The position numbers and the translations under genes are program-made. From positions 62,001 through 126,000 of the forward strand of contig NZ_CP108002.1 in NCBI RefSeq assembly GCF_041435055.1: a stretch of 64,000 nt of DNA, in the 5' to 3' direction. The DNA is from Streptomyces sp. NBC_00341. GTDB taxonomy: Bacteria > Actinomycetota > Actinomycetes > Streptomycetales > Streptomycetaceae. Shown here one piece after another: positions 1-64,000 of the stretch; position 1 is the stretch's first letter; every line of letters starts with the position of its first letter. A model generated the notes under the pieces. The model saw only the letters and a list, made by a program, of their open reading frames with translations, did no database searches and had not been told where the DNA came from.

Positions 1-735
1 TGGGTCGGCCTGCGCAACTTCGCGCGCCTCGGCCCCGATCCGACGTTCTGGTCGGCGCTCGGCAACACGGCGTACTTCACGCTGGTCAGCGTGCCGCTGA
101 CGATCCTGGTCAGCCTGGCACTGGCGTTGCTGCTCAATCAGGGAATCCGGCGGATCGCCGTCTTCCGGTCCCTCCTGCTGTTGCCGTACGCGACCATCAC
201 GGTCGCGGTGGCGTTCGTCTGGATCTGGCTCTACATCCCGCACGACGGCCTGGTGAACACCGTGCTGGGATGGTTCGGCATCAGCGGTCCGGCCTGGCTG
301 ATCTCGGACAACTGGGCGATGCCGGCCCTGATCGTCATGAGCGTGTGGAAGAGCTTCGGCTTCGGCATGGTCGTCATCCTGGCGGGGCTCCAGACGATTC
401 CGCAGCAGCTCTACGAGGCCGGACGCGTGGACGGTGCGTCGCCGTGGCACAGCTTCCGGCACATCACGCTGCCGATGCTTTCCCCCGCACTGTTCTTCGT
501 CGTCGTCACGTCGGTGATCGGCTCGTTCCAGGTCTTCGACCAGGCCCTGATCATGACGAACGGCGGACCTGGCACCCGGACCACCACGCTGGTCATGTAC
601 ATCTACCAGACGGGCTTCAAGAACTACGACCAGGGGTACGCCGCCGCGCAGTCGCTGGTGCTGTTCGCGTTCATCGTGCTGATCACAGCGGGCCAGTTCC
701 TCTTCCAACGGAAGCTGGTGCACTATGACAAGTGA
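1..735 (+). CDS. ABC sugar transporter permease, MalF/UgpA type (5' end outside window)
   Basis: Inner-membrane permease of a carbohydrate ABC importer. The reading frame is open from base 1 and already inside the gene (VGLRNFARLG...DPTFWSALGNT is the usual lead-in to the first conserved membrane helices), so the first roughly 60-80 residues are missing. About five hydrophobic helices are visible. The EAA loop that docks the ATPase is present (EAGRVDGASPWHSF followed by ITLP). It overlaps the second permease by 11 bp, so the two are translationally coupled. The substrate-binding protein is presumably upstream, outside the window. Substrate cannot be read from sequence; the downstream oxidoreductases suggest a sugar or sugar acid. 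Confidence 0.93.
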   Translation, partial: WVGLRNFARLGPDPTFWSALGNTAYFTLVSVPLTILVSLALALLLNQGIRRIAVFRSLLLLPYATITVAVAFVWIWLYIPHDGLVNTVLGWFGISGPAWLISDNWAMPALIVMSVWKSFGFGMVVILAGLQTIPQQLYEAGRVDGASPWHSFRHITLPMLSPALFFVVVTSVIGSFQVFDQALIMTNGGPGTRTTTLVMYIYQTGFKNYDQGYAAAQSLVLFAFIVLITAGQFLFQRKLVHYDK

Positions 736-1561
736 GACCAAACCTGTTGTCAGGCGCAAACTAGTCGTCTTCGCCTGTTTCCTGGTCACGGCGGTCACGC
801 TGATCCCGGTCGTGATGATGGTGCTGGTGGCGTTCCAGTCCGACGACGAGTCGATGGCCGCGAAGCCGTCGTTCTGGCCGAGCAGCTGGCACCCCGAGAA
901 CCTGACCCGCGTCTTCGATCTCGTCCCGCTCGGCAAGTACCTGCTGAACACCATCTACTTCGCCGCCGGGACGACGATCCTCGAAACGGTCACCGCGGCG
1001 CTCGCGGCGTACGCGTTCGCCCGGCTGAACTTCCCCGGCCGCAGCTGGCTGTTCGGTGTCTACCTCGCCACGTTGATGATCCCGTCGCAGGTGACGCTGA
1101 TCCCGCAGTTCGTGCTGGTCGCGAAGCTGCACGCCATCGACACCTGGCCGGGCATGATCGTGCCGCACGCGTTCACCGCGATCGGGGTGTTCCTGCTCCG
1201 GCAGTTCTTCCTCGGCATCCCGCGCGACTACGAGGAGGCGGCCCGCCTCGACGGCGCGAACCGCTGGCAGGCGTTCGTCCGCGTGATCGTGCCACTCGCC
1301 CTGCCGGCGCTCGCGACCCTGGCGGTGTTCAAGTTCATCGGACAGTGGAACAACCTGCTCTGGCCGATGATCATCTCGAACAGCGACGCCACCCGCACCG
1401 TCCCGGTCGGCCTGCAGGTGTTCCAGGACATCAACGGCACCCAGTGGAACCTGCTGCTGATGGCGGCCACCGTCACCACGATCCCCCTGATCATCCTGTT
1501 CTTCCTCACCCAGCGCTGGTTCGTCCGCGGCATCACCATGAGCGGTCTGGGAGGCCGTTGA
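725..1561 (+). CDS. ABC sugar transporter permease, MalG/UgpE type
   Basis: Second permease subunit of the same importer, 278 residues, which is normal for the MalG class. It has an N-terminal helix at about residues 13-33, further helices, and the EAA motif EEAARLDGANRWQAFVRV followed by VPLALP. The ATG lies inside the last codons of the preceding permease (ATGACAAGTGA overlap), which fixes the start. No ATPase gene follows; in Streptomyces such importers often share the multitask ATPase MsiK encoded elsewhere (family knowledge). The operon continues into sugar-modifying enzymes. Confidence 0.94.
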   Translation: MTSETKPVVRRKLVVFACFLVTAVTLIPVVMMVLVAFQSDDESMAAKPSFWPSSWHPENLTRVFDLVPLGKYLLNTIYFAAGTTILETVTAALAAYAFARLNFPGRSWLFGVYLATLMIPSQVTLIPQFVLVAKLHAIDTWPGMIVPHAFTAIGVFLLRQFFLGIPRDYEEAARLDGANRWQAFVRVIVPLALPALATLAVFKFIGQWNNLLWPMIISNSDATRTVPVGLQVFQDINGTQWNLLLMAATVTTIPLIILFFLTQRWFVRGITMSGLGGR

Positions 1562-1644
1562 CGCCGGATCTCCGGCCCGCCCCCCCCCGGCCGACCGTGC
1601 GCGAGCCGACCGCGCCGTGCCCCTCAAGAGAAAGGCAGCACCAG

Positions 1645-2457
1645 ATGCAAACGGTCCTGTTCACCAAGCTGTTCGGCGACCGCGAAGTCGCCGAGACCGT
1701 CGACACGATCGCAGGTCTCGGCTTCGACGGAGTCGACCTCCTCATCCGGGACGGATTCACCGCCTCCCCGACGAATCCCGCCGACATCTCCAGCGCGGTC
1801 TCCCGCTGCCGCGAAGGCGGACTGTCCGTCCCGCTGGCGACGACCGACCTCAGCGATCCCGCGGCCTACCCGGCCGAGTCCGTGCTCGAAGCCTGCGCCG
1901 CGGCCGGGATCGGCACGGTTCGGCTCGGCTACTGGAAGTACGACCCGAACATGCGGGTCACCGAGCAGATCGACCGGGCCAGGCGCGATCTCGACGCCTT
2001 GGGCGACCTCGCGGAACGAGCCGGTGTCCGGCTCGCGCTGCAGCTGCACGGCGGCACCGTACACAGCTCCGGCGCGCTCGCGCACCGGCTGCTCGACGGG
2101 CGCGATCCGGCCACGTTCGTCGCCTACCCGGACCCCGGGAACCAGGCGGTGCAGGAGGGGCGGGAGAACTGGCGGCTGACCTTCGACCTGCTGGCCACCT
2201 GGCTCGGCTGCGTAGGAGTGAAGAACGGCGGCTGGTACCCGGCCGCCCCCGACCCGAGCGGCCGTCGGGCGTGGGCCTCCGACTGGTTCGGACTCGCCGA
2301 CGGCATGGTCCCGTGGCCCGAGATCATCGCCCACCTCCGAGCAGCTGACTTCGACGGTGTGCTCACCCTGCACAGCCACTACGCGCTGCCCTACGCACAG
2401 GCGCTCGACCAGACCCGGACCGACGTGTCGTACATCCGGCGGCTGGTGACCGGATGA
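1645..2457 (+). CDS. Sugar phosphate isomerase/epimerase family TIM-barrel protein
   Basis: A 270-residue protein of the xylose-isomerase-like TIM-barrel superfamily (AP endonuclease 2 fold), which includes IolE, hydroxypyruvate isomerase and tagatose epimerases. Visible strands and metal-site neighbourhoods include GFDGVDLLIRDGF, LALQLHGG, YPDPGN, VGVKNGG and the C-terminal FDGVLTLHSHY. The ATG at 1645 follows an AGAGAAAGG ribosome binding site; the frame is open further upstream, but that extension is low-complexity and unsupported. It is co-directional with the permeases and overlaps the next SDR by ATGA. The exact substrate is unknown; isomerisation or epimerisation of the imported sugar is inferred. 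Confidence 0.85.
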   Translation: MQTVLFTKLFGDREVAETVDTIAGLGFDGVDLLIRDGFTASPTNPADISSAVSRCREGGLSVPLATTDLSDPAAYPAESVLEACAAAGIGTVRLGYWKYDPNMRVTEQIDRARRDLDALGDLAERAGVRLALQLHGGTVHSSGALAHRLLDGRDPATFVAYPDPGNQAVQEGRENWRLTFDLLATWLGCVGVKNGGWYPAAPDPSGRRAWASDWFGLADGMVPWPEIIAHLRAADFDGVLTLHSHYALPYAQALDQTRTDVSYIRRLVTG

Positions 2458-3197
2458 GCCTCCCGCCTCCGCGGGGCCCGCTGAGCGGGCACACGATTCT
2501 CGTCGCCGGCGCCAGCAGCGGCATGGGACGAGCGACCGCGCAGACGCTGGCCGGACTCGGTGCCGACCTCGTGCTCGCCGCCCGGCGGGCACCGGAGCTG
2601 GCCGAAGTGGCGGACCGCCTGCGCGGCGGCGGCACACGCGTGCTCGACGTCCCCGGCGATCTGGCCGGCCTCGACGCGGCACAGTCTGCCGTCGAACGCG
2701 CCACCGCGGAGTTCGGCGGACTGGACGCGGTGGTCAACTGCGTCGGTGCGAACGTGACCCGACGCTCACTGGACACCCTCTCCGAGAGCGACTGGCGTGA
2801 GCTGTTCCGGGTGAACGTCGACGCCGCGTTCGCCCTGACCAGGGCAGCGGTCCCCGCGCTGAAGCGGCGCGGCGGCGGGGTGCTCGTCCACGTGTCGTCA
2901 TCGGCCGCGAAGAGGCCGGACCTGTCCGGCGTCGGCTACCAGGCGGCCAAGGCCGCCGTGGCCGCACTGGCCCACGCCGCCATGGAGGAGGCTCGCGCCG
3001 ACGGTGTCCGGGTCAGCGTGATCTACCCCGGATTCACCCGGACCCCGATGATCGCCAAGCGTCCGACGCCCCCGACGGCCGATCAGCTGGCACACGCGCT
3101 GCAGCCGGAGGACGTGGCGGCGATGGTCGCCGCGATCCTGCAGCTTCCACCTCGGGCGTACGTACCCGAGCTGATGCTCTGTCCCAGCCGGTCATGA
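2454..3197 (+). CDS. SDR family NAD(P)-dependent oxidoreductase
   Basis: Classical short-chain dehydrogenase/reductase, 247 residues. The nucleotide-binding glycine motif AGASSGMG is at residues 18-25, the NCVGAN segment corresponds to the NNAG motif, and the catalytic Ser and YxxxK pair lie in VSSSAAKRPDLSGVGYQAAK (Tyr near residue 161). The ATG overlaps the preceding stop (ATGA), so it is translationally coupled to the isomerase-like gene. It is probably a sugar or sugar-acid dehydrogenase of the same pathway. The C-terminus (AYVPELMLCPSR) resembles SDRs that lack the usual GG-tail. Substrate unknown. Confidence 0.9.
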   Translation: MSLPPPRGPLSGHTILVAGASSGMGRATAQTLAGLGADLVLAARRAPELAEVADRLRGGGTRVLDVPGDLAGLDAAQSAVERATAEFGGLDAVVNCVGANVTRRSLDTLSESDWRELFRVNVDAAFALTRAAVPALKRRGGGVLVHVSSSAAKRPDLSGVGYQAAKAAVAALAHAAMEEARADGVRVSVIYPGFTRTPMIAKRPTPPTADQLAHALQPEDVAAMVAAILQLPPRAYVPELMLCPSRS

Positions 3198-3391
3198 CCG
3201 CCCTACCGAACGAGAAGACAGCCCCCGGCACGCCGTGCCGAACGCCGTTCACCCGCCGCACATCGCCGGACAGACACCCGATACCTACCCGCTTCAGGAA
3301 GAGACGAATGATGCACGAGATCAGCCGACCGCTCGAAGGCGAGCCGTCGCACTACGAAATGATGGACGATCAGGCCGGGAGGCAGGCATGA
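3194..3391 (+). CDS. Small hypothetical protein (65 aa, or 26-27 aa from an internal start)
   Basis: I do not recognise this ORF. It begins with an ATGA overlap on the preceding SDR stop and ends with another ATGA overlap on the next SDR start, so it sits exactly in the operon chain. The first half is Arg/Pro/Thr-rich and looks unselected. An internal start at 3308/3311, with AGGAAGAG just upstream, would give a 26-27-residue peptide (MHEISRPLEGEPSHYEMMDD...). Either a short peptide or a relic of a larger gene is possible. Confidence 0.35.
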   Translation: MTALPNEKTAPGTPCRTPFTRRTSPDRHPIPTRFRKRRMMHEISRPLEGEPSHYEMMDDQAGRQA

Positions 3392-4182
3392 GCCGGACAC
3401 CGACACACGGACAGACAACCGGGCTCCGCTCGTTGAACCTCCAGGGGCGCAGGGCCCTGGTGACCGGCGGCGGTACGGGCATCGGAGCGGCGGTCGCGAT
3501 CGCTCTCGCGGACGCCGGCGCCGACGTGGCGCTGACCTACAAGACCCACGACGGCCACGAGGTCGCCGACCGGATCGCCGCCACCGGAAGGCGGGCGCAC
3601 GCCGCGCCGCTCGACGCCACCGACCCAGCAGCCGTGGAAGCGGCGGTCAGCACCGCCGCCGCACAGCTCCAGGGCCCGATCGACATCCTGGTCAACAACG
3701 CCGGCGGTCTCGTGGGCCGGCACAGTCTCATCGAGATGCCCGACGAGCACTGGCACACCGTCCTGAACCTGAACCTCACCAGCACATTCCTCGTCACCCG
3801 TGCCGTGGTGCGCCAGATGGGCCCGGGAGGCGGCAGGATCGTCAACATCAGCTCCCAGGCCGCACGCAACGGTGGCGGACCGGGCGCCTCGGCGTACGCC
3901 GCGGCCAAGGCGGGCATGCACGGCCTCATGCTCGCCTGGGCGAAGGAGCTCGGCGCGCGCGACATCACCGTCAACACCATCGCGCCGGGCTTCATCGGGG
4001 ACACCCCGTTCCACGCGACCTTCACACCGCCCGAGTCCCAACGCGCGGTGATCGAGGCGACACCGCTGCGCCGAGCCGGTGTACCCGAAGACGTCGCCGG
4101 CGCGGTGCTGTACCTTGCGTCCGACCTCGGCGGGTTCTGCACCGGCGAGATCATCGACGTCAACGGAGGTGCGTACCTGTGA
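3388..4182 (+). CDS. SDR family oxidoreductase (3-oxoacyl-ACP reductase/FabG-like)
   Basis: Classical SDR of 264 residues. The dinucleotide motif TGGGTGIG is near residues 28-35, NNAG is present, and the catalytic triad lies in NISSQAARNGGGPGASAYAAAK (Tyr near 170). It ends in the typical tail DVNGGAYL. The frame is open further upstream, but ATG 3388 has a GGGAGG site 5-10 nt before it and avoids a non-SDR extension. The GTG of the following Gfo/Idh gene overlaps its stop by 4 bp. It is probably a sugar-acid or polyol dehydrogenase given the operon; FabG-like annotation would be generic. Confidence 0.9.
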   Translation: MSRTPTHGQTTGLRSLNLQGRRALVTGGGTGIGAAVAIALADAGADVALTYKTHDGHEVADRIAATGRRAHAAPLDATDPAAVEAAVSTAAAQLQGPIDILVNNAGGLVGRHSLIEMPDEHWHTVLNLNLTSTFLVTRAVVRQMGPGGGRIVNISSQAARNGGGPGASAYAAAKAGMHGLMLAWAKELGARDITVNTIAPGFIGDTPFHATFTPPESQRAVIEATPLRRAGVPEDVAGAVLYLASDLGGFCTGEIIDVNGGAYL

Positions 4183-5486
4183 CGCGCCCAACTTCGCCGG
4201 TGCGCGCGGTCCTCGTCGGCGCCGGACATCGCGGCGTGCTCTACTCGCGCTACGCGCAGGTCGCGCCCGACCAGCTGACGATCACAGCGATCGTCGAGCC
4301 CGACCCGACGCGCCGAGAGAGGTGGGGCGCGGAGTTCGACATCCCCCATGCGGCCCGGTACGCATCGCTGACCGACCTTCCGGACGCGGGCGTGCTCGCA
4401 GAGGCGGCGATCGACGCAACGATGGACCAAGACCATGTGCACACCGCCACCCGGCTGCTCGCCGCCGGTTACGACGTGCTGCTGGAGAAGCCCACCGCAC
4501 AGAGCGCTCCGGAACTCATGACCCTGGCGCAGGCGCAGCGGACGTCCGGGCGGACCTTGATGGTCTGTCACGTGCTGCGCTACGCACCCTTCTACAGCGA
4601 GGTCAAGCGCCGCATCCTCGCCGGCGAGATCGGTGAGCCCCTCAGCATCGAGATGGCCGAGCACGTCAGCTACGACCACATGTCGATGGCGTACGTCCGA
4701 GGCCGCTGGGCCAACTCCGAGCAGTCGGGCTCCTCGATACTGCTTGCCAAGTGCTGCCACGACCTGGACCTGATGACCTGGTTGTGCAACGCGGCAGCCC
4801 CGGTCCGCGTCGCCGGCTCCGGGTCCCGTGGCATGTTCATCCCCGAACGGGCGCCGCAGGGTGCGGGCACGCGGTGCCTGTCCGACTGCTCGATCGAGTC
4901 GACGTGCTCGTACTCGGCGCGTCGGCTCTACGTCGAGCTGAACAAGTGGCAGGAATACGTCTGGGAGCAGGCCGAGCACCTGAGCCCGGACCCTGACCTG
5001 GACCAGAAGCTCGAATCGCTGCGCACCGACAACCGCTACGGCCGCTGTGTGTGGCGCGCCGACAATGACGTGCTCGATCGCCAGACCGTGAGCGTGGAGT
5101 TCGCCGACGGTGTCCTCGGATCCTTCGTGCTGGCGACCAACACCCCGGCTTCGAGCCGCACGCTCCACGTGGTCGGAACCGCCGGTGAGATCTCCGGCGC
5201 CCTGGAGGAGGGGACGCTCAGGGTCCGCCGCATCCGCACCGACGCGGCTGCTTCGTTCGACGAGGAGATGGTCAACACGTCGGTGACCGACGACATGCAC
5301 GGTGGCGGTGATCACTTGCTCGTTGCGGACTTCGTCCGGGTCGTGCGCGGAGAGCCGGCCAGCGTGTCGAGTACGCAGTTCGCCGACTCGGTCAACGGCC
5401 ATCTGCTGGTCTTCGCCGCCGAACGCGCGCGACAGCAGCACCGCTGGGTCGAGCTCGCGGAGCTGCAGACCGCGATCGACGCGTGA
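4179..5486 (+). CDS. Gfo/Idh/MocA family oxidoreductase
   Basis: NAD(P)-dependent oxidoreductase of the glucose-fructose oxidoreductase/inositol dehydrogenase family, 435 residues. The N-terminal Rossmann domain carries GAGHRG (near residue 12) and the EKP motif (LLEKPTAQS). A CCHDLDLM segment matches the catalytic His/Asp neighbourhood. The C-terminal half has an unusual cysteine cluster (RCLSDCSIESTCSY) seen in a subset of sugar-acid Gfo/Idh proteins. The GTG start overlaps the preceding stop (GTGA). With three SDRs and an idonate-type MDR enzyme nearby, oxidation of a cyclitol, uronate or modified sugar is the likely role. Confidence 0.88.
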   Translation: MTRPTSPVRAVLVGAGHRGVLYSRYAQVAPDQLTITAIVEPDPTRRERWGAEFDIPHAARYASLTDLPDAGVLAEAAIDATMDQDHVHTATRLLAAGYDVLLEKPTAQSAPELMTLAQAQRTSGRTLMVCHVLRYAPFYSEVKRRILAGEIGEPLSIEMAEHVSYDHMSMAYVRGRWANSEQSGSSILLAKCCHDLDLMTWLCNAAAPVRVAGSGSRGMFIPERAPQGAGTRCLSDCSIESTCSYSARRLYVELNKWQEYVWEQAEHLSPDPDLDQKLESLRTDNRYGRCVWRADNDVLDRQTVSVEFADGVLGSFVLATNTPASSRTLHVVGTAGEISGALEEGTLRVRRIRTDAAASFDEEMVNTSVTDDMHGGGDHLLVADFVRVVRGEPASVSSTQFADSVNGHLLVFAAERARQQHRWVELAELQTAIDA

Positions 5487-5553
5487 TGCGACGCGCCATC
5501 GGACCGTCTCGGAGCCGGGCGCCGATACGGCCCACGAGAAACCAGGAGCATTG

Positions 5554-5874
5554 ATGATGGGCGCCGACATGGGCTACTCGGCCTGCGGCTGGTACGGAAT
5601 CGGGGCCGGTTCCCCGACCCTGATCTCGCCGGTCGTCCCGGGTCTGGTGACCGCCGTCATCGCGGGCGCGATCGGCTTCGGTGCGAACACCGTGCTCGGC
5701 GCCCATCGCACTCATCGCGGCACTCATCGCGCCCCGCTCCCGGAGGTCTCCGACAACAAGTACCGGCACCTCGGGGCGGCCGTCCCGGCCATCACCCGCG
5801 AGACCGGGGGAGGCGTCCTCACGAGGCTCAGTGACGCGCTGATCAACCAGCACCCGACGGAGGCAGCACGATGA
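5554..5874 (+). CDS. Small hypothetical protein with one membrane segment
   Basis: A 106-residue ORF that I do not recognise. It has AGGAG six bases before an ATG at 5554 (a second ATG follows directly) and ends with an ATGA overlap on the next SDR, so translation of the two is likely coupled. Residues about 25-48 (LISPVVPGLVTAVIAGAIGF) form one hydrophobic helix, followed by a His/Arg/Thr-rich linker with a near-repeat (AHRTHRGTHR) and a C-terminal segment of mixed character. It could be a small membrane component or a scarred remnant of a longer gene. Confidence 0.45.
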   Translation: MMGADMGYSACGWYGIGAGSPTLISPVVPGLVTAVIAGAIGFGANTVLGAHRTHRGTHRAPLPEVSDNKYRHLGAAVPAITRETGGGVLTRLSDALINQHPTEAAR

Positions 5875-6635
5875 ATCTGTTCAACCTGGCCGGGCGGACC
5901 GCCCTCGTCACCGGCTCCAGCCGCGGTATCGGGTACGCCCTCGCCCAGGGTCTGCTCGAAGCGGGCGCCCGGGTCGTCGTCCACGGGCGCGGCGTCGAGG
6001 CGGCGGAGGCCGCGGCGGTTCGGCTGCGGGAGATCACCGGCGGCGAGGTGCGGGTGGCCACCTTCGACGTGACCTCCCCGGACGAGGTGGACTCGGGGAT
6101 CGGGCGGATCGAAGAGGTCTGGGGCACCCCGGACATCCTGGTCAACAATGCCGGCATCCAGCGCCGGGCGGCCTTCACCGAGTTTCCGATCGCCGACTGG
6201 AACGAACTGGTCGCCACCAACCTGACCAGCGCCTTTCTGGTAGGGCAGCGGGTCGCCCGCGGCATGGTCGCCCGTGGCAGCGGCAAGATCGTCAACATCG
6301 GGTCGGTCCAGAGCCGACTGGCACGGCCCGACATCACCCCGTACAGCGCCACCAAGGGGGGCATCGTGATGCTGACCCAGGGCATGTGCGCCGACCTCGG
6401 TCCGCACGGCATCCAGGCCAATGCCCTGGCCCCCGGCTACTTCGCCACCGAGCTGACCGAGCCCCTGGTCGAGGACGTCGACTTCAGCGCCTGGGTCGCT
6501 CAGCGGACACCGGCCGGCCGGTGGGGGCGGGTGCACGAACTGGTCGGCGCACTGGTTTTCTTGTCCTCGTCGGCCTCGGACTTCGTGAACGGGCAGACGA
6601 TCTACGTCGACGGTGGCATGACGGCGGTGGTGTGA
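5871..6635 (+). CDS. SDR oxidoreductase, gluconate 5-dehydrogenase (IdnO)-like
   Basis: SDR of 254 residues that starts MNLFNLAGRTALVTGSSRGI, the pattern typical of gluconate 5-dehydrogenases. It has TGSSRGIG, NNAGIQRR, and SVQSRLARPDITPYSATKGG with catalytic Tyr near 158 and Lys at +4. The C-terminus is DFVNGQTIYVDGGMTAVV. The family interconverts 5-keto-D-gluconate and D-gluconate. A zinc-type dehydrogenase resembling L-idonate 5-dehydrogenase lies one small ORF downstream, the same enzyme pair as the bacterial idnO-idnD pathway, so the operon probably handles idonate, ketogluconate or a related sugar acid (inference). Confidence 0.87.
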   Translation: MNLFNLAGRTALVTGSSRGIGYALAQGLLEAGARVVVHGRGVEAAEAAAVRLREITGGEVRVATFDVTSPDEVDSGIGRIEEVWGTPDILVNNAGIQRRAAFTEFPIADWNELVATNLTSAFLVGQRVARGMVARGSGKIVNIGSVQSRLARPDITPYSATKGGIVMLTQGMCADLGPHGIQANALAPGYFATELTEPLVEDVDFSAWVAQRTPAGRWGRVHELVGALVFLSSSASDFVNGQTIYVDGGMTAVV

Positions 6636-6898
6636 TGATCATGGATGTGCTGCCACGGCCTCTCACCGGGTTCGCGCAGAACAAGCCCCTGAACGCCCAT
6701 CCGCTACCCCACCGGACCCGGCACAAGCCGGTGCGCTCCGCCATCCGCATCGAAGGACCGCTCGTGATGCCACTCGTCCCCGGCGACGCCATCCCGACTG
6801 GCACCCCCGGCACTGTCGTACCCGTCCAGCCCCGTGACGTCGTCGAGATCCTGGTCGACGGCATCGGTACGCTCTCGAATCCGGTGGTCCGACCATGA
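6635..6898 (+). pseudogene. Truncated fumarylacetoacetate hydrolase (FAH) domain remnant
   Basis: An 87-residue ORF whose last ~45 residues match the C-terminus of FAH-family hydrolases (PGDAIPTGTPGTVVPVQPRD, then VEILVDGIGTLSNPVV). That tail closes the active-site barrel in full proteins of about 280 residues. The metal-binding ExxxE...D core is absent and the N-terminal half is unrelated, so it cannot be a working hydrolase by itself. It stays in frame and overlaps the next gene by ATGA, which may be why it persists. Full-length relatives hydrolyse acylpyruvates such as 2,4-diketo-3-deoxy-L-fuconate, consistent with a sugar-acid operon. Confidence 0.7.
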
Positions 6899-7935
6899 CT
6901 CCTCCTGTCTCGTCCCCGGCTGTCGTCGTCCACGCTGCGGACGACCTACGGATCGACGACGTTCCCGTCCGGACCCCCGAGCCCGACGAGGCCGTGGTCG
7001 AGATCGTGTACGGCGGCATCTGCGGCTCCGATCTGCACTACTGGACGCACGGCGCTGCCGGCGAGTCGATCCTGCGGGCACCGATGGTGCTCGGTCACGA
7101 GGTAGTCGGCATCGTCGCGTCAGCGGCCACCGACGGGTCCGGCCCCGGTATCGGTACGAGGGTCGCGGTGCATCCGGCCTCCCCGGCCGGCCAAGGGGCC
7201 ACCCGCTATCCGGCCGACCGGCCGAACCTGTCACCGGGTTGCACCTACCTGGGATCTGCGGCCAGGTCTCCGCACACGGACGGGGCGTTCATCCGATACG
7301 CGACCTTGCCGAGCCGGATGCTCCGGGCGCTGCCCGACGGTCTGGCCCTGCGGACGGCAGCCACGGCAGAACCCGCGTCGGTGGCCTGGCACGCCGTCTC
7401 CCGGGCCGGAGACGTGACCGGCAGGACGGCTTTGGTGGTCGGTGCCGGGCCGATCGGTGCGCTGGTCGTCGCCGTGCTCAAACGGGCGGGCGCGGCGGAG
7501 ATCGTCGTGGTCGACCTCCATGATCATCCGTTGACGGTAGCCAGGGCACTGGGCGCCACCCGGACCCTGAGCGCCACCGACACCGACGCGATCGCCGCGG
7601 TACAGGCCGACGTGGCGATCGACTCCAGCGGCAACCACCACGGTCTGGCCGGCGCCATCCGCGGCACCGCCCGCGGCGGACGGGTGGTGATGGTCGGGCT
7701 GCTGCCGGCCGGCGATCAGCCGGTGCCGATGTCGGTGGCCGTAACTCGCGAGCTGGAGCTGGTGGGCTCGTTTCGGTTCAATGACGAGATCGACGAGGTG
7801 ATCGCGGCCCTTGCCGACGGCAGCCTGGTGGTCGACGCGGTGATCACCCACGAGTACCCGATCAGTGAGGCGCTGGAGGCCTTCGCAATGGCCAAGGACG
7901 CCTCGCGGTCGTCGAAGGTGCTGCTGCGGTTCTGA
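6895..7935 (+). CDS. Medium-chain zinc dehydrogenase, L-idonate 5-dehydrogenase-like
   Basis: MDR-superfamily alcohol dehydrogenase, 346 residues. Catalytic zinc ligands are visible as C43 (GGICGSDLHYW) and H68-E69 (GHEVVG); the Rossmann motif is VVGAGPIGALV. The region around LSPGCTYLGSAARSPHTDGAF matches L-idonate 5-dehydrogenases. The structural-zinc loop, normally four cysteines, keeps only one, so the structural zinc site is lost. It is coupled by ATGA to the FAH remnant and is the last gene before a strong hairpin. It probably oxidises L-idonate or a similar hydroxy acid to the 5-keto form. Confidence 0.86.
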   Translation: MTPPVSSPAVVVHAADDLRIDDVPVRTPEPDEAVVEIVYGGICGSDLHYWTHGAAGESILRAPMVLGHEVVGIVASAATDGSGPGIGTRVAVHPASPAGQGATRYPADRPNLSPGCTYLGSAARSPHTDGAFIRYATLPSRMLRALPDGLALRTAATAEPASVAWHAVSRAGDVTGRTALVVGAGPIGALVVAVLKRAGAAEIVVVDLHDHPLTVARALGATRTLSATDTDAIAAVQADVAIDSSGNHHGLAGAIRGTARGGRVVMVGLLPAGDQPVPMSVAVTRELELVGSFRFNDEIDEVIAALADGSLVVDAVITHEYPISEALEAFAMAKDASRSSKVLLRF

Positions 7936-7953
7936 GTACCCGGTATGCCACCA

Positions 7954-7986
7954 CGGCCCCCGGAAAGTGCATCTCTGCGGGGGCCG
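7954..7986 (+). terminator. Rho-independent-like hairpin after the sugar-acid operon
   Basis: Perfect 9-bp arms CGGCCCCCG (7954-7962) and CGGGGGCCG (7978-7986) enclose a 15-nt loop, 18 bp after the dehydrogenase stop. There is no T-run, as is usual for Streptomyces terminators. It marks the end of the operon. Confidence 0.7.
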
Positions 7987-8049
7987 CTCCTTCCTGAACG
8001 TTTCCGGCTGCTCATCCGTCATAGCAACACCACTCAGAGGGGACGGTTC

Positions 8050-8556
8050 ATGAGAGGACGCCTACGCCCCGTGCCGCTCAGCGTCCGACGCCGGCGATGC
8101 CCGGAGCCCCCGATTCCACAGAAAGACGCGATAGGCCTGGCGACGACATTGACGTTCCGCGCGTGCGGGCGGTCCTGGCCCTGGGAGGCGTTGCCCTGGG
8201 ACCACCTGGACGATGGGGTGCAGGAGGTTCGGCTGAAGCTGCTGGAGCAGCAGGCCGGGCCCGGACGCGCAGCGGTCCGCAATCCGTCCGCGTGGAGCGG
8301 CGTCGTCGCCTCCCGCGTCGCAGCGGACCGGCAACCGGTCGGGGAAAAGGGGACGGTGGTCTGCAGGCGCGCCTCGCCGCCCGCTGGGCGAGACAACCCG
8401 CCACGGAGCATGAGGACGAGCAACGAACCCTTGCTCTCGAAGTAGCCACTGGACTCGCCGGCCTGCCGGCCCACCACCGACAACTGCTGACGCTGCGCCA
8501 GCCGACTGCATGCGGCCGTAGGTGCCTTGCGCACACAACTCAGCGAGACGAGGTGA
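8050..8556 (+). pseudogene. ECF-type sigma factor pseudogene, two frameshifts and an HTH deletion
   Basis: Sigma-70 fragments lie in alternating frames. One frame reads DDIDVPRVRAVLALGGV (from ATG 8097). The next holds the region-2-like PWDHLDDGVQEVRLKLLE and NPSAWSGVVASRVAADR. The frame then returns for LAARWARQPATEHEDEQRTL and LPAHHRQLLTLR (start of region 4). A third frame holds a sigma-like tail RLHAAVGALRTQLSETR ending at 8556. The segment between LTLR and RLHAAV, where the region-4 helix-turn-helix should be, is missing. The tail ends 6 bp before the next gene, the usual sigma/anti-sigma spacing. An ATG at 8050 with AGAGGGGA upstream may be the original start. Confidence 0.65.
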
Positions 8557-8562
8557 TCTACG

Positions 8563-9180
8563 ATGACTCGACCGACTGAGGACGAGGAGAGCCGGCTTCG
8601 CCGAGCGTTTTCGCTCATCGGCGAAGCTGTGGCCGTCCCGGAGTCCGCCGAGGAATTCGGGCAGGGCGAGGCACCGCGGAAAAGGGCATCCTCCCGGCCG
8701 ACACGGAAGAGGGGACGAACGGTCCTCTGGACCGCGGCAGCTGCATGCGCGGCCGTCCTTGTCATTGGGGTGGCTGTCGCAGCGAGTGGCGGCTCTTCGG
8801 CCCCCTCTGCCGGCGGGACGACCCGCGGACAGACATTCCCCGAGCTCTTGGCGTGCTCGAATAGCATCGTTGAGGGCACCCTGAAAGATGTCCGCGCTGT
8901 CAGCAACGGGCGTGTGCGGGTGACCATGTCGGTGGACCGATGGCTCAAGCCCGAGAACGGACTCGACACAGCCACCTTCGCCCTGGCCGACCCCACCGTC
9001 AGAGACCCGGAAGAGGCTTACGGCCGGGGCGACCACGTGCTCATGGTGATTCCGTCGAACCATGACCAGATCGCGACAACCTTCCCCCTCCAGGGGCAGG
9101 AAATCCCAGCGACCCGTGACCGGATCATCCGCGCGCTGCCAGGAGTAACCGCCGCGGACTGCCCGACCGCCTTCCGCTGA
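8563..9180 (+). CDS. Membrane-anchored partner of the broken sigma factor (putative anti-sigma)
   Basis: A 205-residue protein with an N-terminal cytoplasmic part (EEESRLRRAFSLIGEAVAVPESAEEF), a basic stretch, one transmembrane helix at about residues 53-75 (VLWTAAAACAAVLVIGVAV) and an extracytoplasmic domain of about 125 residues of unknown fold containing two cysteines. The architecture and the position right after a sigma gene fit an anti-sigma-like or signalling membrane protein, but no zinc-anti-sigma HxxxCxxC motif is visible. GAGG at 8550-8553 serves as ribosome binding site. Its sigma partner is dead, so it may be orphaned. Confidence 0.6.
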   Translation: MTRPTEDEESRLRRAFSLIGEAVAVPESAEEFGQGEAPRKRASSRPTRKRGRTVLWTAAAACAAVLVIGVAVAASGGSSAPSAGGTTRGQTFPELLACSNSIVEGTLKDVRAVSNGRVRVTMSVDRWLKPENGLDTATFALADPTVRDPEEAYGRGDHVLMVIPSNHDQIATTFPLQGQEIPATRDRIIRALPGVTAADCPTAFR

Positions 9181-9199
9181 CCCGGCGTGTTGGGTGTGG

Positions 9200-9705
9200 A
9201 GCGTAAGGGACCCGCCAGGCGCCGGCCCGGCTCGACGGTGCCGGATGGCGCCGCCTTGCGGGCGGGTGTCCGAGGTCCTGGCAGAACCCCCTGCAGGCGA
9301 GGAGGCGCCGCCGGCCGGGATGGCCGGTGAACGGCCTGCGCGTGTCGCCGGGGAGCCAGGCGAACGTCCGTTTCACCAGCCACCTTTTCTGCTGCACCAC
9401 GGAGCCCGCGGTAGCGTCGGTGCGTCTGACCACCGTCAGCGCGATGCGCAGCACGTCGCGAGCGAGGTCGACCAGGCGTCCGGGGTAGCCGCCGTCGGCC
9501 CACACCGGCGAGATGCGCCAGTACCGTTCACGGAGCCGCTTCAGCAGCGTCCGGCCGGCGTCGCGGTCGGTGACGGGTGCGGCGGTGACCATCACGGTCA
9601 GCACGAGCCCGAGGGTACCCACGGCGATGTGGCGCTTGCGGCCGTTGACCTTCTTCTTCCCGCCGTCGAACAAGATCGGGATGACAGCGGCTTCCCGTAC
9701 TGGAG
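9200..9705 (-). pseudogene. IS5/IS4-type transposase remnant
   Basis: On the minus strand, fragments match the C-terminal half of DDE transposases of the IS5/IS112 type: FDGGKKKVNGRKRHIAVGTL, VWADGGYPGRLVDLARDVL, and VVQQKRWLVKRTFAWLPGD with the catalytic-Glu region. The N-terminal half is absent, and after RTFAWL the frame is lost. No terminal repeats are recognisable. It is an inactive relic between the anti-sigma-like gene and the DUF1877 gene. Confidence 0.7.
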
Positions 9706-9751
9706 TTTAATTCGCTGGTGAGCGGCGAAGCCCGTCCCGAACACTGCTGCC

Positions 9752-10264
9752 ATGGCAGTAACGCAGCAACTCGCACGAGTGACGACGGAGTACTTGATTT
9801 TCTGCCGACAGGCAGCAGAGGTCTCGCCGGACGCCAACCCCCAGTGGGACCCGCCGAGAGCTGACTGGATCGATCTCGACTGGTCGCCCGCGTCCCTCCG
9901 GCAACTCCTCAAGCTGGCCAAGGTCGGACCGGCGGCGGTTGCGGCACTCGAACGGTCCACCAACGGCGATGCGCTGATCGATGTCTCCTACCTCGACCAT
10001 GACGATGCCGTGGGCACCTTCGGTCCTCCGCCCAGAGCCGTCGCCCCCGCCGCGGTAGCGGAGATAGCCACCACACTCGCTGCGGTCGACTGGGAGGCTG
10101 TCATCGCGGCGCTGCCGGCGGGCGCCCAAGAAGCAGCAACTGCTCTGGGAATGAGCATCACCGGCGACCCTCGGCCGTACCCCACCGGCCACTTCGAGGC
10201 ACTCCGCACCTTCTACCAACAGGCGGCTGAACGGCGGCTCACCGTCGTCCTGTGGTGGGACTGA
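9752..10264 (+). CDS. DUF1877 family protein (YfbM-like)
   Basis: A 170-residue protein of the DUF1877/YfbM family. It opens MAVTQQLARVTTEYL, has WIDLDWSPASLRQLLKLA, and closes with GHFEALRTFYQQAAERRLTVVLWWD, all typical of the family. No enzymatic function is established for these small cytoplasmic proteins. The gene stands alone next to a transposase remnant, with no clear ribosome binding site before the ATG. Length is normal for the family. Confidence 0.82.
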   Translation: MAVTQQLARVTTEYLIFCRQAAEVSPDANPQWDPPRADWIDLDWSPASLRQLLKLAKVGPAAVAALERSTNGDALIDVSYLDHDDAVGTFGPPPRAVAPAAVAEIATTLAAVDWEAVIAALPAGAQEAATALGMSITGDPRPYPTGHFEALRTFYQQAAERRLTVVLWWD

Positions 10265-10649
10265 GCCTGGCCTGGAACAACGAAGAGGGTCAAGATTCTG
10301 CGGATCGTCCTCATTGGCTTCGGAGCGGCTTGGATTCTCGTTCGAGCGGCAGGCCTCGTGATCGGTATGACATCGGCTTCTGAAAGTGAAGGAAGCCAAG
10401 TGGACGCGGAGGGCGGCTTGATGGTCTTCGTCTCGTTCGACGAGACCGCCCTCGCGGCCGCCGACAGCGACCGCGTTGCTGTCGGGGCGAGCGTCTTGGG
10501 CCCGCCGCTAGCCGTGTCCGGGGCCTGGAGCATGCCCGTCACATCCGTACGCTGCCCGCCACCGGCGGCGACCACCTGCCCGTCGCCGGCGGCGACCACC
10601 TGCCCGTCGCCGCCTCGGTCACCCTGCACCGACCGGCACCCCCGGCAGA
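10265..10649. other. Intergenic stretch with a possible start-less small membrane ORF
   Basis: A forward open frame from about 10289 reads (V)KILRIVLIGFGAAWILVRAA, a plausible signal/TM segment, followed by GLMVFVSFDETALAAADSDRVAVG and then a repeat-encoded Pro/Thr/Cys tail. GAAGAGGG precedes it at ribosome-binding distance, but the codon at the start position is GTC (10289-10291), not GTG. Either the start has mutated or an unusual ATT/CTG start is used. The frame runs on into the end of the opposing M1 peptidase pseudogene. Low confidence that it is expressed. Confidence 0.3.
10562..10609. repeat. Two perfect 24-bp tandem repeats
   Basis: A 24-bp unit beginning CCGGCGGCGACC and ending CTGCCCGTCG occurs twice head-to-tail (10562-10585, 10586-10609). 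It encodes the PAATTCPS repeat in the doubtful forward frame. Probably a slippage expansion. Confidence 0.8.
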
Positions 10650-12083
10650 TCACCGAAGACGGCCGAGGCTTCCGGGGTACAGGTACTTCCGTTCCGGGAC
10701 GGTGGTGCCGTGTGCCCAGGCGTCGAAGAATCCGGTGAGGTCCGGCCCGCCGGAGATCTTCTTCGCGAGTGCTTCGAACTGGGGCCAGGTGGCGTTGCCG
10801 TAGCGGTGCTCCTTCTGCCACTGCCGGAGGGTCCCGAAGAAGGCGGCGTCCCCGATGGTCCGCCGCAGGGCGTGCATCATCATCGACCCCTTGTCGTACA
10901 GCGCCGGGTCCAGCTCCTTGCCCTGGCCCGGGTCGTAGAGCTTCACGTTCCAGAAGCCGGGGTCCTGTTCGCTCTGCTCCACCATGCCGGCGTAGAAGCC
11001 GGTGTCGAGGTCGGCGCCGCCCTTCTCCTCTCACAGCTGGTTGGCGTACTGGGCGACGCACTCGGCGATGCAGCCGTCACGCCAGTCCGAGAAGGAGACG
11101 CTGTCGCCGAACCACTGATGGGCGTACTCGTGCACCATCGAGGCATCGAACATCATCCCGCTGTACGTCGGACGGCTCTGCGTCTCCAGCGCGAGGGGGC
11201 CGTTGCCGCCCGCGTCGGCTTCGCCGTTGATGACGATGCCACCGGCCGAGGAGAAGGGGTACGGGCCGAACTTCGAGGCCAGGAAGCCGATGATCTCCGG
11301 GAGCAGCGCCTCGGACTCCGGGTCGATCACGGCGCCGGGGCTGTAGGCGTTGATGACCGGGGTGCCATCGGCCAGTTTCGACGTGTGCACCGTGAACTTG
11401 TCGATGGCGAGGGTGCTGAGGTAGGTGGCGAGCGGCTTGTCCTCGTACCAGCGGAAGGTCTTTCTCCCCTTGGCCGGGGAGGTGGTCGGGCCGGGGCGGC
11501 CGTTGCCGATCACGGTCCAGGTGCCGGGGACCGTCGCGCTGAGCCGGAACGTCGCCTTGTCGGACGGGTGGTCGTTGGCCGGGTACCAGACGGTGGCGGA
11601 GTGCGGCTCGCCGGTCACGCTCACCCCGCCGTTGGTGAGCCGGTGCCAGCTCTCACCGACAGGCTTGCCGGAGTAGCGGACGCGGACCGCGAATTTCGCG
11701 CCCTTGGCGATCAGGCCGGCCGGGGTGATGACCAGTTCGTGTGCACCGCTGCGGGTGACGCTTCTGACGGGAACGCCGTCGACAGTGACCGAGCCGACCC
11801 GGAAGCCCTCCAGGTCCAAGTGGAATCGGTCGAGCCTGTCGGTGGCCGTGGCGGTGACCGTGGTGTCGCCGTCGAGGTGGCCGGGGCGGGCCGGGTCGTA
11901 GGCCACGCGGACGTCGTAGTGGGAGACGTCGTATCCGGGGTTGCCGTCGTCGGGGAAGTACGGGTCCCCCACACCGGACCCGCCGCCGGTGGTGGCCGCG
12001 GAGGGCACGGCGGTCAGCAGCACGCTGCCTGCCAGGATGCCCACCACCGTGGGGTATCGGTGCCGTTTCGTCGTGCTGCGCAT
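10650..12083 (-). pseudogene. Secreted M1-family metallopeptidase interrupted by one in-frame UGA
   Basis: M1-family aminopeptidase with an N-terminal signal peptide (MRSTTKRHRYPTVVGILAGS...), a beta-rich N-domain, and the zinc motif HEYAHQW followed by the downstream Glu in IAECVAQY. After ANQL a TGA at 11031-11033 (codon 351) stops translation. The same frame continues EEKGGADLDTGFYAG...MMMHALRRTIGDAAFF to 10650, giving 477 residues if read through. Homologues have Trp here (LWEEKGG), so one G-to-A change from TGG explains it. The zinc site is before the stop, but the C-terminal helical part is lost. It lies 37 bp downstream of an M28 peptidase gene on the same strand. Confidence 0.85.
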
Positions 12084-12120
12084 AGGTCCTGCTCCTGACC
12101 GTAGGGGTCGTGGTCGGTGA

Positions 12121-13008
12121 TCAGTGGGTGGCGAGCTGCCAGGTCACGCCGAGAACGGCGTTGGTGCTAACGGTCTCGGTCCCGGGGTCCACGTTGTCGA
12201 TGCGGTCGCATGCGTCGTGGAGGCAGTTGCCGACGCCGGTGGTGAAGCCGGAGACCGGGATTCCGGCGTCGCCGAACGACTCGTGGTCCGAGCCGCCGAT
12301 GCCGATGTCGAAGGTGGGCAGGCTCTTGGCCGCGAAGTACGCCTCGAACGCGTCCGTGGCCCTGGGGTCGTCGTGGACGACGAGCCACTGCTGCACGTTC
12401 TTGCTGCCGGTCATGTCGAAGTTGAGGTAGACGTCGATCTTCTTCCGTCCGGCGGCGGAGAGCTTGTGCACATAGTCCTTGGAGCCGATCAGGCCCTGCT
12501 CCTCCGCTCCCCACCACGCGAACCGCAGATGCCGCTTCGGCGCGACACCCGCCCGCGACATCGCGACGGCGGTGGCGAGCACGGCGGCCGAGCCCGAGCC
12601 GTTGTCGTTCATACCGGGCCCGGCCTCGACGCTGTCGAGGTGGGCGCCGACGAGCACGACGTGGTCCGGGTCGCCTCCCGGCAAGTCCGCGATGAGGTTG
12701 TGTCCGAGGACGCCGTTGTGCGTGAAGGGCCGCAGGCTGGTGCGGAAGCCCGCCTTGTCCAGTACGCCCTTCACATACGCCAGCGACTCCTGGAAGCCCT
12801 TGGTGCCGTGGGCGCGGTTGCCTCCGGTGCGGTCCGCGATTGACTGCAGCGCCCGCAGGTGCGGCATGACCTGCTCCGTGGAGACGAGGGGTATCCGTGG
12901 CGTCTTCGGAGCGGTGGGTTCGGCCGACGCGGCGGCGGGGACGGCGACCAGTGCCGCACACAGACCGAGTACCGCGGCCGTGTGCCGCATGCGGCTGAGT
13001 ATCTTCAT
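12121..13008 (-). CDS. Secreted M28-family zinc aminopeptidase
   Basis: 295 residues, resembling Streptomyces griseus aminopeptidase S. A Sec signal peptide (MKILSRMRHTAAVLGLCAAL...ASA) is followed by the dizinc catalytic domain. Ligand positions are readable as His in GAHLDS, Asp in GMNDNGSG, Glu in WGAEEQGLIGS, Asp in NFDMTGS and a late His in CLHDACDRIDN. The family releases N-terminal amino acids from peptides outside the cell. ATG 13008 is chosen because AAGGAGAG lies just upstream; the frame extends a few codons further to a TTG. It is followed by the broken M1 peptidase, so the two formed a peptide-scavenging pair. Confidence 0.92.
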   Translation of the reverse strand: MKILSRMRHTAAVLGLCAALVAVPAAASAEPTAPKTPRIPLVSTEQVMPHLRALQSIADRTGGNRAHGTKGFQESLAYVKGVLDKAGFRTSLRPFTHNGVLGHNLIADLPGGDPDHVVLVGAHLDSVEAGPGMNDNGSGSAAVLATAVAMSRAGVAPKRHLRFAWWGAEEQGLIGSKDYVHKLSAAGRKKIDVYLNFDMTGSKNVQQWLVVHDDPRATDAFEAYFAAKSLPTFDIGIGGSDHESFGDAGIPVSGFTTGVGNCLHDACDRIDNVDPGTETVSTNAVLGVTWQLATH

Positions 13009-13544
13009 GCGTGACTCTCTCCTTGAGGGCAAGGCGGGATCTTCCGGCGTGGAGCCGGAAGAAGAGAGAGTCGCTGGGTGATGTCAGAAAACTGTCAGAA
13101 ACCTGTGGCCGCGCAGTAGTCGTCATCCGGGGGAACCACGCGCTCCGTGCAGCGGCGGATACCGCCGATCGCCCCCGCACCGGGAGCCTTCCTTCAGCGT
13201 GGCGCGGTCGAACGGTCCGCTCTCCTCGAAGAGGCGCGCGACGCGTTGGAGGCGGCCGGGATCAACGAGGCCCACGGCGGGGGAGTCCTGGCCTCGGCTC
13301 GTCCCCGCGATCGAACAGTGCACTGCGTTCTTGCCGGCACGTTAGAGGGACCACCCCGGCTACAGCGACTGCGGTCCCGTTCCCAGGACAGGGGGACGGA
13401 TCAGCGCCGGACCATCGTCGGACCATCGTCGGCGGCGAGGCGGTCGGGGCACGTCGCCTCCCCACACCCACGGGCCGTCAGGGCGGCTGAAGGCAGGCGC
13501 GTATGAGGCCCTCCCGCCCGGTCCGTATGTGCTGTGAGAGGTGA
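13009..13544. other. Intergenic region, no gene recognised
   Basis: About 535 bp upstream of the M28 gene. It must hold that gene's promoter. Open frames exist on both strands (for example plus 13147-13506), but they are compositional; none has a family signature or a convincing ribosome binding site. Confidence 0.5.
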
Positions 13545-13745
13545 TCAGGTGTGCGCGGCGGTGGTGATCTCCTCTTCCGTCCAGCCGGTCACCTCGATCA
13601 GCCGCCCGTCCAGCGGCCCACCGGTCAGCTCGCGGTAGTCGCCGCCGGGCTGCGGCCCGGCCGCCGGCTCATCTTGCTCGCTGCCGTACACCCTCGGTCC
13701 CTGTGTCACGCGACCGGTCTGGTGCGACGCGGGGTCCACCAGCAC
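13545..13745 (-). CDS. Small hypothetical protein
   Basis: A 66-residue ORF ending YRELTGGPLDGRLIEVTGWTEEEITTAAHT. The GGPLDG and DVTGW/EVTGW type of core is one I associate with small uncharacterised actinobacterial proteins, but no function is known to me. It stands alone between the peptidase region and the FG-GAP gene, with no clear ribosome binding site. It could be a decayed fragment. Confidence 0.4.
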   Translation of the reverse strand: MLVDPASHQTGRVTQGPRVYGSEQDEPAAGPQPGGDYRELTGGPLDGRLIEVTGWTEEEITTAAHT

Positions 13746-13975
13746 GGAGCCGGCGCGGCCTCACCGGGAAGAGCCCTGCCCACTGCACATGACGGCACAC
13801 CTGTCCCGTACAACCCTGAGGGCCCACCAACAGTCCATACCTGCACCGAACGACGTGGGTGCATGCGCGTACGCGTCTGAACGCCTGCCCACTCGCGCAC
13901 CCGCGCCGACGGATCAACCGATTTCCGAATGCCGTACCACCGACATCCGGCCTGCCGCAGGAGAAGAAGACCCAC

Positions 13976-15421
13976 ATGCACCAGAGCCTCCGTATCGCCA
14001 CCGCTGCCGCCACCGCGGCCGCGTTCACCGGCGCGCTGCTCGTCGCCGGTGCGGCCAGCGCCTCCGCCGCGCCTTCCGGGCTGCAGGGCGACTTCAACGG
14101 AGACGGCTACCGCGACCTCGTCATAGCCGCGCCCATCGGTAAGATCTCGGGCAAGGAAGGGGCCGGTTACGTCACGGTCGTCTACGGAACCAAGAGCGGC
14201 CTCGACAAGTCCAAGCACACGGTCATCAGCCAGGCCACCGCGGGAATCCCCGGCACTCCGGAGGCCAGTGACTACTTCGGTGACCGGCTCACCACGGGCG
14301 ACCTCGACGGCGACGGGTACACCGACCTCGTGGTCGGTGTGCACTCCGAGCGGATCGGCTCCACCGACTCGTCCGGTGTCCTCACCGTCATCTGGGGCGG
14401 GGCGACCGGCCTCAAGACCGGCACCGACATCGCGTCCCCGCTGCCCAAGTACCGGAACGAACTCGGCTGGGCCCTGGCGGCCGGCGACTTCGACGGCGAT
14501 GGACACACCGACCTCGCCGCCGGTAGCAACTCCACCCCGAGCCTGAACATCTTCAAGGGCCCCATCTCCCGTACCGGCAAGGCCGCTGCACTCGTCGGCA
14601 TCGACACCACCGCCGCCACCGGCATCTACCCGGACAAGCTCGTCGCCGGCAACGTCAACCGGGACGGCGCGGCCGACCTCCTCGTCATGGGCCAGCAGGA
14701 GAGCGGCAACACGTACGCCACCCGCAGCGTCCTCTACAAGGGCAGCTCCACCGGCCTCAAGGCGTCGAGCAAACTCGCGGGCGGCTACACGGCGGCCATC
14801 GCCGACGTCGACAAGGACGGTTACGGGGACATCATCACCGGCAACTTCATGGAGAAGTCAGCCGGGGAACCGAACGGCGGTCCGGGCGGTGCGGTCACCG
14901 TGACGTACGGAAGCGCCTCCGGACTCTCCACCCGGACCCCTGTCCGGATCACCCAGGACACCGCCTCGGTCCCGGGCACCGCCGAGAAGAACGACCACTT
15001 CGGGTGGAGCGTGTCCGCGGGTGACACCAACGGCGACGGGTACGCCGATATCGCAGTCGGCGCCCCGGGTGAGGCCCTCGGATCAAAGCAGTCGGCCGGC
15101 ACGGTCACGGTGCTGCGCGGCTCGGCCAAGGGACTGACCGGGACCGGCTCGAAGAGCTTCTCCCAGGACACAGCGGGGGTCCCCGGCGCCGCCGAGGCCC
15201 GTGACGAGTTCGGCGGCTCAGTATGGGCCACGGACAGCAACAACGACGGCCGTGCGGAACTGGTGGTCGGTGCCGCCGCGGAGAACAACGGCGTTGGTTC
15301 GGTCTGGCTGCTCAAGACGGGGGCCAGCGGTATCACGGCGACCGGATCGACGTCCTTCGGACCGGGATCGGTCGGCGGGCCTGCCGGGATCTCCTACTTC
15401 GGCGACAACTTCGCCAACTGA
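13976..15421 (+). CDS. Secreted FG-GAP/integrin-alpha-like beta-propeller protein
   Basis: 481 residues with a Sec signal peptide (MHQSLRIATAAATAAAFTGALLVAGAASASA) and then at least six FG-GAP-type blades. Each blade has a calcium loop of DxDxDG type: GDFNGDGYRD, GDLDGDGYTD, GDFDGDGHTD, ADVDKDGYGD, GDTNGDGYAD and TDSNNDGRAE, with intervening AAPIGK or GAPGEALGS segments. The fold predicts an extracellular seven-bladed propeller of unknown ligand, common in Streptomyces secretomes. ATG 13976 is preferred over upstream in-frame starts because AGGAGA precedes it and the signal peptide begins there. It is monocistronic. Confidence 0.92.
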   Translation: MHQSLRIATAAATAAAFTGALLVAGAASASAAPSGLQGDFNGDGYRDLVIAAPIGKISGKEGAGYVTVVYGTKSGLDKSKHTVISQATAGIPGTPEASDYFGDRLTTGDLDGDGYTDLVVGVHSERIGSTDSSGVLTVIWGGATGLKTGTDIASPLPKYRNELGWALAAGDFDGDGHTDLAAGSNSTPSLNIFKGPISRTGKAAALVGIDTTAATGIYPDKLVAGNVNRDGAADLLVMGQQESGNTYATRSVLYKGSSTGLKASSKLAGGYTAAIADVDKDGYGDIITGNFMEKSAGEPNGGPGGAVTVTYGSASGLSTRTPVRITQDTASVPGTAEKNDHFGWSVSAGDTNGDGYADIAVGAPGEALGSKQSAGTVTVLRGSAKGLTGTGSKSFSQDTAGVPGAAEARDEFGGSVWATDSNNDGRAELVVGAAAENNGVGSVWLLKTGASGITATGSTSFGPGSVGGPAGISYFGDNFAN

Positions 15422-15427
15422 TCGCTT

Positions 15428-15444
15428 GGGCTCTGACGGAGCCC
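15428..15444 (+). terminator. Short hairpin after the FG-GAP gene
   Basis: GGGCTC (15428-15433) and GAGCCC (15439-15444) flank a 5-nt loop, 7 bp after the stop codon. A plausible terminator; the stem is short. Confidence 0.5.
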
Positions 15445-15528
15445 TTGGGCCCGGGTCGTGCCCACGTACGCTCAGGTTCTGCCCCTGTGCGTACGGTGGT
15501 ACGTCCCCGCCCCCGGCCGGCCGCCCGG

Positions 15529-15690
15529 ATGTTCGCAGCCACGACCATCGCCTCCCCGAGCGCCGCCCGGCACAGCAGCGAGCCGAGACTCACCCTGCGC
15601 ACCCCCAGTTCGCCGAACTGGGCGACCGAGGGCCGGCACGTGGTCGACCCGGACCGCGCTATCCCGAGCCCGCCCGCCGTCGACACCGTG
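15529..15690 (-). pseudogene. Isocitrate lyase/PEP mutase-family C-terminal remnant
   Basis: A minus-strand stretch reads SVAQFGELGVRRVSLGSLLC and then RAALGEAMVVAA. This matches the pattern of the last barrel strand and helix of PEP mutase/isocitrate-lyase-like enzymes (VAELAELGVRRVS.G..L.RAA). No upstream catalytic part (KKCGH-type loop) is present and no start is evident. I read it as a leftover fragment. Confidence 0.4.
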
Positions 15691-15845
15691 CGGCTGCGGA
15701 CACCCCGTCCGTTGCGGAGGGGCCGCCAGGTCCCGCTGGAGGTGGAGCGAGTCGATCTGCGACTCTCCGGGAATCCCCCAGGGGGCCGAGTCATCGTGCA
15801 GGACGTAGAGGCAGCGCTTCCAGGAAGTCCGCTCGCGGCGCCCGC

Positions 15846-16160
15846 CGCTACGGCGGTCCGGTTGCCCTCCTGACGGCCGCGACGACGTTCAGCGCAGGTG
15901 AGATGTTCGCCCAGGTCCTCATCGACCGGCCCGGCGGGACCGTCCACATCGGGGCGAACAAGTAGGGCGTCTTCTCCGACACGCCGCACGCCGCCCGACG
16001 GCATGGCGGTCTGGCTTCCGAACGAGGAGTTCCTCACCCGCCGGGGAGAGACCTTCGACGGCGCGGGAATCCCGCCCCACATCCGTACACCGGTCTTCAC
16101 CGAGGCGGAGTTCGCGACGGACCGGGACTCGGCCTTCGACGCGGCGGTCGCGTGCTCCGG
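15846..16160 (+). pseudogene. S41-family peptidase C-terminal remnant, frameshifted
   Basis: Two plus-strand pieces belong to a tail-specific/S41 protease. The first reads ALLTAATTFSAGEMFAQVLI followed by DRPGGTVHIGA, covering the catalytic Ser region (SAGE), and stops at 15965. The second, in another frame from about 16003, reads MAVWLPNEEFLTRRGETFDG and then GIPPHIRTPVFTEAEFATDRDSAFDAAVA. A frameshift and stop separate them, and everything N-terminal is missing. Non-functional. Confidence 0.65.
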
Positions 16161-16251
16161 GACCAGAAGCTGTCGTGAGGCGCCACGCGCCCGTTCGGCG
16201 TGTCGTGGAACAGGGACTGTGCGGGGCCGCCCCTGGGGAATGACGGACCTG

Positions 16252-16827
16252 CTAAGGGGAGGTGACGCGCCACGCCGCCTCGATCATTTCGAAGATCTCG
16301 TCCACCGCGGCCTGCGGATCGGGCGCCTCGCGGGCCAGTGCGTACGCGTCGATCACGAACCTCGCGATCGTCCGGCAGGCCGTTGTGGTCCGTGCCAGGT
16401 CAGGATCGGCGGACATGGCCGTTGCCAGCGTCTCCGCATGGCGCAGCCTCATCGACTCCTCGTACTCCCGCAGAGCGGGGGACCCGACGACCATGTCCCA
16501 GACCGGGGCGTTGCCGTCTGCGGTGCAGTGGCGCACCAGGGCGTGGATCTCGCGGCGCAGCGGGGGGAGGAGTGGCTCGTGCGGCGCCCGTCCGGTGACC
16601 GCCTGGGTGAGGCGCTGCTCGAAGTCCGTGTCCTGCTCGAACACCAGGGCCTCTTTGGAGGCGAAGTGGGAGAAGAGGGTGGTGACGGCTACATCGGCTT
16701 CGGCGGCCACGTCACGGATGCCCACCGCGTCGTACCCGCGTTCCATGAAGAGCCGGAGGGCGGTGTCGGCGATCTTCTGGCGGGTCGCGGCCTTCTTGCG
16801 CTCACGGCGTCCGGACTCAACGGTCAT
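16252..16827 (-). CDS. TetR family transcriptional regulator
   Basis: 191 residues with an N-terminal TetR helix-turn-helix (RQKIADTALRLFMERGYDAV, then GIRDVAAEADVAVTTLFSHFASKEAL) and an all-helical C-terminal ligand domain. It is transcribed divergently from a quinone-reductase-like gene with a 69-bp gap that holds a repeated CTAACCGTT element, so it very probably represses both. The ligand is unknown. Confidence 0.92.
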   Translation of the reverse strand: MTVESGRRERKKAATRQKIADTALRLFMERGYDAVGIRDVAAEADVAVTTLFSHFASKEALVFEQDTDFEQRLTQAVTGRAPHEPLLPPLRREIHALVRHCTADGNAPVWDMVVGSPALREYEESMRLRHAETLATAMSADPDLARTTTACRTIARFVIDAYALAREAPDPQAAVDEIFEMIEAAWRVTSP

Positions 16828-16852
16828 GCGTTGACACTAGCAGGTAGTAAAT

Positions 16853-16881
16853 GCTAACCGTTTCAAAAAGCTAACCGTTAG
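16853..16881. promoter_or_regulatory. Putative TetR operator between divergent genes
   Basis: GCTAACCGTT occurs twice (16853-16862 and 16870-16879), 17 bp apart. The second lies in a perfect odd palindrome CTAAC-C-GTTAG (16871-16881). It ends 15 bp before the oxidoreductase ATG and is A/T-rich against the GC-rich surroundings. Confidence 0.65.
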
Positions 16882-16896
16882 TGTTATGTTCCCGGT

Positions 16897-17790
16897 ATGA
16901 AGAAAGTGAACTTCGCCGAGTTCGGCGGTCCGGACGTCCTGCGACTCATCGATGCCGAGGAGCCCCACGCCGGCCCCGGCCGGATACGCGTCGCCGTGAG
17001 GGCGGCGGGCGTGAACCCCGTCGACTGGCGGATCCGGGAAGGACAGGTTCTGGGCGCCCACCCGACCGAGTTGCCCGCCGGAGTCGGGCTGGACGCCGCC
17101 GGGGTCGTGGACGAGGTCGGTGAGGGCGTCGACGGGATCGAGATCGGCGACCACGTGTTCGGCGAGGGCTCCAGTACGTACGCCGAGTTCGCCGTCCTGT
17201 CAGCCTGGGCCCGGATGCCCGAGGGGCTGCCGTTCGAAGAGGCGGCCGGGTACCCCTCCGTGATGGAGACCGCGCTGCGCGTCATCCGCGAGGTCGGTGT
17301 GCTGCCGGGGCAGACGCTGCTGGTCAGCGGTGCGTCCGGGGGAGTCGGGTCGGCGGTGCTGCAGATCGCCCGCGACCGTGGCATCGCGGTGATCGGCACG
17401 GGAAGTGCTTCGTCCCAGGATTATCTGCGGGGCCTGGGCGCCCTCGCCACCACGTACGGCGAGGGCTGGGCCGAGCGGGTGCGGCAGCTCGGCCGGGTCG
17501 ACGCCGCTCTCGATCTGGCCGGTTCGGGAGTGATCCGCGAGCTCGTCGATCTGACGGGGGATCCGCAGAAGGTCGTCTCCATCGCCGATCTTCGCGCGCC
17601 GGAGTCCGGGGTCCGGTTCTCCGGCGTGGCCGGGAGCGTGCCGGAGGCGCTCGCCGAGGCCGCCCGTCTCATCGCGCGAGGGAAGCTCCACATCCCGGTC
17701 GAGAAGTCGTACACGCTCGCCGAGGCCGCAACGGCCCACATCGACAGCCAGGCCGGCCACACGCGCGGGCGTCGGGTCATGGTCGTCTGA
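16897..17790 (+). CDS. NADP-dependent quinone oxidoreductase-like MDR protein
   Basis: A 297-residue zinc-independent medium-chain reductase (quinone oxidoreductase/zeta-crystallin type). It starts MKKVNFAEFGGPDVLRLIDA, has GVNPVDWRIREG, and the NADPH-binding motif SGASGGVGSAVLQIA near residue 148. No zinc-ligand cysteines are present. The family reduces quinones or enones with NADPH. It is probably induced through the divergent TetR repressor, a common redox/xenobiotic-response arrangement in Streptomyces. Confidence 0.9.
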   Translation: MKKVNFAEFGGPDVLRLIDAEEPHAGPGRIRVAVRAAGVNPVDWRIREGQVLGAHPTELPAGVGLDAAGVVDEVGEGVDGIEIGDHVFGEGSSTYAEFAVLSAWARMPEGLPFEEAAGYPSVMETALRVIREVGVLPGQTLLVSGASGGVGSAVLQIARDRGIAVIGTGSASSQDYLRGLGALATTYGEGWAERVRQLGRVDAALDLAGSGVIRELVDLTGDPQKVVSIADLRAPESGVRFSGVAGSVPEALAEAARLIARGKLHIPVEKSYTLAEAATAHIDSQAGHTRGRRVMVV

Positions 17791-18228
17791 CCGGCTCCAC
17801 GCGCCAGCCGTGACCGGGAGGGGACGGGCACGGATGGGGACCTGGCGCGGTTGCGAGCCCGGTAGGCGAAGGTGCCCGGCGTACGCGGTGCACGCACGCC
17901 GGGCTCCACCTGGCCGTCTGCAGGCTCGAAGCCATCGAGCCGTTGGCCGAGTTCGGGTAGGGGCAGGGATCTCCTTGTGGATGCCCGGTTCAACGGCGGG
18001 ACGAGTGGGGAGCCGGCCAGGTGCCGGGGCGTCGGTGGCCCCGGTGCTGCGGCTGGCCGGTACCTGCGGCTGCCGGCCAGCGCGGCGAACACCTTTGGTG
18101 ACAGGGGAGCATGTGTGCTGGTGGTACGGCATGTCGGGCCGTTGTCGACCTGTTCCACGACATCTCAGCCCCTGACCCGCTCCCGCTGCTCCGTGCCTTG
18201 ATCAACTCACCTCGACATACCAACAAGA
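17791..18228. other. Intergenic region, no gene recognised
   Basis: About 440 bp of GC-rich sequence. Several long open frames exist in both directions because of composition, but none shows a domain, a plausible ribosome binding site or coding-like periodicity that I can defend. Confidence 0.5.
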
Positions 18229-18438
18229 TCAATGAGCAGAGTCCCCGCGCTCAGACTCCCACCTGGGGCCCGTCACGAAGCGGCTCAGCCGATAGGTGGC
18301 CGGCAGCGCCAGGCGCCCGCACAGCGTGTCGATCCGGATCATCGAATCGTCGACTCCTGCTTCTCGGATGTCGCGCAACCGTATGTGCAGCTCCGCCTGG
18401 TCCCGAGTCTCAACAATCACTTCCCACTCGGTGATCAT
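18229..18438 (-). CDS. Small hypothetical protein
   Basis: A 69-residue ORF beginning MITEWEVIVETRDQAELHIR, then LRDIREAGVDDSMIRIDTLC and GRLALPATYRLSRFVTGPRWE. Its amphipathic strand-helix-strand look and balanced charge differ from the shadow frames around it, so it may be a real small cytoplasmic protein. No family is known to me. It lies between two damaged loci and could be a fragment of a larger protein. Confidence 0.4.
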   Translation of the reverse strand: MITEWEVIVETRDQAELHIRLRDIREAGVDDSMIRIDTLCGRLALPATYRLSRFVTGPRWESERGDSAH

Positions 18439-18454
18439 TTGCCAGATCCACGGC

Positions 18455-18967
18455 CTAGTAGTCGGCGGAGTAGTTAAGGAAGTTGGCGACGGCGGGTACG
18501 GCGCGCCGACGTCCGAGTTTCTGCCGGAGGTCGTTGAGGGTGCTGGTGCCGCGTGGGGAGGTGACGCCTCCCAGGCGGGCGACGGCGCTGTGGGAGGCGT
18601 CTATGTCGCCGAGGGCGAGATGGGCCTCGGCGAGGCGTGCGAGGTAGATGGAGTGTCCGCGGGGGAGGGCGTCGCCGGTGCATGCCTCGCCCTCACTGCG
18701 GTGGGCGGTGGAGACGTCCTGGAAGTGCGTGAGGGATTGGCGGCGGTTGCCAAGGTTGAGGGCGGAGCTGCCCAGGAGCCGGTGGGTTTCGCCGAGGCCC
18801 CTGTTACCTACGGCATGGTCCGTGCGCACATCGCTACTTTGCGCGGGGCTCCATCCGGGCCGCCGCCCCGGCCGCCGACGGTGCGGCAGGTGACCGGCTG
18901 GATCACTCGGCATCCCGCGACTCTGACCGAGGTAGACCGCGCCGGGGTTGGAGCTGAAGCCGGTCAC
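18455..18967 (-). pseudogene. C-terminal TPR fragment of a Streptomyces regulator
   Basis: From about residue 62 on, this frame reads HRLLGSSALNLGNRRQSLTH, then SIYLARLAEAHLALGDIDAS and GGVTSPRGTSTLNDLRQKL. This is the tetratricopeptide C-terminus typical of long actinobacterial HTH-plus-TPR regulators. The upstream part is not homologous and the N-terminal DNA-binding domain is absent, so it is a remnant. Confidence 0.5.
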
Positions 18968-19159
18968 ACCTCTACATGGAGGAACTCACCACGCGAAGAG
19001 CGGCGATACGTCCCAGGCTGGGGCCGGTCCGGGCCTTCCCTCAACACCCACTGCGCGTGGGTTGCCAGGCCAGGTACGCCCGTTGTCAGTGCCGTGCAGC
19101 AGAATCCGCTTCACTGACTCCGTCGTGGCCACGGCACCCGGTACGAGAAGAGGACCCCT

Positions 19160-21103
19160 GTGCGTTATCTGCTCCAGTTCGACCGTCTCCATCCGGACGA
19201 ACAGCTGACGTCCCCGTCGGGGAGGTTCGTGCTGCGCTGCGACTCGGCAGGTGTCGCCGTGGTCACGGACACCGACCGCGACCGGGTCGTCTGGCGGGCG
19301 GGTGCGGCCGGACGACTGCTGCTCGGACACGGCTACGAGGTCGTCGTAGAGGCCGGGGAGGACTACGAGACGGTCTGGCGCTCGGGCTTCGCCATGCCCG
19401 GTGCGCGGTACCTGATCCTCACGGACTCCGGCGAGCTGGAACTCGTGGACGGCTCGCACGTTCGGGTGGCCAACATACGCACCGGCCCCATCCACGCTGT
19501 GCCCCTCGGGGATGCGGCGCCCGCGGCTGCCATCACCGCGGATGCGTATCTCGTCCGCGACGGGAAGATCCGCCGGACCGTGGCCCGTGAGCAGGACGGA
19601 TGGCTGAGGATCTGTGAGAGCTGGACGGGCGGGGGCGGAAGCTATGCGCTGACCAGTCCTCTGGTCGACTGGCTGGAGCAGGAAGGCACCGTGCTGACCT
19701 GGCGCCTGCACATGGCGGGCGGTTCGAAATCCAAAGGCTGGATGCTGTGCCTGGTCGACTCCGACGGCACGGTCCTGTGGCACGAGGGCACCCAACGCCC
19801 TCATGAACCGGTCCCCCTGGGAACGCCCTACGCCTACGGCGGACCCGCGCTGGAGGCGGGAGGGCGCCTGCGTAACCAGTCTCTGACGTCTCCCGCCGGT
19901 ACCCACACTCTGGTCCACCAGGGCAACGGTGACCTGGCTCTGTACTGTCACACCGAGGATCGTGCCGTGTGGACTACCGGCACCGAATGGGTGGACGGTG
20001 GATGGGCCGAGCTCTCCGAGAACGGCGACCTGTCGGTCCGTAACACCCACGGCGCCCGGGTGTGGAGCTCTGCCACGGCCGGTTCAGGGGCCCGCCGCCT
20101 CGTGGTCCGTGACAACGGTCGTGCCGAACTCCTCGACATGGACGGCCGGTCGATGTGGTCGACAGGCACACACACGTCATGCGACGGTCCCGCTGTCGAC
20201 ACCCCGCGGGGCGCGGTGCTGCGCCGGGGGCAGACGCTCGGACGGCACTCCCTCACCTCCCCCGACGGAAGCACGGTGCTTGGGCACTGGGACGAACGGC
20301 GTCTCGTGCTGTTCGGGGCGAACCACACCTGGCTCTGGTACGCGCACCTCGGCGAGACGGCCCGGCCAGGACTGCACCTTGACGAGGACGGCATGCTGCG
20401 CGTTCTTGACGACGAAAGCTCTCCGCTGGGTGGGCCGGCCGACGAACTGCGTGTAGAGGAAGGCGAAGTGATCCTGTGCCGTGCCGACGGCACCGTCGTC
20501 TGGCGCAACGGCGAGGCGGTGGCCGAGCCCACCGTCGTTCCGGAGGAGCCGGCCGAGGACTTCGAGGCATGGATGGAGGAACTGACAGGCCAGGTCAGTT
20601 ACTGTGCGACCGTCGTGCACGACACGACGCCCGACGAAGCCCTGACCCGGCTGGGAGCGGACCCGGCGGGCATCCGCACCGGCACCTGGAACGACCTTCG
20701 CACCCAGAGCGAGATCGACGGCGCCAGCGTGGAGGACGTGCGTGTGGCCGCGTTCGCCCTTGGCCCGCACACCCTGGTCGTCGAGGACAACGGCCTGTTG
20801 GGAATCGGTAGCCCGGCGCTGTCCCAGGGCACTTTCGCGGTCTCCAACTACAGCAGTGTCAACGCGGACACCTACTTCGTGGTCCACCGCGACGGCGAGA
20901 CGGTCGCCGACCACTCCGACAACGGCAGTGAGGAGCCGACCACACCAGAGGTCGAGGCGGCCATGGCAGCGATGGGCTCAGACGACCCGCTGGACGCCGC
21001 CTTCCAGGACGGCCTCGAACTCCTCTGCCGGACGGCGGGCGTCCGCCCGACGGTCGCGGACGTGACAGGGGAAGCCCGGTTCACGATCATTGCGGCGCCC
21101 TGA
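19160..21103 (+). CDS. Large protein with bulb-type (B-lectin-like) repeats and a DUF6461-like C-terminus
   Basis: 647 residues with no signal peptide. The N-terminal two thirds carries repeated beta units of the monocot mannose-binding lectin kind: DEQLTSPSGRFVLRCDSAG...VVWRAG, NQSLTSPAGTHTLVHQGNGD...AVWTTG, RHSLTSPDGSTVLGHWDERR, and several ...DNGRAELLDMDG-type strands ending in VWSS/MWSTG. The canonical QxDxNxVxY sugar site is only partly kept. From about residue 470 (EDFEAWMEELTGQVSYCATV) to the end it matches the DUF6461-type domain. GTG 19160 follows AGAAGAGGA. It is probably a cytoplasmic or unconventionally exported carbohydrate-binding protein; the role is unknown. Confidence 0.72.
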   Translation: MRYLLQFDRLHPDEQLTSPSGRFVLRCDSAGVAVVTDTDRDRVVWRAGAAGRLLLGHGYEVVVEAGEDYETVWRSGFAMPGARYLILTDSGELELVDGSHVRVANIRTGPIHAVPLGDAAPAAAITADAYLVRDGKIRRTVAREQDGWLRICESWTGGGGSYALTSPLVDWLEQEGTVLTWRLHMAGGSKSKGWMLCLVDSDGTVLWHEGTQRPHEPVPLGTPYAYGGPALEAGGRLRNQSLTSPAGTHTLVHQGNGDLALYCHTEDRAVWTTGTEWVDGGWAELSENGDLSVRNTHGARVWSSATAGSGARRLVVRDNGRAELLDMDGRSMWSTGTHTSCDGPAVDTPRGAVLRRGQTLGRHSLTSPDGSTVLGHWDERRLVLFGANHTWLWYAHLGETARPGLHLDEDGMLRVLDDESSPLGGPADELRVEEGEVILCRADGTVVWRNGEAVAEPTVVPEEPAEDFEAWMEELTGQVSYCATVVHDTTPDEALTRLGADPAGIRTGTWNDLRTQSEIDGASVEDVRVAAFALGPHTLVVEDNGLLGIGSPALSQGTFAVSNYSSVNADTYFVVHRDGETVADHSDNGSEEPTTPEVEAAMAAMGSDDPLDAAFQDGLELLCRTAGVRPTVADVTGEARFTIIAAP

Positions 21104-21276
21104 ACAAGGCACCGGATCATCCAGAGCACGGACAGCCTCACCTCCGCTCACGGGGAGCAGGATCCGGCGGTCCAGCGATCGCACAGCAACCGACCCTGCC
21201 CTGGCGGCTGATAGATCATTTGCGGGACAGCCCTTAGACATCGCTTCTTATGGCGTGCATGCTCGTTGGTCTGTGC

Positions 21277-21930
21277 ATGACGGGTCTGGTTGAGCGGTTG
21301 GTGCCGGATGAGTTGTAGGTGTTGTTCCGGCGGGTGGTGCCGCCTACGGAGGTGAGGCGTCCGCAGGGTGGGGGTCGGCGTCGGGACGGCGATCGTGAAG
21401 TCCTGGCCGCGATCGTCTTCGTGGCTACCTCGGGCTGTACGTGGAGGCAGCTCCCGCCGGTGTTCGGCCCGGCCTGGCAGACGGTCTATCGGCGGTTCGC
21501 CCAGTGGACCGCGGATCGGGTTCGGGCCCGGCTCCACCCTGTGGTCCTGGACGAACTGGGGGCGCGGGGTGAGCTGGACTGGTCGCGGTGCGCGATCGAC
21601 TCGGTCAGCGTTCGGGCGGCAAAAGGGGGCTTCTGACGGGACCGAATCCGACCGATCGCGGCAAGTTGGGATCGAGAATCCATCTGGTCACCGACCGGAA
21701 CGGACAAGGGCTACGACTATGACCACCTGCGGCGATGGCTCTGCAAGCGCGGCATAGGCCCCCGCATTGCCCGGAAGGGCGTCGAGTCCTCCGCCCGGCA
21801 CCGCTGGGTCGTAAAGCGATCCGTTTCCTGGCTGGCCGGCTGCCGTCGCCTGCACCGCCGCTACGAATGCAGGCCCGAGCACTTCCTCGCCTTCGTCGGC
21901 ATAGCCGCGCCCCTTATCTGTCACCGCCGA
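21277..21930 (+). pseudogene. IS5-family transposase pseudogene
   Basis: Starts MTGLVERLVPDEL, then a TAG, then VLFRRVVPPTEVRRPQGGGR, IVFVATSGCTWRQLPPVFGP and CAIDSVSVRAAKGG (first catalytic Asp). A frameshift follows (GPNPTDRGKLGSRIHLVTDR). A deletion then joins directly to the C-terminus KGYDYDHLRRWLCKRGIGPR and VVKRSVSWLAGCRRLHRRYE. It has therefore suffered a nonsense codon, a frameshift and loss of the middle of the DDE domain. It is inactive, unlike the intact IS5-type copy at 48.4 kb. Confidence 0.85.
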
Positions 21931-21986
21931 CTCGGGAGGCCGCCGAGCCGCCCGCAGGAGCCAGTCGACCGCCCTTCGGGGGCTGG

Positions 21987-22214
21987 TCAGTCGCGGCGGG
22001 GGCCGATGACGGAGGCCCCGTCGTGCACGGTGATCGCCAGGGCCGGGCAGATGTCGGCCGCGTCCAGGACCCGTTCGTCCGGCTCGGTCCCCTCGGCCCG
22101 CACGCGGGCGCGCTCACCGTCCAGTGCGAACACCTCCGGAACTGTTCCGGCGCACATCCCGGAACCCTGGCAGAGCTTCGGGTCGACGCGTACGTTCCAG
22201 GTCACGGCGCTCAC
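21987..22214 (-). CDS. Single-cluster ferredoxin, P450 electron donor
   Basis: 75 residues: VSAVTWNVRVDPKLCQGSGM, CAGTVPEVFALD...and ADICPALAITV. Three cysteines in the CxxxxxC...C arrangement fit a 3Fe-4S ferredoxin like those paired with Streptomyces CYP105 enzymes. The GTG start overlaps the P450 stop by 4 bp (GTGA), so the two proteins are made together. It passes electrons from a ferredoxin reductase to the P450. Confidence 0.92.
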   Translation of the reverse strand: MSAVTWNVRVDPKLCQGSGMCAGTVPEVFALDGERARVRAEGTEPDERVLDAADICPALAITVHDGASVIGPRRD

Positions 22215-23401
22215 CACTCCACCGGCATGACGCGCGGACCGCGCACCAGCATCTCGGACTTCCAGGTGACATCGCCCGCCAGGCGAAGTTCCGGGAAGCC
22301 CGCGATGAGGGCGGACAGCGCCTCCTGGAGTTCCAGCCGGGCCAGCGGGGCGCCCAGGCAGTGGTGGACCCCATGGCCGAATCCGAGGTGCTGGTTGCCC
22401 TCCCGGGCGACGTCGAGCACGCCCGGGGCGGTGAACCGCAGCGCGTCGCGGTTGGCGGCGCCCACCGCGACCAGGACGGGGCTGCCCGCGTGGACCAGTG
22501 TTCCGCCGACCTCGATGTCCTCGGTGGCGTACCGGGGCTGGCCTGCCCCGCTGCCCAGGGGCACGAAGCGGAGCAGCTCCTCCACGGCGCTCGGTACGAG
22601 CTCCGGCTCGGCCCGGAGCCTGGCCAGCTGGTCCGGGTGGTCCAGGAGGGTGAGGACGAAGTTGGGGATCTGGGACGCGGTGGTCTCGTGCCCCGCTACC
22701 AGGACGGCGACGCAGAGATCGATGAGTTCCAGTTCCGAGAGCCGGTCGCCGCCGTCGCGGGCCTCGATGAGGGCCGTCATCAGGTCGTCCTGCGGCTCCT
22801 GGCGGTGGAGCTCGATCAACCCGGCCATGTAGGAACGGAGTTCGGCGCGGCTCGCGTCGAACTCCTCGGCGGTGAGCGAGCTGGTCGACAGCGCGTCGTC
22901 GCTCCACACGCGGAACCGCGGCCGGTCCTCGGTGGGCACGCCCAGCATCCGGCAGATCACGGCGACCGGCAGCGGCAGCGCGAAGAGGTCGACCAGATCG
23001 GCGGGCGGTCCGGCCGTCCTCATCCCGTCGAGCAGGCCGGCGGTCAGCTCGCGGACCTGGGGGCGCAGCTTCTCGACCTGGCGGACGGTGAACGCCTTGG
23101 CGACCAGGGAGCGCAGCCGGGTGTGGTCCGGCGGGTCCATGCCGAGGATTCCGCCGTCGCGCTGCCCCTCGGACTGACGGGGCTCGTCGTGCGAGGCGGC
23201 CGCCGCCCGGCTGAAGCGCTGGTCACCGAGGACCAGCCGGGCATCGGCGTAGCGCGTGACCAGCCAGGCCGGTTCTCCGTACGGCAACTGGACCCTCAAG
23301 AGGCCCGATCGGTCGCGGACGCGCTCATAGGCATCGGAGAGCTGGAGTCCGTCAGGGGTGTTGAAGGGGTAGGCAAGGGGCGCGATATCTGCGGTCGTCA
23401 C
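22211..23401 (-). CDS. Cytochrome P450 (CYP105-like)
   Basis: 396-residue soluble bacterial P450 monooxygenase. The I-helix oxygen motif AGHETT, the K-helix EELLR and the haem loop FGHGVHHCLGAPLAR with ligand Cys348 are all present. A ferredoxin follows in the same operon. A 22-bp perfect palindrome lies 13 bp upstream of the start, shared with a divergent TetR gene, so expression is probably repressed by that regulator. The substrate is unknown; the TetR/P450/ferredoxin layout suggests xenobiotic or secondary-metabolite hydroxylation. Confidence 0.94.
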   Translation of the reverse strand: MTTADIAPLAYPFNTPDGLQLSDAYERVRDRSGLLRVQLPYGEPAWLVTRYADARLVLGDQRFSRAAAASHDEPRQSEGQRDGGILGMDPPDHTRLRSLVAKAFTVRQVEKLRPQVRELTAGLLDGMRTAGPPADLVDLFALPLPVAVICRMLGVPTEDRPRFRVWSDDALSTSSLTAEEFDASRAELRSYMAGLIELHRQEPQDDLMTALIEARDGGDRLSELELIDLCVAVLVAGHETTASQIPNFVLTLLDHPDQLARLRAEPELVPSAVEELLRFVPLGSGAGQPRYATEDIEVGGTLVHAGSPVLVAVGAANRDALRFTAPGVLDVAREGNQHLGFGHGVHHCLGAPLARLELQEALSALIAGFPELRLAGDVTWKSEMLVRGPRVMPVEW

Positions 23402-23413
23402 TGCGGCCTCCCG

Positions 23414-23435
23414 GTTGTAAGCAGCTGCTTACAAC
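23414..23435. promoter_or_regulatory. Perfect 22-bp operator palindrome upstream of P450
   Basis: Arms GTTGTAAGCAG (23414-23424) and CTGCTTACAAC (23425-23435) are exact reverse complements with no spacer. It lies between the P450 and its divergent TetR gene, as expected for the TetR binding site. Confidence 0.75.
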
Positions 23436-23513
23436 GGTAGGAGCGTCCTCCGAGAGCAGTCAACAACGCTTTACAGCCGTTATCCTGACGGGCCGTCCGA
23501 GAGGAATCCCGCC

Positions 23514-24131
23514 ATGGAATCCGGTTCCGCACCGCCGCCCGAAGAGCGCCGCAGGGATGCCCGGGCCACCCGTCGCCGCCTTCTGGAGGCGGCCCGTGAC
23601 CTGTTCGCGGAGCGGGGCTACGAGGGGACGACGGTCCGGAGCATCGCCGCGCTGGCCGGGGTCAACCAGGCCCTGCTGTTCCGGTATTTCGGCTCGAAAC
23701 GGGGTTTGCTGACGGAAGTCGTCGCTCTCGGCGGGCTGGAGCAGTTGCGCGAGACGCCGCCCGAGGAGCTTTTCGAGACCGCCCTGCGCTCGATGCTGAC
23801 CCGGAGCGCGGAGGGGGCGGAGGACCGTTCCCTGGAGGTCTATCTGCGCTCGGTGGGGCGTGGCGACGAGGCAGCCGGAACCCTGCGGGAGCTGGGGGAG
23901 GAGTACCGGAGTGCGCTGGCCGGGCTCTCCGGTGCCCCGGACGCGGTGCTGCGGGCGGATCTCGCCATGGCCTGGCTGCTGGGGATCGGGCTGATGCGGA
24001 CGGTCGTCGCGCGGGAACCGCTGGCAGGTGCCGAGCCGGACGACGTCTGCCGTCTCGTCCTCGGCACGCTCGGCCATCTGTGGTCCGCGACGCCGGGCGA
24101 CGGCGAGGTGCGGAAAGGTCCCGGGGCGTAG
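23514..24131 (+). CDS. TetR family regulator of the P450 operon
   Basis: 205 residues with a TetR helix-turn-helix ([20 protein letters not shown], then [27 protein letters not shown]) and a helical ligand-binding domain. It diverges from the cytochrome P450 gene across 112 bp containing a perfect 22-bp palindrome, so local repression with small-molecule release is the likely mode. Confidence 0.92.
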
Positions 24132-24561
24132 GCACCCTTGTCCGCGGCCCGACCATCATGACCGACGTCCGTCCACTTGCGCCCGGTTGACCGCGAGCGG
24201 CGATGCGGTGCCGGGCACAGGCGGCGTCCGCGGCCGCTGCGTCTCCGCGCACCGGACTCCCGCCCAGTGCCGGGCTCTGGCGGCTGTCGGCATCCATTGA
24301 TGCGGTCCGGCGCCCCCGGGGCAGTGGCGCAGGTTTCTACCGTGGGGGCCGGTCCGGCCGGTTGAGGGCGTGCAGACGCATGCGCAGCAGCGCAATGACT
24401 TATTTTCCCTACTTGGTGCTGAGGCCGGGAACGGTATAGCGCGGATTACTGGGAAAACGCCATGACACTCCTTGGCCGGTAGAATGGCGTCATTTCCACT
24501 TCCCTCTCCCGTCTGATCCATAACCAAGCAGTCTGTGTCACTGCGGCGGAACTGCGGGGGA
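24132..24561. other. Intergenic region, no gene recognised
   Basis: About 430 bp between a TetR gene and the convergent end of the DUF4383 gene. A short A/T-richer stretch near 24390-24420 stands out, but I find no gene, clear promoter or terminator to name. Confidence 0.5.
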
Positions 24562-25140
24562 TCAGTTGTTGGTCGACGGGTGCGACCGGACCGTTCTGCT
24601 GGCTCGGCTGCGGGCTGAGTGGTTCGTACGGAGGTGCCGCCCTGGAGACGCGCCGACGACGGAGAGATTCGGTCGCGGCTGGCGTGGATGACGGCGCTGC
24701 CAGTACGGGTTGTCGTGGGAAAGCTTGCTGGAGACGCGGCCGTACATACCGAAGGTCAGAATGACCAGCCCCATGATGAAGCTGAAGATGACGTTGGTCA
24801 TGCCGAAGTCGAGGAAGTTCGCCGGCCGGTCCAGAACGAAAATGTGCGCGAATCCGCTGAGCAGGAACAGTGTGCCCACTGTCATGTTCAGCGTGGACGC
24901 CGTGTTGCCGCCGACGAAAGCTCCTGCGATGAGGGCGAGTCCTACTACGAGTGAGATGGCGCTGAGGGAGGTGTTCGACGTCATGCCGGCGATCCGGTCA
25001 CCGCTGGTGCTGAACGGGCTGAGTGTATCGGCGAAACCCAGGGCGGCGAAGAGAAGCAGGATCAGACCACACACGGCGGACCCCCAACGGTAGACGACCG
25101 CCAGCCGGTGATCGACGGGAAGTTCATCGCTCAATTTCAT
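24562..25140 (-). CDS. DUF4383 family membrane protein
   Basis: 192 residues opening MKLSDELPVDHRLAVVYRWG, the hallmark of DUF4383, with four transmembrane helices (about residues 18-38, 58-78, 83-103, 113-133) and a basic, disordered C-terminal tail of about 55 residues. The family is widespread in actinobacteria with no assigned function. GAAGGAGAT lies before the ATG. It diverges from crtE and could share light- or stress-controlled promoter DNA with it (inference from position only). Confidence 0.85.
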   Translation of the reverse strand: MKLSDELPVDHRLAVVYRWGSAVCGLILLLFAALGFADTLSPFSTSGDRIAGMTSNTSLSAISLVVGLALIAGAFVGGNTASTLNMTVGTLFLLSGFAHIFVLDRPANFLDFGMTNVIFSFIMGLVILTFGMYGRVSSKLSHDNPYWQRRHPRQPRPNLSVVGASPGRHLRTNHSARSRASRTVRSHPSTNN

Positions 25141-25304
25141 GACTCATCTCCTTCGCTGTCACGTGCCGGTCGTGAACCGTCGTCCAGTTGTGGGGGCGAC
25201 GCCCGGTCTCTGCGTCCTGCGGGATCAATACCGGCTTCCGCATCACGATGGATGCAGAGGTATTCGAGTGTGTGCAGTGCGTGAATTGGAAGGCTGAGCT
25301 TCAT
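25137..25304 (-). CDS. Possible short upstream ORF coupled to the DUF4383 gene
   Basis: A 55-codon ORF (MKLSLPIHALHTLEYLCIHR...) whose stop overlaps the DUF4383 start as ATGA. No clear ribosome binding site precedes it and no family is recognised. The DUF4383 ribosome binding site lies inside it. It may be a leader peptide or chance. Confidence 0.3.
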   Translation of the reverse strand: MKLSLPIHALHTLEYLCIHRDAEAGIDPAGRRDRASPPQLDDGSRPARDSEGDES

Positions 25305-25605
25305 GACGGGGAGGGTCTGTTCGGACGGTGATGGGTGAGAGCGCATATGAACGGCTGGGGAGAGGGCGCGGTCCGGCCGTATATGGCTGTGCCCGGGGCC
25401 TGAATCACCCGAGCGGGTCAGTGGGCGGACGGAGTTGCGTGTCCGGGTCGCGGGAACGCGCGCCACTGCCTGAACTTGTGGTCCTCTCGTACGGCCGGTC
25501 GGCCCTATCCGTAGCCGGAAATTCGTTATTCAGTGCATCCGAACGCCTCGCAGCACGGAATGAGGAGTGGGAGTGCACCGAACCCGCCGACCGGAGGACA
25601 TGGTG
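25305..25605. promoter_or_regulatory. Upstream region of the crtEIBV operon
   Basis: About 300 bp before crtE without a convincing gene. In S. coelicolor the crt genes depend on the light-induced sigma factor LitS (established knowledge). I could not identify a matching -35/-10 pair with confidence, and no litS/litR genes are in this window. Confidence 0.35.
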
Positions 25606-26925
25606 ATGCTGCGAAGCCGGGCCAAAGGGCAGTCCTTTTCCCAAGACCACCCGCGTTCGGAGACAGAGGCGATGGACGGTGCCGCTCACGCCGGCCGGGG
25701 CCGCTACCCGGTGCACGACGGTGCCGGGTCACGGCACGGCGCCATGGGCCTGGTGGACCAGGACGTACCCGGAGCTGTCCTGCGCACAGCACGGGCTGTC
25801 CTCAGCGAGAAGCTCGATCAGGCCTCCGCGATCGACGCCGTCTTCTCCCGTGACGTCGCCGAACGCCTCGCCGGCTTCACCCTCGGCGGGGGGAGTCGGA
25901 TGCGCTCCCAGTTCATCTGGTGGGGCATACGCGCGACCACTGCGGGCTCACAGGCCGTGGACGTCGAGTCCGCGCTGCGCCTGGGAGTGGCGGTCGAACT
26001 CGTCCAGACGTGCGCGCTGGTCCAGGACGACGTGATGGACGGTTCGTCGTTGCGCCGGGGCCGCCCCGCCATGCATGTCGACTTCGCGGAGAGCCCCGGC
26101 CTGTTATGCGGCCCGAAGCTGCGGGACTCATTCGGTAGATCCGCTGCCGTGCTCCTCGGTGACTTGGCTCTCGCTTGGGCGGACGACACCGTCGCGGAGA
26201 CGAGCATGTGCCCGGCGACCAGGCAGCGCGTGTCAGCGGTCTGGCAGGCGATGAGAACCGAGATGGTGGCCGGGCAGTACCTCGACCTGCACGGGCAGGT
26301 CACTGGCACACGGTCCGAGGCCCGCGCCTTGCGAACGGCGTACCTGAAGAGCGCCCTGTACTCGGTTGCCCGTCCACTGGCGTTGGGAGCCGCCCTGGCC
26401 GGTGCCGCGGAGGACGCCACTCGTGCGTTGTCGGCGGCCGGCCGGTGCGCCGGCCTCGCTTTTCAGATCCGCGACGATCTGCTGGGTGTCTTCGGTGACC
26501 CCGGCAAGACCGGTAAGCCTTCGGGTGGCGACATCCGCGAGGGCAAGCCGACCTGCCTGATGGCTGTGGCCCGGTCGCGAGCCGGAACCAGCAGTGCGCG
26601 CGCCGTTCTCGACGACGCCCTGGGCCGGGCCGACCTCTCGGACGAAGCCCTGACCGACGTGCGCGACGTACTCGTGACCACCGGGGCCCGCGCCGAGATG
26701 GAGGACAGAGCCGGCCGGCTCATGAAGCACGCGGCACGCCATCTGGCCGAGGCCTCCGTGGAGCCGTACGCCGGAAACCGCCTGCTCGGCCTGTTCGAAA
26801 GCGTCACCGGAGCCGCCACGACTCCATCGGCGGAACCGAGGACCCGGCCCGTCCCGGCCCTGGAGACGGGCTCCTCCTCGCCTTCTGACGCAACGGGTCC
26901 GGCAGAAGGGGGCACAGCCCGGTGA
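25606..26925 (+). CDS. crtE: Geranylgeranyl diphosphate synthase
   Basis: First enzyme of the carotenoid operon; condenses FPP with IPP to GGPP. It is a trans-prenyltransferase with both aspartate motifs: DDVMD (near residue 141, in LVQDDVMDGSSLRRGRP) and DDLLG (near residue 290, in IRDDLLGVFGDPGKTGKPSGGD). From ATG 25606 (GGAGG 8 nt upstream) it is 439 residues, somewhat long because of extra N- and C-terminal tails. Earlier in-frame GTG/ATG codons (25567, 25600) are spaced less well. Its stop overlaps crtI. Confidence 0.93.
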   Translation: MLRSRAKGQSFSQDHPRSETEAMDGAAHAGRGRYPVHDGAGSRHGAMGLVDQDVPGAVLRTARAVLSEKLDQASAIDAVFSRDVAERLAGFTLGGGSRMRSQFIWWGIRATTAGSQAVDVESALRLGVAVELVQTCALVQDDVMDGSSLRRGRPAMHVDFAESPGLLCGPKLRDSFGRSAAVLLGDLALAWADDTVAETSMCPATRQRVSAVWQAMRTEMVAGQYLDLHGQVTGTRSEARALRTAYLKSALYSVARPLALGAALAGAAEDATRALSAAGRCAGLAFQIRDDLLGVFGDPGKTGKPSGGDIREGKPTCLMAVARSRAGTSSARAVLDDALGRADLSDEALTDVRDVLVTTGARAEMEDRAGRLMKHAARHLAEASVEPYAGNRLLGLFESVTGAATTPSAEPRTRPVPALETGSSSPSDATGPAEGGTAR

Positions 26926-28457
26926 TGACCGTGAAGGGCCCCACCGACCACGTGGTGGTGGTCGGTGCCGGGCTGGCGGGACTGTCCGCCGCTCTCCATC
27001 TGCTCGGCGCCGGACGGCAGGTCACGGTGGTGGAGCGGGACTCCTCGCCCGGCGGGAGGGCCGGGCTGCTGGAGCGCGGCGGCTACCGCATGGACACCGG
27101 CCCGACCGTGCTGACCATGCCGGATCTGGTCGAGGAGGCCTTCGCGGCCATCGGCCACACTCTGACCGGCCGACTGGAGCTGATCCCTCTCCACCCCGCC
27201 TACCGGGCACGGTTCGCCGACGGGACGCAACTGGACGTGCACACGGAACCGGAGGCCATGGAAGCCGCGGTCGAGCAGTTCGCGGGCGCCAGGGAAGCGG
27301 TCGGCTACCGCAGGCTGCGGACCTGGCTGACGCGCCTCTACGCCGTACAGATGCGCCGGTTCATCGACACGAACTTCGACTCCCCGCTCCAGCTCCTCCA
27401 CCCCGACCTGGCCCGGCTCGCCGCCCTCGGAGGCTTCGGACGGCTCGACGCGCGAGTCGGACACTTCATCAAGGACGAGCGGCTGCGCCGGGTCTTCACC
27501 TTCCAGGCCCTGTACGCCGGTGTGCCCCCGGCCCGCGCGCTGGCCGCCTACGCCGTCATCGCCTACATGGACACCATCGCAGGGGTCTATTTCCCGCGGG
27601 GCGGTATGCACGCACTGCCGGAGGCGATGGCCCGCTCGGCGACCGAGGCGGGCGCCGCATTCCACTACGGGCACACCGTCACCCGTTTGGAGCGTTCCGG
27701 AGAACGGATCACCGCCGTCGTCACCGACCAGCGGCGCATCGCCTGTGATGCCGTCGTCCTGACGCCGGATCTGCCCGTCAGCTACCGATTGCTCGGTCGC
27801 AGCCCCCGCCGCCCCCTTGCTCTGCGCCACTCTCCGTCCGCGGTGATCCTGCATGCCGGAACCGACCGCACCTGGCCCGGCCTCGCCCACCACACCATCT
27901 CGTTCGGTGCGGCCTGGAAGGAGACCTTCGGTGAACTCACCCACGGATCACTGATGTCGGACCCCTCCCTGCTCATCACCCGTCCCACCGCGACGGACCC
28001 GGATCTGGCCCCGCCCGGCAAACACCTCCACTACGTCCTGGCGCCGTGCCCGAACACAGACGTCGGACCAGGCACCAGCGAGTGGCGCCAACTGGCACCC
28101 CGCTACCGCGACACCCTGCTCACCACGCTCGAACAGCGCGGAATGGCCGGGCTGGGCTCCGCGATCGAGGAGGAGGGCCTGGTCACCCCCATCGACTGGA
28201 CCGCCCAGGGACACACGGCCGGCACACCCTTCTCCGCCGCCCACACCTTTCCCCAGACGGGGCCCTTCCGCCCGCGCAACCTCTTACGGGGCACCGAGAA
28301 CGCCGTGCTCGCCGGCTGCGGCACCACGCCGGGCGTCGGCGTGCCCACCGTGCTCATCTCGGGAAAGCTGGCAGCGGAGAGGATCACCGGTCCTCGCTCC
28401 GGCCGACCTCGTCCACGTCCCTCCTCTCGAAGGGCAGGCCCGCATGACGCCTCGTGA
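26922..28457 (+). CDS. crtI: Phytoene desaturase/dehydrogenase
   Basis: Converts phytoene to lycopene by stepwise FAD-dependent desaturation at the membrane. 511 residues with the N-terminal FAD motif [20 protein letters not shown] followed by [22 protein letters not shown], and the C-terminal CrtI signature [20 protein letters not shown]. It starts at GTG 26922 (or ATG 26925), overlapping the crtE stop, and overlaps crtB by 14 bp. Length and motifs are complete. Confidence 0.95.
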
Positions 28458-29469
28458 ACTCGACGCGGCAGGCATCCGCGAGCCCGCCCTGCGCGCCGCG
28501 TACACGGCGTGCCGCCGGCTCAACGCGCGGCACGGCAAGACGTACTTCCTCGCGACCCGGCTGCTCCCGGTCGAAAAGCGCCCAGCAGTCCATGCCCTGT
28601 ACGGCTTCGCCCGGTGGGCCGACGACATCGTGGACGATCTCGACAGCGCCGCCACCCCCGACGAACGCGCCCACGCGCTGCACCGTCTCCAGGAAGTCCT
28701 CGACGACGGCCTGCGCGGCGGCACCTGCACGGAGCCCGTCATCCGCTCGCTCGTCCACACGGCTGCCGTCCACGACATCGACCACCGTCACTTCGCCGCC
28801 TTCATGGCGTCGATGCGCAGCGACCTGACGGTGACCGGGTACGCCTCGTACGAGGAACTGGGCCGCTACATGTACGGGTCGGCCGCCGTGATCGGCCTTC
28901 AGATGCTGCCGGTGCTGGGTACCGAAGGTCCGCGGGAAGAGGCGGCCCCGTACGCGGCCGCCCTGGGCGTCGCCTTCCAGCTCACCAACTTCCTCCGGGA
29001 CGTGGGGGAAGATCTCGACCGGGGCCGGCTCTATCTGCCGGCCGATCTGCTGGCCGCGCACGGAGTGGACCGGGACTACCTCGAATGGAGCAGGGCCACC
29101 GGCCGGTGCGACGTTCGCATCACCAGGGTCATGCAAGCGGCGGCCGCTCACAACCGCGGTGTCTATCGCGACGCGCTCCCCGGTCTCGCCCTGCTCGCGC
29201 CCCGCTCACGCCCTTGCATCCGTACGGCGTTCATCCTCTACAGCCGCATCCTCGACGCGATCGAGGACGACGGCTACGCCGTCCTGCACCGACGGGCCGT
29301 GGTCCCTCGTCTGAACCGGGCGGCCGTGGCCCTCGACGGACTGGTACGGGCCCTGGCCACCAGAGCCGCCGGAGCGGGTGCCGGCCGCACCTCGCCGGCC
29401 CGCCCCGCGACGAGCGCCGCGTCGGCGTCCCAGACCAGGGCCCGACCCGTCCGCGAGGAGGTGGCATGA
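28444..29469 (+). CDS. crtB: Phytoene synthase
   Basis: Head-to-head condensation of two GGPP to phytoene. 341 residues. Squalene/phytoene synthase signatures are intact: [20 protein letters not shown], then [14 protein letters not shown] (first Asp motif, DDIVDD) and [22 protein letters not shown] (second Asp motif, DVGED). A Gly/Ala/Arg-rich tail extends past the catalytic domain. Overlaps at both ends (14 bp with crtI, 4 bp with crtV) show tight operon coupling. Confidence 0.95.
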
Positions 29470-30482
29470 CCCGCGGCCGCCGTACCGCAGGGAACCGGAT
29501 CCCCCTGCGGCTGCGCCGCGCGGCCGTCACGTGGGACCGGCAACCCCCGACCTGGCGCGATGCCAGGCCCGGGGTCATCGCGGACGCGCTGAAGCGTGCA
29601 CTGGGCCGGCCTTCCGGTAACTGGTACGTCCTCGGGGCGTCCCGTGCCGTCACGGCCGAGCGGTCGATCGGACGGACCGTCGGTGGCAGTGAAGTGGTGG
29701 CCTGGCGCGATGCCTCGGGCCGTCTGCGCGCCGGGCCCGGCGCGTGCCCGCACCTCGGGGCGCCCCTGCGCGACAGCCCCGTCCGGTGCGGCACCCTGGT
29801 CTGTCACTGGCACGGACTCGCCCTGAGCGGTGAGCCGTTCGCCGGCTGGGAGCCCTATCCGGCCTTCGACGACGGGGTCCTCGCCTGGGTGCGCCTCGAC
29901 CACGTCGGCGGTGAGACCCCGCTGGAGCGGCCGGTCGTCCCGCCCCGCCCGGCGGTGGGGGACACCGTCGACTCCGTGTACGAGGGTGTCGGTGTCTGCG
30001 AGCCGGAAGACGTGGTGGCCAATCGCCTCGACCCGTGGCACGGCGCCTGGTTCCACCCGTACTCATTCGTCGACCTGACAGTGACCGGTACGCCTTCCGT
30101 TGAGGGCGACGGGGACGAGGACGGGTTCGCCGTCGACGTGTCCTTCAAGATCGTGGGGCGCGTCGTGGTACCGGTGCGTGCCCTCTTCACCGCGCCGGAA
30201 CCACGCACCGTCGTCATGCACATCACGGAGGGCGAGGGCCGCGGGTCCGTGGTCGAATCCCATGCCACGCCGCTGGGGCCCGACCTCATGGGCAGGCCCC
30301 GGACCGCGGTGACGGAGGCACTCCTGGCCGCCTCCGACCGTCGCGGCTTCGCCGTTGCCCGCGCGGCGGCCCCGCTGCTCCGCCCGCTCATGCGGGCCTC
30401 CGCCGGACGGCTGTGGCGGGACGACCTCGCGTACGCCGAACGGCGTTGGGAACTGCGCGGCACCGGCCGCTTGCCGGGCTGA
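29466..30482 (+). CDS. crtV: Rieske [2Fe-2S] domain protein of the isorenieratene operon
   Basis: 338 residues from ATG 29466, which overlaps the crtB stop; the frame is open far upstream inside crtB but that part is a shadow. The N-terminal half carries a clear Rieske site: [24 protein letters not shown] (Cys-X-His and Cys-X2-His). The C-terminal half (about residues 160-338) is a DUF5914-type region. By position it equals CrtV of S. griseus, originally called a methylesterase, but the sequence shows an iron-sulphur redox protein. It may support the CrtU reaction or another carotenoid oxidation. Role unproven. Confidence 0.85.
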
Positions 30483-30484
30483 CC

Positions 30485-30538
30485 GCGGCGCGCGCCCGGC
30501 CCGCCGGCCCTCCGGACGGTCCTGTGACCGCGCGCCGC
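30485..30538. terminator. Hairpin between convergent crt operons
   Basis: Perfect 10-bp arms GCGGCGCGCG (30485-30494) and CGCGCGCCGC (30529-30538) with a 34-nt GC-rich loop lie in the 75-bp gap between the crtV and crtU stops. A plausible bidirectional terminator. Confidence 0.6.
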
Positions 30539-30557
30539 CCAGCCCCGACCGTCCTCC

Positions 30558-32117
30558 TCACCGGGTCCCGAGCGCGGCCAGCCCGCGCAGCACCGCGGAG
30601 CGGCCGGCCCGCGGCACCGTCCACAGCGTCTGACCGCGCACCCCCCAGCGCTCCAACAGCGCGTTGGCCGCGAGGAATCCGCTTGTCGCGGCACGCTCCA
30701 TCAGCGCCACCGGAAGCCCGGTCCGGACCAGGTCACCCGCCACCGTCACGGTGGGGTCGGGCGTGCGGACGCCGGGCCGGTGCGGGTATCCGCCGACCGG
30801 GAAGAGCGGGCAGTCCGCGCGCCATTCGTGCCGTACGTCCACCACCCGGGCGCTGCGCGTCTCCGGGTAGACCCGGTGGAGCTGTTCGATCGCCGCTGTC
30901 TGCACCTCGGCACGGTCCGCGTCCGGTGAGACCGCGTAGGCGTGCAGTTCGAGCACCGAGCCCCGGTGACGGCGCGCCCAACGGGCGGCCTCGCCCTCCC
31001 ATCGGTCCAGCACACTGACGTTGTCCAGCGGGGGATAGCCGCTGGTACCGAGGAAGCCGGGGCGGTCCGGCGCCACCGGACGGTCCAGCCAGAGCCGCGA
31101 GACGAGGAACGGTGGTGCTGTCCTGAGACCCTCCACCTTCGCACGCCAGGACGCGTCGCCCAGTCCGGGCGACGCTGCCACGGCCTTCCGCAGTCCGTCG
31201 GTGTCCAGGGCCAGGACCAGTGCGTCGTGGCGCCGCGTCCGGCCGTCGGCGGTGACATCGTGCCCACCGCCCACCAGGGGTGTGACGTTCTCCACCGCCG
31301 ATCCCGTGCGTACCTGCGCGCTGTGCCCCTCCAGATATCGCCGCAACGGTTCCCACAACGCCTGCGGGAACGGCTCGTCCGGCACGTCGAAGAGGAGTCC
31401 CTCGCTGGAGCCGAGAAAATAGATGTGGAACATCAACACCAGTTCCGCGGCGGACAGTTCCCGCGGATCGGCGAAGAAGCTACGGGAGAACACCTCGAAG
31501 GCCAGATGATGGGCGGCCTCCGGGAACCGGATGCGCGTCAGGAAGTCGTGCGCGCTGACCTCGTCGAGCTGCTCGTACACGTCGGGCACGCGCACGTCCA
31601 GCAGGGGCAGCGCGGCCCGCGGCCTCATCCGGACCAGGTCGCGCAGGCCGAAGGTCGGGCTGAGCGCGACGAAACCCAGGACGCTGAACGGCGGAGTGCG
31701 CGGCACCCGCGCGAAGCTGTCGTACAGGCCCGTGCTGTGCCGCAGCGGATAGTCGGGCAGCCCGGTCAGCGTACGCAGTCCCGGGTCGACCCGGCGCAAC
31801 AGGCCGCGCAGGTTGTAGTACTGACGGAAGAAGGCGTGAAAGCCGCGGCTCATCGTGACCGTGGTCCCGTCGGCGATCTCGGTGGGCCGGCCCGCAAGCC
31901 GCCCGCCGAGACCCGGCTCACGCTCGTACAGCGTCACCCGCGCACCGCGCTCGGCCAGCACCGTCGCCGCGGAGATTCCCGCGATGCCACCGCCGATCAC
32001 GGCCACCGAGGGCGCGTCACCGGCGAAACGAGCACGACCGCCGGGTCCGCGGAGCACGACGGCCCTCCGGTCGCGGCCGCGACGGTGGCCGTCCGTAACG
32101 GACCTCGCGTACCTCAT
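30558..32117 (-). CDS. crtU: Beta-carotene desaturase/methyltransferase (isorenieratene synthase)
   Basis: 519 residues. FAD-dependent CrtU family, which desaturates beta rings and shifts a methyl group to give the aromatic rings of isorenieratene. Visible: N-terminal FAD motif AVIGGGIAGISAATVLAERG, then EREPGLGGRLAG; RGFHAFFRQYYNLRGLLRRV; C-terminal VAGDLVRTGLPVALMERAAT followed by SGFLAANALL. The start is ATG 32117, overlapping the crtT stop (ATGA); longer readings are shadows of crtT. It is the last gene of crtY-T-U. Confidence 0.93.
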   Translation of the reverse strand: MRYARSVTDGHRRGRDRRAVVLRGPGGRARFAGDAPSVAVIGGGIAGISAATVLAERGARVTLYEREPGLGGRLAGRPTEIADGTTVTMSRGFHAFFRQYYNLRGLLRRVDPGLRTLTGLPDYPLRHSTGLYDSFARVPRTPPFSVLGFVALSPTFGLRDLVRMRPRAALPLLDVRVPDVYEQLDEVSAHDFLTRIRFPEAAHHLAFEVFSRSFFADPRELSAAELVLMFHIYFLGSSEGLLFDVPDEPFPQALWEPLRRYLEGHSAQVRTGSAVENVTPLVGGGHDVTADGRTRRHDALVLALDTDGLRKAVAASPGLGDASWRAKVEGLRTAPPFLVSRLWLDRPVAPDRPGFLGTSGYPPLDNVSVLDRWEGEAARWARRHRGSVLELHAYAVSPDADRAEVQTAAIEQLHRVYPETRSARVVDVRHEWRADCPLFPVGGYPHRPGVRTPDPTVTVAGDLVRTGLPVALMERAATSGFLAANALLERWGVRGQTLWTVPRAGRSAVLRGLAALGTR

Positions 32118-32842
32118 GGCCGTTCCCGTAGGGCGCTCGGCGCCTGGGCGACGATCGTGTGGGTGATGCCCGTCTGCCAACCGGGCAGCGGCAGGACCCG
32201 CACATGACCGAATCCGCGGCGTCGTACCCGATCGGCGAAATCGGCGGCCGAGTCGAACTCCAGCACGCTGCGGTGCAGGTGGCGGTAGAGGTCCGCGTCT
32301 CCGGTGAGCCGCCCTGCCGGGACCACCACCGCGCCGCAGACCGCCGACCACAGCGCCCGGTGCATACGGCCGGAGCCGAGCGTGTACTCGTGCACGGCCA
32401 GCCGCCCGGCCGGGACGAGCAGCTCCCGGACCACGTCGAGCACCTGGTCCGGATCGCTCACATTGCGGAAGAGGTATGCGGCGAACACGGCGTCGAAGCG
32501 GCCGTTCACCTGCGAGGGGTGCATGGCCTCCGCCGGTGCGTGCACGAAGGTGACGTTCGACGGCCAGCGCTTGGCCTTGGCACGCTCGAGCATGCCCACC
32601 GACGAGTCCACCGCGACGATCTCCGCATCCGGCGCCGCCGTCAGGAGCGCGGCGGTCGACGTTCCCGTTCCGCAGCCGAGATCCAGCAGGCGCAGGCCCC
32701 GGCCGCCGCCCGCCAGCCCGAGTCTGCGCGCCGAGCGCCGCAGGTCGCGGCGGTAGCCGGGATTGACCGCGGTGAGCCGGTCGTAGGCGAGGGAGCCGTG
32801 GTCGAACGCGGCGGACAGGTCGTCGTCACGCAGCAGTGTCAT
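32114..32842 (-). CDS. crtT: SAM-dependent methyltransferase of the crt cluster
   Basis: 242-residue class I methyltransferase, UbiE/COQ5-like, with SAM motif I LLDLGCGTGTSTAAL, AVDSSVGMLERAKA, and a DAVFAAYLFRNVSDPDQVLD segment after motif II. It is coupled by ATGA overlaps to crtY (upstream) and crtU (downstream). Its role in isorenieratene formation is not settled, since CrtU itself moves the methyl group; the position matches CrtT of S. griseus. Confidence 0.9.
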   Translation of the reverse strand: MTLLRDDDLSAAFDHGSLAYDRLTAVNPGYRRDLRRSARRLGLAGGGRGLRLLDLGCGTGTSTAALLTAAPDAEIVAVDSSVGMLERAKAKRWPSNVTFVHAPAEAMHPSQVNGRFDAVFAAYLFRNVSDPDQVLDVVRELLVPAGRLAVHEYTLGSGRMHRALWSAVCGAVVVPAGRLTGDADLYRHLHRSVLEFDSAADFADRVRRRGFGHVRVLPLPGWQTGITHTIVAQAPSALRERP

Positions 32843-34098
32843 GGGTCGCTCGTTTCCTGATCAGGAGGCGTACGGGCAGGAGCGCTGGGAGTGGGCCACG
32901 GCGGGGCTCCGGCAGGCGCCTGCCGCTTCGGTCTGAAAGGGAGTTCGACGACGGTGCGAAGCATCGGGGCGACCGGCGTGCGCAGCCCGACCAGGACGTC
33001 CTCGTATCCGCGCGACGTACCGTCCAGGAACCGCAGCAGCCGCTCTCCCGGGACCGTGCGGAAGAGGCCGGAGAAGAACTCGCCACCGTCCACCCGGCCG
33101 CTGTCCAGCGCCCGCAGCATCACGGCGTCCATGGCGCGCGGCCAGGCCCCGTAAGGCGATGCCACCCGCAGCCGGCTTCCGCCGCGTACCTGCGCGGCGA
33201 TGGTCCGGCTCTGGCGCTGGACAGCGGCGAACGTATAGCCGGTCGACGGACGGGTGGCCCCGCCGGCCGTCCCGATACGGAAGACCGACCGGCCGACCCG
33301 AACCGGGAAACGTCCGTCGGTCATCGGAATGACGCCCCGCTCCACAGCGGTCACCCGATGGGCCCCGAGACCCAGCACATCGTGGGTGTAGTGACGTAAC
33401 GCCCGCTCATATCCCGGCGCGTCCAGGACGGCACGCGAGAACTGCGTGTACTCGACCAGGGCGCTGCGCGGTCCCATCGGGAGCACGTAGCCGAACGACA
33501 GGCCCTGCGGCGGCTGCGGAGTGCGGAAGTCCATCAGATCCGCCGTAGCCGGATCGAACACCGGCCCGTCCGTCTCGACGAACCAGCCCGTGAAGTGCTG
33601 CAGCAGCGTGGTGCGGGCCGTCGGCAGCCGGGTGGGCGGCCTCGAATCGAAGACGTACCTCCCGTGCAGCAGGATCCGCGCGCCCCGGGCGTCGCGTGCG
33701 ACCACCCGGCCACCGCCTCCGGGCGCGTCCCCGACCGCGGTCACCGTCGCCTCCAGCCGGCGAAAGCCTGCCGCGTGCGACAGCCGCCGCTGGACCAACT
33801 GCTCGAAGGCGTCCGAGCGGAGCATCTTGTAGCGGAACGGATCGGGGCACGTCACGGTTTCCGCACCGTCGGGGCCCGTCACGCGCAACCGCTCCCAGGA
33901 CGCGGACAACACGTCGTCGTACGCGCCACCGGCGGCCTCCCAGAAGCACCACGTGCGAGGCGGTGGTCGCAACGGTCCCGCGGGGGCGTCGACGAGGACA
34001 ACCGACACGGGGGCGCCATCCGCCGGCGCGCACAGCTGATGGGCGAGTGTCAGCCCGGCCGCCCCGGCGCCCACGATGACGACGTCCGGCTGTAGCAC
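32839..34098 (-). CDS. crtY: Lycopene beta-cyclase
   Basis: 419 residues; cyclises both ends of lycopene to beta-carotene. NAD(P)/FAD-type motif VVIVGAGAAGLTLAHQL at the N-terminus; FDSRPP, GLSFGYVLPMGPRSALVEYT and GTAGGATRPSTGYTFAAVQR are classic CrtY signatures. It is the first gene of crtY-T-U, read toward the crtEIBV operon. Its promoter must lie in the 255 bp shared with the MMPL gene. Confidence 0.94.
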   Translation of the reverse strand: MLQPDVVIVGAGAAGLTLAHQLCAPADGAPVSVVLVDAPAGPLRPPPRTWCFWEAAGGAYDDVLSASWERLRVTGPDGAETVTCPDPFRYKMLRSDAFEQLVQRRLSHAAGFRRLEATVTAVGDAPGGGGRVVARDARGARILLHGRYVFDSRPPTRLPTARTTLLQHFTGWFVETDGPVFDPATADLMDFRTPQPPQGLSFGYVLPMGPRSALVEYTQFSRAVLDAPGYERALRHYTHDVLGLGAHRVTAVERGVIPMTDGRFPVRVGRSVFRIGTAGGATRPSTGYTFAAVQRQSRTIAAQVRGGSRLRVASPYGAWPRAMDAVMLRALDSGRVDGGEFFSGLFRTVPGERLLRFLDGTSRGYEDVLVGLRTPVAPMLRTVVELPFRPKRQAPAGAPPWPTPSAPARTPPDQETSDP

Positions 34099-34353
34099 GG
34101 GGCGCCTTTCTCTCGGACGGGTTTCAGTACAGCAATCCGGCGGTCCGGGGAGAGAACCGCCTGCCTGCTGGAGATACTTCCGCAGGGGACGGCACTGCGG
34201 ATGCGTGCGACGCGCACACGACGTGTAATCGTGCCCACCCGATCGCGCGCACTGCCTCTCGTCGTTGCTGCATCCGAAGTGGCCGTGGGGGGCGAAGTGT
34301 CAAAAGCCATCACCCCACCACGGGAACCAGCCTCAACCTGAGAGACAACACGC
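34099..34353. promoter_or_regulatory. Divergent promoter region, crtY operon and MMPL gene
   Basis: A 255-bp gap between crtYTU (minus) and the MMPL exporter (plus). It contains ACAC-GAC-GTGT (an 11-bp odd palindrome near 34212) as a possible operator. No consensus promoter could be assigned safely. Confidence 0.4.
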
Positions 34354-36399
34354 GTGCACACACTGACTGGCTTCGTCATCCGGCACCGCTTCCTGGTACT
34401 CGGAGTCTGGCTGATCCTGGCCGTGGTGGGCGGTTACGCCGCACCGAAGGCGACCGCTGCCCTGAGCTTCGAGTTCGGACTGCCGGACCAGCCCGGCTAC
34501 GAGGCGAACGAGCAGTTGGTGGAGCACTTCGGTTCCGGCGGATCGAACGCACCCGTCCTGCTGGTCGTCGGTGACGGAGACGCCCGTGTCCAGCGGTCGG
34601 CGGCGGCACCTCTGGTCGCGGATGTGCGGCGCACGGTGCCCGGCGCACGTGTGGCCTCGTTCGGCGACGAATCCGCCCTGCTGTCCCGCGACGAGCGCAC
34701 CGGCATCATCCTGGTCTACCCCCGACCGCTGCCCGGCCAGGACCCCTATGCCCGTGCCCTGCCGGCCTTGACGAACGTCGCTGAGCGTTCCGGTGAGACA
34801 GTGCGGGTGACCGGGCAGGACGCCTTGCAGGCAGACGGCGGTGGTGGCGGTGCGGGGGTGCTCGCCGAGACGCTGTTCGGCGGCGTGGGCGCGTTGATCG
34901 TCCTGCTGGTGGTGTTCGGATCCGCCCTCGCGCTGATGCCGCTGCTCATCGCCGTCGCGTCCATCCTCACCACGTTCCTGATCGTGTGGGGCCTGACGGG
35001 TGTCACCGACATCTCGTTCATCGTCCAGTACCTGCTCGCCCTGATCGGTCTGGGGGTGGCGATCGATTACGCGCTGCTGGTCGTGACCCGCTGGCGTGAG
35101 GAGTTGGGCCGCGGTGCCGACACCGAGGAGGCAGTGCGGCGGGCCATGTCCACGGCCGGGCGCTCCGTGCTCTTCTCCGGGGTCACCGTGGCGGTGAGCC
35201 TGGCGGCACTGATCGTCCTGCCCGTGCCGTTCCTGCGAAGCGTCGGATTCACCGGGCTGCTCATTCCGTTGATGAGCGTCGCTGCCGCCCTCACCCTGCT
35301 CCCGGCTCTCCTGCTGACGGTGGGCAGGCGGCTGGAGTGGCCCGGTCGGCGCTCCCGCGCCTCCGGGAGCAGGCTGTGGCACGCGGTCGGCAGCGCTGTG
35401 GTGCGCCACCGCTGGGCGGCCGGTCTGGCAGCCACGGTGGTGCTGCTGGCACTGGCCTCGCCGGTGCTCGGTCTGCGGCTCGGCCGGCCCACGACCGAGT
35501 CACTGGCATCCCTGGGAGGGCCGGCCGCCTCCGCCGTGGATCAACTGGACGATTCGTCGATCGGAGCCGGTCTCGCCCACCCTGTCGAGATCATCACCGA
35601 GGACGTGGCGAAGGTCCGTGAGGCACTCGGCGGTATCGACGGCGTGGCGGGCGTCATCGCACCACCCGGCTGGACCGACGGCAGCCGTTCCGTCGTCGAG
35701 GCGTGGACGCGTGCGGACACCTCCACGGAGACCGGAGCCGACGCGGCCGCCCAGATCAGGACCGCCGCCGAGAAGGCCGGTGCCCAGGTCGGCGGAGGCC
35801 CCGCCCAGGACGCCGACTTCCTCAGCGCCGTCTACGGCAACGCGCCCTGGGTGCTGGCCATCATCGTGGTCGTGACGTTCCTGCTCCTGTCCAGAGCCCT
35901 GCGTTCGTTCTGGCTGCCGGTCAAGGCACTGGTGCTCAACGTGCTCTCGCTCGGCGCCGCATACGGCGTCACGGTCCTGATCTGGCAGCACGGCCTGGGT
36001 ACCGAGTTCCTGTTCGGGCAGTCCGCATCGGGCGCGATCACCGTCTGGGTCCCGATCGCCGTGTTCGCGTTCCTCTTCGGCCTCTCGATGGACTACGAGG
36101 TCTTCCTGCTGTCCCGGATCCGCGAAGAACACGACGCCGGAGCCGACACGGACACCGCCACGGTGCTGGGCGTCGCCCGGACAGGCCGGCTCGTCAGCTC
36201 CGCGGCACTCATCCTGTTCCTCGCCTTCGTCGCCCTGTCACGCGTCCCCACCACCGACGTCAAGATCCTTGCCACAGCGCTCGCGCTCGGCATCGTCATC
36301 GACGCGACCATCGTCCGCGGCGTCCTCGCACCCGCCCTCGTCGCGCTCCTTGGCGACGCCAACTGGTGGCGCACCCCCCTGCCACGCAAGAAGAGATGA
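34354..36399 (+). CDS. MMPL-family RND exporter
   Basis: 681-residue membrane transporter of the MmpL/HAE2 type with about 11-12 helices in two halves. The first helix starts at residue 8 (IRHRFLVLGVWLILAVVGGY). An extracytoplasmic loop is followed by helices 2-6, including IGLGVAIDYALLVVTRWREE with the conserved Asp-Tyr pair. A second loop is followed by FGLSMDYEVFLLSRIREE, the matching motif of the second half. GTG 34354 is the start. It lies beside the carotenoid cluster but diverges from it. Such proteins export lipids, pigments or drugs; the substrate is unknown. Confidence 0.93.
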   Translation: MHTLTGFVIRHRFLVLGVWLILAVVGGYAAPKATAALSFEFGLPDQPGYEANEQLVEHFGSGGSNAPVLLVVGDGDARVQRSAAAPLVADVRRTVPGARVASFGDESALLSRDERTGIILVYPRPLPGQDPYARALPALTNVAERSGETVRVTGQDALQADGGGGGAGVLAETLFGGVGALIVLLVVFGSALALMPLLIAVASILTTFLIVWGLTGVTDISFIVQYLLALIGLGVAIDYALLVVTRWREELGRGADTEEAVRRAMSTAGRSVLFSGVTVAVSLAALIVLPVPFLRSVGFTGLLIPLMSVAAALTLLPALLLTVGRRLEWPGRRSRASGSRLWHAVGSAVVRHRWAAGLAATVVLLALASPVLGLRLGRPTTESLASLGGPAASAVDQLDDSSIGAGLAHPVEIITEDVAKVREALGGIDGVAGVIAPPGWTDGSRSVVEAWTRADTSTETGADAAAQIRTAAEKAGAQVGGGPAQDADFLSAVYGNAPWVLAIIVVVTFLLLSRALRSFWLPVKALVLNVLSLGAAYGVTVLIWQHGLGTEFLFGQSASGAITVWVPIAVFAFLFGLSMDYEVFLLSRIREEHDAGADTDTATVLGVARTGRLVSSAALILFLAFVALSRVPTTDVKILATALALGIVIDATIVRGVLAPALVALLGDANWWRTPLPRKKR

Positions 36400-36519
36400 A
36401 CCTCCGCACCGACCGGGCTGCGCCTCTCCCCGGCGGTCGGCGGCGCTCCACCGCCGTTCCGCTGCCGTCCCAGGTGGTCCGGAGATGCGCAAACGGGTGT
36501 ATGGCACCACGCTTGAACC

Positions 36520-36699
36520 ATGGCTGAGCACCTTGTACCTCCCGGTGAGACCCCTCCCGTCGAGGGCTGCATCGCCGAAGCCCATGAAGAGCGCCCGGAC
36601 GGAGGTGTGTGGGAGCACCCGAAGATCTGGCTGGGGCTCATCGTCTTCGGCGCGGTTCTCATCGCAGCCTTCTTCATCGCCCGCATATTCGCTCTGTGA
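36520..36699 (+). CDS. Small single-TM membrane protein, DUF6480-like
   Basis: 59 residues: PPGETPPVEG, HEERPDGGVWEHPKIWLG, then one helix LIVFGAVLIAAFFIARIFAL to the end. This matches the C-terminal part of DUF6480 proteins, which normally have a longer N-terminus; here an in-frame TGA four bases before the ATG rules out extension. Ribosome binding site weak. Tail-anchored topology predicted, function unknown. Confidence 0.7.
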   Translation: MAEHLVPPGETPPVEGCIAEAHEERPDGGVWEHPKIWLGLIVFGAVLIAAFFIARIFAL

Positions 36700-36761
36700 G
36701 CCGACCGGCTACGCGTCCTCACACGCGATGTCCCTGACGGGCGAGGAGAAACGCGGCCAGG

Positions 36762-37229
36762 TCAGGGCTGTTGCGGACCGGGCGCGCAGGGGCCCAGGGC
36801 CTGTGCGAGCGCTGCCGGGAGCTGTCGGGACACCTCATCCCCCAAACGCTCGAACTCCCTCTTCAGCAGGGGGGTTGCCAGTCGCGCGATCCCGTGGAAC
36901 TCGACCTGCGCGCCGTAGGTGATACGGGTGCCGTCGGAGAGCGTTTCGAAGTGCAGGTCGTCCGTCGATGTCGCAGTCTTGTTGCGCCCGACGAAGGTGA
37001 GCCGGTCGTTGCTCATCCGCGTCAGTTCGTAGCGAAGCTCCGTACGGCGTCCGCGGAACGAGGACACGTTGAGCCACTCCGTGCCCACCTCCACCGGATC
37101 ATTGGCGTTCACCCGTCGGCAGGTGATGGTCCCCGGGTCCCACTGTTCGGCGCGGGAGAAGTCGGCCATGTAGGCCACGATCTCGTCGCGCGTTCGGCTT
37201 GAGTGCATGACTCGTTCGACCTTGATCAC
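36762..37229 (-). CDS. SRPBCC family (polyketide cyclase/START-like) protein
   Basis: 155 residues with the pattern of a helix-grip SRPBCC protein: VERVMHSSRTRDEIVAYMADFSRAEQWDPGT, then VGTEWLNVSSFRGRRTELRY, ITYGAQVEFHGIARLATPLL and a long C-terminal helix. GTG 37229 is chosen because AGGAG lies 6 bases upstream; an in-frame start at 37250 lacks this. It is convergent with the small membrane gene. Stand-alone members bind hydrophobic ligands; function here is unknown. Confidence 0.85.
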   Translation of the reverse strand: MIKVERVMHSSRTRDEIVAYMADFSRAEQWDPGTITCRRVNANDPVEVGTEWLNVSSFRGRRTELRYELTRMSNDRLTFVGRNKTATSTDDLHFETLSDGTRITYGAQVEFHGIARLATPLLKREFERLGDEVSRQLPAALAQALGPCAPGPQQP

Positions 37230-37472
37230 TACGACTCCTGACGGTCTCACATCGTGTTCCGTGCCCGGACTGCTCGAATTCTCACGATTGTCCTCCTTCC
37301 CCGAGGGCGATCATCGGACGCAGCCGTCTCGGCCGAAGCGTGGCGGGCACCCTGTCACAGCCCCTGGACGGTGACATGCCAGCTGTCGGCTGCGTGATCG
37401 CAGGTACGCCTGCGGGGACCACTGTGCGACCGGTTGACGTGCTGCTCGCCCCGGGCCGGTGCCCGGCCGGGC

Positions 37473-38024
37473 TCAGTCAATCGTCTTGATCTCCCGGGCG
37501 GGGACTCCCGCGACCAGGGTGCGTGCGGGGACGTCACGAGCGACCACCGCGCCGGCAGCGACCACCGCGCCGGCACCGATGGTCACTCCCTGAGTGATCG
37601 TTGCTCCCGCACCGATCCAGACGTCGTCTTCGATGACGATCGGGGCGAGGGAGAGGTACTCGCGGCGCTCGGCGAGGGGCAGAGGGTGCCCCCCGGTGAT
37701 GAGATTGACCTTCGGGGCGATCATGACACCGTTGCCGATCCGAATCCCGCCCTTGTCCATGAATGTGCATCCCTGGTTGACGAAGACGTTCTCCCCGAAT
37801 GTCGTGTTCAGCCCGCACTCGGTGAAGAACGGCGGGTAGATCGTCACCGTCTCCGGGAGCGGACCACCGAACACAACCGAAAGTAGTTCAGCGCGAGCTT
37901 CGCCGTCGCTGAACGGCAGCACGTTCAGCCGGGACGTCGCGTCGGTGACCTCCACGACTCGCTTCATATGACGCGCGAACTCGGGCTTGTGGACATACAT
38001 GATCTGATCTGTGCGAGTGGACAT
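37473..38024 (-). CDS. Sugar O-acetyltransferase, LacA/NodL-type hexapeptide repeat protein
   Basis: 183 residues with left-handed beta-helix hexapeptide repeats: FGENVFVNQGCTFMDKGGIRIGNGVMIAPKVNL, the catalytic-His signature ITGGHPLPLAERRE, then IEDDVWIGAGATITQGVTIG and AGAVVAAGAVVARDVPARTLVAGVPAREIK. It transfers acetyl from acetyl-CoA to a sugar hydroxyl. The start is ATG 38024. It diverges from a LysR regulator 90 bp away, which probably controls it. Confidence 0.92.
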   Translation of the reverse strand: MSTRTDQIMYVHKPEFARHMKRVVEVTDATSRLNVLPFSDGEARAELLSVVFGGPLPETVTIYPPFFTECGLNTTFGENVFVNQGCTFMDKGGIRIGNGVMIAPKVNLITGGHPLPLAERREYLSLAPIVIEDDVWIGAGATITQGVTIGAGAVVAAGAVVARDVPARTLVAGVPAREIKTID

Positions 38025-38114
38025 GCGCTGATCCCACCACCCTGAAGAACCCACGATCAAACAACCACACACCCGACCGGCAACAACCAACCATTGTGAA
38101 AGTAGGGTGGGAGT

Positions 38115-39044
38115 GTGGATGTTGAAGCGATGCGGACGTTCGTGACCGTCGCTGAGACCGGCCAGTTCCAGGCGGCGGCGGACGAGCTCGGGATCAGCCA
38201 GCAGGCGGTCTCCAAGCGGATCGCGACCCTGGAGAAGCACCTTGGGGTCACGCTCCTGGTGCGCACCTCCCGCGGCTCCCGGATGAGCCTGGACGGGCAG
38301 GTCTTCCTGCCGCACGCCAAGAAGGTACTGACCACCGTCGAGCAGGCCGAGCAAGCCGTGCGCCCCGGCAGCCGTCCCTTGCGCGTCGACGTCCTCAACC
38401 GGCGCATCGCTCCTGCCCAGGCCGTCTACCGGTTCTACCGCTCCCAACCCGAGATGAACCTCGACGCCGTCACACTGAGCAAGGAGAACGCCGCCCAGGC
38501 CGCCCGCGCGGTGCTCGACGGGACTGTCGACGCGTCCTTCCGTGCCCTGCCGGCAGGCCAGGTCCCGGCCGGGATCAGGGCCGAACGACTCCTGGACGCG
38601 CCCCTGGAGCTCCTGGTCGGACCCAGCCACCCGTTGGCGGACGTACCCTGGGTCAGGCCCGCGGACCTGGCCGGCCACCGCATCTGGATCCCCGGGATCA
38701 GGCCCGGCACGGAGTGGGCGGCGTTTTATCAGGCGCTGTCCGAGGCCTTCGGCCTGAGTATCGACGCGCTCGGCCCCAACTTCGGGGACGAGGCCCTGAT
38801 GGACGCACTGGCCGACTCGGACGCGCTGGCCACCCTCGTCGGCAGCGGGGACCGGTACGTGTGGCCCCAGACCCACGATCTGCGGCGCATCCCATTGCGC
38901 GAACCGACCCCGGTGTACACACACGTGCTGCTGTCCCGCACCGGAGACCAGCACCCCGTACTGACCGCGCTACGCGACCATCTGCGCACCTTGAGGCTGC
39001 GCACCCCGGACGACGTGTGGGCGCCGGACCGGACAGACCGCTGA
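38115..39044 (+). CDS. LysR family transcriptional regulator
   Basis: 309 residues with a winged HTH at the N-terminus (MRTFVTVAETGQFQAAADEL, GISQQAVSKRIATLEKHLGV) and a substrate-binding-protein-like effector domain. GTG 38115 start. It is divergent from the sugar O-acetyltransferase, the standard LysR target arrangement. A small CCGGG-acat-CCCGG hairpin (39045-39058) follows the stop and may terminate it. Confidence 0.92.
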   Translation: MDVEAMRTFVTVAETGQFQAAADELGISQQAVSKRIATLEKHLGVTLLVRTSRGSRMSLDGQVFLPHAKKVLTTVEQAEQAVRPGSRPLRVDVLNRRIAPAQAVYRFYRSQPEMNLDAVTLSKENAAQAARAVLDGTVDASFRALPAGQVPAGIRAERLLDAPLELLVGPSHPLADVPWVRPADLAGHRIWIPGIRPGTEWAAFYQALSEAFGLSIDALGPNFGDEALMDALADSDALATLVGSGDRYVWPQTHDLRRIPLREPTPVYTHVLLSRTGDQHPVLTALRDHLRTLRLRTPDDVWAPDRTDR

Positions 39045-39266
39045 CCGGGACATCCCGGCAGGCGTCGCCCTCGCCCAGGTGGTGGTAGTTCCGCACCCGC
39101 CCGCCAGACGTCTGACCCCGGCCCGCCGCGGCCTGCCCCGTGACTGGACGCAGGTGACCCTGACCAAGCCATCGACGGACGAGCGACTGGACGCTGCCCT
39201 CGCCCTGGACGCCGCGCACGCGGTGAGTCCCGACCAGCGCCTGCTGCGCGTTCTGCTCGCCGACGA

Positions 39267-40982
39267 TCAGGTCGTTGTCCGGCCGCCGAGTTGCAGCAGG
39301 TCCACCTCCGCGTCGACGCGCCCGAACTCGCGGGCCATGTGCACCAGCGCCTCCCGCAGCAGGCTCCGGCGCTCCGCCCGGTCCATGGCGGGCGCGGCGG
39401 TGATGGTGTCGGCCATGTGTGACCTGGTCCCGTCGTCGTTCGTGCCGAGCGAGGCCGGGTCGACGAGCGAGTCCAGGGCCGGCAGGACGCCGTTGCCGGC
39501 CAGCTGTTCGCACGTCATCCGCAGTCCGGTGGTGGGCGGGGCGGCCCACGACAGCCCGGCCGGGTCACCGACGAGGGCGGGCAGCAACTCGGCAGCCGTC
39601 TTCCACGTGCTCAGCAGCACGGCCTGGACCTCGTCGAAGCCCAGCCGCGTGTCCCGGCCGGAGCCGAGGGCCGCCGCCAAGGCCTGCGGGTTCTCGACCA
39701 GAACGTCCGAGCAGGCGACCACGGTGGACTCCATCGTGGCCGGCAGGGCGAGCATGACGGACGCCTTCAGGGCCGGGCCGCCGTCCGGTCCCGCGATCGT
39801 GCACGAGTAGGCGGCGGTACGGGCCGAGTTGCCGAAGGGGCCCCGTTCCCGGCGAGCGGCGGACAGCTCGGCGCCCCGACGCCTGGACAGCATCGTCACC
39901 GCCCCGGCCACCGCGCTGTACGGAAGCTGCTGCTCAAGCAGAGTGCGCCGGGGTTTGCTGATCTCCAGCCGGCTCGCCTCGGCCCAGGGCAGGTTCACCA
40001 CGGCGCGCAGGCGCAGCGCCGTCGTCTGCCCGGCAGTCCTGTTCTCGGCCGACCGGCCCTGGTTGATGCTGAAGCGGGGGAGCGGCTGCCACCTCCACAC
40101 ACCACGCCCCGAACACGTCAGCCGGTCCGCGCCCCACGAACCGCCGTCGACGTTCACACTCCGGGAGCCGGCCGCGATCACCCACGGCGCGTCCGTGCCC
40201 TCGGGCGGGCGGGGAAGGCCGATGCCCGCGAGCGGATCTGGGCCCGGCGCATGCCGGCCGACTTCGACAGTCGCCTGCCAGACGGGCGCAGCGACGGCGA
40301 CCGCAGGGCGCCCGGCCACCAGGCACAGCACCCAGCCCGGCTCACCGTCCCGTTCGTGGTGCAGATCCTGACAAGCGGCCGTGCCCTGCGCCCAGGCCTC
40401 GCCGGCAGGCAGCCCCAGCCCTTCTCCGGCCAACTGCCCGTAGACCGCCCGCATTTCCCGCTCCCGGTCCGGCAGGCCCTGCCCGACCCGCAGTCCGTCG
40501 TCCGGCCCGGCTTTCGACACGGCCTGCCCCAGGAGCTCGGTGAGAGCCTGGGCGGTCGGCATGCCCGAGGCCCGGACACCGGCGGAGAGCAGCTGCTGGA
40601 TCCCAGTCCGCGGCAGCCAGTGCGTGCTGTCGCCGTCCCGCATCGGCACGGCGACCGTGTCGGTGCGCGGCGAACCGGGCTTGCCCACCGGTGCCGGCAC
40701 GACGAAGAGCGTGTCGACAGCCTGCGCCGGGATGTCGATGAACGCCACCCGCCCGCCATCACCACAGGACCATCCCACCCGCACACCGCGCGGTGCCGGG
40801 GTGATCCTCTGTCGGATCAGCTTGCGGATCCGGTCCAGGTTCACCTCGGCCGGGCCGACCTCGACAATGTGGTCCAGCACCTCTTCGCCGTGCTCATGGC
40901 GGGTGGCGATGCCGATGACACCTTGTGGGCGTGCACGGCGCCAGCTGGCACCCAGATGGCGCGGGTGCCCGGCGCGATCCAC
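39267..40982 (-). CDS. AlbA_2 (Schlafen-like)-related ATP-binding protein, 5'-truncated
   Basis: From about residue 21 the frame reads GVIGIATRHEHGEEVLDHIV, EVGPAEVNLDRIRKLIRQRI, RVAFIDIPAQAVDTLFVVPA and STHWLPRTGIQQLLSAG. This resembles the second half of an AlbA_2-type divergent ATP-binding domain plus a long C-terminal region of about 400 residues with no known fold. Normal proteins have another ~60-100 residues including the nucleotide-contacting N-terminus. Here the frame begins exactly where an AraC-type cupin coding sequence ends, so a deletion has fused the two. A GTG at 40982 could restart translation. Function, if any, unknown. Confidence 0.5.
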   Translation of the reverse strand: MDRAGHPRHLGASWRRARPQGVIGIATRHEHGEEVLDHIVEVGPAEVNLDRIRKLIRQRITPAPRGVRVGWSCGDGGRVAFIDIPAQAVDTLFVVPAPVGKPGSPRTDTVAVPMRDGDSTHWLPRTGIQQLLSAGVRASGMPTAQALTELLGQAVSKAGPDDGLRVGQGLPDREREMRAVYGQLAGEGLGLPAGEAWAQGTAACQDLHHERDGEPGWVLCLVAGRPAVAVAAPVWQATVEVGRHAPGPDPLAGIGLPRPPEGTDAPWVIAAGSRSVNVDGGSWGADRLTCSGRGVWRWQPLPRFSINQGRSAENRTAGQTTALRLRAVVNLPWAEASRLEISKPRRTLLEQQLPYSAVAGAVTMLSRRRGAELSAARRERGPFGNSARTAAYSCTIAGPDGGPALKASVMLALPATMESTVVACSDVLVENPQALAAALGSGRDTRLGFDEVQAVLLSTWKTAAELLPALVGDPAGLSWAAPPTTGLRMTCEQLAGNGVLPALDSLVDPASLGTNDDGTRSHMADTITAAPAMDRAERRSLLREALVHMAREFGRVDAEVDLLQLGGRTTT

Positions 40983-41128
40983 GTCCCGGTGCTGGTCGTC
41001 ACGGCCGGCACGCCCCGGCCCGCGTAGACGATCTGGTGGTCGTCGTGGCGGTGGGCGTCAATGGCCGCTCCGGGCACCAGCCACTGTGCGCCAGTCGGCG
41101 CTGTGGGCTCGTGGCGGATTTCTGTCAT
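40841..41128 (-). pseudogene. AraC-family regulator, N-terminal cupin fragment
   Basis: ATG 41128 begins MTEIRHEPTAPTGAQWLVPG, then AAIDAHRHDDHQIVYAGRGV and TWIAPGTRAIWVPAGAVHAH. This is the cupin effector domain of an AraC/CuxR-type regulator, with the usual His cluster. After HAHK (about 40925) homology stops and the frame runs through the neighbouring AlbA_2-like gene. The AraC HTH domain (about 100 residues) is gone. It diverges from the MalY-like gene, which it may once have regulated. Confidence 0.7.
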
Positions 41129-41278
41129 TGGTTGGCAGTTTATCGGAAGCGCGACATATCGCTCGGCGTCGACCATGGCGATGTGCCGGTCCCGCCGGCC
41201 CACGCGTCGCCGGCCCCGGCCGCCGAGACGCACGCCCCCTCTGCCTTCCCGTCGTCATGATCTCCAGGAGCCCCATTC

Positions 41279-42439
41279 ATGAGCAGCGCCTTCCGGGTCC
41301 CCCCGCTCACTGAACTCCGTCACCGCCTCAGCGCGAAATGGCAGACCTTCCCGCACGATGTGCTGCCCCTGCCCGTCGCCGAGATGGATTTCCCGCTCGC
41401 CGAGCCGGTCGCCGCCGCCCTGCACCAGGCGATCCGCCGCTCCGACACCGGCTACGCGGCACCCACCACCGATCTCGCCAAGGCGGTCGCCGGCTACGCC
41501 CTGCGCACCTGGGACTGGGACATCGACCCCGACCATGTGCACACCGTCGCCGACGTCGGAATCGGGATCGTCGAGACGTTGCGCCGCATCGTCGCCCCCG
41601 GGGACAAGGTGGTCATCAGTCCGCCGGTCTACGAGCCGTTCTTCTGGTGGGTCCAGGAGGTGGGCGCCCTTGTCGTCGAGGCGCCGCTGAGCGAGGCACC
41701 CTCGGCCGACAGCATCGCGCGGGGCCCGCGCCTGGATCTGGCCGCCCTGGAGCGAGCCTTCGCCGACGGGGCCAGGGCCTACCTGCTGTGCAGCCCGCAC
41801 AATCCGCTCGGCCTCGTGCACCCGCGCGACGACCTGGTCGCGCTCGCCGAACTGGCCGAGAAATACGGCGTCTTCGTCCTCGCCGACGAGATCCACGCCC
41901 CGCTCGTGCAGGCCGGAGCGGAGTTCGTCCCGTTCCTGTCGGTGTCGCAGGAGGCGCGGCGCTGGGGCTTCTCGTTCCTGTCCGCCAGCAAGGGCTGGAA
42001 CCTGGCCGGTCTCAAGGCCGCCACCATCATCACCGCCGACCCGGCGCCGAAGCGGTACGTCGAGCGTATGTCGCCCCACTGCCTTTACCGCACCGGGCAC
42101 CTGGGGGTGATCGCCACCGTCGCCGCCCTCAACGACGCGGACGCCTGGCTCGCCGAGGTCCTGGAAGTCCTCGACCACAACCGGACCCTGCTCGCCGAGC
42201 TCCTGGACAAGCATCTCCCCGCGGCGCGCTACACGCCGCCGCAGGCCAGTTTCCTGGCGTGGATCGACTTCCGGGCCCTCGGCTGGGGCGACGACCCCGC
42301 CGCCCACATCCTCGGCGCGGCCAAGGTCGCCCTGAACTCCGGTCACCGTTACGGCTTTCCCGGCTTCGCCCGGCTCAACTTCGGCTGCGCGCCGGAGACC
42401 CTCACCGAGGCGGTCATCCGTATCGCCGAGTCCTGCTGA
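41279..42439 (+). CDS. PLP-dependent MalY/PatB-family C-S lyase (aminotransferase class I/II)
   Basis: 386-residue fold-type I PLP enzyme. MalY/PatB marks: MSSAFRVPPLTELRHRLSAK, WQTFPHDVLPLPVAEMDFPL, LCSPHNPLGLVHPRDDL, VFVLADEIHAPLV, and the Schiff-base lysine in SFLSASKGWNLAGLKAA. The family cleaves cystathionine-type C-S bonds (beta-lyase). AGGAG precedes ATG 41279. The adjacent AraC-type regulator is broken, so control may have been lost. Confidence 0.92.
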   Translation: MSSAFRVPPLTELRHRLSAKWQTFPHDVLPLPVAEMDFPLAEPVAAALHQAIRRSDTGYAAPTTDLAKAVAGYALRTWDWDIDPDHVHTVADVGIGIVETLRRIVAPGDKVVISPPVYEPFFWWVQEVGALVVEAPLSEAPSADSIARGPRLDLAALERAFADGARAYLLCSPHNPLGLVHPRDDLVALAELAEKYGVFVLADEIHAPLVQAGAEFVPFLSVSQEARRWGFSFLSASKGWNLAGLKAATIITADPAPKRYVERMSPHCLYRTGHLGVIATVAALNDADAWLAEVLEVLDHNRTLLAELLDKHLPAARYTPPQASFLAWIDFRALGWGDDPAAHILGAAKVALNSGHRYGFPGFARLNFGCAPETLTEAVIRIAESC

Positions 42440-42545
42440 CACCCCTGACGAACCTCGAAGTCGACCGCTGACGGATGATCTTCTCCGTAGGCTCCCGCCC
42501 ACGACCAGCGTGAGCACCCCGGAAGGCCGTCACACCAGCCATTTG

Positions 42546-42561
42546 ACTTGCGAATTCAAGT
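42546..42561. repeat. Short A/T-rich inverted repeat
   Basis: ACTTG-cgaatt-CAAGT between the C-S lyase gene and the convergent hypothetical gene. Could be a weak terminator or protein site; too short to decide. Confidence 0.35.
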
Positions 42562-42592
42562 TGGCGAAGGCTCACTCACTCTGCGAGTCTGA

Positions 42593-43082
42593 CTACAAGG
42601 AGGACACCGCCTCCCCGTCCCGCCAAGCGATCCGCGTCGGCATCGGCTCCCCCACCACCGAGTCCCGCAGGAACAGCGGTGTCGAGCCGGCCATGCTCAG
42701 GTGGCCGTTCACACTCCGCGTGAGGGCGAGGCCGTAGCCGTCGGGGGTGTCCGCCCAACCCGTGCGCGTACCGGCAGCCCCTCCGTGCCTCGTCGCCCAG
42801 CCCCACTCGCGCCACACCCCCGTCACCAGGTCGAAATACCGGTCTCGGGTGTCCGGCGCGGTTCCCAACACCCAGTACCGGACGTCGAAGGTCGCCCAGC
42901 CGTCATCGGGATGGTTCAGGTCATCGGACAGGACAACCCCGCGGTGCAGGCCCGCGTGGGGTAGGTCCGGATGCCGTAGCGCCAGCGACAGTTCCGGGGG
43001 GCAGCGCACGGAGCGTCTCCGTGAAGCGCCGTAGTAGCTGGGTACGGGCCTCGGCCTGTGTTCTCACCGTTCTCACCCGCAT
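42593..43082 (-). pseudogene. Hypothetical protein with a +1 frameshift in a C/G run
   Basis: ATG 43082 begins MRVRTVRTQAEARTQLLRRF and TETLRALPP. At a run of six C on the coding strand (six G at 42996-43001) the frame changes, and the rest continues as ELSLALRHPDLPHAG, VVLSDDLNHPDDGWATFDVR, YWVLGTAPDTRDRYFDLVTG and LSMAGSTPLFLRDSVVGEPM. Removing one base restores a single ORF of about 162 residues. Either the gene is broken or the homopolymer is a sequencing error. No domain is recognised. Confidence 0.6.
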
Positions 43083-43119
43083 AGGACGCCCGCAATCAAG
43101 CGAGAGAGAGGGGGCACCA

Positions 43120-43818
43120 GTGGGAGAAATTCCTGGTGTGCGTGAGGAGTTGGACCGGCTCGGGCGTGCCCTGCGTGCGCAGCTCGTCGAGCTGATCGAC
43201 GACCTGACCCCCGGCGCCGACCTCGGCCTCCTCTTCCTCGACGAGCCGAACGTCGCCGACTGGCGCGAGCCCCTGCGCTACAGCTACTCGGCCGTGTTCC
43301 GTGGGGAACGCCCCGGAGGGGTCGGCGCTGCCGACGTCGCCTCCCGGGCGGCCGGCCTGCTCAGCTTGGCCGACTGGGACATCGCGGGGCCTCAGGAGGA
43401 GATCGACGGCACGAAACGCACGTACGCCCTCACTGCCCGCCGCCCCGACGGCACCCGCATCGAAGTCCGCACAGGCGACTACAACTCGGCCGTGCTCTAC
43501 AGCGGGCAGACCCCCGCCCTAGCCTTGCACGAGCCGGAGGAGTTCCAGTGGCCGGAGCCGGTCCGGACGCCCGAGACCCTCACGCCCGGCTACGTGCTCT
43601 GCTACGAGTGCGACGGCCTCGGCGCCTGCCACGGCTGCGGTGGACGCGGCTGCCCCTGCCCGCCGACAGCGACCTGGCCCAGGCCATCGCCGTCCTCGCC
43701 CGCGCCCACCAGGACGCGGTCTGGAACCGGCAGCAGATCGCCAACCAGCTCCGCTCTCTCCTGCGTGAGTACTACCGGGCAGCTCTTGAGGCATGGCGGC
43801 ACAAGGCGGGCGGACTGA
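43120..43818 (+). CDS. Hypothetical protein with C-terminal Cys/Gly cluster, fused to IS110 sequence
   Basis: GTG 43120 with GAGAGAGAGG upstream. The first ~180 residues look like a genuine acidic cytoplasmic protein (LDRLGRALRAQLVELIDDLT, YSAVFRGERPGG, TYALTARRPDGTRIEVRTGD). They end in CYECDGLGACHGCGGRGCPC, the start of a DnaJ-like zinc-finger/CxxCxGxG region. Right there the sequence turns into the middle of an IS110 transposase in another frame, and the remaining ~45 residues are junk. The natural C-terminus, probably more CxxC pairs, is lost. Function unknown. Confidence 0.6.
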   Translation: MGEIPGVREELDRLGRALRAQLVELIDDLTPGADLGLLFLDEPNVADWREPLRYSYSAVFRGERPGGVGAADVASRAAGLLSLADWDIAGPQEEIDGTKRTYALTARRPDGTRIEVRTGDYNSAVLYSGQTPALALHEPEEFQWPEPVRTPETLTPGYVLCYECDGLGACHGCGGRGCPCPPTATWPRPSPSSPAPTRTRSGTGSRSPTSSALSCVSTTGQLLRHGGTRRAD

Positions 43819-44520
43819 CCCGGCCGGACGCGCGGAAGATCCTTGCCGCGGCACCGACCCCGACCGAGGCCGCTGAGGTGGCACTCTGGAAGCTCAAGGT
43901 GACGATGCACAACGCGGGCCGCCAACGTTGGGATCAACGAGGACACCGAACGGATTCAGACGCTGTTCCGGCAGCCGTCCGCCCGCCAGCTACCGGTGGT
44001 GGAGGAGGCCATGGGTATCCAGGCCAAGGCTCTGCTGGTCCAGCTGAACGCCGTCTGCAAGGCAGTCGACGAGCTTGCCAAGGCGGTCGAACGGACCTTC
44101 CGAACCCACCCCGACGCCCCGGTCATGCTCAGCTTCCCCGGTATCGGCCCTGGAGTCGGTGCCCGCCTCCTGGCCGAGATCGGCGACGACCGCACCCGCT
44201 TCGCCACCGCTGGTGGACTCAAGGCATACGCGGGAGCTGCCCCGATCACCCGGGCCTCGGGCAAACGCAAATACGTCGGGCGCAGGTTCGTGAAGAACAA
44301 CCGCCTCAACCACGCCGGCTACCTATGGGCCTTCTCCACCCTCACCCACTCGAAGGGCGCCAACGCGCACTACCGGAAGCGACGGGAGCACGGAGACTGG
44401 CATGCACAAGCCCTGCGGCACCTGTTCAACCGCATGCTCGGCCAGCTCCACCACTGCCTCCAGACTCGTGTCCCCTTCGACGAAGTGATCGCCTTTCCAG
44501 TGGACGCCGCTACGGCGTGA
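43658..44520 (+). pseudogene. IS110-family transposase fragment
   Basis: Two frames hold the C-terminal two thirds of an IS110/IS1111-type transposase. The first is LPADSDLAQAIAVLARAHQD...LRSLLREYY and LTRPDARKILAAAPTPTEAA. After about 43930 the second frame gives MGIQAKALLVQLNAVCKAVD, MLSFPGIGPGVGARLLAEIG and LKAYAGAAPITRASGKRKYV, then HLFNRMLGQLHHCLQ. The second half contains the conserved Ser-bearing transposase_20 domain. The N-terminal DEDD (RuvC-like) domain is absent. It overlaps the end of the next gene by 11 bp. Confidence 0.85.
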
Positions 44521-45046
44521 CTGACGAGGACTCCTCCTCCGGGGCGGCCATGACCAGACCGGAACTTACGGCCTGGTCATGATCGATCCCAAGGCGCTGG
44601 AGGTAGGCCCAGCGGTCGAGCTGTTCGCAGGCCCATGAGGGGTCGTACGCCGCCGTCGGCAGCTGCGGTATGCGCTTGCGGCCGGTTTCGTCGAGGCGGT
44701 AGGGAGCGTCGAAGGCTTTGTCCCAGCCGTCCAGGTCTGCTGCGAAACGAGCGCCCGCTTCCGCGGCGTCGATCCCCAAGTACTGGGCGATCTCCGACCA
44801 GGAGCTGCCCCGTTCGCGTTCGTAGATCACGGCCGAGGCCAATGCGCGTTGAGCGAGTTCGATGAGCTGGAACGCTTGGCTGACCCGACCCCCGGGACCA
44901 GTGTCAGGGTCGTTCTCGGTGGCGACCAGTCCCCTCGCGCTATCAGCTACGTCCACGGCGTGGTCGCAGAGGACCAGGCGTGCCAGCGCCTGGCGGGTGA
45001 ATCGGGCACGGTCGGCGTCGTAAGGGGTCGTCTCAGTCACCCGCAC
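44510..45046 (-). CDS. Hypothetical protein with HTH-like segment
   Basis: 178 residues, mostly helical. Residues about 78-105 (ERERGSSWSEIAQYLGIDAA, EAGARFA) look like a helix-turn-helix. The C-terminal third has a conserved-looking YDPSWACEQLDRWAYLQRLG. I associate such proteins with actinobacterial accessory loci of unknown role. The GTG start lies at 45046. It is convergent with the IS110 fragment. Confidence 0.65.
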   Translation of the reverse strand: MRVTETTPYDADRARFTRQALARLVLCDHAVDVADSARGLVATENDPDTGPGGRVSQAFQLIELAQRALASAVIYERERGSSWSEIAQYLGIDAAEAGARFAADLDGWDKAFDAPYRLDETGRKRIPQLPTAAYDPSWACEQLDRWAYLQRLGIDHDQAVSSGLVMAAPEEESSSVTP

Positions 45047-45245
45047 AGCCTCCCAGGCTGTGTCCGCAGCGAGTACCTGATTTCCGACGGGGACCGGGCT
45101 CCGCTTGACGGCTTAGCCGCATGAGGTGTCTTTCCACGCGATAGCCGTGGGAGAGGTCAGGTGCTCACGTTCTCTGCGGGGCTGGTTGCCGCCCGTGTGC
45201 GGGTGACGGGCCCGCCCTCCGCGCATGCCCGTCTGTCCGGGCAAG

Positions 45246-45280
45246 CGGGGCCCGGGACGAAGAGGACGTCCCGGGCCCCG
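45246..45280. terminator. Strong GC hairpin in a 380-bp gene-free stretch
   Basis: Perfect 13-bp arms CGGGGCCCGGGAC (45246-45258) and GTCCCGGGCCCCG (45268-45280) with a 9-nt loop. The genes on either side (45046 and 45426) diverge, so nothing obvious needs terminating here; it may be the scar of a lost gene. The rest of 45047-45425 shows no gene I can support beyond the promoter of the small secreted protein. Confidence 0.6.
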
Positions 45281-45425
45281 CCGGGGCTCTGCCGACGAGG
45301 TGGTTCGCGGCGTGGGTTCAGTAAGTCGGGAAACAGGCTCTCCGGGTCGACGTGTCGGACATTGGGGATAGATCGGGGCTGCTCGAATAGTCCCCTGAAC
45401 CATCCCGTCGATTCTAGGAGTTCTC

Positions 45426-45659
45426 GTGCGTATGCCCACATTCGTCCTCACTGTCGCCCCGGCCGCTCTGCTCGTTCTGACCGCTGCGGGAGGCGCCACG
45501 GCTGACGACTTCGACTCACCGAGCGGGACCGGTACTGCGGTCACCTGGCAGGGCAATGGGGGCGACGGGAGCATCACCTTCTTCGACAACGGGAGCACGT
45601 TCCAGGGAACCGCGCAGTTCCCCGGCGAGGGCCCCATGGGCTACGGCGGCAACTCCTGA
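45426..45659 (+). CDS. Small secreted protein
   Basis: 77 residues. A Sec signal peptide (MRMPTFVLTVAPAALLVLTAAGGATA) is followed by about 50 residues rich in Gly, Asp, Thr and Phe (GSITFFDNGSTFQGTAQFPG). GTG 45426 follows CTAGGAG. No family recognised; mature length about 50 residues, no cysteines. Confidence 0.6.
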   Translation: MRMPTFVLTVAPAALLVLTAAGGATADDFDSPSGTGTAVTWQGNGGDGSITFFDNGSTFQGTAQFPGEGPMGYGGNS

Positions 45660-45858
45660 ACGAGGTTTCTGGACCTTCTGCGCGCCGCCCGTGTGCTGCG
45701 CGCAGAGGGCCGGGGCCCCGGACGGTTCTACAACAACCGTAAATAAGGCGAAAGGCGTCATGAAATTCAGCGTGTAATTCTGCCTTTCTTGAAACAGCCT
45801 TGGACGGTTTTCTGTTCGGGGTTGTTTTGTGTTTTGGTGTCCTTTGACAGCGAAGCTA

Positions 45859-45884
45859 CTGAACTTGATTGGGTGATGTCGGGC
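45859..45884 (+). repeat. Left terminal inverted repeat of the IS630-type element
   Basis: 26 bp, CTGAACTTGATT...TGTCGGGC, identical to the reverse complement of 47648-47673. It is preceded by the TA target. Confidence 0.88.
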
Positions 45885-45981
45885 GTGCAGCTCATCTTGC
45901 TCCGCAAGCCCTGCTCGACGGTGAGCCCGGCGGTCGGAATCCACTTCGTTGCAGCGCGCCGGGACCGTTAGGGTCAGCGGG

Positions 45982-46476
45982 ATGAGTGATCTTCAGGCTG
46001 TCGTATGGCTACTTACGGGCATGCCCGGCTCGGGCAAGACCACCTTCGCGAAGGCGTTGGCACGAGGCGGTGTCGTCCGTCTGTCGGTGGATGACCAAAT
46101 GACAGCTCGGCATGGACGGATCGGCAAAGACCACGCCGAGCACGAACACCTCGCGCTTCAGGCTCCCGTGATTGAGGGCGTTCAGCGACAGCTCGTCGCA
46201 CTCCTACGGGAAAGCCGTTCGGTAGTGCTGGATCACGGTCTGGGCACCCGCGCGGTCAGGGACGACTACAAGCAGTTGGTTACGGAGTGTGGCGCCAAGT
46301 GGCGACTCGTCCACTTCCAGGCTGATCACGATGAGTTGTTGCGGCGACTGGCCAAGCGAAACAACGAGGAGGAACACGGCGTGATTTCGCCAGAGACGCT
46401 GGCCTGGATCGCCGAGCACTCCGAAGCCCCTGCGGGGGAGGGTGAAGAGCCCCCAATACTTCCAACCTCAGCCTGA
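45982..46476 (+). CDS. Passenger P-loop kinase (AAA/zeta-toxin/nucleotide-kinase type)
   Basis: 164 residues from ATG 45982. Walker A GMPGSGKTTFAKAL is at residues ~12-25. VVRLSVDDQMTARHGRIGKD follows, with an Asp pair like that of small-molecule and zeta-type kinases; VVLDHGLGTRAVRDDYKQLV is a Walker-B-like segment, and a lid helix LLRRLAKRNNEEEHG comes near the end. It probably phosphorylates a small molecule. It lies inside the inverted repeats of the IS630-type element, opposite to the transposase, so it is cargo. No antitoxin-like partner is visible. Confidence 0.75.
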   Translation: MSDLQAVVWLLTGMPGSGKTTFAKALARGGVVRLSVDDQMTARHGRIGKDHAEHEHLALQAPVIEGVQRQLVALLRESRSVVLDHGLGTRAVRDDYKQLVTECGAKWRLVHFQADHDELLRRLAKRNNEEEHGVISPETLAWIAEHSEAPAGEGEEPPILPTSA

Positions 46477-46541
46477 CAAAGATCCCTGGCTGAGATGCTT
46501 TTCGGCCACGCAGGTCCAGGCACGGTCGACACCAGGCCAGA

Positions 46542-47659
46542 TCAGGTGTCCAGCGCCAGGCTGGCGCCGGCAAGACAGCCGTCGATGAGGTGCGGCCGGT
46601 ACTGGATCTTCTTGAGGTTGCTTTTCACAGCGATGGCGAGCTGGTCGAGGTTCGCGGCGGCGAGGTCGCCGATCGTCCGTTTCACCAGGGACCAGATGCC
46701 TTCCTGCGGGTTGAGGTCAGGTGCGTAGGACGGGAAATGGAAGACGGTCAGCCAGTCCTCGTTCGCGGTGATGAAGTCCTTCATCTGCGGCATGAGATGG
46801 GTGCGCAGGTTGTCCCAGACCAGGACGATGGGGCCCTTGAGCTGGTTATGCGCCCGCACGATGAGGTCGCGGTAGTCCTGCCAGGTGAATCCCTTGGGTT
46901 CGCCCTTGCGGCCCCGGTGGACGCGGAAACTGCAGATCAGCCGGGAGCGGTCTCCGGGACGGAAGCAGACCATTCCCGCCATCGAAACCCGCCCTGAACC
47001 CCGTCCCCGGACGCGGACTACAGGAGTCCGGCCGACCCGGCCCCAGGACCTCGCGCGTGGCGGCCTCAGCGACTGGCTGGCCTCGTCCTCGAAGAGGATC
47101 CAGGCATCGCGGACCGCCGCCGTGCTTTTACCTGCGGCCACACCTCCTTCTTCCACAACTCCACTGCGTCGTCGTCACGTTCGATTGCCCGGCGGGCCGG
47201 CTGCTGCCACGACCAGCCATGACGCTTCAGCAGCCGCCATGTCCCCTCCACCGTGTAGCTGACGTGAAACAAGCGCCCGATCAAGGTCTTCACCCGCGCC
47301 AGCGTCCACCGCTGATCAGCCCAACCATGAGCAAGCGGACCACGCTCCAACTCCCGCTCCATTTTGGCAATTTGGTCTGCCGTAAGCCTCGGACGACCTG
47401 GCGATCCCTTCGACCGGACACCCTCTTCACCCCGCTCGCGCCACTGACGGCGCCAGCGCTCCACCGACCGCTCGCTCACCCGCAGCGCGGCCGCGATCTC
47501 CCGGCTCTTTGCACCGATCTCGAAGCGACCGACCGCTTCCAGCCGGATCCGCTCTCTTGCCGCCCTCTTGGCATCGGTCAAGCCACCGCCCTGCACGTAT
47601 CTCACACCCCACAGGTACCGACCCGACTCAGCTCCGTCAGGCGAACAGCCCGACATCAC
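46542..47659 (-). CDS. IS630-family transposase (two overlapping frames)
   Basis: The first frame (47659-47066) holds the N-terminal HTH: ARERIRLEAVGRFEIGAKSR, EIAAALRVSERSVERWRRQW, GRPRLTADQIAKMERELERG. The second frame (47156-46542) holds the DDE domain: WILFEDEASQSLRPPRARSW (Asp1), IVLVWDNLRTHL (Asp2) and YAPDLNPQEGIWSLVKRTIG (Glu). The frames overlap by about 90 bp around GGTAAAAGC, where a -1 shift would give the full DDE protein, as in other IS630 elements. No stop or deletion is seen, so it is probably functional. Confidence 0.88.
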
Positions 47660-47673
47660 CCAATCAAGTTCAG
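47648..47673 (-). repeat. Right terminal inverted repeat of the IS630-type element
   Basis: 26-bp reverse complement of 45859-45884, followed by TA and the second half of the interrupted 20-bp motif. Confidence 0.88.
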
Positions 47674-47720
47674 TAGTCGAGTGCAGCGCGCTGACCTGCG
47701 GCGACTAGGTTGGATGTCAA
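47674..47720. repeat. 20-bp motif array A (split by the IS630-type element)
   Basis: Consensus CGACTnnSTTnnnTGTCAAA. One inverted copy is split: its TTTGACAGCGAAGCTA half is at 45843-45858 and its TAGTCG half at 47674-47679. A direct copy CGACTAGGTTGGATGTCAAC lies at 47702-47721. The order and spacing match the second half of array B at 51047-51107. The flank to 47869 holds no recognised gene. Confidence 0.7.
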
Positions 47721-47869
47721 CGGAGGGGCCAATGAGCTCTTTTCAACCTCCCACGTCACAAACAGTGCTCTCTGCCCGTCGGCGGCGTGGCAGCGTCCCG
47801 CAGGCGTAGGTGTCAGGGCCCGGTTGCGGGCGCGTCCTGGCGCGGTGTGAGCCTGACGTCGACTCGCAG

Positions 47870-48325
47870 TCAGTCGGTCCGGGTGCGGAGGCTTCGCGCC
47901 AGAGTGGGGATCATCACCGCCGCAGGGACGAGGTGGAGCCCGAGGAGGGCGGCGATGGTGGCAGTGTTCGCCCCGGACAGGAGGGGCGGGACCAACGAGA
48001 TCGCCGTCAGCGACACTGCCGTCCACACGAATCGCAACGCGGGGCGAGGGCTCCAACGAAGAAAAGCGACGGCAATGACGATGCCCACGACCGAGAAGAA
48101 CCCGGTCACCACGGCGAACCCGGACAACGGGATCGTCTCGCCACCGTCGGGGATCTCGAAGTTGACGCCAACGGCCTGGGCAAGCGCCGCGGCGACGGTG
48201 GTGGCCACCGTCGCTGCGAGCGTGGCGATGAAGCCGGTGCCGGCGAGCCCGCGGAGCCGGTGGGTGTGGCTGGACCGGCCCGATGCCGCGCCTGCGACGA
48301 CCCCGGTGTCATCCATGCTGTTCAT
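47870..48325 (-). CDS. DUF6069-type four-helix membrane protein
   Basis: 151 residues with four hydrophobic helices (starting GLAGTGFIATLAATVATTVA; then SGFAVVTGFFSVVGIVIAVA; VSLTAISLVPPLL; AALLGLHLVPAAVMIPTLA). The pattern with NFEIPDGGETIPLSGF between helices 1 and 2 fits DUF6069 (my assignment from memory). GGAGGAAC precedes ATG 48325. Before the IS5-type insertion it followed a small ORF by 13 bp in an operon headed by the ECF sigma gene; it is now separated from that promoter by the insertion. Confidence 0.7.
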   Translation of the reverse strand: MNSMDDTGVVAGAASGRSSHTHRLRGLAGTGFIATLAATVATTVAAALAQAVGVNFEIPDGGETIPLSGFAVVTGFFSVVGIVIAVAFLRWSPRPALRFVWTAVSLTAISLVPPLLSGANTATIAALLGLHLVPAAVMIPTLARSLRTRTD

Positions 48326-48393
48326 GGTGTTCCTCCGTCATTCGGTAACTGGCGTACGGGGTGTTGCCTTGCATGTGACGGTCCTGGCCCTAG

Positions 48394-49306
48394 AGTGTGT
48401 CTTCAAAGGTCAGATCCATAACAGGATTGAGGCGATGGTGACGGTGGCCTGGAACGACTCGTGGGTCTTGTCGTAGCGGGTGGCCAGGCCGCGCCATTGT
48501 TTGAGCCGGTTGAAGCAGCGCTCGACGACGTTGCGGAGTCGGTAGACCTCCCTGTTGAAACGCGGTGGTCGGCCGCCACGTGAGCCTCGGCGTAGGCGGC
48601 CGCTGGCCTGGTCGATGCGTTCGGGAATCGTGTGGCGGATGCCGCGCTTTCGCAGGTAGGCGCGGATCTTACGGGAGCTGTAGCCCTTGTCCGCGATGAC
48701 GTGGTCGGGCCGGGTGCGTGGCCGGCCTGGACCGATGCGGGGAACGCAGATGGCGTCCAGGACCTCCTCGAAGCGAGTGCAGTCGTTGACGTTCCCGCCG
48801 GTCAGAACGAAGGCGAGTGGGCGGCCGTGTCCGTCGCAGACCAGGTGGAGCTTGGTGCTCAGTCCGCCTCGGGATCTGCCGAGGGCGTGATCACCCGCTT
48901 CGTCCCCCTCGGTGACCCCTTTTTGCCGCCGGCGGCGTGCTGATGGGCCCGCACGATCGTGGAATCGACCGACACCAGCCAGTCGATGTCCCCGGCCGCA
49001 TCTTTCTCCGCCTGCAGAGCCCGCAGCATGCGAGAGAACGTGCCATCCAGCGCCCACCTGCGGAAACGCGTGTAGAGCGTCTGCCAGGAGCCGTAGCGTT
49101 CCGGCACATCCCGCCAGGCCGACCCCGTACGCAACTTCCACACAATCCCGTTCAGCACCACGCGGTCATCCGACCGCGGCCGCCCCGCCGTCCCCGAACT
49201 CGGCAACAACCGCGACAGGACAGCCCACTCAGCATCCGACAGCTCATGACGACGCACCACAACCGACATGATCCCTCAACACCTAAAACAGCTTTGAAGA
49301 CACGGC
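48394..49306. mobile_element. Intact IS5-family (IS427-group-like) insertion sequence
   Basis: 913 bp with imperfect terminal repeats sharing GTGTCTTCAAAG (left end AGTGTGTCTTCAAAG; right end, read inward, GCCGTGTCTTCAAAG) and a CTAG on both sides (48390-48393, 49307-49310), i.e. a CTAG/TA target duplication. The two-frame transposase is intact. Confidence 0.85.
48410..49269 (-). CDS. IS5-family transposase (two frames, -1 frameshift)
   Basis: The first frame (49269-48859) reads MSVVVRRHELSDAEWAVLSR, VLNGIVWKLRTGSAWRDVPE and DWLVSVDSTIVRAHQHAAGG (catalytic Asp). At AAAAAGGGG (48916-48924 on the plus strand) a -1 shift enters the second frame: RSRGGLSTKLHLVCDGHGRP, DHVIADKGYSSRKIRAYLRK (Asp), VYRLRNVVERCFNRLKQWRG (Glu). 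This is the standard IS5-type programmed frameshift. No other lesions are seen, so it is probably active. Confidence 0.88.
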
Positions 49307-49538
49307 CTAGGGGTGACGACGCGCACCCTCGCCGTGCGTCGGCCGGGGTTGCGCAGGGCGCGGACGCCGGTGCCGCGGAGCCAGAACCCGGCTCCGCGTC
49401 CGAGGACCTGCCCCAGCTCGCCGTCGCGCAGCTCCAGCTGAACCCGCCCGCGGGTGACGACGCCGAACGCGTCGCACCACTCCTCCGCGACCACTGGCAC
49501 ACGCGCGCCACCGCGCAGCGCGAGCGTCCACACCGGGA

Positions 49539-50537
49539 CTACTCCGTGCCGTCCGCCGGCAGGCGCTCCGGCAGCCCCAGCCGCGGGAACCGGTCGTCGT
49601 GGAACGTGACGATCTCGGTGATCACCCCGCCGGTGATCCGCAGGACATCGATCGTCAGCGGCAGGTACGCGCCCTCCTGCTTCTGCCAGAGGTAGAAGGC
49701 GACGGCGGGCTGCCGGTTCACGGAGGTGGGGACGGCGCGCAGGCCCGTCATGCCCTCGAAGCCGTCCTCGACCCAGTCGTTCACCACCGCGTCTCGGCCG
49801 ATGTATAGGCCCGGCGTGGGCGGCATCGAGCACCGGACGTCGTCCCGCAGTATGGCCGCGATCTTGCCGACGTCGGTCGCGACGCTGGCTTCGGTGAAGC
49901 GGCGCACCAACTCGCGCGTCCCGGTGTCCTGTTCGCCGCCGGTCCAGTCCTGCCGCTCGGCGGGCAGATGCTCCCGCATGCCGGCACGGGCCCGCTGCAG
50001 TGCGCTGTTCACGGAGTTGACGGAGTCCCCGAGGAGCTCCGCGACCTCCTTCGCCGGCCAGCCGAGCACGTCCCGCAGGATCAGCACGGCCCGTGGGCGC
50101 GGCGCGAGGTGCTGGACGGCGACCAGGTACGCCAGCTCGATTGTCTCCCGCGCGACGGCGAGGGTCTCCGGCTCGTCCGCGTCGCCCGCGGGCAGCTCAT
50201 CGAGGAGCCGGTCCGGGTAGGGCTGCAGCCACAGCACTTCGCCACCGGTCGCAGGCTCCGGGCGGTGCTTGGCGAGCAGGTCCAGGCAGGCGTTGGTGGC
50301 AATCCGGTACAGCCAGGCCCGGAACGTCGACCGCCCCTCGAAGGTCTCCCGCCGCCGCCAGGCACGGAGGAACGTTTCCTGCACGGTGTCCTCGGCGTCC
50401 TCGAACGACCCGAGCATCCGGTAGCAGTGCACGTGCAGCTCCCGCCGGTGCCGCTCCGCCAGCCCAGAGAACGCCGGCTCGCCGACCTCGCCCAGCCCGC
50501 TCAAGCCCAGCTCTTCCAGCCGCGTGTCCGCACTCAT
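49539..50537 (-). CDS. ECF sigma factor with C-terminal SnoaL-like domain (left copy)
   Basis: 332 residues. Region 2: FSGLAERHRRELHVHCYRML, GSFEDAEDTVQETFLRAWRR, FRAWLYRIATNACLDLLAKH. Region 4: LAPRPRAVLILRDVLGWPAK, EVAELLGDSVNSVNSALQRA. A SnoaL-like/NTF2-fold extension of about 130 residues follows (TRELVRRFTEASVATDVGKI, YIGRDAVVNDWVEDGFEGMT). This is the SigJ/ECF41/ECF56-like architecture, in which the fused domain modulates activity instead of a separate anti-sigma factor. ATG 50537 follows GGAAGGGTGAC. The identical mirror copy is at 62995-63993. Confidence 0.93.
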   Translation of the reverse strand: MSADTRLEELGLSGLGEVGEPAFSGLAERHRRELHVHCYRMLGSFEDAEDTVQETFLRAWRRRETFEGRSTFRAWLYRIATNACLDLLAKHRPEPATGGEVLWLQPYPDRLLDELPAGDADEPETLAVARETIELAYLVAVQHLAPRPRAVLILRDVLGWPAKEVAELLGDSVNSVNSALQRARAGMREHLPAERQDWTGGEQDTGTRELVRRFTEASVATDVGKIAAILRDDVRCSMPPTPGLYIGRDAVVNDWVEDGFEGMTGLRAVPTSVNRQPAVAFYLWQKQEGAYLPLTIDVLRITGGVITEIVTFHDDRFPRLGLPERLPADGTE

Positions 50538-51241
50538 CACGTCACCCTTCCGCCTCGTCGTGTCCCGTCGTAGGTATGACGGGTGCGGACGCGAAAACTC
50601 ATCACCAGGGTCGGTCGGCATGACCGATCCAGTCACCGATCCACTGATGGATTCGGTGACGGAGCACGACGCGCGTTACGACAAGGGGGGCGGGTCCGCC
50701 GGAGCGGGCGCGGGTGCGCGATCGCCTGGCGCGTGCCGGGGTCGCCTGGTCTACGACGACGCGGCGGGCATGGCCGCACGGGCACGGCACGAGGTCCACC
50801 GAAAAGAGACGGGCTTGGTCGTGGAGCCGAGACCCGGCTCACCTGGGGAGATGCGCCCAAGGGGATTCGACCTACCCACGGCGGGGATGACGGTAGCGCA
50901 AGAGCCATCGCACGTGCGCCAGCAGTACCGCCTCCGGCGCACCCAGCGTGCTCACCCCGTACGACTAGGTTCACTGTCAAAGAGGCCGAAACGACTGAGT
51001 TCGCTGTCAAACGCCTCGATTGGATGACAAAGGACATTTGGTGTCCTTCGACAGTGAAGTTAGTCGTGTGCGGCGTGCTGGTCTGCGGCGACTGAGTTGG
51101 ACGTCAATGCGCGCCCGCCACACAGCACCTTCGCGACCGCGAGCGCGTTCGCAAGGGGTACGGCCGCAAAGCCGTCTCTTACGTGCTGCTGCCCGGGCAG
51201 CGCAGGACGCTGCCGGGGCCGGCCCTGGTGCTCCGTGAGGA
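50538..51241. other. 700-bp intergenic region between sigma and hydrolase genes (left)
   Basis: Holds the sigma promoter side and, at 50961-51107, a 20-bp motif array. A plus frame from ATG 50620 (TDPVTDPLMDSVTEHDARYD) is open but shows no family and becomes low-complexity. No further gene is supported. Confidence 0.5.
50961..51107. repeat. 20-bp motif array B (left)
   Basis: Copies of CGACTnnSTTnnnTGTCAAA: 50962-50981 (CGACTAGGTTCACTGTCAAA), 50992-51011 (CGACTGAGTTCGCTGTCAAA; 30 bp start to start), a shortened CGATTGGATGACAAA at 51017-51031, an inverted copy at 51047-51066, and CGACTGAGTTGGACGTCAAT at 51089-51108. No coding potential. Confidence 0.75.
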
Positions 51242-53467
51242 CTACGGTGTCGGGCGGTGCGGCACGATCGGGAGTTGCACGTAGCTGATGCGGTCCGGAC
51301 CGGTGTGCACGGTGTTGGTTGCGCCTGCGTGGTAGGCGGCGTCGTACTCGTGGGGGACACCGTGGGCGACTCCGTCGTAGGGCTGGATGTCGATGCGCAG
51401 GCGCTGGCCGGTCCGGATCAGTCCGGTGTTGGGGATGAGTTCGATTTCGACCGGGACCACCTCGCCGTCGCGAAGGGGTGCGTGGTCGTCTTTGAGGTGG
51501 GTGTGCTTGGGCGTGTATGGGGTGGTGCGGGCGGTGTCGAGCGTGCGGTGTGACGCCTTGAGCCATCCCTTGGTCATCGGGGCGATGCGGGCGGGGTAGT
51601 TCATGGTGGTGATGCCGAGGAAGTCGACTTCTCGGTCCTGTTCGTCGATGACGCGCACGGAGATGTAGATGTCCATGTCCTCGCTCGTGGAGGACACCCA
51701 GAGTTTGGCTTTGCCGTATCCGGCGATGACCGCGTCGTCGGCCATGGGCTCGCTGATGAAGGACATGCCGGTGGTACGGGGGTCTGCCGGCTCGACGTCG
51801 GCCGAGTAGGCTGCCTCCCGCTCAGCCGTTGGCTCCGAGGACGAGAGCCGCCTGAAGTCCGAGCGCGCGGAGTCTGCCGCCCAGTCCGACTCAGCCGCGT
51901 CGAAGTACCACTTGGTGTAGTTCGTCCTGGCGATCGGCCATTCGTTCTCCTCCTGGATGTAGGAGGCGCCGTTCCCGGTGCGGATCTCCAGGCGCACCGG
52001 CGGGGTGTCCATGATTCCGTTGTCGATGCCCTTGAGCCAGTGGTCGAAGAACGCCTTGTGCCGGGTGACGGTGTCTGCCGCGTAGGACTTCTGGAACCAG
52101 TCCTCCCAGAAGTCGAGCTTCTTGTGCGGGGTCGGTGTGGCGAGGTATGCCTCGCTGCTGCCGAGCTGGTGGAAGTGGGCGAGGTGGGTGGTGGCTGCTA
52201 CGGACCACAGGGGAACGGTGACCTCGCTCATGTCCGGGCTCATGAACATCTCCGCGCGCGGCCCGTAGATGAGGTCGGGGTCGGAGTCCTTGAAGGGGCT
52301 CTCCTTCATGATGCGGGTGAAGTCGGCGATGTCGGGTTCGCCGCAGATCGCGGGCACGAACCCGGCCTGCTTCCAGTTGGGGAAGAAGTGCTCGTTGTAG
52401 ATGCCGCCGTTGTAGGCGACCTCCTCGTACAGGTCGACGTCGGTGCCAATCGCGATCATCGCCTTGAGGTGTGCGGGCTGCAGGCTCGCGGCGGCGTGCT
52501 GACTGACGGCGAGATAGGACATGCCCCACAAGCCGACGGCCCCGTTCGACCAGGGCTGGACGCCGGCCCACTCGATGGCGTCGCGGAACGCTTCGGCTCC
52601 GGCCAGTCCCCACGGGGCCAGTTGACCGGGGCTCCGGCCTGCACCGGGCATGTCGACGCGGACGACCGCGTACCTGTCGGGTACCCACGTGGCCGTGTTG
52701 ACGGTCTCGTGGTTCTCGAACTGCTGGCCCTCCGCGTTGCCGAGGAAGTAGTCCTCTTCCATCTGCTCGTGCCGCTCCAGGTCGGCGTCACTGCAGACGG
52801 AGTGGTGGTGGAAGGCTTTTCCGTACGGGCCGCAGCTCACGATGACCGGGTGGTTTCCGGGCTCTGCCGGGCGGAAGACGTCGGCGAAGACGTGCGAGCC
52901 GTTCTGCAGAGGGATCTTGACGTCGCGGAAGCGGAGGATGCCCATCGCGTTGCGGCGCAGTTCGTTCCGCGCGTTCGCGGGAGTGCACAACTGGCGCGGC
53001 GTCGCGTCGGTGAAGACGCCGGCCCGGTCGAGGTCGGCGAGAAGCCCGGTGACGACGGGGTCCTCGGTGAATCCCTGGATCTTGTCGGCCTGGTGGACGC
53101 CGGCGAAGTTGGCGTCGTGGCGGAAGTCGATGGGCCGGTCGCCGATGATGTCGTGGGCCTCGGGTGCGATGTCGGTCCCGTTGTCGCGGATGCCGTTGCG
53201 GCCGAGGGAGAACACCAGGCGGGCGATGTTCGTGACGCCCGGGTCCTTCAGCTTGCTGAGGTCGCCGTCGACGCGGGCGACTATCTGTGCGAGATGCAGC
53301 CGGGGCGCTGCGGGGACGTTGCCGATCGCGGTGCCGCCGAGAAGGAACGCGACTCGCTCGCCTTCCTCGTAGTGGAACTCGCCGCGTTCGTTGGTGAGTC
53401 CGCGACGGGTGGGGGTCTCGTACTTCAGGCCGGCGATCGGCCCGGCCATGACGCCTGTGAGAGTCAT
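51242..53467 (-). CDS. CocE/NonD-family hydrolase with an extra N-terminal beta domain (left copy)
   Basis: 741 residues from ATG 53467 (AAGGAAGA upstream). Residues 1-~125 form a domain of the adhesin-type GLKYETPTRRGLTNERGEFH, YEEGERVAFLLGGTAIGNV pattern. Residues ~190-560 are the X-Pro dipeptidyl-peptidase/CocE alpha-beta hydrolase with nucleophile Ser317 in GLWGMSYLAVSQ and the late helix FFDHWLKGIDNG. Residues ~560-741 are the jelly-roll C-terminal domain (AKLWVSSTSEDMDIYISVRV, TGQRLRIDIQPYD). No signal peptide. It cleaves an ester or amide of unknown identity. It is in an operon with the second hydrolase. Mirror copy at 60065-62290. Confidence 0.9.
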   Translation of the reverse strand: MTLTGVMAGPIAGLKYETPTRRGLTNERGEFHYEEGERVAFLLGGTAIGNVPAAPRLHLAQIVARVDGDLSKLKDPGVTNIARLVFSLGRNGIRDNGTDIAPEAHDIIGDRPIDFRHDANFAGVHQADKIQGFTEDPVVTGLLADLDRAGVFTDATPRQLCTPANARNELRRNAMGILRFRDVKIPLQNGSHVFADVFRPAEPGNHPVIVSCGPYGKAFHHHSVCSDADLERHEQMEEDYFLGNAEGQQFENHETVNTATWVPDRYAVVRVDMPGAGRSPGQLAPWGLAGAEAFRDAIEWAGVQPWSNGAVGLWGMSYLAVSQHAAASLQPAHLKAMIAIGTDVDLYEEVAYNGGIYNEHFFPNWKQAGFVPAICGEPDIADFTRIMKESPFKDSDPDLIYGPRAEMFMSPDMSEVTVPLWSVAATTHLAHFHQLGSSEAYLATPTPHKKLDFWEDWFQKSYAADTVTRHKAFFDHWLKGIDNGIMDTPPVRLEIRTGNGASYIQEENEWPIARTNYTKWYFDAAESDWAADSARSDFRRLSSSEPTAEREAAYSADVEPADPRTTGMSFISEPMADDAVIAGYGKAKLWVSSTSEDMDIYISVRVIDEQDREVDFLGITTMNYPARIAPMTKGWLKASHRTLDTARTTPYTPKHTHLKDDHAPLRDGEVVPVEIELIPNTGLIRTGQRLRIDIQPYDGVAHGVPHEYDAAYHAGATNTVHTGPDRISYVQLPIVPHRPTP

Positions 53468-53623
53468 CGTTTTCTGTCTTCCTTGCCTTGAGTCATCGGT
53501 GGCCGCAAATGCGAAGCCGGTCGCGCAGAGCGCGCCGGAGGGCAGAGGCTGCACGCGGGCGTTCGCGATGGGATGGGAAACCGCCGGTCCGGCCGGCAGT
53601 GCCGCGACCGGAACGGCGGACTG

Positions 53624-55363
53624 TCATGCGGTCTTGAGCGGGAGCTGCAGGTAGGAGGTGCGGGCCCCGCCGGTGTGCACGAGGTGGATTCCCGTGTTCT
53701 GCGGCTCGTGGAACGGGACGCCGGGCATGATCGCGCCGAGCAGGTTATGTGCGCTGATCACCAGGCGCAGCTGCTCGCCGGGGTGGAGCACCAGACCGAC
53801 GGGGGAGAGATCGATCTGGATCTCCGCTACGTCGCCGACTGCGAGCTTCTCGACCCGGTCGAAGGTGTGCGCGGGGATCTCGTCGGTGCTGAGGTCGCCG
53901 TCGAGGTGGCGGGTGGACACGCGCAGGCGCCCGTTGGAGCCCTTGTAGCGCAGCACCGAGGCGCTCCGATCGGTGACGTCCTGCAGGAAGGCGCTCCGGT
54001 GGGGGACGGTGAACTGCTGCAGCGCTGTCCCGTTGGCGTCGAGCTTCTGCACAAGGACGAACAGGTCCATGTCGTCCGTGCCCTCTGCCTCCACCCACAG
54101 GTGGGCTTTGGGGTAACCGACGAGTTCCGTTTCCTCGTCGAACCCGGCGAGGAAGGAGACACAGCCCGGGAGTGCCTGGGCCGGGTACCGCACGCTGCCC
54201 GCGGAGCCCGGGGCTTCCCTCCGCAGCGTGCGTGAGGAGGCGTCCAGGTAGAACCTCGTGTTCTCCACACCGGCGGGCGGGAAGGTGTCTGCGGGCTGTT
54301 CGACCCGGTCGGTGCCATGGAGGTCGAGCGTGGCGTAGCGCACCCGGGGAGTCTCCTCCCACCCGTTGTCCTCGCCCTTGAGGTAGTGGTCGAAGAACCG
54401 GCACAGGTCCTCACGGTGCGCCTCGTCGTAGTAGTCCGGCCACTCCTGGGTGCTGTGAATGCGCAGCCACTTCTCCTGCGAGGCGATGCGCCGCCAGGCC
54501 CGGAAGGTGCCTTGCGTGTGCAGGGTGTTGGTGTAGCTCGCGACGACGTACGCCGGGACGGTGATCCTGTCGAAGCGGGGGACCTTCTCCTCCCACACCG
54601 CGTCGAAGAGAGGGCGCTGCTCGGCTTCGGCGGCGACGTCTTCTCGGCGGCCGGCGCCGGCGAAGTTGCGCTGCAGTTGCTTCGTGAATCCGAGGTCGGG
54701 CATGCCGCCGCGCAGGACGAGATCCCGGTAGACGTCGCTGATTCCTTCCCACGGGTTGATCGCGGCGAGGTGCGGCGGCTGCTCCGCCGCGGTGAACCAC
54801 TGCGACACCGCGAGGTAGGACGTGCCGCTCATGCCGACCTTGCCGTTGCACCACTCCTGGTCGGCGAGCCACTCGATGAGGTCGTGGCAGTCACGGCCCT
54901 CCTGCCGGTCCCACAGGTAGCTGTCACCACCGGAGTTCGCGATACCGCGGGGGTCGGGATTGCAGATCGCATACCCGTTCGCGCACCAGAACGCGGGGTC
55001 CGGTCCCTCGAACTTGCCCAGACCGGACAAGGCGCTGTTGTCCACGCCGATCATGTCGAAGAGCGAGGTAGTGGTGGGGGCTGTGCCCCCGCTCTTGCCG
55101 TACGGGCTCCACGCCACGATGACGGGTACCCGCTCGCTGCCCGCCGGGCGGAAGACGTCGGTGTAGATCGTGACGCCGTCGCGCAGGGTCACGGCGACGT
55201 CCTTCTCGAACACGATCTCGGCCGACAGCGGCAGGAATTCCGGCGCGACCTGAAACCGGGCGGGCAGAGTGCGGATGCCGGGCTCGAAGGGACTCAGCAC
55301 GCCCCGGGCAGGCCCGGTCTCATAGGGGTACGACGGCACGAAGACCTTCTCGTCATCGCTCAC
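53624..55363 (-). CDS. CocE/NonD-family hydrolase (left copy)
   Basis: 579 residues from GTG 55363 (AGGAG 7 bp upstream; an in-frame ATG at 55399 is less likely). N-terminal CocE part: DVAVTLRDGVTIYTDVFRPA, VPVIVAWSPYGKSGG, PRGIANSGGDSYLWDRQEGR, nucleophile Ser182 in MSGTSYLAVSQ, helix CRFFDHYLKGEDNGWEETPR. The C-terminal jelly-roll includes PKAHLWVEAEGTDDMDLFVL and HPGEQLRLVISAHN. It is the first gene of the operon, divergent from a TetR regulator. The family includes cocaine esterase and glutaryl-7-ACA acylases. Mirror copy at 58169-59908. Confidence 0.92.
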   Translation of the reverse strand: MSDDEKVFVPSYPYETGPARGVLSPFEPGIRTLPARFQVAPEFLPLSAEIVFEKDVAVTLRDGVTIYTDVFRPAGSERVPVIVAWSPYGKSGGTAPTTTSLFDMIGVDNSALSGLGKFEGPDPAFWCANGYAICNPDPRGIANSGGDSYLWDRQEGRDCHDLIEWLADQEWCNGKVGMSGTSYLAVSQWFTAAEQPPHLAAINPWEGISDVYRDLVLRGGMPDLGFTKQLQRNFAGAGRREDVAAEAEQRPLFDAVWEEKVPRFDRITVPAYVVASYTNTLHTQGTFRAWRRIASQEKWLRIHSTQEWPDYYDEAHREDLCRFFDHYLKGEDNGWEETPRVRYATLDLHGTDRVEQPADTFPPAGVENTRFYLDASSRTLRREAPGSAGSVRYPAQALPGCVSFLAGFDEETELVGYPKAHLWVEAEGTDDMDLFVLVQKLDANGTALQQFTVPHRSAFLQDVTDRSASVLRYKGSNGRLRVSTRHLDGDLSTDEIPAHTFDRVEKLAVGDVAEIQIDLSPVGLVLHPGEQLRLVISAHNLLGAIMPGVPFHEPQNTGIHLVHTGGARTSYLQLPLKTA

Positions 55364-55455
55364 GACGGGGCTCCTCTCACCGACACGTAGTCGGCTCACT
55401 TCAGACGGCCGGGTCGGATGATCCGCCGCTGGCGAGCGTAGAGCTGCGATCCAAT

Positions 55456-55477
55456 TATATCAACTAGCGTTGATATA
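55456..55477. promoter_or_regulatory. TetR operator between hydrolase operon and regulator (left copy)
   Basis: TATATCAAC (55456-55464), spacer TAGC, GTTGATATA (55469-55477): 9-bp perfect arms in a strikingly A/T-rich island, 26 bp before the TetR ATG. Confidence 0.78.
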
Positions 55478-55502
55478 TGACGGAGGCCGCTAGAGTGATC
55501 AC

Positions 55503-56141
55503 ATGTCCGAAAAACCCACAGCGTCGGCGCCCCGGCCACCACGCGGACGCCGGCCGGGGCAGAACACCACCCGGCAGGCGGTCCTCGACGCCGCGCGAGC
55601 CCGCTTCGCCGCAGACGGCTTCAACGCCACGACCATCCGCAAGATCGCTGCGGACGCCGGCGTCGACGCCGCGCTGGTGATGCGGTACTTCCGGTCCAAG
55701 GACGAACTCTTCGCCGCGGTGATGTCCATCTCGCCCGACGCCCTTGCCCGCCTCGCCGGCGCATTCGAGGGCCCCGAGCACTCGCTGGGCGAACGGGTCG
55801 CCCGGGCCCACCTGGGTGTGTGGGAGAGCGAGCCCAAGGATGCGGATGCTCTGCTCGCGATGCTCCGCGGAGCGATCGCGAACGAGCAGGCGACCGCGCA
55901 ACTCCGGGAATTCATCGAGTCGCGCCTGACGGAGGACGTCCACCGGCGCGTGCCCGGTGACGATCACGACACCGCGGTCCGGGTGGCTCTGGCCGCGTCC
56001 ATGCTGATCGGCATCCTCGTCGGACGCCGGGTGGTACAGGTGCCCCTGCTCACCGGCGAAGACGCGGAGTCAATCGTCCAGCGGGTTGGGCCCGCGCTGC
56101 AGGAACTTCTCGTGCCGCGGCCCGCACCGGACTCAGCCTGA
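55503..56141 (+). CDS. TetR family regulator of the hydrolase operon (left copy)
   Basis: 212 residues. HTH: TRQAVLDAARARFAADGFNA, TTIRKIAADAGVDAALVMRY, FRSKDELFAAVM. The C-terminal TetR_C_17-like helical domain ends VQRVGPALQELLVPRPAPDS. It is divergent from the two-hydrolase operon over a 22-bp operator, so it probably represses both directions until a substrate or product binds. Mirror copy at 57391-58029. Confidence 0.93.
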   Translation: MSEKPTASAPRPPRGRRPGQNTTRQAVLDAARARFAADGFNATTIRKIAADAGVDAALVMRYFRSKDELFAAVMSISPDALARLAGAFEGPEHSLGERVARAHLGVWESEPKDADALLAMLRGAIANEQATAQLREFIESRLTEDVHRRVPGDDHDTAVRVALAASMLIGILVGRRVVQVPLLTGEDAESIVQRVGPALQELLVPRPAPDSA

Positions 56142-56280
56142 AATCAAGCCCGGTGCAACCTCCAGCCCGCCCGCCGACAAAGCGTGGTGCGAGGTGCCGA
56201 AAATCAAGGTGCCCCTGGGCGGTCGTGACCGCTTCGCCGACTCCGGCCGCGAACATCAGCGCCTCATTGGTCAACCCGCA

Positions 56281-56350
56281 CGACTCGGTTGCCTGTCAAA
56301 GAAGCTGATACGACTGGGTTCGATGTCAAACGCCTCGATTGAATGTCAGA
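56281..56350. repeat. 20-bp motif array C (left)
   Basis: CGACTCGGTTGCCTGTCAAA (56281-56300), CGACTGGGTTCGATGTCAAA (56311-56330; again 30 bp apart), and a shortened CGATTGAATGTCAGA (56336-56350). Its right flank (GAGGAAATTTGGGTG) resembles that of array B. The DNA from 56142 to here contains no supported gene. Confidence 0.75.
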
Positions 56351-56462
56351 GGAAATTTGGGTGTGGGGTTTGGTTTTGGTGCAGGTGGTGCCGATTGCCA
56401 ATTGCTACACAATGATCCATGTTGATGCACGTCGACTTTGGGGCGTCCCGGGAGTGTGGTCC

Positions 56463-56751
56463 TGTTCCGCCAAAGGAACATGCTGCATCAGTTGATGCAG
56501 AGGGGTGGCAGGGATGGGGGAGACTGGTTCCAGAGTTCATCCGGACCACGAAGTGACGCGCCCTCACACCAGGCCTGGTACACCCCACGGCCCCGTGCTG
56601 GGCCCTGCTCGCCGCCAGGGCCACCAGGCAGGGCCCAGCGCACTCTCGCCACCTGCAGGCCGCAGGAGTGGTGGCCCCGCATCCCAGTCTCCACAAAGGC
56701 CAGGACGATGATGCGCCGTCACCCTTCCCGTAGCCAGCCCGGCGGAGCCGG
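56463..56751. repeat. Telomere-like hairpin cluster (left arm)
   Basis: At least seven inverted repeats in 290 bp: TGTTCC/GGAACA (56463-56480), CTGCATCA-gt-TGATGCAG (56483-56500), ACCAGGCCTGGT (56568-56579), CACGG-cc-CCGTG (56586-56597), 12-bp arms GCTGGGCCCTGC/GCAGGGCCCAGC (56597-56608, 56628-56639), CCTGC-aggcc-GCAGG (56652-56666) and CCGGC-gga-GCCGG (56739-56751). Such crowding of short-loop hairpins is typical of Streptomyces replicon ends. The sequence does not match the canonical CCCGCGGAGCGGG-type end I know. Confidence 0.65.
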
Positions 56752-56780
56752 TAGGGCGGCCGCTGGCAGCGGACGCCCTA
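56752..56780. repeat. Central hairpin of the giant palindrome
   Basis: TAGGGCG (56752-56758) pairs with CGCCCTA (56774-56780) and CCGCT (56760-56764) with AGCGG (56768-56772), around a 3-nt loop GGC (56765-56767). In between, G56759 opposes A56773, a single G.A mismatch. The loop and mismatch are the only arm asymmetry found. Confidence 0.85.
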
Positions 56781-57069
56781 CCGGCTCCGCCGGGCTGGCT
56801 ACGGGAAGGGTGACGGCGCATCATCGTCCTGGCCTTTGTGGAGACTGGGATGCGGGGCCACCACTCCTGCGGCCTGCAGGTGGCGAGAGTGCGCTGGGCC
56901 CTGCCTGGTGGCCCTGGCGGCGAGCAGGGCCCAGCACGGGGCCGTGGGGTGTACCAGGCCTGGTGTGAGGGCGCGTCACTTCGTGGTCCGGATGAACTCT
57001 GGAACCAGTCTCCCCCATCCCTGCCACCCCTCTGCATCAACTGATGCAGCATGTTCCTTTGGCGGAACA
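56781..57069. repeat. Telomere-like hairpin cluster (right arm)
   Basis: Exact mirror of 56463-56751 with the same seven hairpins in reverse order. Confidence 0.65.
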
Positions 57070-57181
57070 GGACCACACTCCCGGGACGCCCCAAAGTCGA
57101 CGTGCATCAACATGGATCATTGTGTAGCAATTGGCAATCGGCACCACCTGCACCAAAACCAAACCCCACACCCAAATTTCC

Positions 57182-57251
57182 TCTGACATTCAATCGAGGC
57201 GTTTGACATCGAACCCAGTCGTATCAGCTTCTTTGACAGGCAACCGAGTCG
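57182..57251. repeat. 20-bp motif array C (right, mirrored)
   Basis: Reverse complement of 56281-56350; copies at 57232-57251 and 57202-57221 plus the shortened one at 57182-57196. Confidence 0.75.
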
Positions 57252-57390
57252 TGCGGGTTGACCAATGAGGCGCTGATGTTCGCGGCCGGAGTCGGCGAAG
57301 CGGTCACGACCGCCCAGGGGCACCTTGATTTTCGGCACCTCGCACCACGCTTTGTCGGCGGGCGGGCTGGAGGTTGCACCGGGCTTGATT

Positions 57391-58029
57391 TCAGGCTGAG
57401 TCCGGTGCGGGCCGCGGCACGAGAAGTTCCTGCAGCGCGGGCCCAACCCGCTGGACGATTGACTCCGCGTCTTCGCCGGTGAGCAGGGGCACCTGTACCA
57501 CCCGGCGTCCGACGAGGATGCCGATCAGCATGGACGCGGCCAGAGCCACCCGGACCGCGGTGTCGTGATCGTCACCGGGCACGCGCCGGTGGACGTCCTC
57601 CGTCAGGCGCGACTCGATGAATTCCCGGAGTTGCGCGGTCGCCTGCTCGTTCGCGATCGCTCCGCGGAGCATCGCGAGCAGAGCATCCGCATCCTTGGGC
57701 TCGCTCTCCCACACACCCAGGTGGGCCCGGGCGACCCGTTCGCCCAGCGAGTGCTCGGGGCCCTCGAATGCGCCGGCGAGGCGGGCAAGGGCGTCGGGCG
57801 AGATGGACATCACCGCGGCGAAGAGTTCGTCCTTGGACCGGAAGTACCGCATCACCAGCGCGGCGTCGACGCCGGCGTCCGCAGCGATCTTGCGGATGGT
57901 CGTGGCGTTGAAGCCGTCTGCGGCGAAGCGGGCTCGCGCGGCGTCGAGGACCGCCTGCCGGGTGGTGTTCTGCCCCGGCCGGCGTCCGCGTGGTGGCCGG
58001 GGCGCCGACGCTGTGGGTTTTTCGGACAT
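57391..58029 (-). CDS. TetR family regulator (right copy)
   Basis: 212 residues, identical to the product of 55503-56141, in mirror orientation. It has a TetR HTH (TTIRKIAADAGVDAALVMRY) and helical ligand domain, and is divergent from the right-hand hydrolase operon. If the inverted repeat is real in the cell, the repressor and its targets are both doubled. Confidence 0.92.
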   Translation of the reverse strand: MSEKPTASAPRPPRGRRPGQNTTRQAVLDAARARFAADGFNATTIRKIAADAGVDAALVMRYFRSKDELFAAVMSISPDALARLAGAFEGPEHSLGERVARAHLGVWESEPKDADALLAMLRGAIANEQATAQLREFIESRLTEDVHRRVPGDDHDTAVRVALAASMLIGILVGRRVVQVPLLTGEDAESIVQRVGPALQELLVPRPAPDSA

Positions 58030-58054
58030 GTGATCACTCTAGCGGCCTCCGTCA

Positions 58055-58076
58055 TATATCAACGCTAGTTGATATA
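58055..58076. promoter_or_regulatory. TetR operator (right copy)
   Basis: Mirror of 55456-55477: TATATCAAC, spacer GCTA, GTTGATATA, between the TetR gene and the hydrolase operon. Confidence 0.78.
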
Positions 58077-58168
58077 ATTGGATCGCAGCTCTACGCTCGC
58101 CAGCGGCGGATCATCCGACCCGGCCGTCTGAAGTGAGCCGACTACGTGTCGGTGAGAGGAGCCCCGTC

Positions 58169-59908
58169 GTGAGCGATGACGAGAAGGTCTTCGTGCCGTC
58201 GTACCCCTATGAGACCGGGCCTGCCCGGGGCGTGCTGAGTCCCTTCGAGCCCGGCATCCGCACTCTGCCCGCCCGGTTTCAGGTCGCGCCGGAATTCCTG
58301 CCGCTGTCGGCCGAGATCGTGTTCGAGAAGGACGTCGCCGTGACCCTGCGCGACGGCGTCACGATCTACACCGACGTCTTCCGCCCGGCGGGCAGCGAGC
58401 GGGTACCCGTCATCGTGGCGTGGAGCCCGTACGGCAAGAGCGGGGGCACAGCCCCCACCACTACCTCGCTCTTCGACATGATCGGCGTGGACAACAGCGC
58501 CTTGTCCGGTCTGGGCAAGTTCGAGGGACCGGACCCCGCGTTCTGGTGCGCGAACGGGTATGCGATCTGCAATCCCGACCCCCGCGGTATCGCGAACTCC
58601 GGTGGTGACAGCTACCTGTGGGACCGGCAGGAGGGCCGTGACTGCCACGACCTCATCGAGTGGCTCGCCGACCAGGAGTGGTGCAACGGCAAGGTCGGCA
58701 TGAGCGGCACGTCCTACCTCGCGGTGTCGCAGTGGTTCACCGCGGCGGAGCAGCCGCCGCACCTCGCCGCGATCAACCCGTGGGAAGGAATCAGCGACGT
58801 CTACCGGGATCTCGTCCTGCGCGGCGGCATGCCCGACCTCGGATTCACGAAGCAACTGCAGCGCAACTTCGCCGGCGCCGGCCGCCGAGAAGACGTCGCC
58901 GCCGAAGCCGAGCAGCGCCCTCTCTTCGACGCGGTGTGGGAGGAGAAGGTCCCCCGCTTCGACAGGATCACCGTCCCGGCGTACGTCGTCGCGAGCTACA
59001 CCAACACCCTGCACACGCAAGGCACCTTCCGGGCCTGGCGGCGCATCGCCTCGCAGGAGAAGTGGCTGCGCATTCACAGCACCCAGGAGTGGCCGGACTA
59101 CTACGACGAGGCGCACCGTGAGGACCTGTGCCGGTTCTTCGACCACTACCTCAAGGGCGAGGACAACGGGTGGGAGGAGACTCCCCGGGTGCGCTACGCC
59201 ACGCTCGACCTCCATGGCACCGACCGGGTCGAACAGCCCGCAGACACCTTCCCGCCCGCCGGTGTGGAGAACACGAGGTTCTACCTGGACGCCTCCTCAC
59301 GCACGCTGCGGAGGGAAGCCCCGGGCTCCGCGGGCAGCGTGCGGTACCCGGCCCAGGCACTCCCGGGCTGTGTCTCCTTCCTCGCCGGGTTCGACGAGGA
59401 AACGGAACTCGTCGGTTACCCCAAAGCCCACCTGTGGGTGGAGGCAGAGGGCACGGACGACATGGACCTGTTCGTCCTTGTGCAGAAGCTCGACGCCAAC
59501 GGGACAGCGCTGCAGCAGTTCACCGTCCCCCACCGGAGCGCCTTCCTGCAGGACGTCACCGATCGGAGCGCCTCGGTGCTGCGCTACAAGGGCTCCAACG
59601 GGCGCCTGCGCGTGTCCACCCGCCACCTCGACGGCGACCTCAGCACCGACGAGATCCCCGCGCACACCTTCGACCGGGTCGAGAAGCTCGCAGTCGGCGA
59701 CGTAGCGGAGATCCAGATCGATCTCTCCCCCGTCGGTCTGGTGCTCCACCCCGGCGAGCAGCTGCGCCTGGTGATCAGCGCACATAACCTGCTCGGCGCG
59801 ATCATGCCCGGCGTCCCGTTCCACGAGCCGCAGAACACGGGAATCCACCTCGTGCACACCGGCGGGGCCCGCACCTCCTACCTGCAGCTCCCGCTCAAGA
59901 CCGCATGA
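58169..59908 (+). CDS. CocE/NonD-family hydrolase (right copy)
   Basis: 579 residues, identical to the product of 53624-55363. GTG 58169 has AGGAG upstream. It has the CocE alpha-beta hydrolase domain with Ser182 (GTSYLAVSQ) and a C-terminal jelly-roll. It is the first gene of the two-hydrolase operon, with 156 bp to the next gene. Confidence 0.92.
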   Translation: MSDDEKVFVPSYPYETGPARGVLSPFEPGIRTLPARFQVAPEFLPLSAEIVFEKDVAVTLRDGVTIYTDVFRPAGSERVPVIVAWSPYGKSGGTAPTTTSLFDMIGVDNSALSGLGKFEGPDPAFWCANGYAICNPDPRGIANSGGDSYLWDRQEGRDCHDLIEWLADQEWCNGKVGMSGTSYLAVSQWFTAAEQPPHLAAINPWEGISDVYRDLVLRGGMPDLGFTKQLQRNFAGAGRREDVAAEAEQRPLFDAVWEEKVPRFDRITVPAYVVASYTNTLHTQGTFRAWRRIASQEKWLRIHSTQEWPDYYDEAHREDLCRFFDHYLKGEDNGWEETPRVRYATLDLHGTDRVEQPADTFPPAGVENTRFYLDASSRTLRREAPGSAGSVRYPAQALPGCVSFLAGFDEETELVGYPKAHLWVEAEGTDDMDLFVLVQKLDANGTALQQFTVPHRSAFLQDVTDRSASVLRYKGSNGRLRVSTRHLDGDLSTDEIPAHTFDRVEKLAVGDVAEIQIDLSPVGLVLHPGEQLRLVISAHNLLGAIMPGVPFHEPQNTGIHLVHTGGARTSYLQLPLKTA

Positions 59909-60064
59909 CAGTCCGCCGTTCCGGTCGCGGCACTGCCGGCCGGACCGGCGGTTTCCCATCCCATCGCGAACGCCCGCGTGCAGCCTCTGCCCTCCGGCGC
60001 GCTCTGCGCGACCGGCTTCGCATTTGCGGCCACCGATGACTCAAGGCAAGGAAGACAGAAAACG

Positions 60065-62290
60065 ATGACTCTCACAGGCGTCATGGCCGGGCCGATCGCC
60101 GGCCTGAAGTACGAGACCCCCACCCGTCGCGGACTCACCAACGAACGCGGCGAGTTCCACTACGAGGAAGGCGAGCGAGTCGCGTTCCTTCTCGGCGGCA
60201 CCGCGATCGGCAACGTCCCCGCAGCGCCCCGGCTGCATCTCGCACAGATAGTCGCCCGCGTCGACGGCGACCTCAGCAAGCTGAAGGACCCGGGCGTCAC
60301 GAACATCGCCCGCCTGGTGTTCTCCCTCGGCCGCAACGGCATCCGCGACAACGGGACCGACATCGCACCCGAGGCCCACGACATCATCGGCGACCGGCCC
60401 ATCGACTTCCGCCACGACGCCAACTTCGCCGGCGTCCACCAGGCCGACAAGATCCAGGGATTCACCGAGGACCCCGTCGTCACCGGGCTTCTCGCCGACC
60501 TCGACCGGGCCGGCGTCTTCACCGACGCGACGCCGCGCCAGTTGTGCACTCCCGCGAACGCGCGGAACGAACTGCGCCGCAACGCGATGGGCATCCTCCG
60601 CTTCCGCGACGTCAAGATCCCTCTGCAGAACGGCTCGCACGTCTTCGCCGACGTCTTCCGCCCGGCAGAGCCCGGAAACCACCCGGTCATCGTGAGCTGC
60701 GGCCCGTACGGAAAAGCCTTCCACCACCACTCCGTCTGCAGTGACGCCGACCTGGAGCGGCACGAGCAGATGGAAGAGGACTACTTCCTCGGCAACGCGG
60801 AGGGCCAGCAGTTCGAGAACCACGAGACCGTCAACACGGCCACGTGGGTACCCGACAGGTACGCGGTCGTCCGCGTCGACATGCCCGGTGCAGGCCGGAG
60901 CCCCGGTCAACTGGCCCCGTGGGGACTGGCCGGAGCCGAAGCGTTCCGCGACGCCATCGAGTGGGCCGGCGTCCAGCCCTGGTCGAACGGGGCCGTCGGC
61001 TTGTGGGGCATGTCCTATCTCGCCGTCAGTCAGCACGCCGCCGCGAGCCTGCAGCCCGCACACCTCAAGGCGATGATCGCGATTGGCACCGACGTCGACC
61101 TGTACGAGGAGGTCGCCTACAACGGCGGCATCTACAACGAGCACTTCTTCCCCAACTGGAAGCAGGCCGGGTTCGTGCCCGCGATCTGCGGCGAACCCGA
61201 CATCGCCGACTTCACCCGCATCATGAAGGAGAGCCCCTTCAAGGACTCCGACCCCGACCTCATCTACGGGCCGCGCGCGGAGATGTTCATGAGCCCGGAC
61301 ATGAGCGAGGTCACCGTTCCCCTGTGGTCCGTAGCAGCCACCACCCACCTCGCCCACTTCCACCAGCTCGGCAGCAGCGAGGCATACCTCGCCACACCGA
61401 CCCCGCACAAGAAGCTCGACTTCTGGGAGGACTGGTTCCAGAAGTCCTACGCGGCAGACACCGTCACCCGGCACAAGGCGTTCTTCGACCACTGGCTCAA
61501 GGGCATCGACAACGGAATCATGGACACCCCGCCGGTGCGCCTGGAGATCCGCACCGGGAACGGCGCCTCCTACATCCAGGAGGAGAACGAATGGCCGATC
61601 GCCAGGACGAACTACACCAAGTGGTACTTCGACGCGGCTGAGTCGGACTGGGCGGCAGACTCCGCGCGCTCGGACTTCAGGCGGCTCTCGTCCTCGGAGC
61701 CAACGGCTGAGCGGGAGGCAGCCTACTCGGCCGACGTCGAGCCGGCAGACCCCCGTACCACCGGCATGTCCTTCATCAGCGAGCCCATGGCCGACGACGC
61801 GGTCATCGCCGGATACGGCAAAGCCAAACTCTGGGTGTCCTCCACGAGCGAGGACATGGACATCTACATCTCCGTGCGCGTCATCGACGAACAGGACCGA
61901 GAAGTCGACTTCCTCGGCATCACCACCATGAACTACCCCGCCCGCATCGCCCCGATGACCAAGGGATGGCTCAAGGCGTCACACCGCACGCTCGACACCG
62001 CCCGCACCACCCCATACACGCCCAAGCACACCCACCTCAAAGACGACCACGCACCCCTTCGCGACGGCGAGGTGGTCCCGGTCGAAATCGAACTCATCCC
62101 CAACACCGGACTGATCCGGACCGGCCAGCGCCTGCGCATCGACATCCAGCCCTACGACGGAGTCGCCCACGGTGTCCCCCACGAGTACGACGCCGCCTAC
62201 CACGCAGGCGCAACCAACACCGTGCACACCGGTCCGGACCGCATCAGCTACGTGCAACTCCCGATCGTGCCGCACCGCCCGACACCGTAG
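60065..62290 (+). CDS. CocE/NonD-family hydrolase with N-terminal beta domain (right copy)
   Basis: 741 residues, identical to the product of 51242-53467. ATG 60065 follows AAGGAAGA. N-terminal beta domain (~1-125), linker, CocE hydrolase domain with Ser317 (GMSYLAVSQ), C-terminal jelly-roll domain. An upstream in-frame start at 59978 would add 29 residues (MQPLPSGALCATGFAFAATD), mildly hydrophobic, but has no ribosome binding site. Confidence 0.9.
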   Translation: MTLTGVMAGPIAGLKYETPTRRGLTNERGEFHYEEGERVAFLLGGTAIGNVPAAPRLHLAQIVARVDGDLSKLKDPGVTNIARLVFSLGRNGIRDNGTDIAPEAHDIIGDRPIDFRHDANFAGVHQADKIQGFTEDPVVTGLLADLDRAGVFTDATPRQLCTPANARNELRRNAMGILRFRDVKIPLQNGSHVFADVFRPAEPGNHPVIVSCGPYGKAFHHHSVCSDADLERHEQMEEDYFLGNAEGQQFENHETVNTATWVPDRYAVVRVDMPGAGRSPGQLAPWGLAGAEAFRDAIEWAGVQPWSNGAVGLWGMSYLAVSQHAAASLQPAHLKAMIAIGTDVDLYEEVAYNGGIYNEHFFPNWKQAGFVPAICGEPDIADFTRIMKESPFKDSDPDLIYGPRAEMFMSPDMSEVTVPLWSVAATTHLAHFHQLGSSEAYLATPTPHKKLDFWEDWFQKSYAADTVTRHKAFFDHWLKGIDNGIMDTPPVRLEIRTGNGASYIQEENEWPIARTNYTKWYFDAAESDWAADSARSDFRRLSSSEPTAEREAAYSADVEPADPRTTGMSFISEPMADDAVIAGYGKAKLWVSSTSEDMDIYISVRVIDEQDREVDFLGITTMNYPARIAPMTKGWLKASHRTLDTARTTPYTPKHTHLKDDHAPLRDGEVVPVEIELIPNTGLIRTGQRLRIDIQPYDGVAHGVPHEYDAAYHAGATNTVHTGPDRISYVQLPIVPHRPTP

Positions 62291-62994
62291 TCCTCACGGA
62301 GCACCAGGGCCGGCCCCGGCAGCGTCCTGCGCTGCCCGGGCAGCAGCACGTAAGAGACGGCTTTGCGGCCGTACCCCTTGCGAACGCGCTCGCGGTCGCG
62401 AAGGTGCTGTGTGGCGGGCGCGCATTGACGTCCAACTCAGTCGCCGCAGACCAGCACGCCGCACACGACTAACTTCACTGTCGAAGGACACCAAATGTCC
62501 TTTGTCATCCAATCGAGGCGTTTGACAGCGAACTCAGTCGTTTCGGCCTCTTTGACAGTGAACCTAGTCGTACGGGGTGAGCACGCTGGGTGCGCCGGAG
62601 GCGGTACTGCTGGCGCACGTGCGATGGCTCTTGCGCTACCGTCATCCCCGCCGTGGGTAGGTCGAATCCCCTTGGGCGCATCTCCCCAGGTGAGCCGGGT
62701 CTCGGCTCCACGACCAAGCCCGTCTCTTTTCGGTGGACCTCGTGCCGTGCCCGTGCGGCCATGCCCGCCGCGTCGTCGTAGACCAGGCGACCCCGGCACG
62801 CGCCAGGCGATCGCGCACCCGCGCCCGCTCCGGCGGACCCGCCCCCCTTGTCGTAACGCGCGTCGTGCTCCGTCACCGAATCCATCAGTGGATCGGTGAC
62901 TGGATCGGTCATGCCGACCGACCCTGGTGATGAGTTTTCGCGTCCGCACCCGTCATACCTACGACGGGACACGACGAGGCGGAAGGGTGACGTG
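62291..62994. other. Intergenic region between hydrolase and sigma genes (right)
   Basis: Mirror of 50538-51241. Apart from the 20-bp motif array at 62425-62571 and the sigma upstream region, no gene is supported. Confidence 0.5.
62425..62571. repeat. 20-bp motif array B (right, mirrored)
   Basis: Reverse complement of 50961-51107, with four full-length copies and one shortened copy of CGACTnnSTTnnnTGTCAAA. Confidence 0.75.
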
Positions 62995-63993
62995 ATGAGT
63001 GCGGACACGCGGCTGGAAGAGCTGGGCTTGAGCGGGCTGGGCGAGGTCGGCGAGCCGGCGTTCTCTGGGCTGGCGGAGCGGCACCGGCGGGAGCTGCACG
63101 TGCACTGCTACCGGATGCTCGGGTCGTTCGAGGACGCCGAGGACACCGTGCAGGAAACGTTCCTCCGTGCCTGGCGGCGGCGGGAGACCTTCGAGGGGCG
63201 GTCGACGTTCCGGGCCTGGCTGTACCGGATTGCCACCAACGCCTGCCTGGACCTGCTCGCCAAGCACCGCCCGGAGCCTGCGACCGGTGGCGAAGTGCTG
63301 TGGCTGCAGCCCTACCCGGACCGGCTCCTCGATGAGCTGCCCGCGGGCGACGCGGACGAGCCGGAGACCCTCGCCGTCGCGCGGGAGACAATCGAGCTGG
63401 CGTACCTGGTCGCCGTCCAGCACCTCGCGCCGCGCCCACGGGCCGTGCTGATCCTGCGGGACGTGCTCGGCTGGCCGGCGAAGGAGGTCGCGGAGCTCCT
63501 CGGGGACTCCGTCAACTCCGTGAACAGCGCACTGCAGCGGGCCCGTGCCGGCATGCGGGAGCATCTGCCCGCCGAGCGGCAGGACTGGACCGGCGGCGAA
63601 CAGGACACCGGGACGCGCGAGTTGGTGCGCCGCTTCACCGAAGCCAGCGTCGCGACCGACGTCGGCAAGATCGCGGCCATACTGCGGGACGACGTCCGGT
63701 GCTCGATGCCGCCCACGCCGGGCCTATACATCGGCCGAGACGCGGTGGTGAACGACTGGGTCGAGGACGGCTTCGAGGGCATGACGGGCCTGCGCGCCGT
63801 CCCCACCTCCGTGAACCGGCAGCCCGCCGTCGCCTTCTACCTCTGGCAGAAGCAGGAGGGCGCGTACCTGCCGCTGACGATCGATGTCCTGCGGATCACC
63901 GGCGGGGTGATCACCGAGATCGTCACGTTCCACGACGACCGGTTCCCGCGGCTGGGGCTGCCGGAGCGCCTGCCGGCGGACGGCACGGAGTAG
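62995..63993 (+). CDS. ECF sigma factor with C-terminal SnoaL-like domain (right copy)
   Basis: 332 residues, identical to the product of 49539-50537, running off toward the window end. ATG 62995 follows GGAAGGGTGAC. Region 2 and region 4 of an ECF sigma factor are fused to an NTF2/SnoaL-like domain. The downstream cupin-like ORF seen on the left would start exactly at the window boundary, so whether the right copy is also interrupted by an insertion cannot be seen. Confidence 0.92.
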   Translation: MSADTRLEELGLSGLGEVGEPAFSGLAERHRRELHVHCYRMLGSFEDAEDTVQETFLRAWRRRETFEGRSTFRAWLYRIATNACLDLLAKHRPEPATGGEVLWLQPYPDRLLDELPAGDADEPETLAVARETIELAYLVAVQHLAPRPRAVLILRDVLGWPAKEVAELLGDSVNSVNSALQRARAGMREHLPAERQDWTGGEQDTGTRELVRRFTEASVATDVGKIAAILRDDVRCSMPPTPGLYIGRDAVVNDWVEDGFEGMTGLRAVPTSVNRQPAVAFYLWQKQEGAYLPLTIDVLRITGGVITEIVTFHDDRFPRLGLPERLPADGTE

Positions 63994-64000
63994 TCCCGGT

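What the first reader, a model, noticed from the sequence alone, without database searches (positions are those of the whole stretch)
49532..64000. At least 14.5-kb near-perfect palindrome: two 7.2-kb arms head-to-head
Positions x and 113532-x pair across the whole region, with identical translated products in both arms and one mismatch beside the centre. Long perfect palindromes are unstable in normal bacterial DNA. In Streptomyces they are expected where terminal inverted repeats meet: fused or circularised ends, dimeric linear plasmids, or assemblies that folded back at a telomere. The arms reach the window edge, so the true repeat is longer or ends just there. Genes in the arms are doubled only if the junction is physical.
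Basis: partly seen in the sequence, partly recalled or inferred. Interest (0 to 1): 0.95.

Follow-up and report, generated by a model that had tools for sequence, protein, structure and literature searches.

The report
Chromosome end mirrored at its telomere
The first 237 kb of this Streptomyces chromosome sequence is one near-perfect mirror image that turns at a telomere-like hairpin sequence, and its outer half is most likely a copy added during genome assembly rather than real extra DNA.

Summary
The palindrome is real in the sequence and far larger than reported: contig C1:1-237,531 is one palindrome with arms of 118,765 bp, one mismatched pair, and its centre at window 56766. The centre matches an inner palindrome of archetypal Streptomyces telomeres, which lies 179-195 nt from the contig end in six relatives. 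The outer ~185 nt was not found in this assembly. C1:1 is not a telomere: it starts inside a GH38 alpha-mannosidase gene that is whole across the other arm's boundary. The far end of C1 is a telomere of another class, shared with plasmid C2, so joined or circularised ends do not fit. Three other records or contigs hold one-sided telomere fold-backs, but at the outermost palindrome; a fourth holds joined repeats. Best reading: reads folded back at a telomere hairpin and the assembler walked into a mirror copy, so C1:1-118,766 is spurious. Not excluded: the left end folded back in the cell, perhaps because the only full-length Tap/Tpg pair found belongs to the other telomere class. Only raw reads decide.

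The parts
1..56765 (-). left arm of the palindrome (part inside the window; runs on to C1:1). Probably the spurious mirror copy
56767..64000 (+). right arm (part inside the window; runs on to C1:237,531 and then into the single-copy chromosome)
56754..56778 (.). centre: 25-nt imperfect hairpin, 5+5 bp stem, G/A mismatch, GGC loop (-12.9 kcal/mol as DNA); aligns with an inner palindrome of archetypal telomeres
56759..56759 (.). left side of the only mismatched pair (G); this side reads like the relatives' telomeres
56773..56773 (.). right side of the only mismatched pair (A)
56781..56793 (+). innermost telomere palindrome CCGGCTCCGCCGG, right arm (mirror copy 56739-56751)
57032..57088 (+). conserved subtelomeric element (TGCATCAACTGATGCA inverted repeat, then GCATGTTCCTTTGGCGGAACA); mirror copy 56444-56500
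57391..58029 (-). TetR-family regulator (PF00440, PF17920); mirror copy 55503-56141
58133..59908 (+). CocE/NonD-family hydrolase (TIGR00976, PF02129); mirror copy 53624-55399
59978..62290 (+). second CocE/NonD-family hydrolase; mirror copy 51242-53554
62896..63993 (+). ECF sigma factor (TIGR02960); mirror copy 49539-50636

Best explanation
The mirror image turns at a sequence that matches an inner hairpin palindrome of Streptomyces telomeres, and its outer arm, contig bases 1-118,766, is most likely a spurious copy made when reads that folded back at the chromosome's left end led the assembler to walk back along the opposite strand. Shown: the palindrome, the telomere match at its centre, the missing outer telomere, the arm ending inside a gene that is whole on the other side, and a telomere of another class at the far end of the contig. 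On this reading the left chromosome end lies at about C1:118,766 plus some 185 nt of telomere that is missing, the chromosome is about 8.66 Mb, and the arm's genes exist once.
For: One palindrome to contig base 1 with one mismatch in 118,765 pairs. C1:1 falls in codon 804 of a 1,010-codon GH38 alpha-mannosidase that is intact across C1:237,531|237,532 with all four GH38 domains; the left copy keeps only the last 205 codons. The far end of C1 is telomeric and matches both ends of linear plasmid C2 (75-76% over about 300 nt), so C1 is not a cut-open circle. The centre aligns with a palindrome lying 179-195 nt from the contig end in 6 of 6 relatives fetched; 4 of those 6 ends still carry terminal palindrome I. 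Precedents: NZ_CP108468.1 ends in a telomere-centred mirror of about 17 kb while its sister plasmid NZ_CP108034.1 and C2 end cleanly at the same telomere; NZ_CP070243.1 begins with a 3.9-kb mirror arm; contig G149:C11 has a mirror at each end. In vitro, a Streptomyces telomere 3' end that folded back on itself was extended (PMC4513846, passages).
Against: No reads were available. The other one-sided fold-backs turn at or next to the outermost palindrome, whereas this one turns about 190 nt further in, and no outer telomere was found in the assembly. The others differ between arms by about 0.04-1.4%; this one by one base. Arms of 118.8 kb are longer than ordinary reads, so many normal reads must have been laid on both copies. 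Five other replicon ends of the same assembly (C1 right, C2 and C3 both) show no fold-back.
Confidence: 0.83

Rival explanations
1. The left end folded back in the cell: an end that could not be patched lost its outer telomere, its 3' strand annealed at the next inner hairpin and was copied, leaving either a hairpin-closed end or a mirror-image double chromosome (intrastrand annealing as reported for Streptomyces by Qin and Cohen 2000).
For: The turn lies inside the telomere and the outer ~185 nt was not found anywhere in the assembly. The only full-length Tap match and only full-length Tpg match lie together on plasmid C2 and resemble the type I pair that goes with CTTG-loop telomeres, the class of C2 and of the right end, not of the left end (PMC7205883 section 13). 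The mirror would assemble in just this way.
Against: Fold-back artefacts in other records need no biology and look alike. A mirror double chromosome would carry two origins and partition sites. Cross-talk between Tap/Tpg pairs and telomere classes is reported as likely (PMC8743542 section 14 part 1). I did not search for GtpA/GtpB-type or unknown terminal proteins.
Confidence: 0.12
2. A linear chromosome with 118.8-kb terminal inverted repeats whose telomeres were joined, in the cell or by the assembler, and the resulting circle cut at a repeat boundary.
For: TIRs of this size are common (median 50.6 kb, up to 2.8 Mb; PMC11260486 passages). NZ_CP101398.1 shows that joined repeats occur in records: 12.3-kb arms head to head between different flanks.
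Against: C1's far end is a telomere of another class, so it does not continue into C1:1; the translation across that junction restores no gene, while the mannosidase is whole across the other boundary.
Confidence: 0.03
3. A real inverted duplication of the left 118.8 kb with a further, unassembled end beyond C1:1.
For: C1:1 is not a telomere, so something could lie beyond it.
Against: No extra flank exists in the assembly, the break falls inside a gene, and one base of divergence over 118.8 kb would need a very recent event.
Confidence: 0.02

Closest known systems
Archetypal Streptomyces telomere (ends such as L095, L097, L098, G016)
   Same: Centre and the next palindrome inward align with the two innermost palindromes; GGGCGTCCGCT read in 6 of 6 relatives and on the left-arm side here
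   Different: The outer ~185 nt with palindrome I is missing and replaced by a mirror copy; the central hairpin is more stable here (-12.9 versus -3.5 kcal/mol in L098)
Fold-back ends in public Streptomyces records: NZ_CP108468.1, NZ_CP070243.1, unnamed contig G149:C11
   Same: One-sided mirror copy centred in a telomere and running to or near the contig end; genes annotated twice
   Different: Shorter arms (about 2.6-17 kb), turn at or next to the outermost palindrome, more differences between arms
Joined terminal repeats, NZ_CP101398.1 (S. cavourensis F2 plasmid)
   Same: Telomeres head to head in the middle of a record
   Different: 12.3-kb arms with different DNA on each side; here one arm ends at contig base 1
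[quoted passage not shown] seen only as cited in PMC3315005, content recalled)
   Same: A 3' tail folds at a short inverted repeat and copies a long arm
   Different: Shown there in living cells on linear plasmids; here no reads or gels
Hairpin-ended Borrelia replicons (PMC6945570, passages)
   Same: Long-read contigs carry inverted repeats at their ends; the authors inspected contigs for these and removed verified overlaps
   Different: Closed hairpins made by a telomere resolvase; no evidence of that here

Membership tests
Archetypal Streptomyces telomere (left end of C1) | Inner palindromes of the archetypal set | tested here: met
   Alignment with six relatives' contig ends
Archetypal Streptomyces telomere (left end of C1) | Terminal palindrome I (CCCGCGGAGCGGG) and palindromes II-IV at the end of the replicon | tested here: not met
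   Outer part not found in the assembly: beyond the centre the best match to L098:1-230 has E 0.04. So what is in the contig is a telomere remnant, not a full telomere
Archetypal Streptomyces telomere (left end of C1) | A Tap/Tpg pair of the archetypal kind encoded in the genome | tested here: inconclusive
   One full-length Tap and one full-length Tpg, both on C2 and of type I resemblance; a partial Tpg-like match on C1 (model positions 16-111 of 183) was not resolved
Terminal inverted repeat (TIR) | The same sequence at both ends of the chromosome | tested here: not met
   No copy of the arm in the last 120 kb of C1; only a 1.2-kb, 80% match
Circular chromosome with fused telomeres | Contig end continues into contig start | tested here: not met
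   C1 right end is telomeric; no gene restored across end-to-start, gene intact across 237,531|237,532
Fold-back assembly artefact | Mirror copy with no unique flank, ending at the contig end | tested here: met
   Palindrome runs to C1:1, which lies inside a gene
Fold-back assembly artefact | Arm read depth of single-copy DNA and reads that stop at the true end | not testable with these tools
   No raw reads
CTTG-loop telomere with type I Tap/Tpg (C1 right end, C2) | Similar telomere sequence and type I Tap/Tpg | tested here: met
   C2 end matches NZ_CP026653.1 (77.3%) and NZ_CP041605.2 (76.8%); Tpg 76.5% and 75.4% to the same records, Tap 87.2% to NZ_CP041605.2

The most novel reading that the evidence does not exclude
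The mirror is physical: a chromosome whose left telomere lost its own Tap/Tpg pair after the right end and plasmid C2 brought in another telomere system; the unpatched left end eroded to an inner hairpin and folded back, so that the cell lives with a hairpin-sealed or mirror-image chromosome end.
Probability: 0.12. Interest if true: 0.85.

Novelty: not a real feature. Interest (0 to 1): 0.32.

Why it matters
If the fold-back reading holds, this chromosome is overstated by about 118.8 kb, its arm genes are counted twice, and its left end looks like a huge palindrome that does not exist. Three further records or contigs with one-sided telomere fold-backs show that such ends can pass into public databases, some marked complete, and can mislead counts of repeats, gene copies and telomeres. 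If instead the fold is physical, it would be a natural case of a bacterial chromosome end healed by folding back. The mismatched telomere classes make that directly testable.

Tried and rejected
Circularised chromosome with long TIRs: rejected because the C1 right end is telomeric and nothing is restored across end-to-start. A SNP between two real telomeres as the cause of the mismatch: set aside; an imperfect hairpin stem explains it and the left-arm side matches relatives better (88% against 82%). Finding a close relative with the same end intact: a search of 150 relatives with window 56753-62000 found only paralogues at about 70-73% identity or short pieces, so the missing end could not be read from a sister strain. 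Fold energy of the inner 300 nt as a whole: not unusual (z -1.03). Other internal telomere matches that were not mirrors: G257:C49, G171:C1 and G019:C2 (longest self-inverted match 47 bp in the parts fetched), NZ_CP099470.1 (31 bp) and NZ_CP109321.1 (a CA/TG run). Paper searches listed no paper that I recognised as describing fold-back artefacts at Streptomyces telomeres; the library lacks most subscription journals.
Full report
What is there. The window is bases 62,001-126,000 of contig C1 (8,775,322 bp) of a 9.06-Mb, three-contig genome. The reported pairing holds: one mismatched pair (window 56759/56773) and one odd centre base (56766). I fetched the first 260 kb and last 120 kb of C1 and all of C2 (255,797 bp) and C3 (32,033 bp). 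The same palindrome covers C1:1-237,531, 118,765 pairs with that one mismatch. It ends exactly at contig base 1. The genome is Streptomyces: two 'same genus' contigs, G287:C22 (28,139 bp) and G187:C106 (466,518 bp), have the same lengths as the S. parvus and S. albipurpureus records found by pattern, and the first 20 kb of C2 is 99.6% identical over 98% of its length to the end of a Streptomyces plasmid.

The outer arm has no end of its own. C1:1 lies inside codon 804 of a GH38 alpha-mannosidase. In the right arm that gene (C1:236,912-239,941, minus strand, 1,010 codons) runs whole across the palindrome boundary and matches all four GH38 Pfam domains; the left copy keeps 205 codons and part of one domain. 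So the boundary at 237,531 is not a junction between unlike DNA; the left copy simply stops.

The far end of C1 is a telomere. Its last ~300 bp match both ends of C2 at 75-76%, with tightly packed palindromes up to the last bases. C3 has a third kind of telomere, matched by 3 plasmid records. The left arm has no copy in the last 120 kb of C1. C1 is therefore not a cut-open circle and the arm is not a TIR.

The centre is telomeric. A search of 392 same-genus genomes with window 56753-57400 gave matches to its first 71 bases close to contig ends in G016:C28 and G187:C106 (position about 181-183 from base 1) and in G287:C22 (about 185 from the end). A pattern scan of genome contigs gave 5 stretches, in 5 of 5 of which the pattern lies roughly 200 nt from the contig end. 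Aligned, the centre corresponds to the second palindrome from the inside of archetypal telomeres, at 179-195 nt from the end in 6 of 6 relatives, 4 of which still carry palindrome I. L098's 240-nt 3' strand folds into a row of hairpins (z -8.21). Here the central 25 nt form a 5+5-bp stem with a G/A mismatch and GGC loop, -12.9 kcal/mol; the corresponding 23 nt of L098 give -3.5. The left-arm side of the centre reads GGGCGTCCGCT as in all six relatives, the right-arm side does not, and L098 matches the left side at 88% and the right at 82%. I read the mismatch as an imperfect native stem kept by a fold-back; whether the central letters are native or a consensus error I cannot tell. The outer 183 nt of L098 has no match better than E 0.04 elsewhere in the assembly.

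Precedents and base rate. With an archetypal telomere (G226) as query, 174 of 392 genomes matched. Of the 74 plus-strand rows in the (capped) listing, on 70 contigs, 65 contigs have the match within 500 bases of base 1 and 5 do not (minus-strand rows were dropped because the list gives no contig lengths). Of the five, G149:C11 carries a mirror at each end (289-8,826, 99.1%; 20,062-25,314, 99.96%), G070:C71 a 482-bp head-to-head pair at 91% between different flanks, and the other three no long mirror in the parts fetched. In PLSDB, 60 of 84 records with a C2-type telomere were listed, each with its best place near a record end; yet NZ_CP108468.1 also has the telomere inside, at the centre (about 239,360 of 256,555) of a mirror of about 17 kb, 98.6-99.7% identical depending on alignment settings, with genes annotated twice, whereas NZ_CP108034.1 and C2 end cleanly. 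Of 60 of 165 archetypal records listed, four had the best place away from the ends: NZ_CP070243.1 begins with a 3.94-kb mirror arm, NZ_CP101398.1 has 12.3-kb repeats joined head to head between different flanks, and two are not such mirrors. By eye, the one-sided fold-backs turn at or next to the outermost palindrome; ours turns about 190 nt further in. That difference counts against treating it as just another case.

How it most likely works. Streptomyces replication leaves 3' overhangs of about 300 nt with packed palindromes, and in vitro a telomere 3' end that folded on itself was extended (PMC4513846, 12 of 25 passages). The fold site here lies within that overhang length. Inferred: folded ends gave palindromic reads, and the assembler followed them into the opposite strand, laying ordinary reads on both copies, until the contig stopped inside the mannosidase gene. 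For hairpin-ended Borrelia replicons, authors inspected long-read contigs for terminal inverted repeats and removed verified overlaps (PMC6945570, passages).

The biological rival. The only full-length Tap (C2:234,036-236,135) and the only full-length Tpg (C2:236,176-236,721) sit side by side on C2; a partial Tpg-like match lies on C1. Tpg is 76.5% and 75.4% identical to those of NZ_CP026653.1 and NZ_CP041605.2, while many other plasmids in the spread listing (60 of 397) lie at 40-50%; Tap is 87.2% identical to NZ_CP041605.2. C2's telomere matches the same two records at about 77%. In PMC7205883 (passages and section 13) this is the type I pair, associated with CTTG-loop telomeres. So the right end and C2 have a matching pair, and the archetypal left end may not. 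Against this, cross-talk is thought likely and strains whose chromosome relies on plasmid-borne tap/tpg are known (PMC8743542, section 14 part 1); I searched neither GtpA/GtpB nor unknown terminal proteins. Hybrid replicons with two telomere classes are already known (same section). If an unpatched left end eroded to the inner hairpin and folded back in the cell, the assembly would look the same. I give this 0.12.

Verdict.

Noticed in passing
window 57032-57088 (mirror 56444-56500): A conserved element with a TGCATCA...TGATGCA inverted repeat just inside the telomere. In one search, 21 match rows in 19 genomes cover this part of the query, 18 of the 21 lie within about 620 nt of a contig end or beside an archetypal telomere match. 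Function not known to me.
   Followed up: partly
C1 right end, C2 both ends, C1 centre, C3 both ends: Three kinds of telomere in one genome; the chromosome seems to have an archetypal-like left end and a CTTG-loop right end, with no TIR detected in the stretches compared.
   Followed up: partly
NZ_CP108468.1:222,000-256,555 (locus L110): Plasmid record marked complete ends in a telomere-centred mirror of about 17 kb with genes annotated twice.
   Followed up: yes
NZ_CP070243.1:1-7,880 (L127); G149:C11 (L119, L120): Further telomere-centred mirror ends, one on the plasmid record and one at each end of the contig.
   Followed up: yes
NZ_CP101398.1:85,662-110,278 (L125); G070:C71:10,363-10,844 (L118): Telomeres head to head with different DNA on both sides: joined terminal repeats or real fusions.
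   Followed up: partly
window 50949-51041, 56268-56360, 57172-57264, 62491-62583: A 93-bp repeat, 84% alike, with 75-93% matches in many Streptomyces genomes; from memory it resembles an insertion-sequence end, not tested.
   Followed up: no
C1:372,456-372,740: Partial Tpg-like match (model positions 16-111 of 183, 127.9 bits) on the chromosome; intact gene or remnant not resolved.
   Followed up: partly
C2:91,000-181,000: Dense array of internal repeats at about 74-95% identity in plasmid C2, as in a large modular gene cluster.
   Followed up: no
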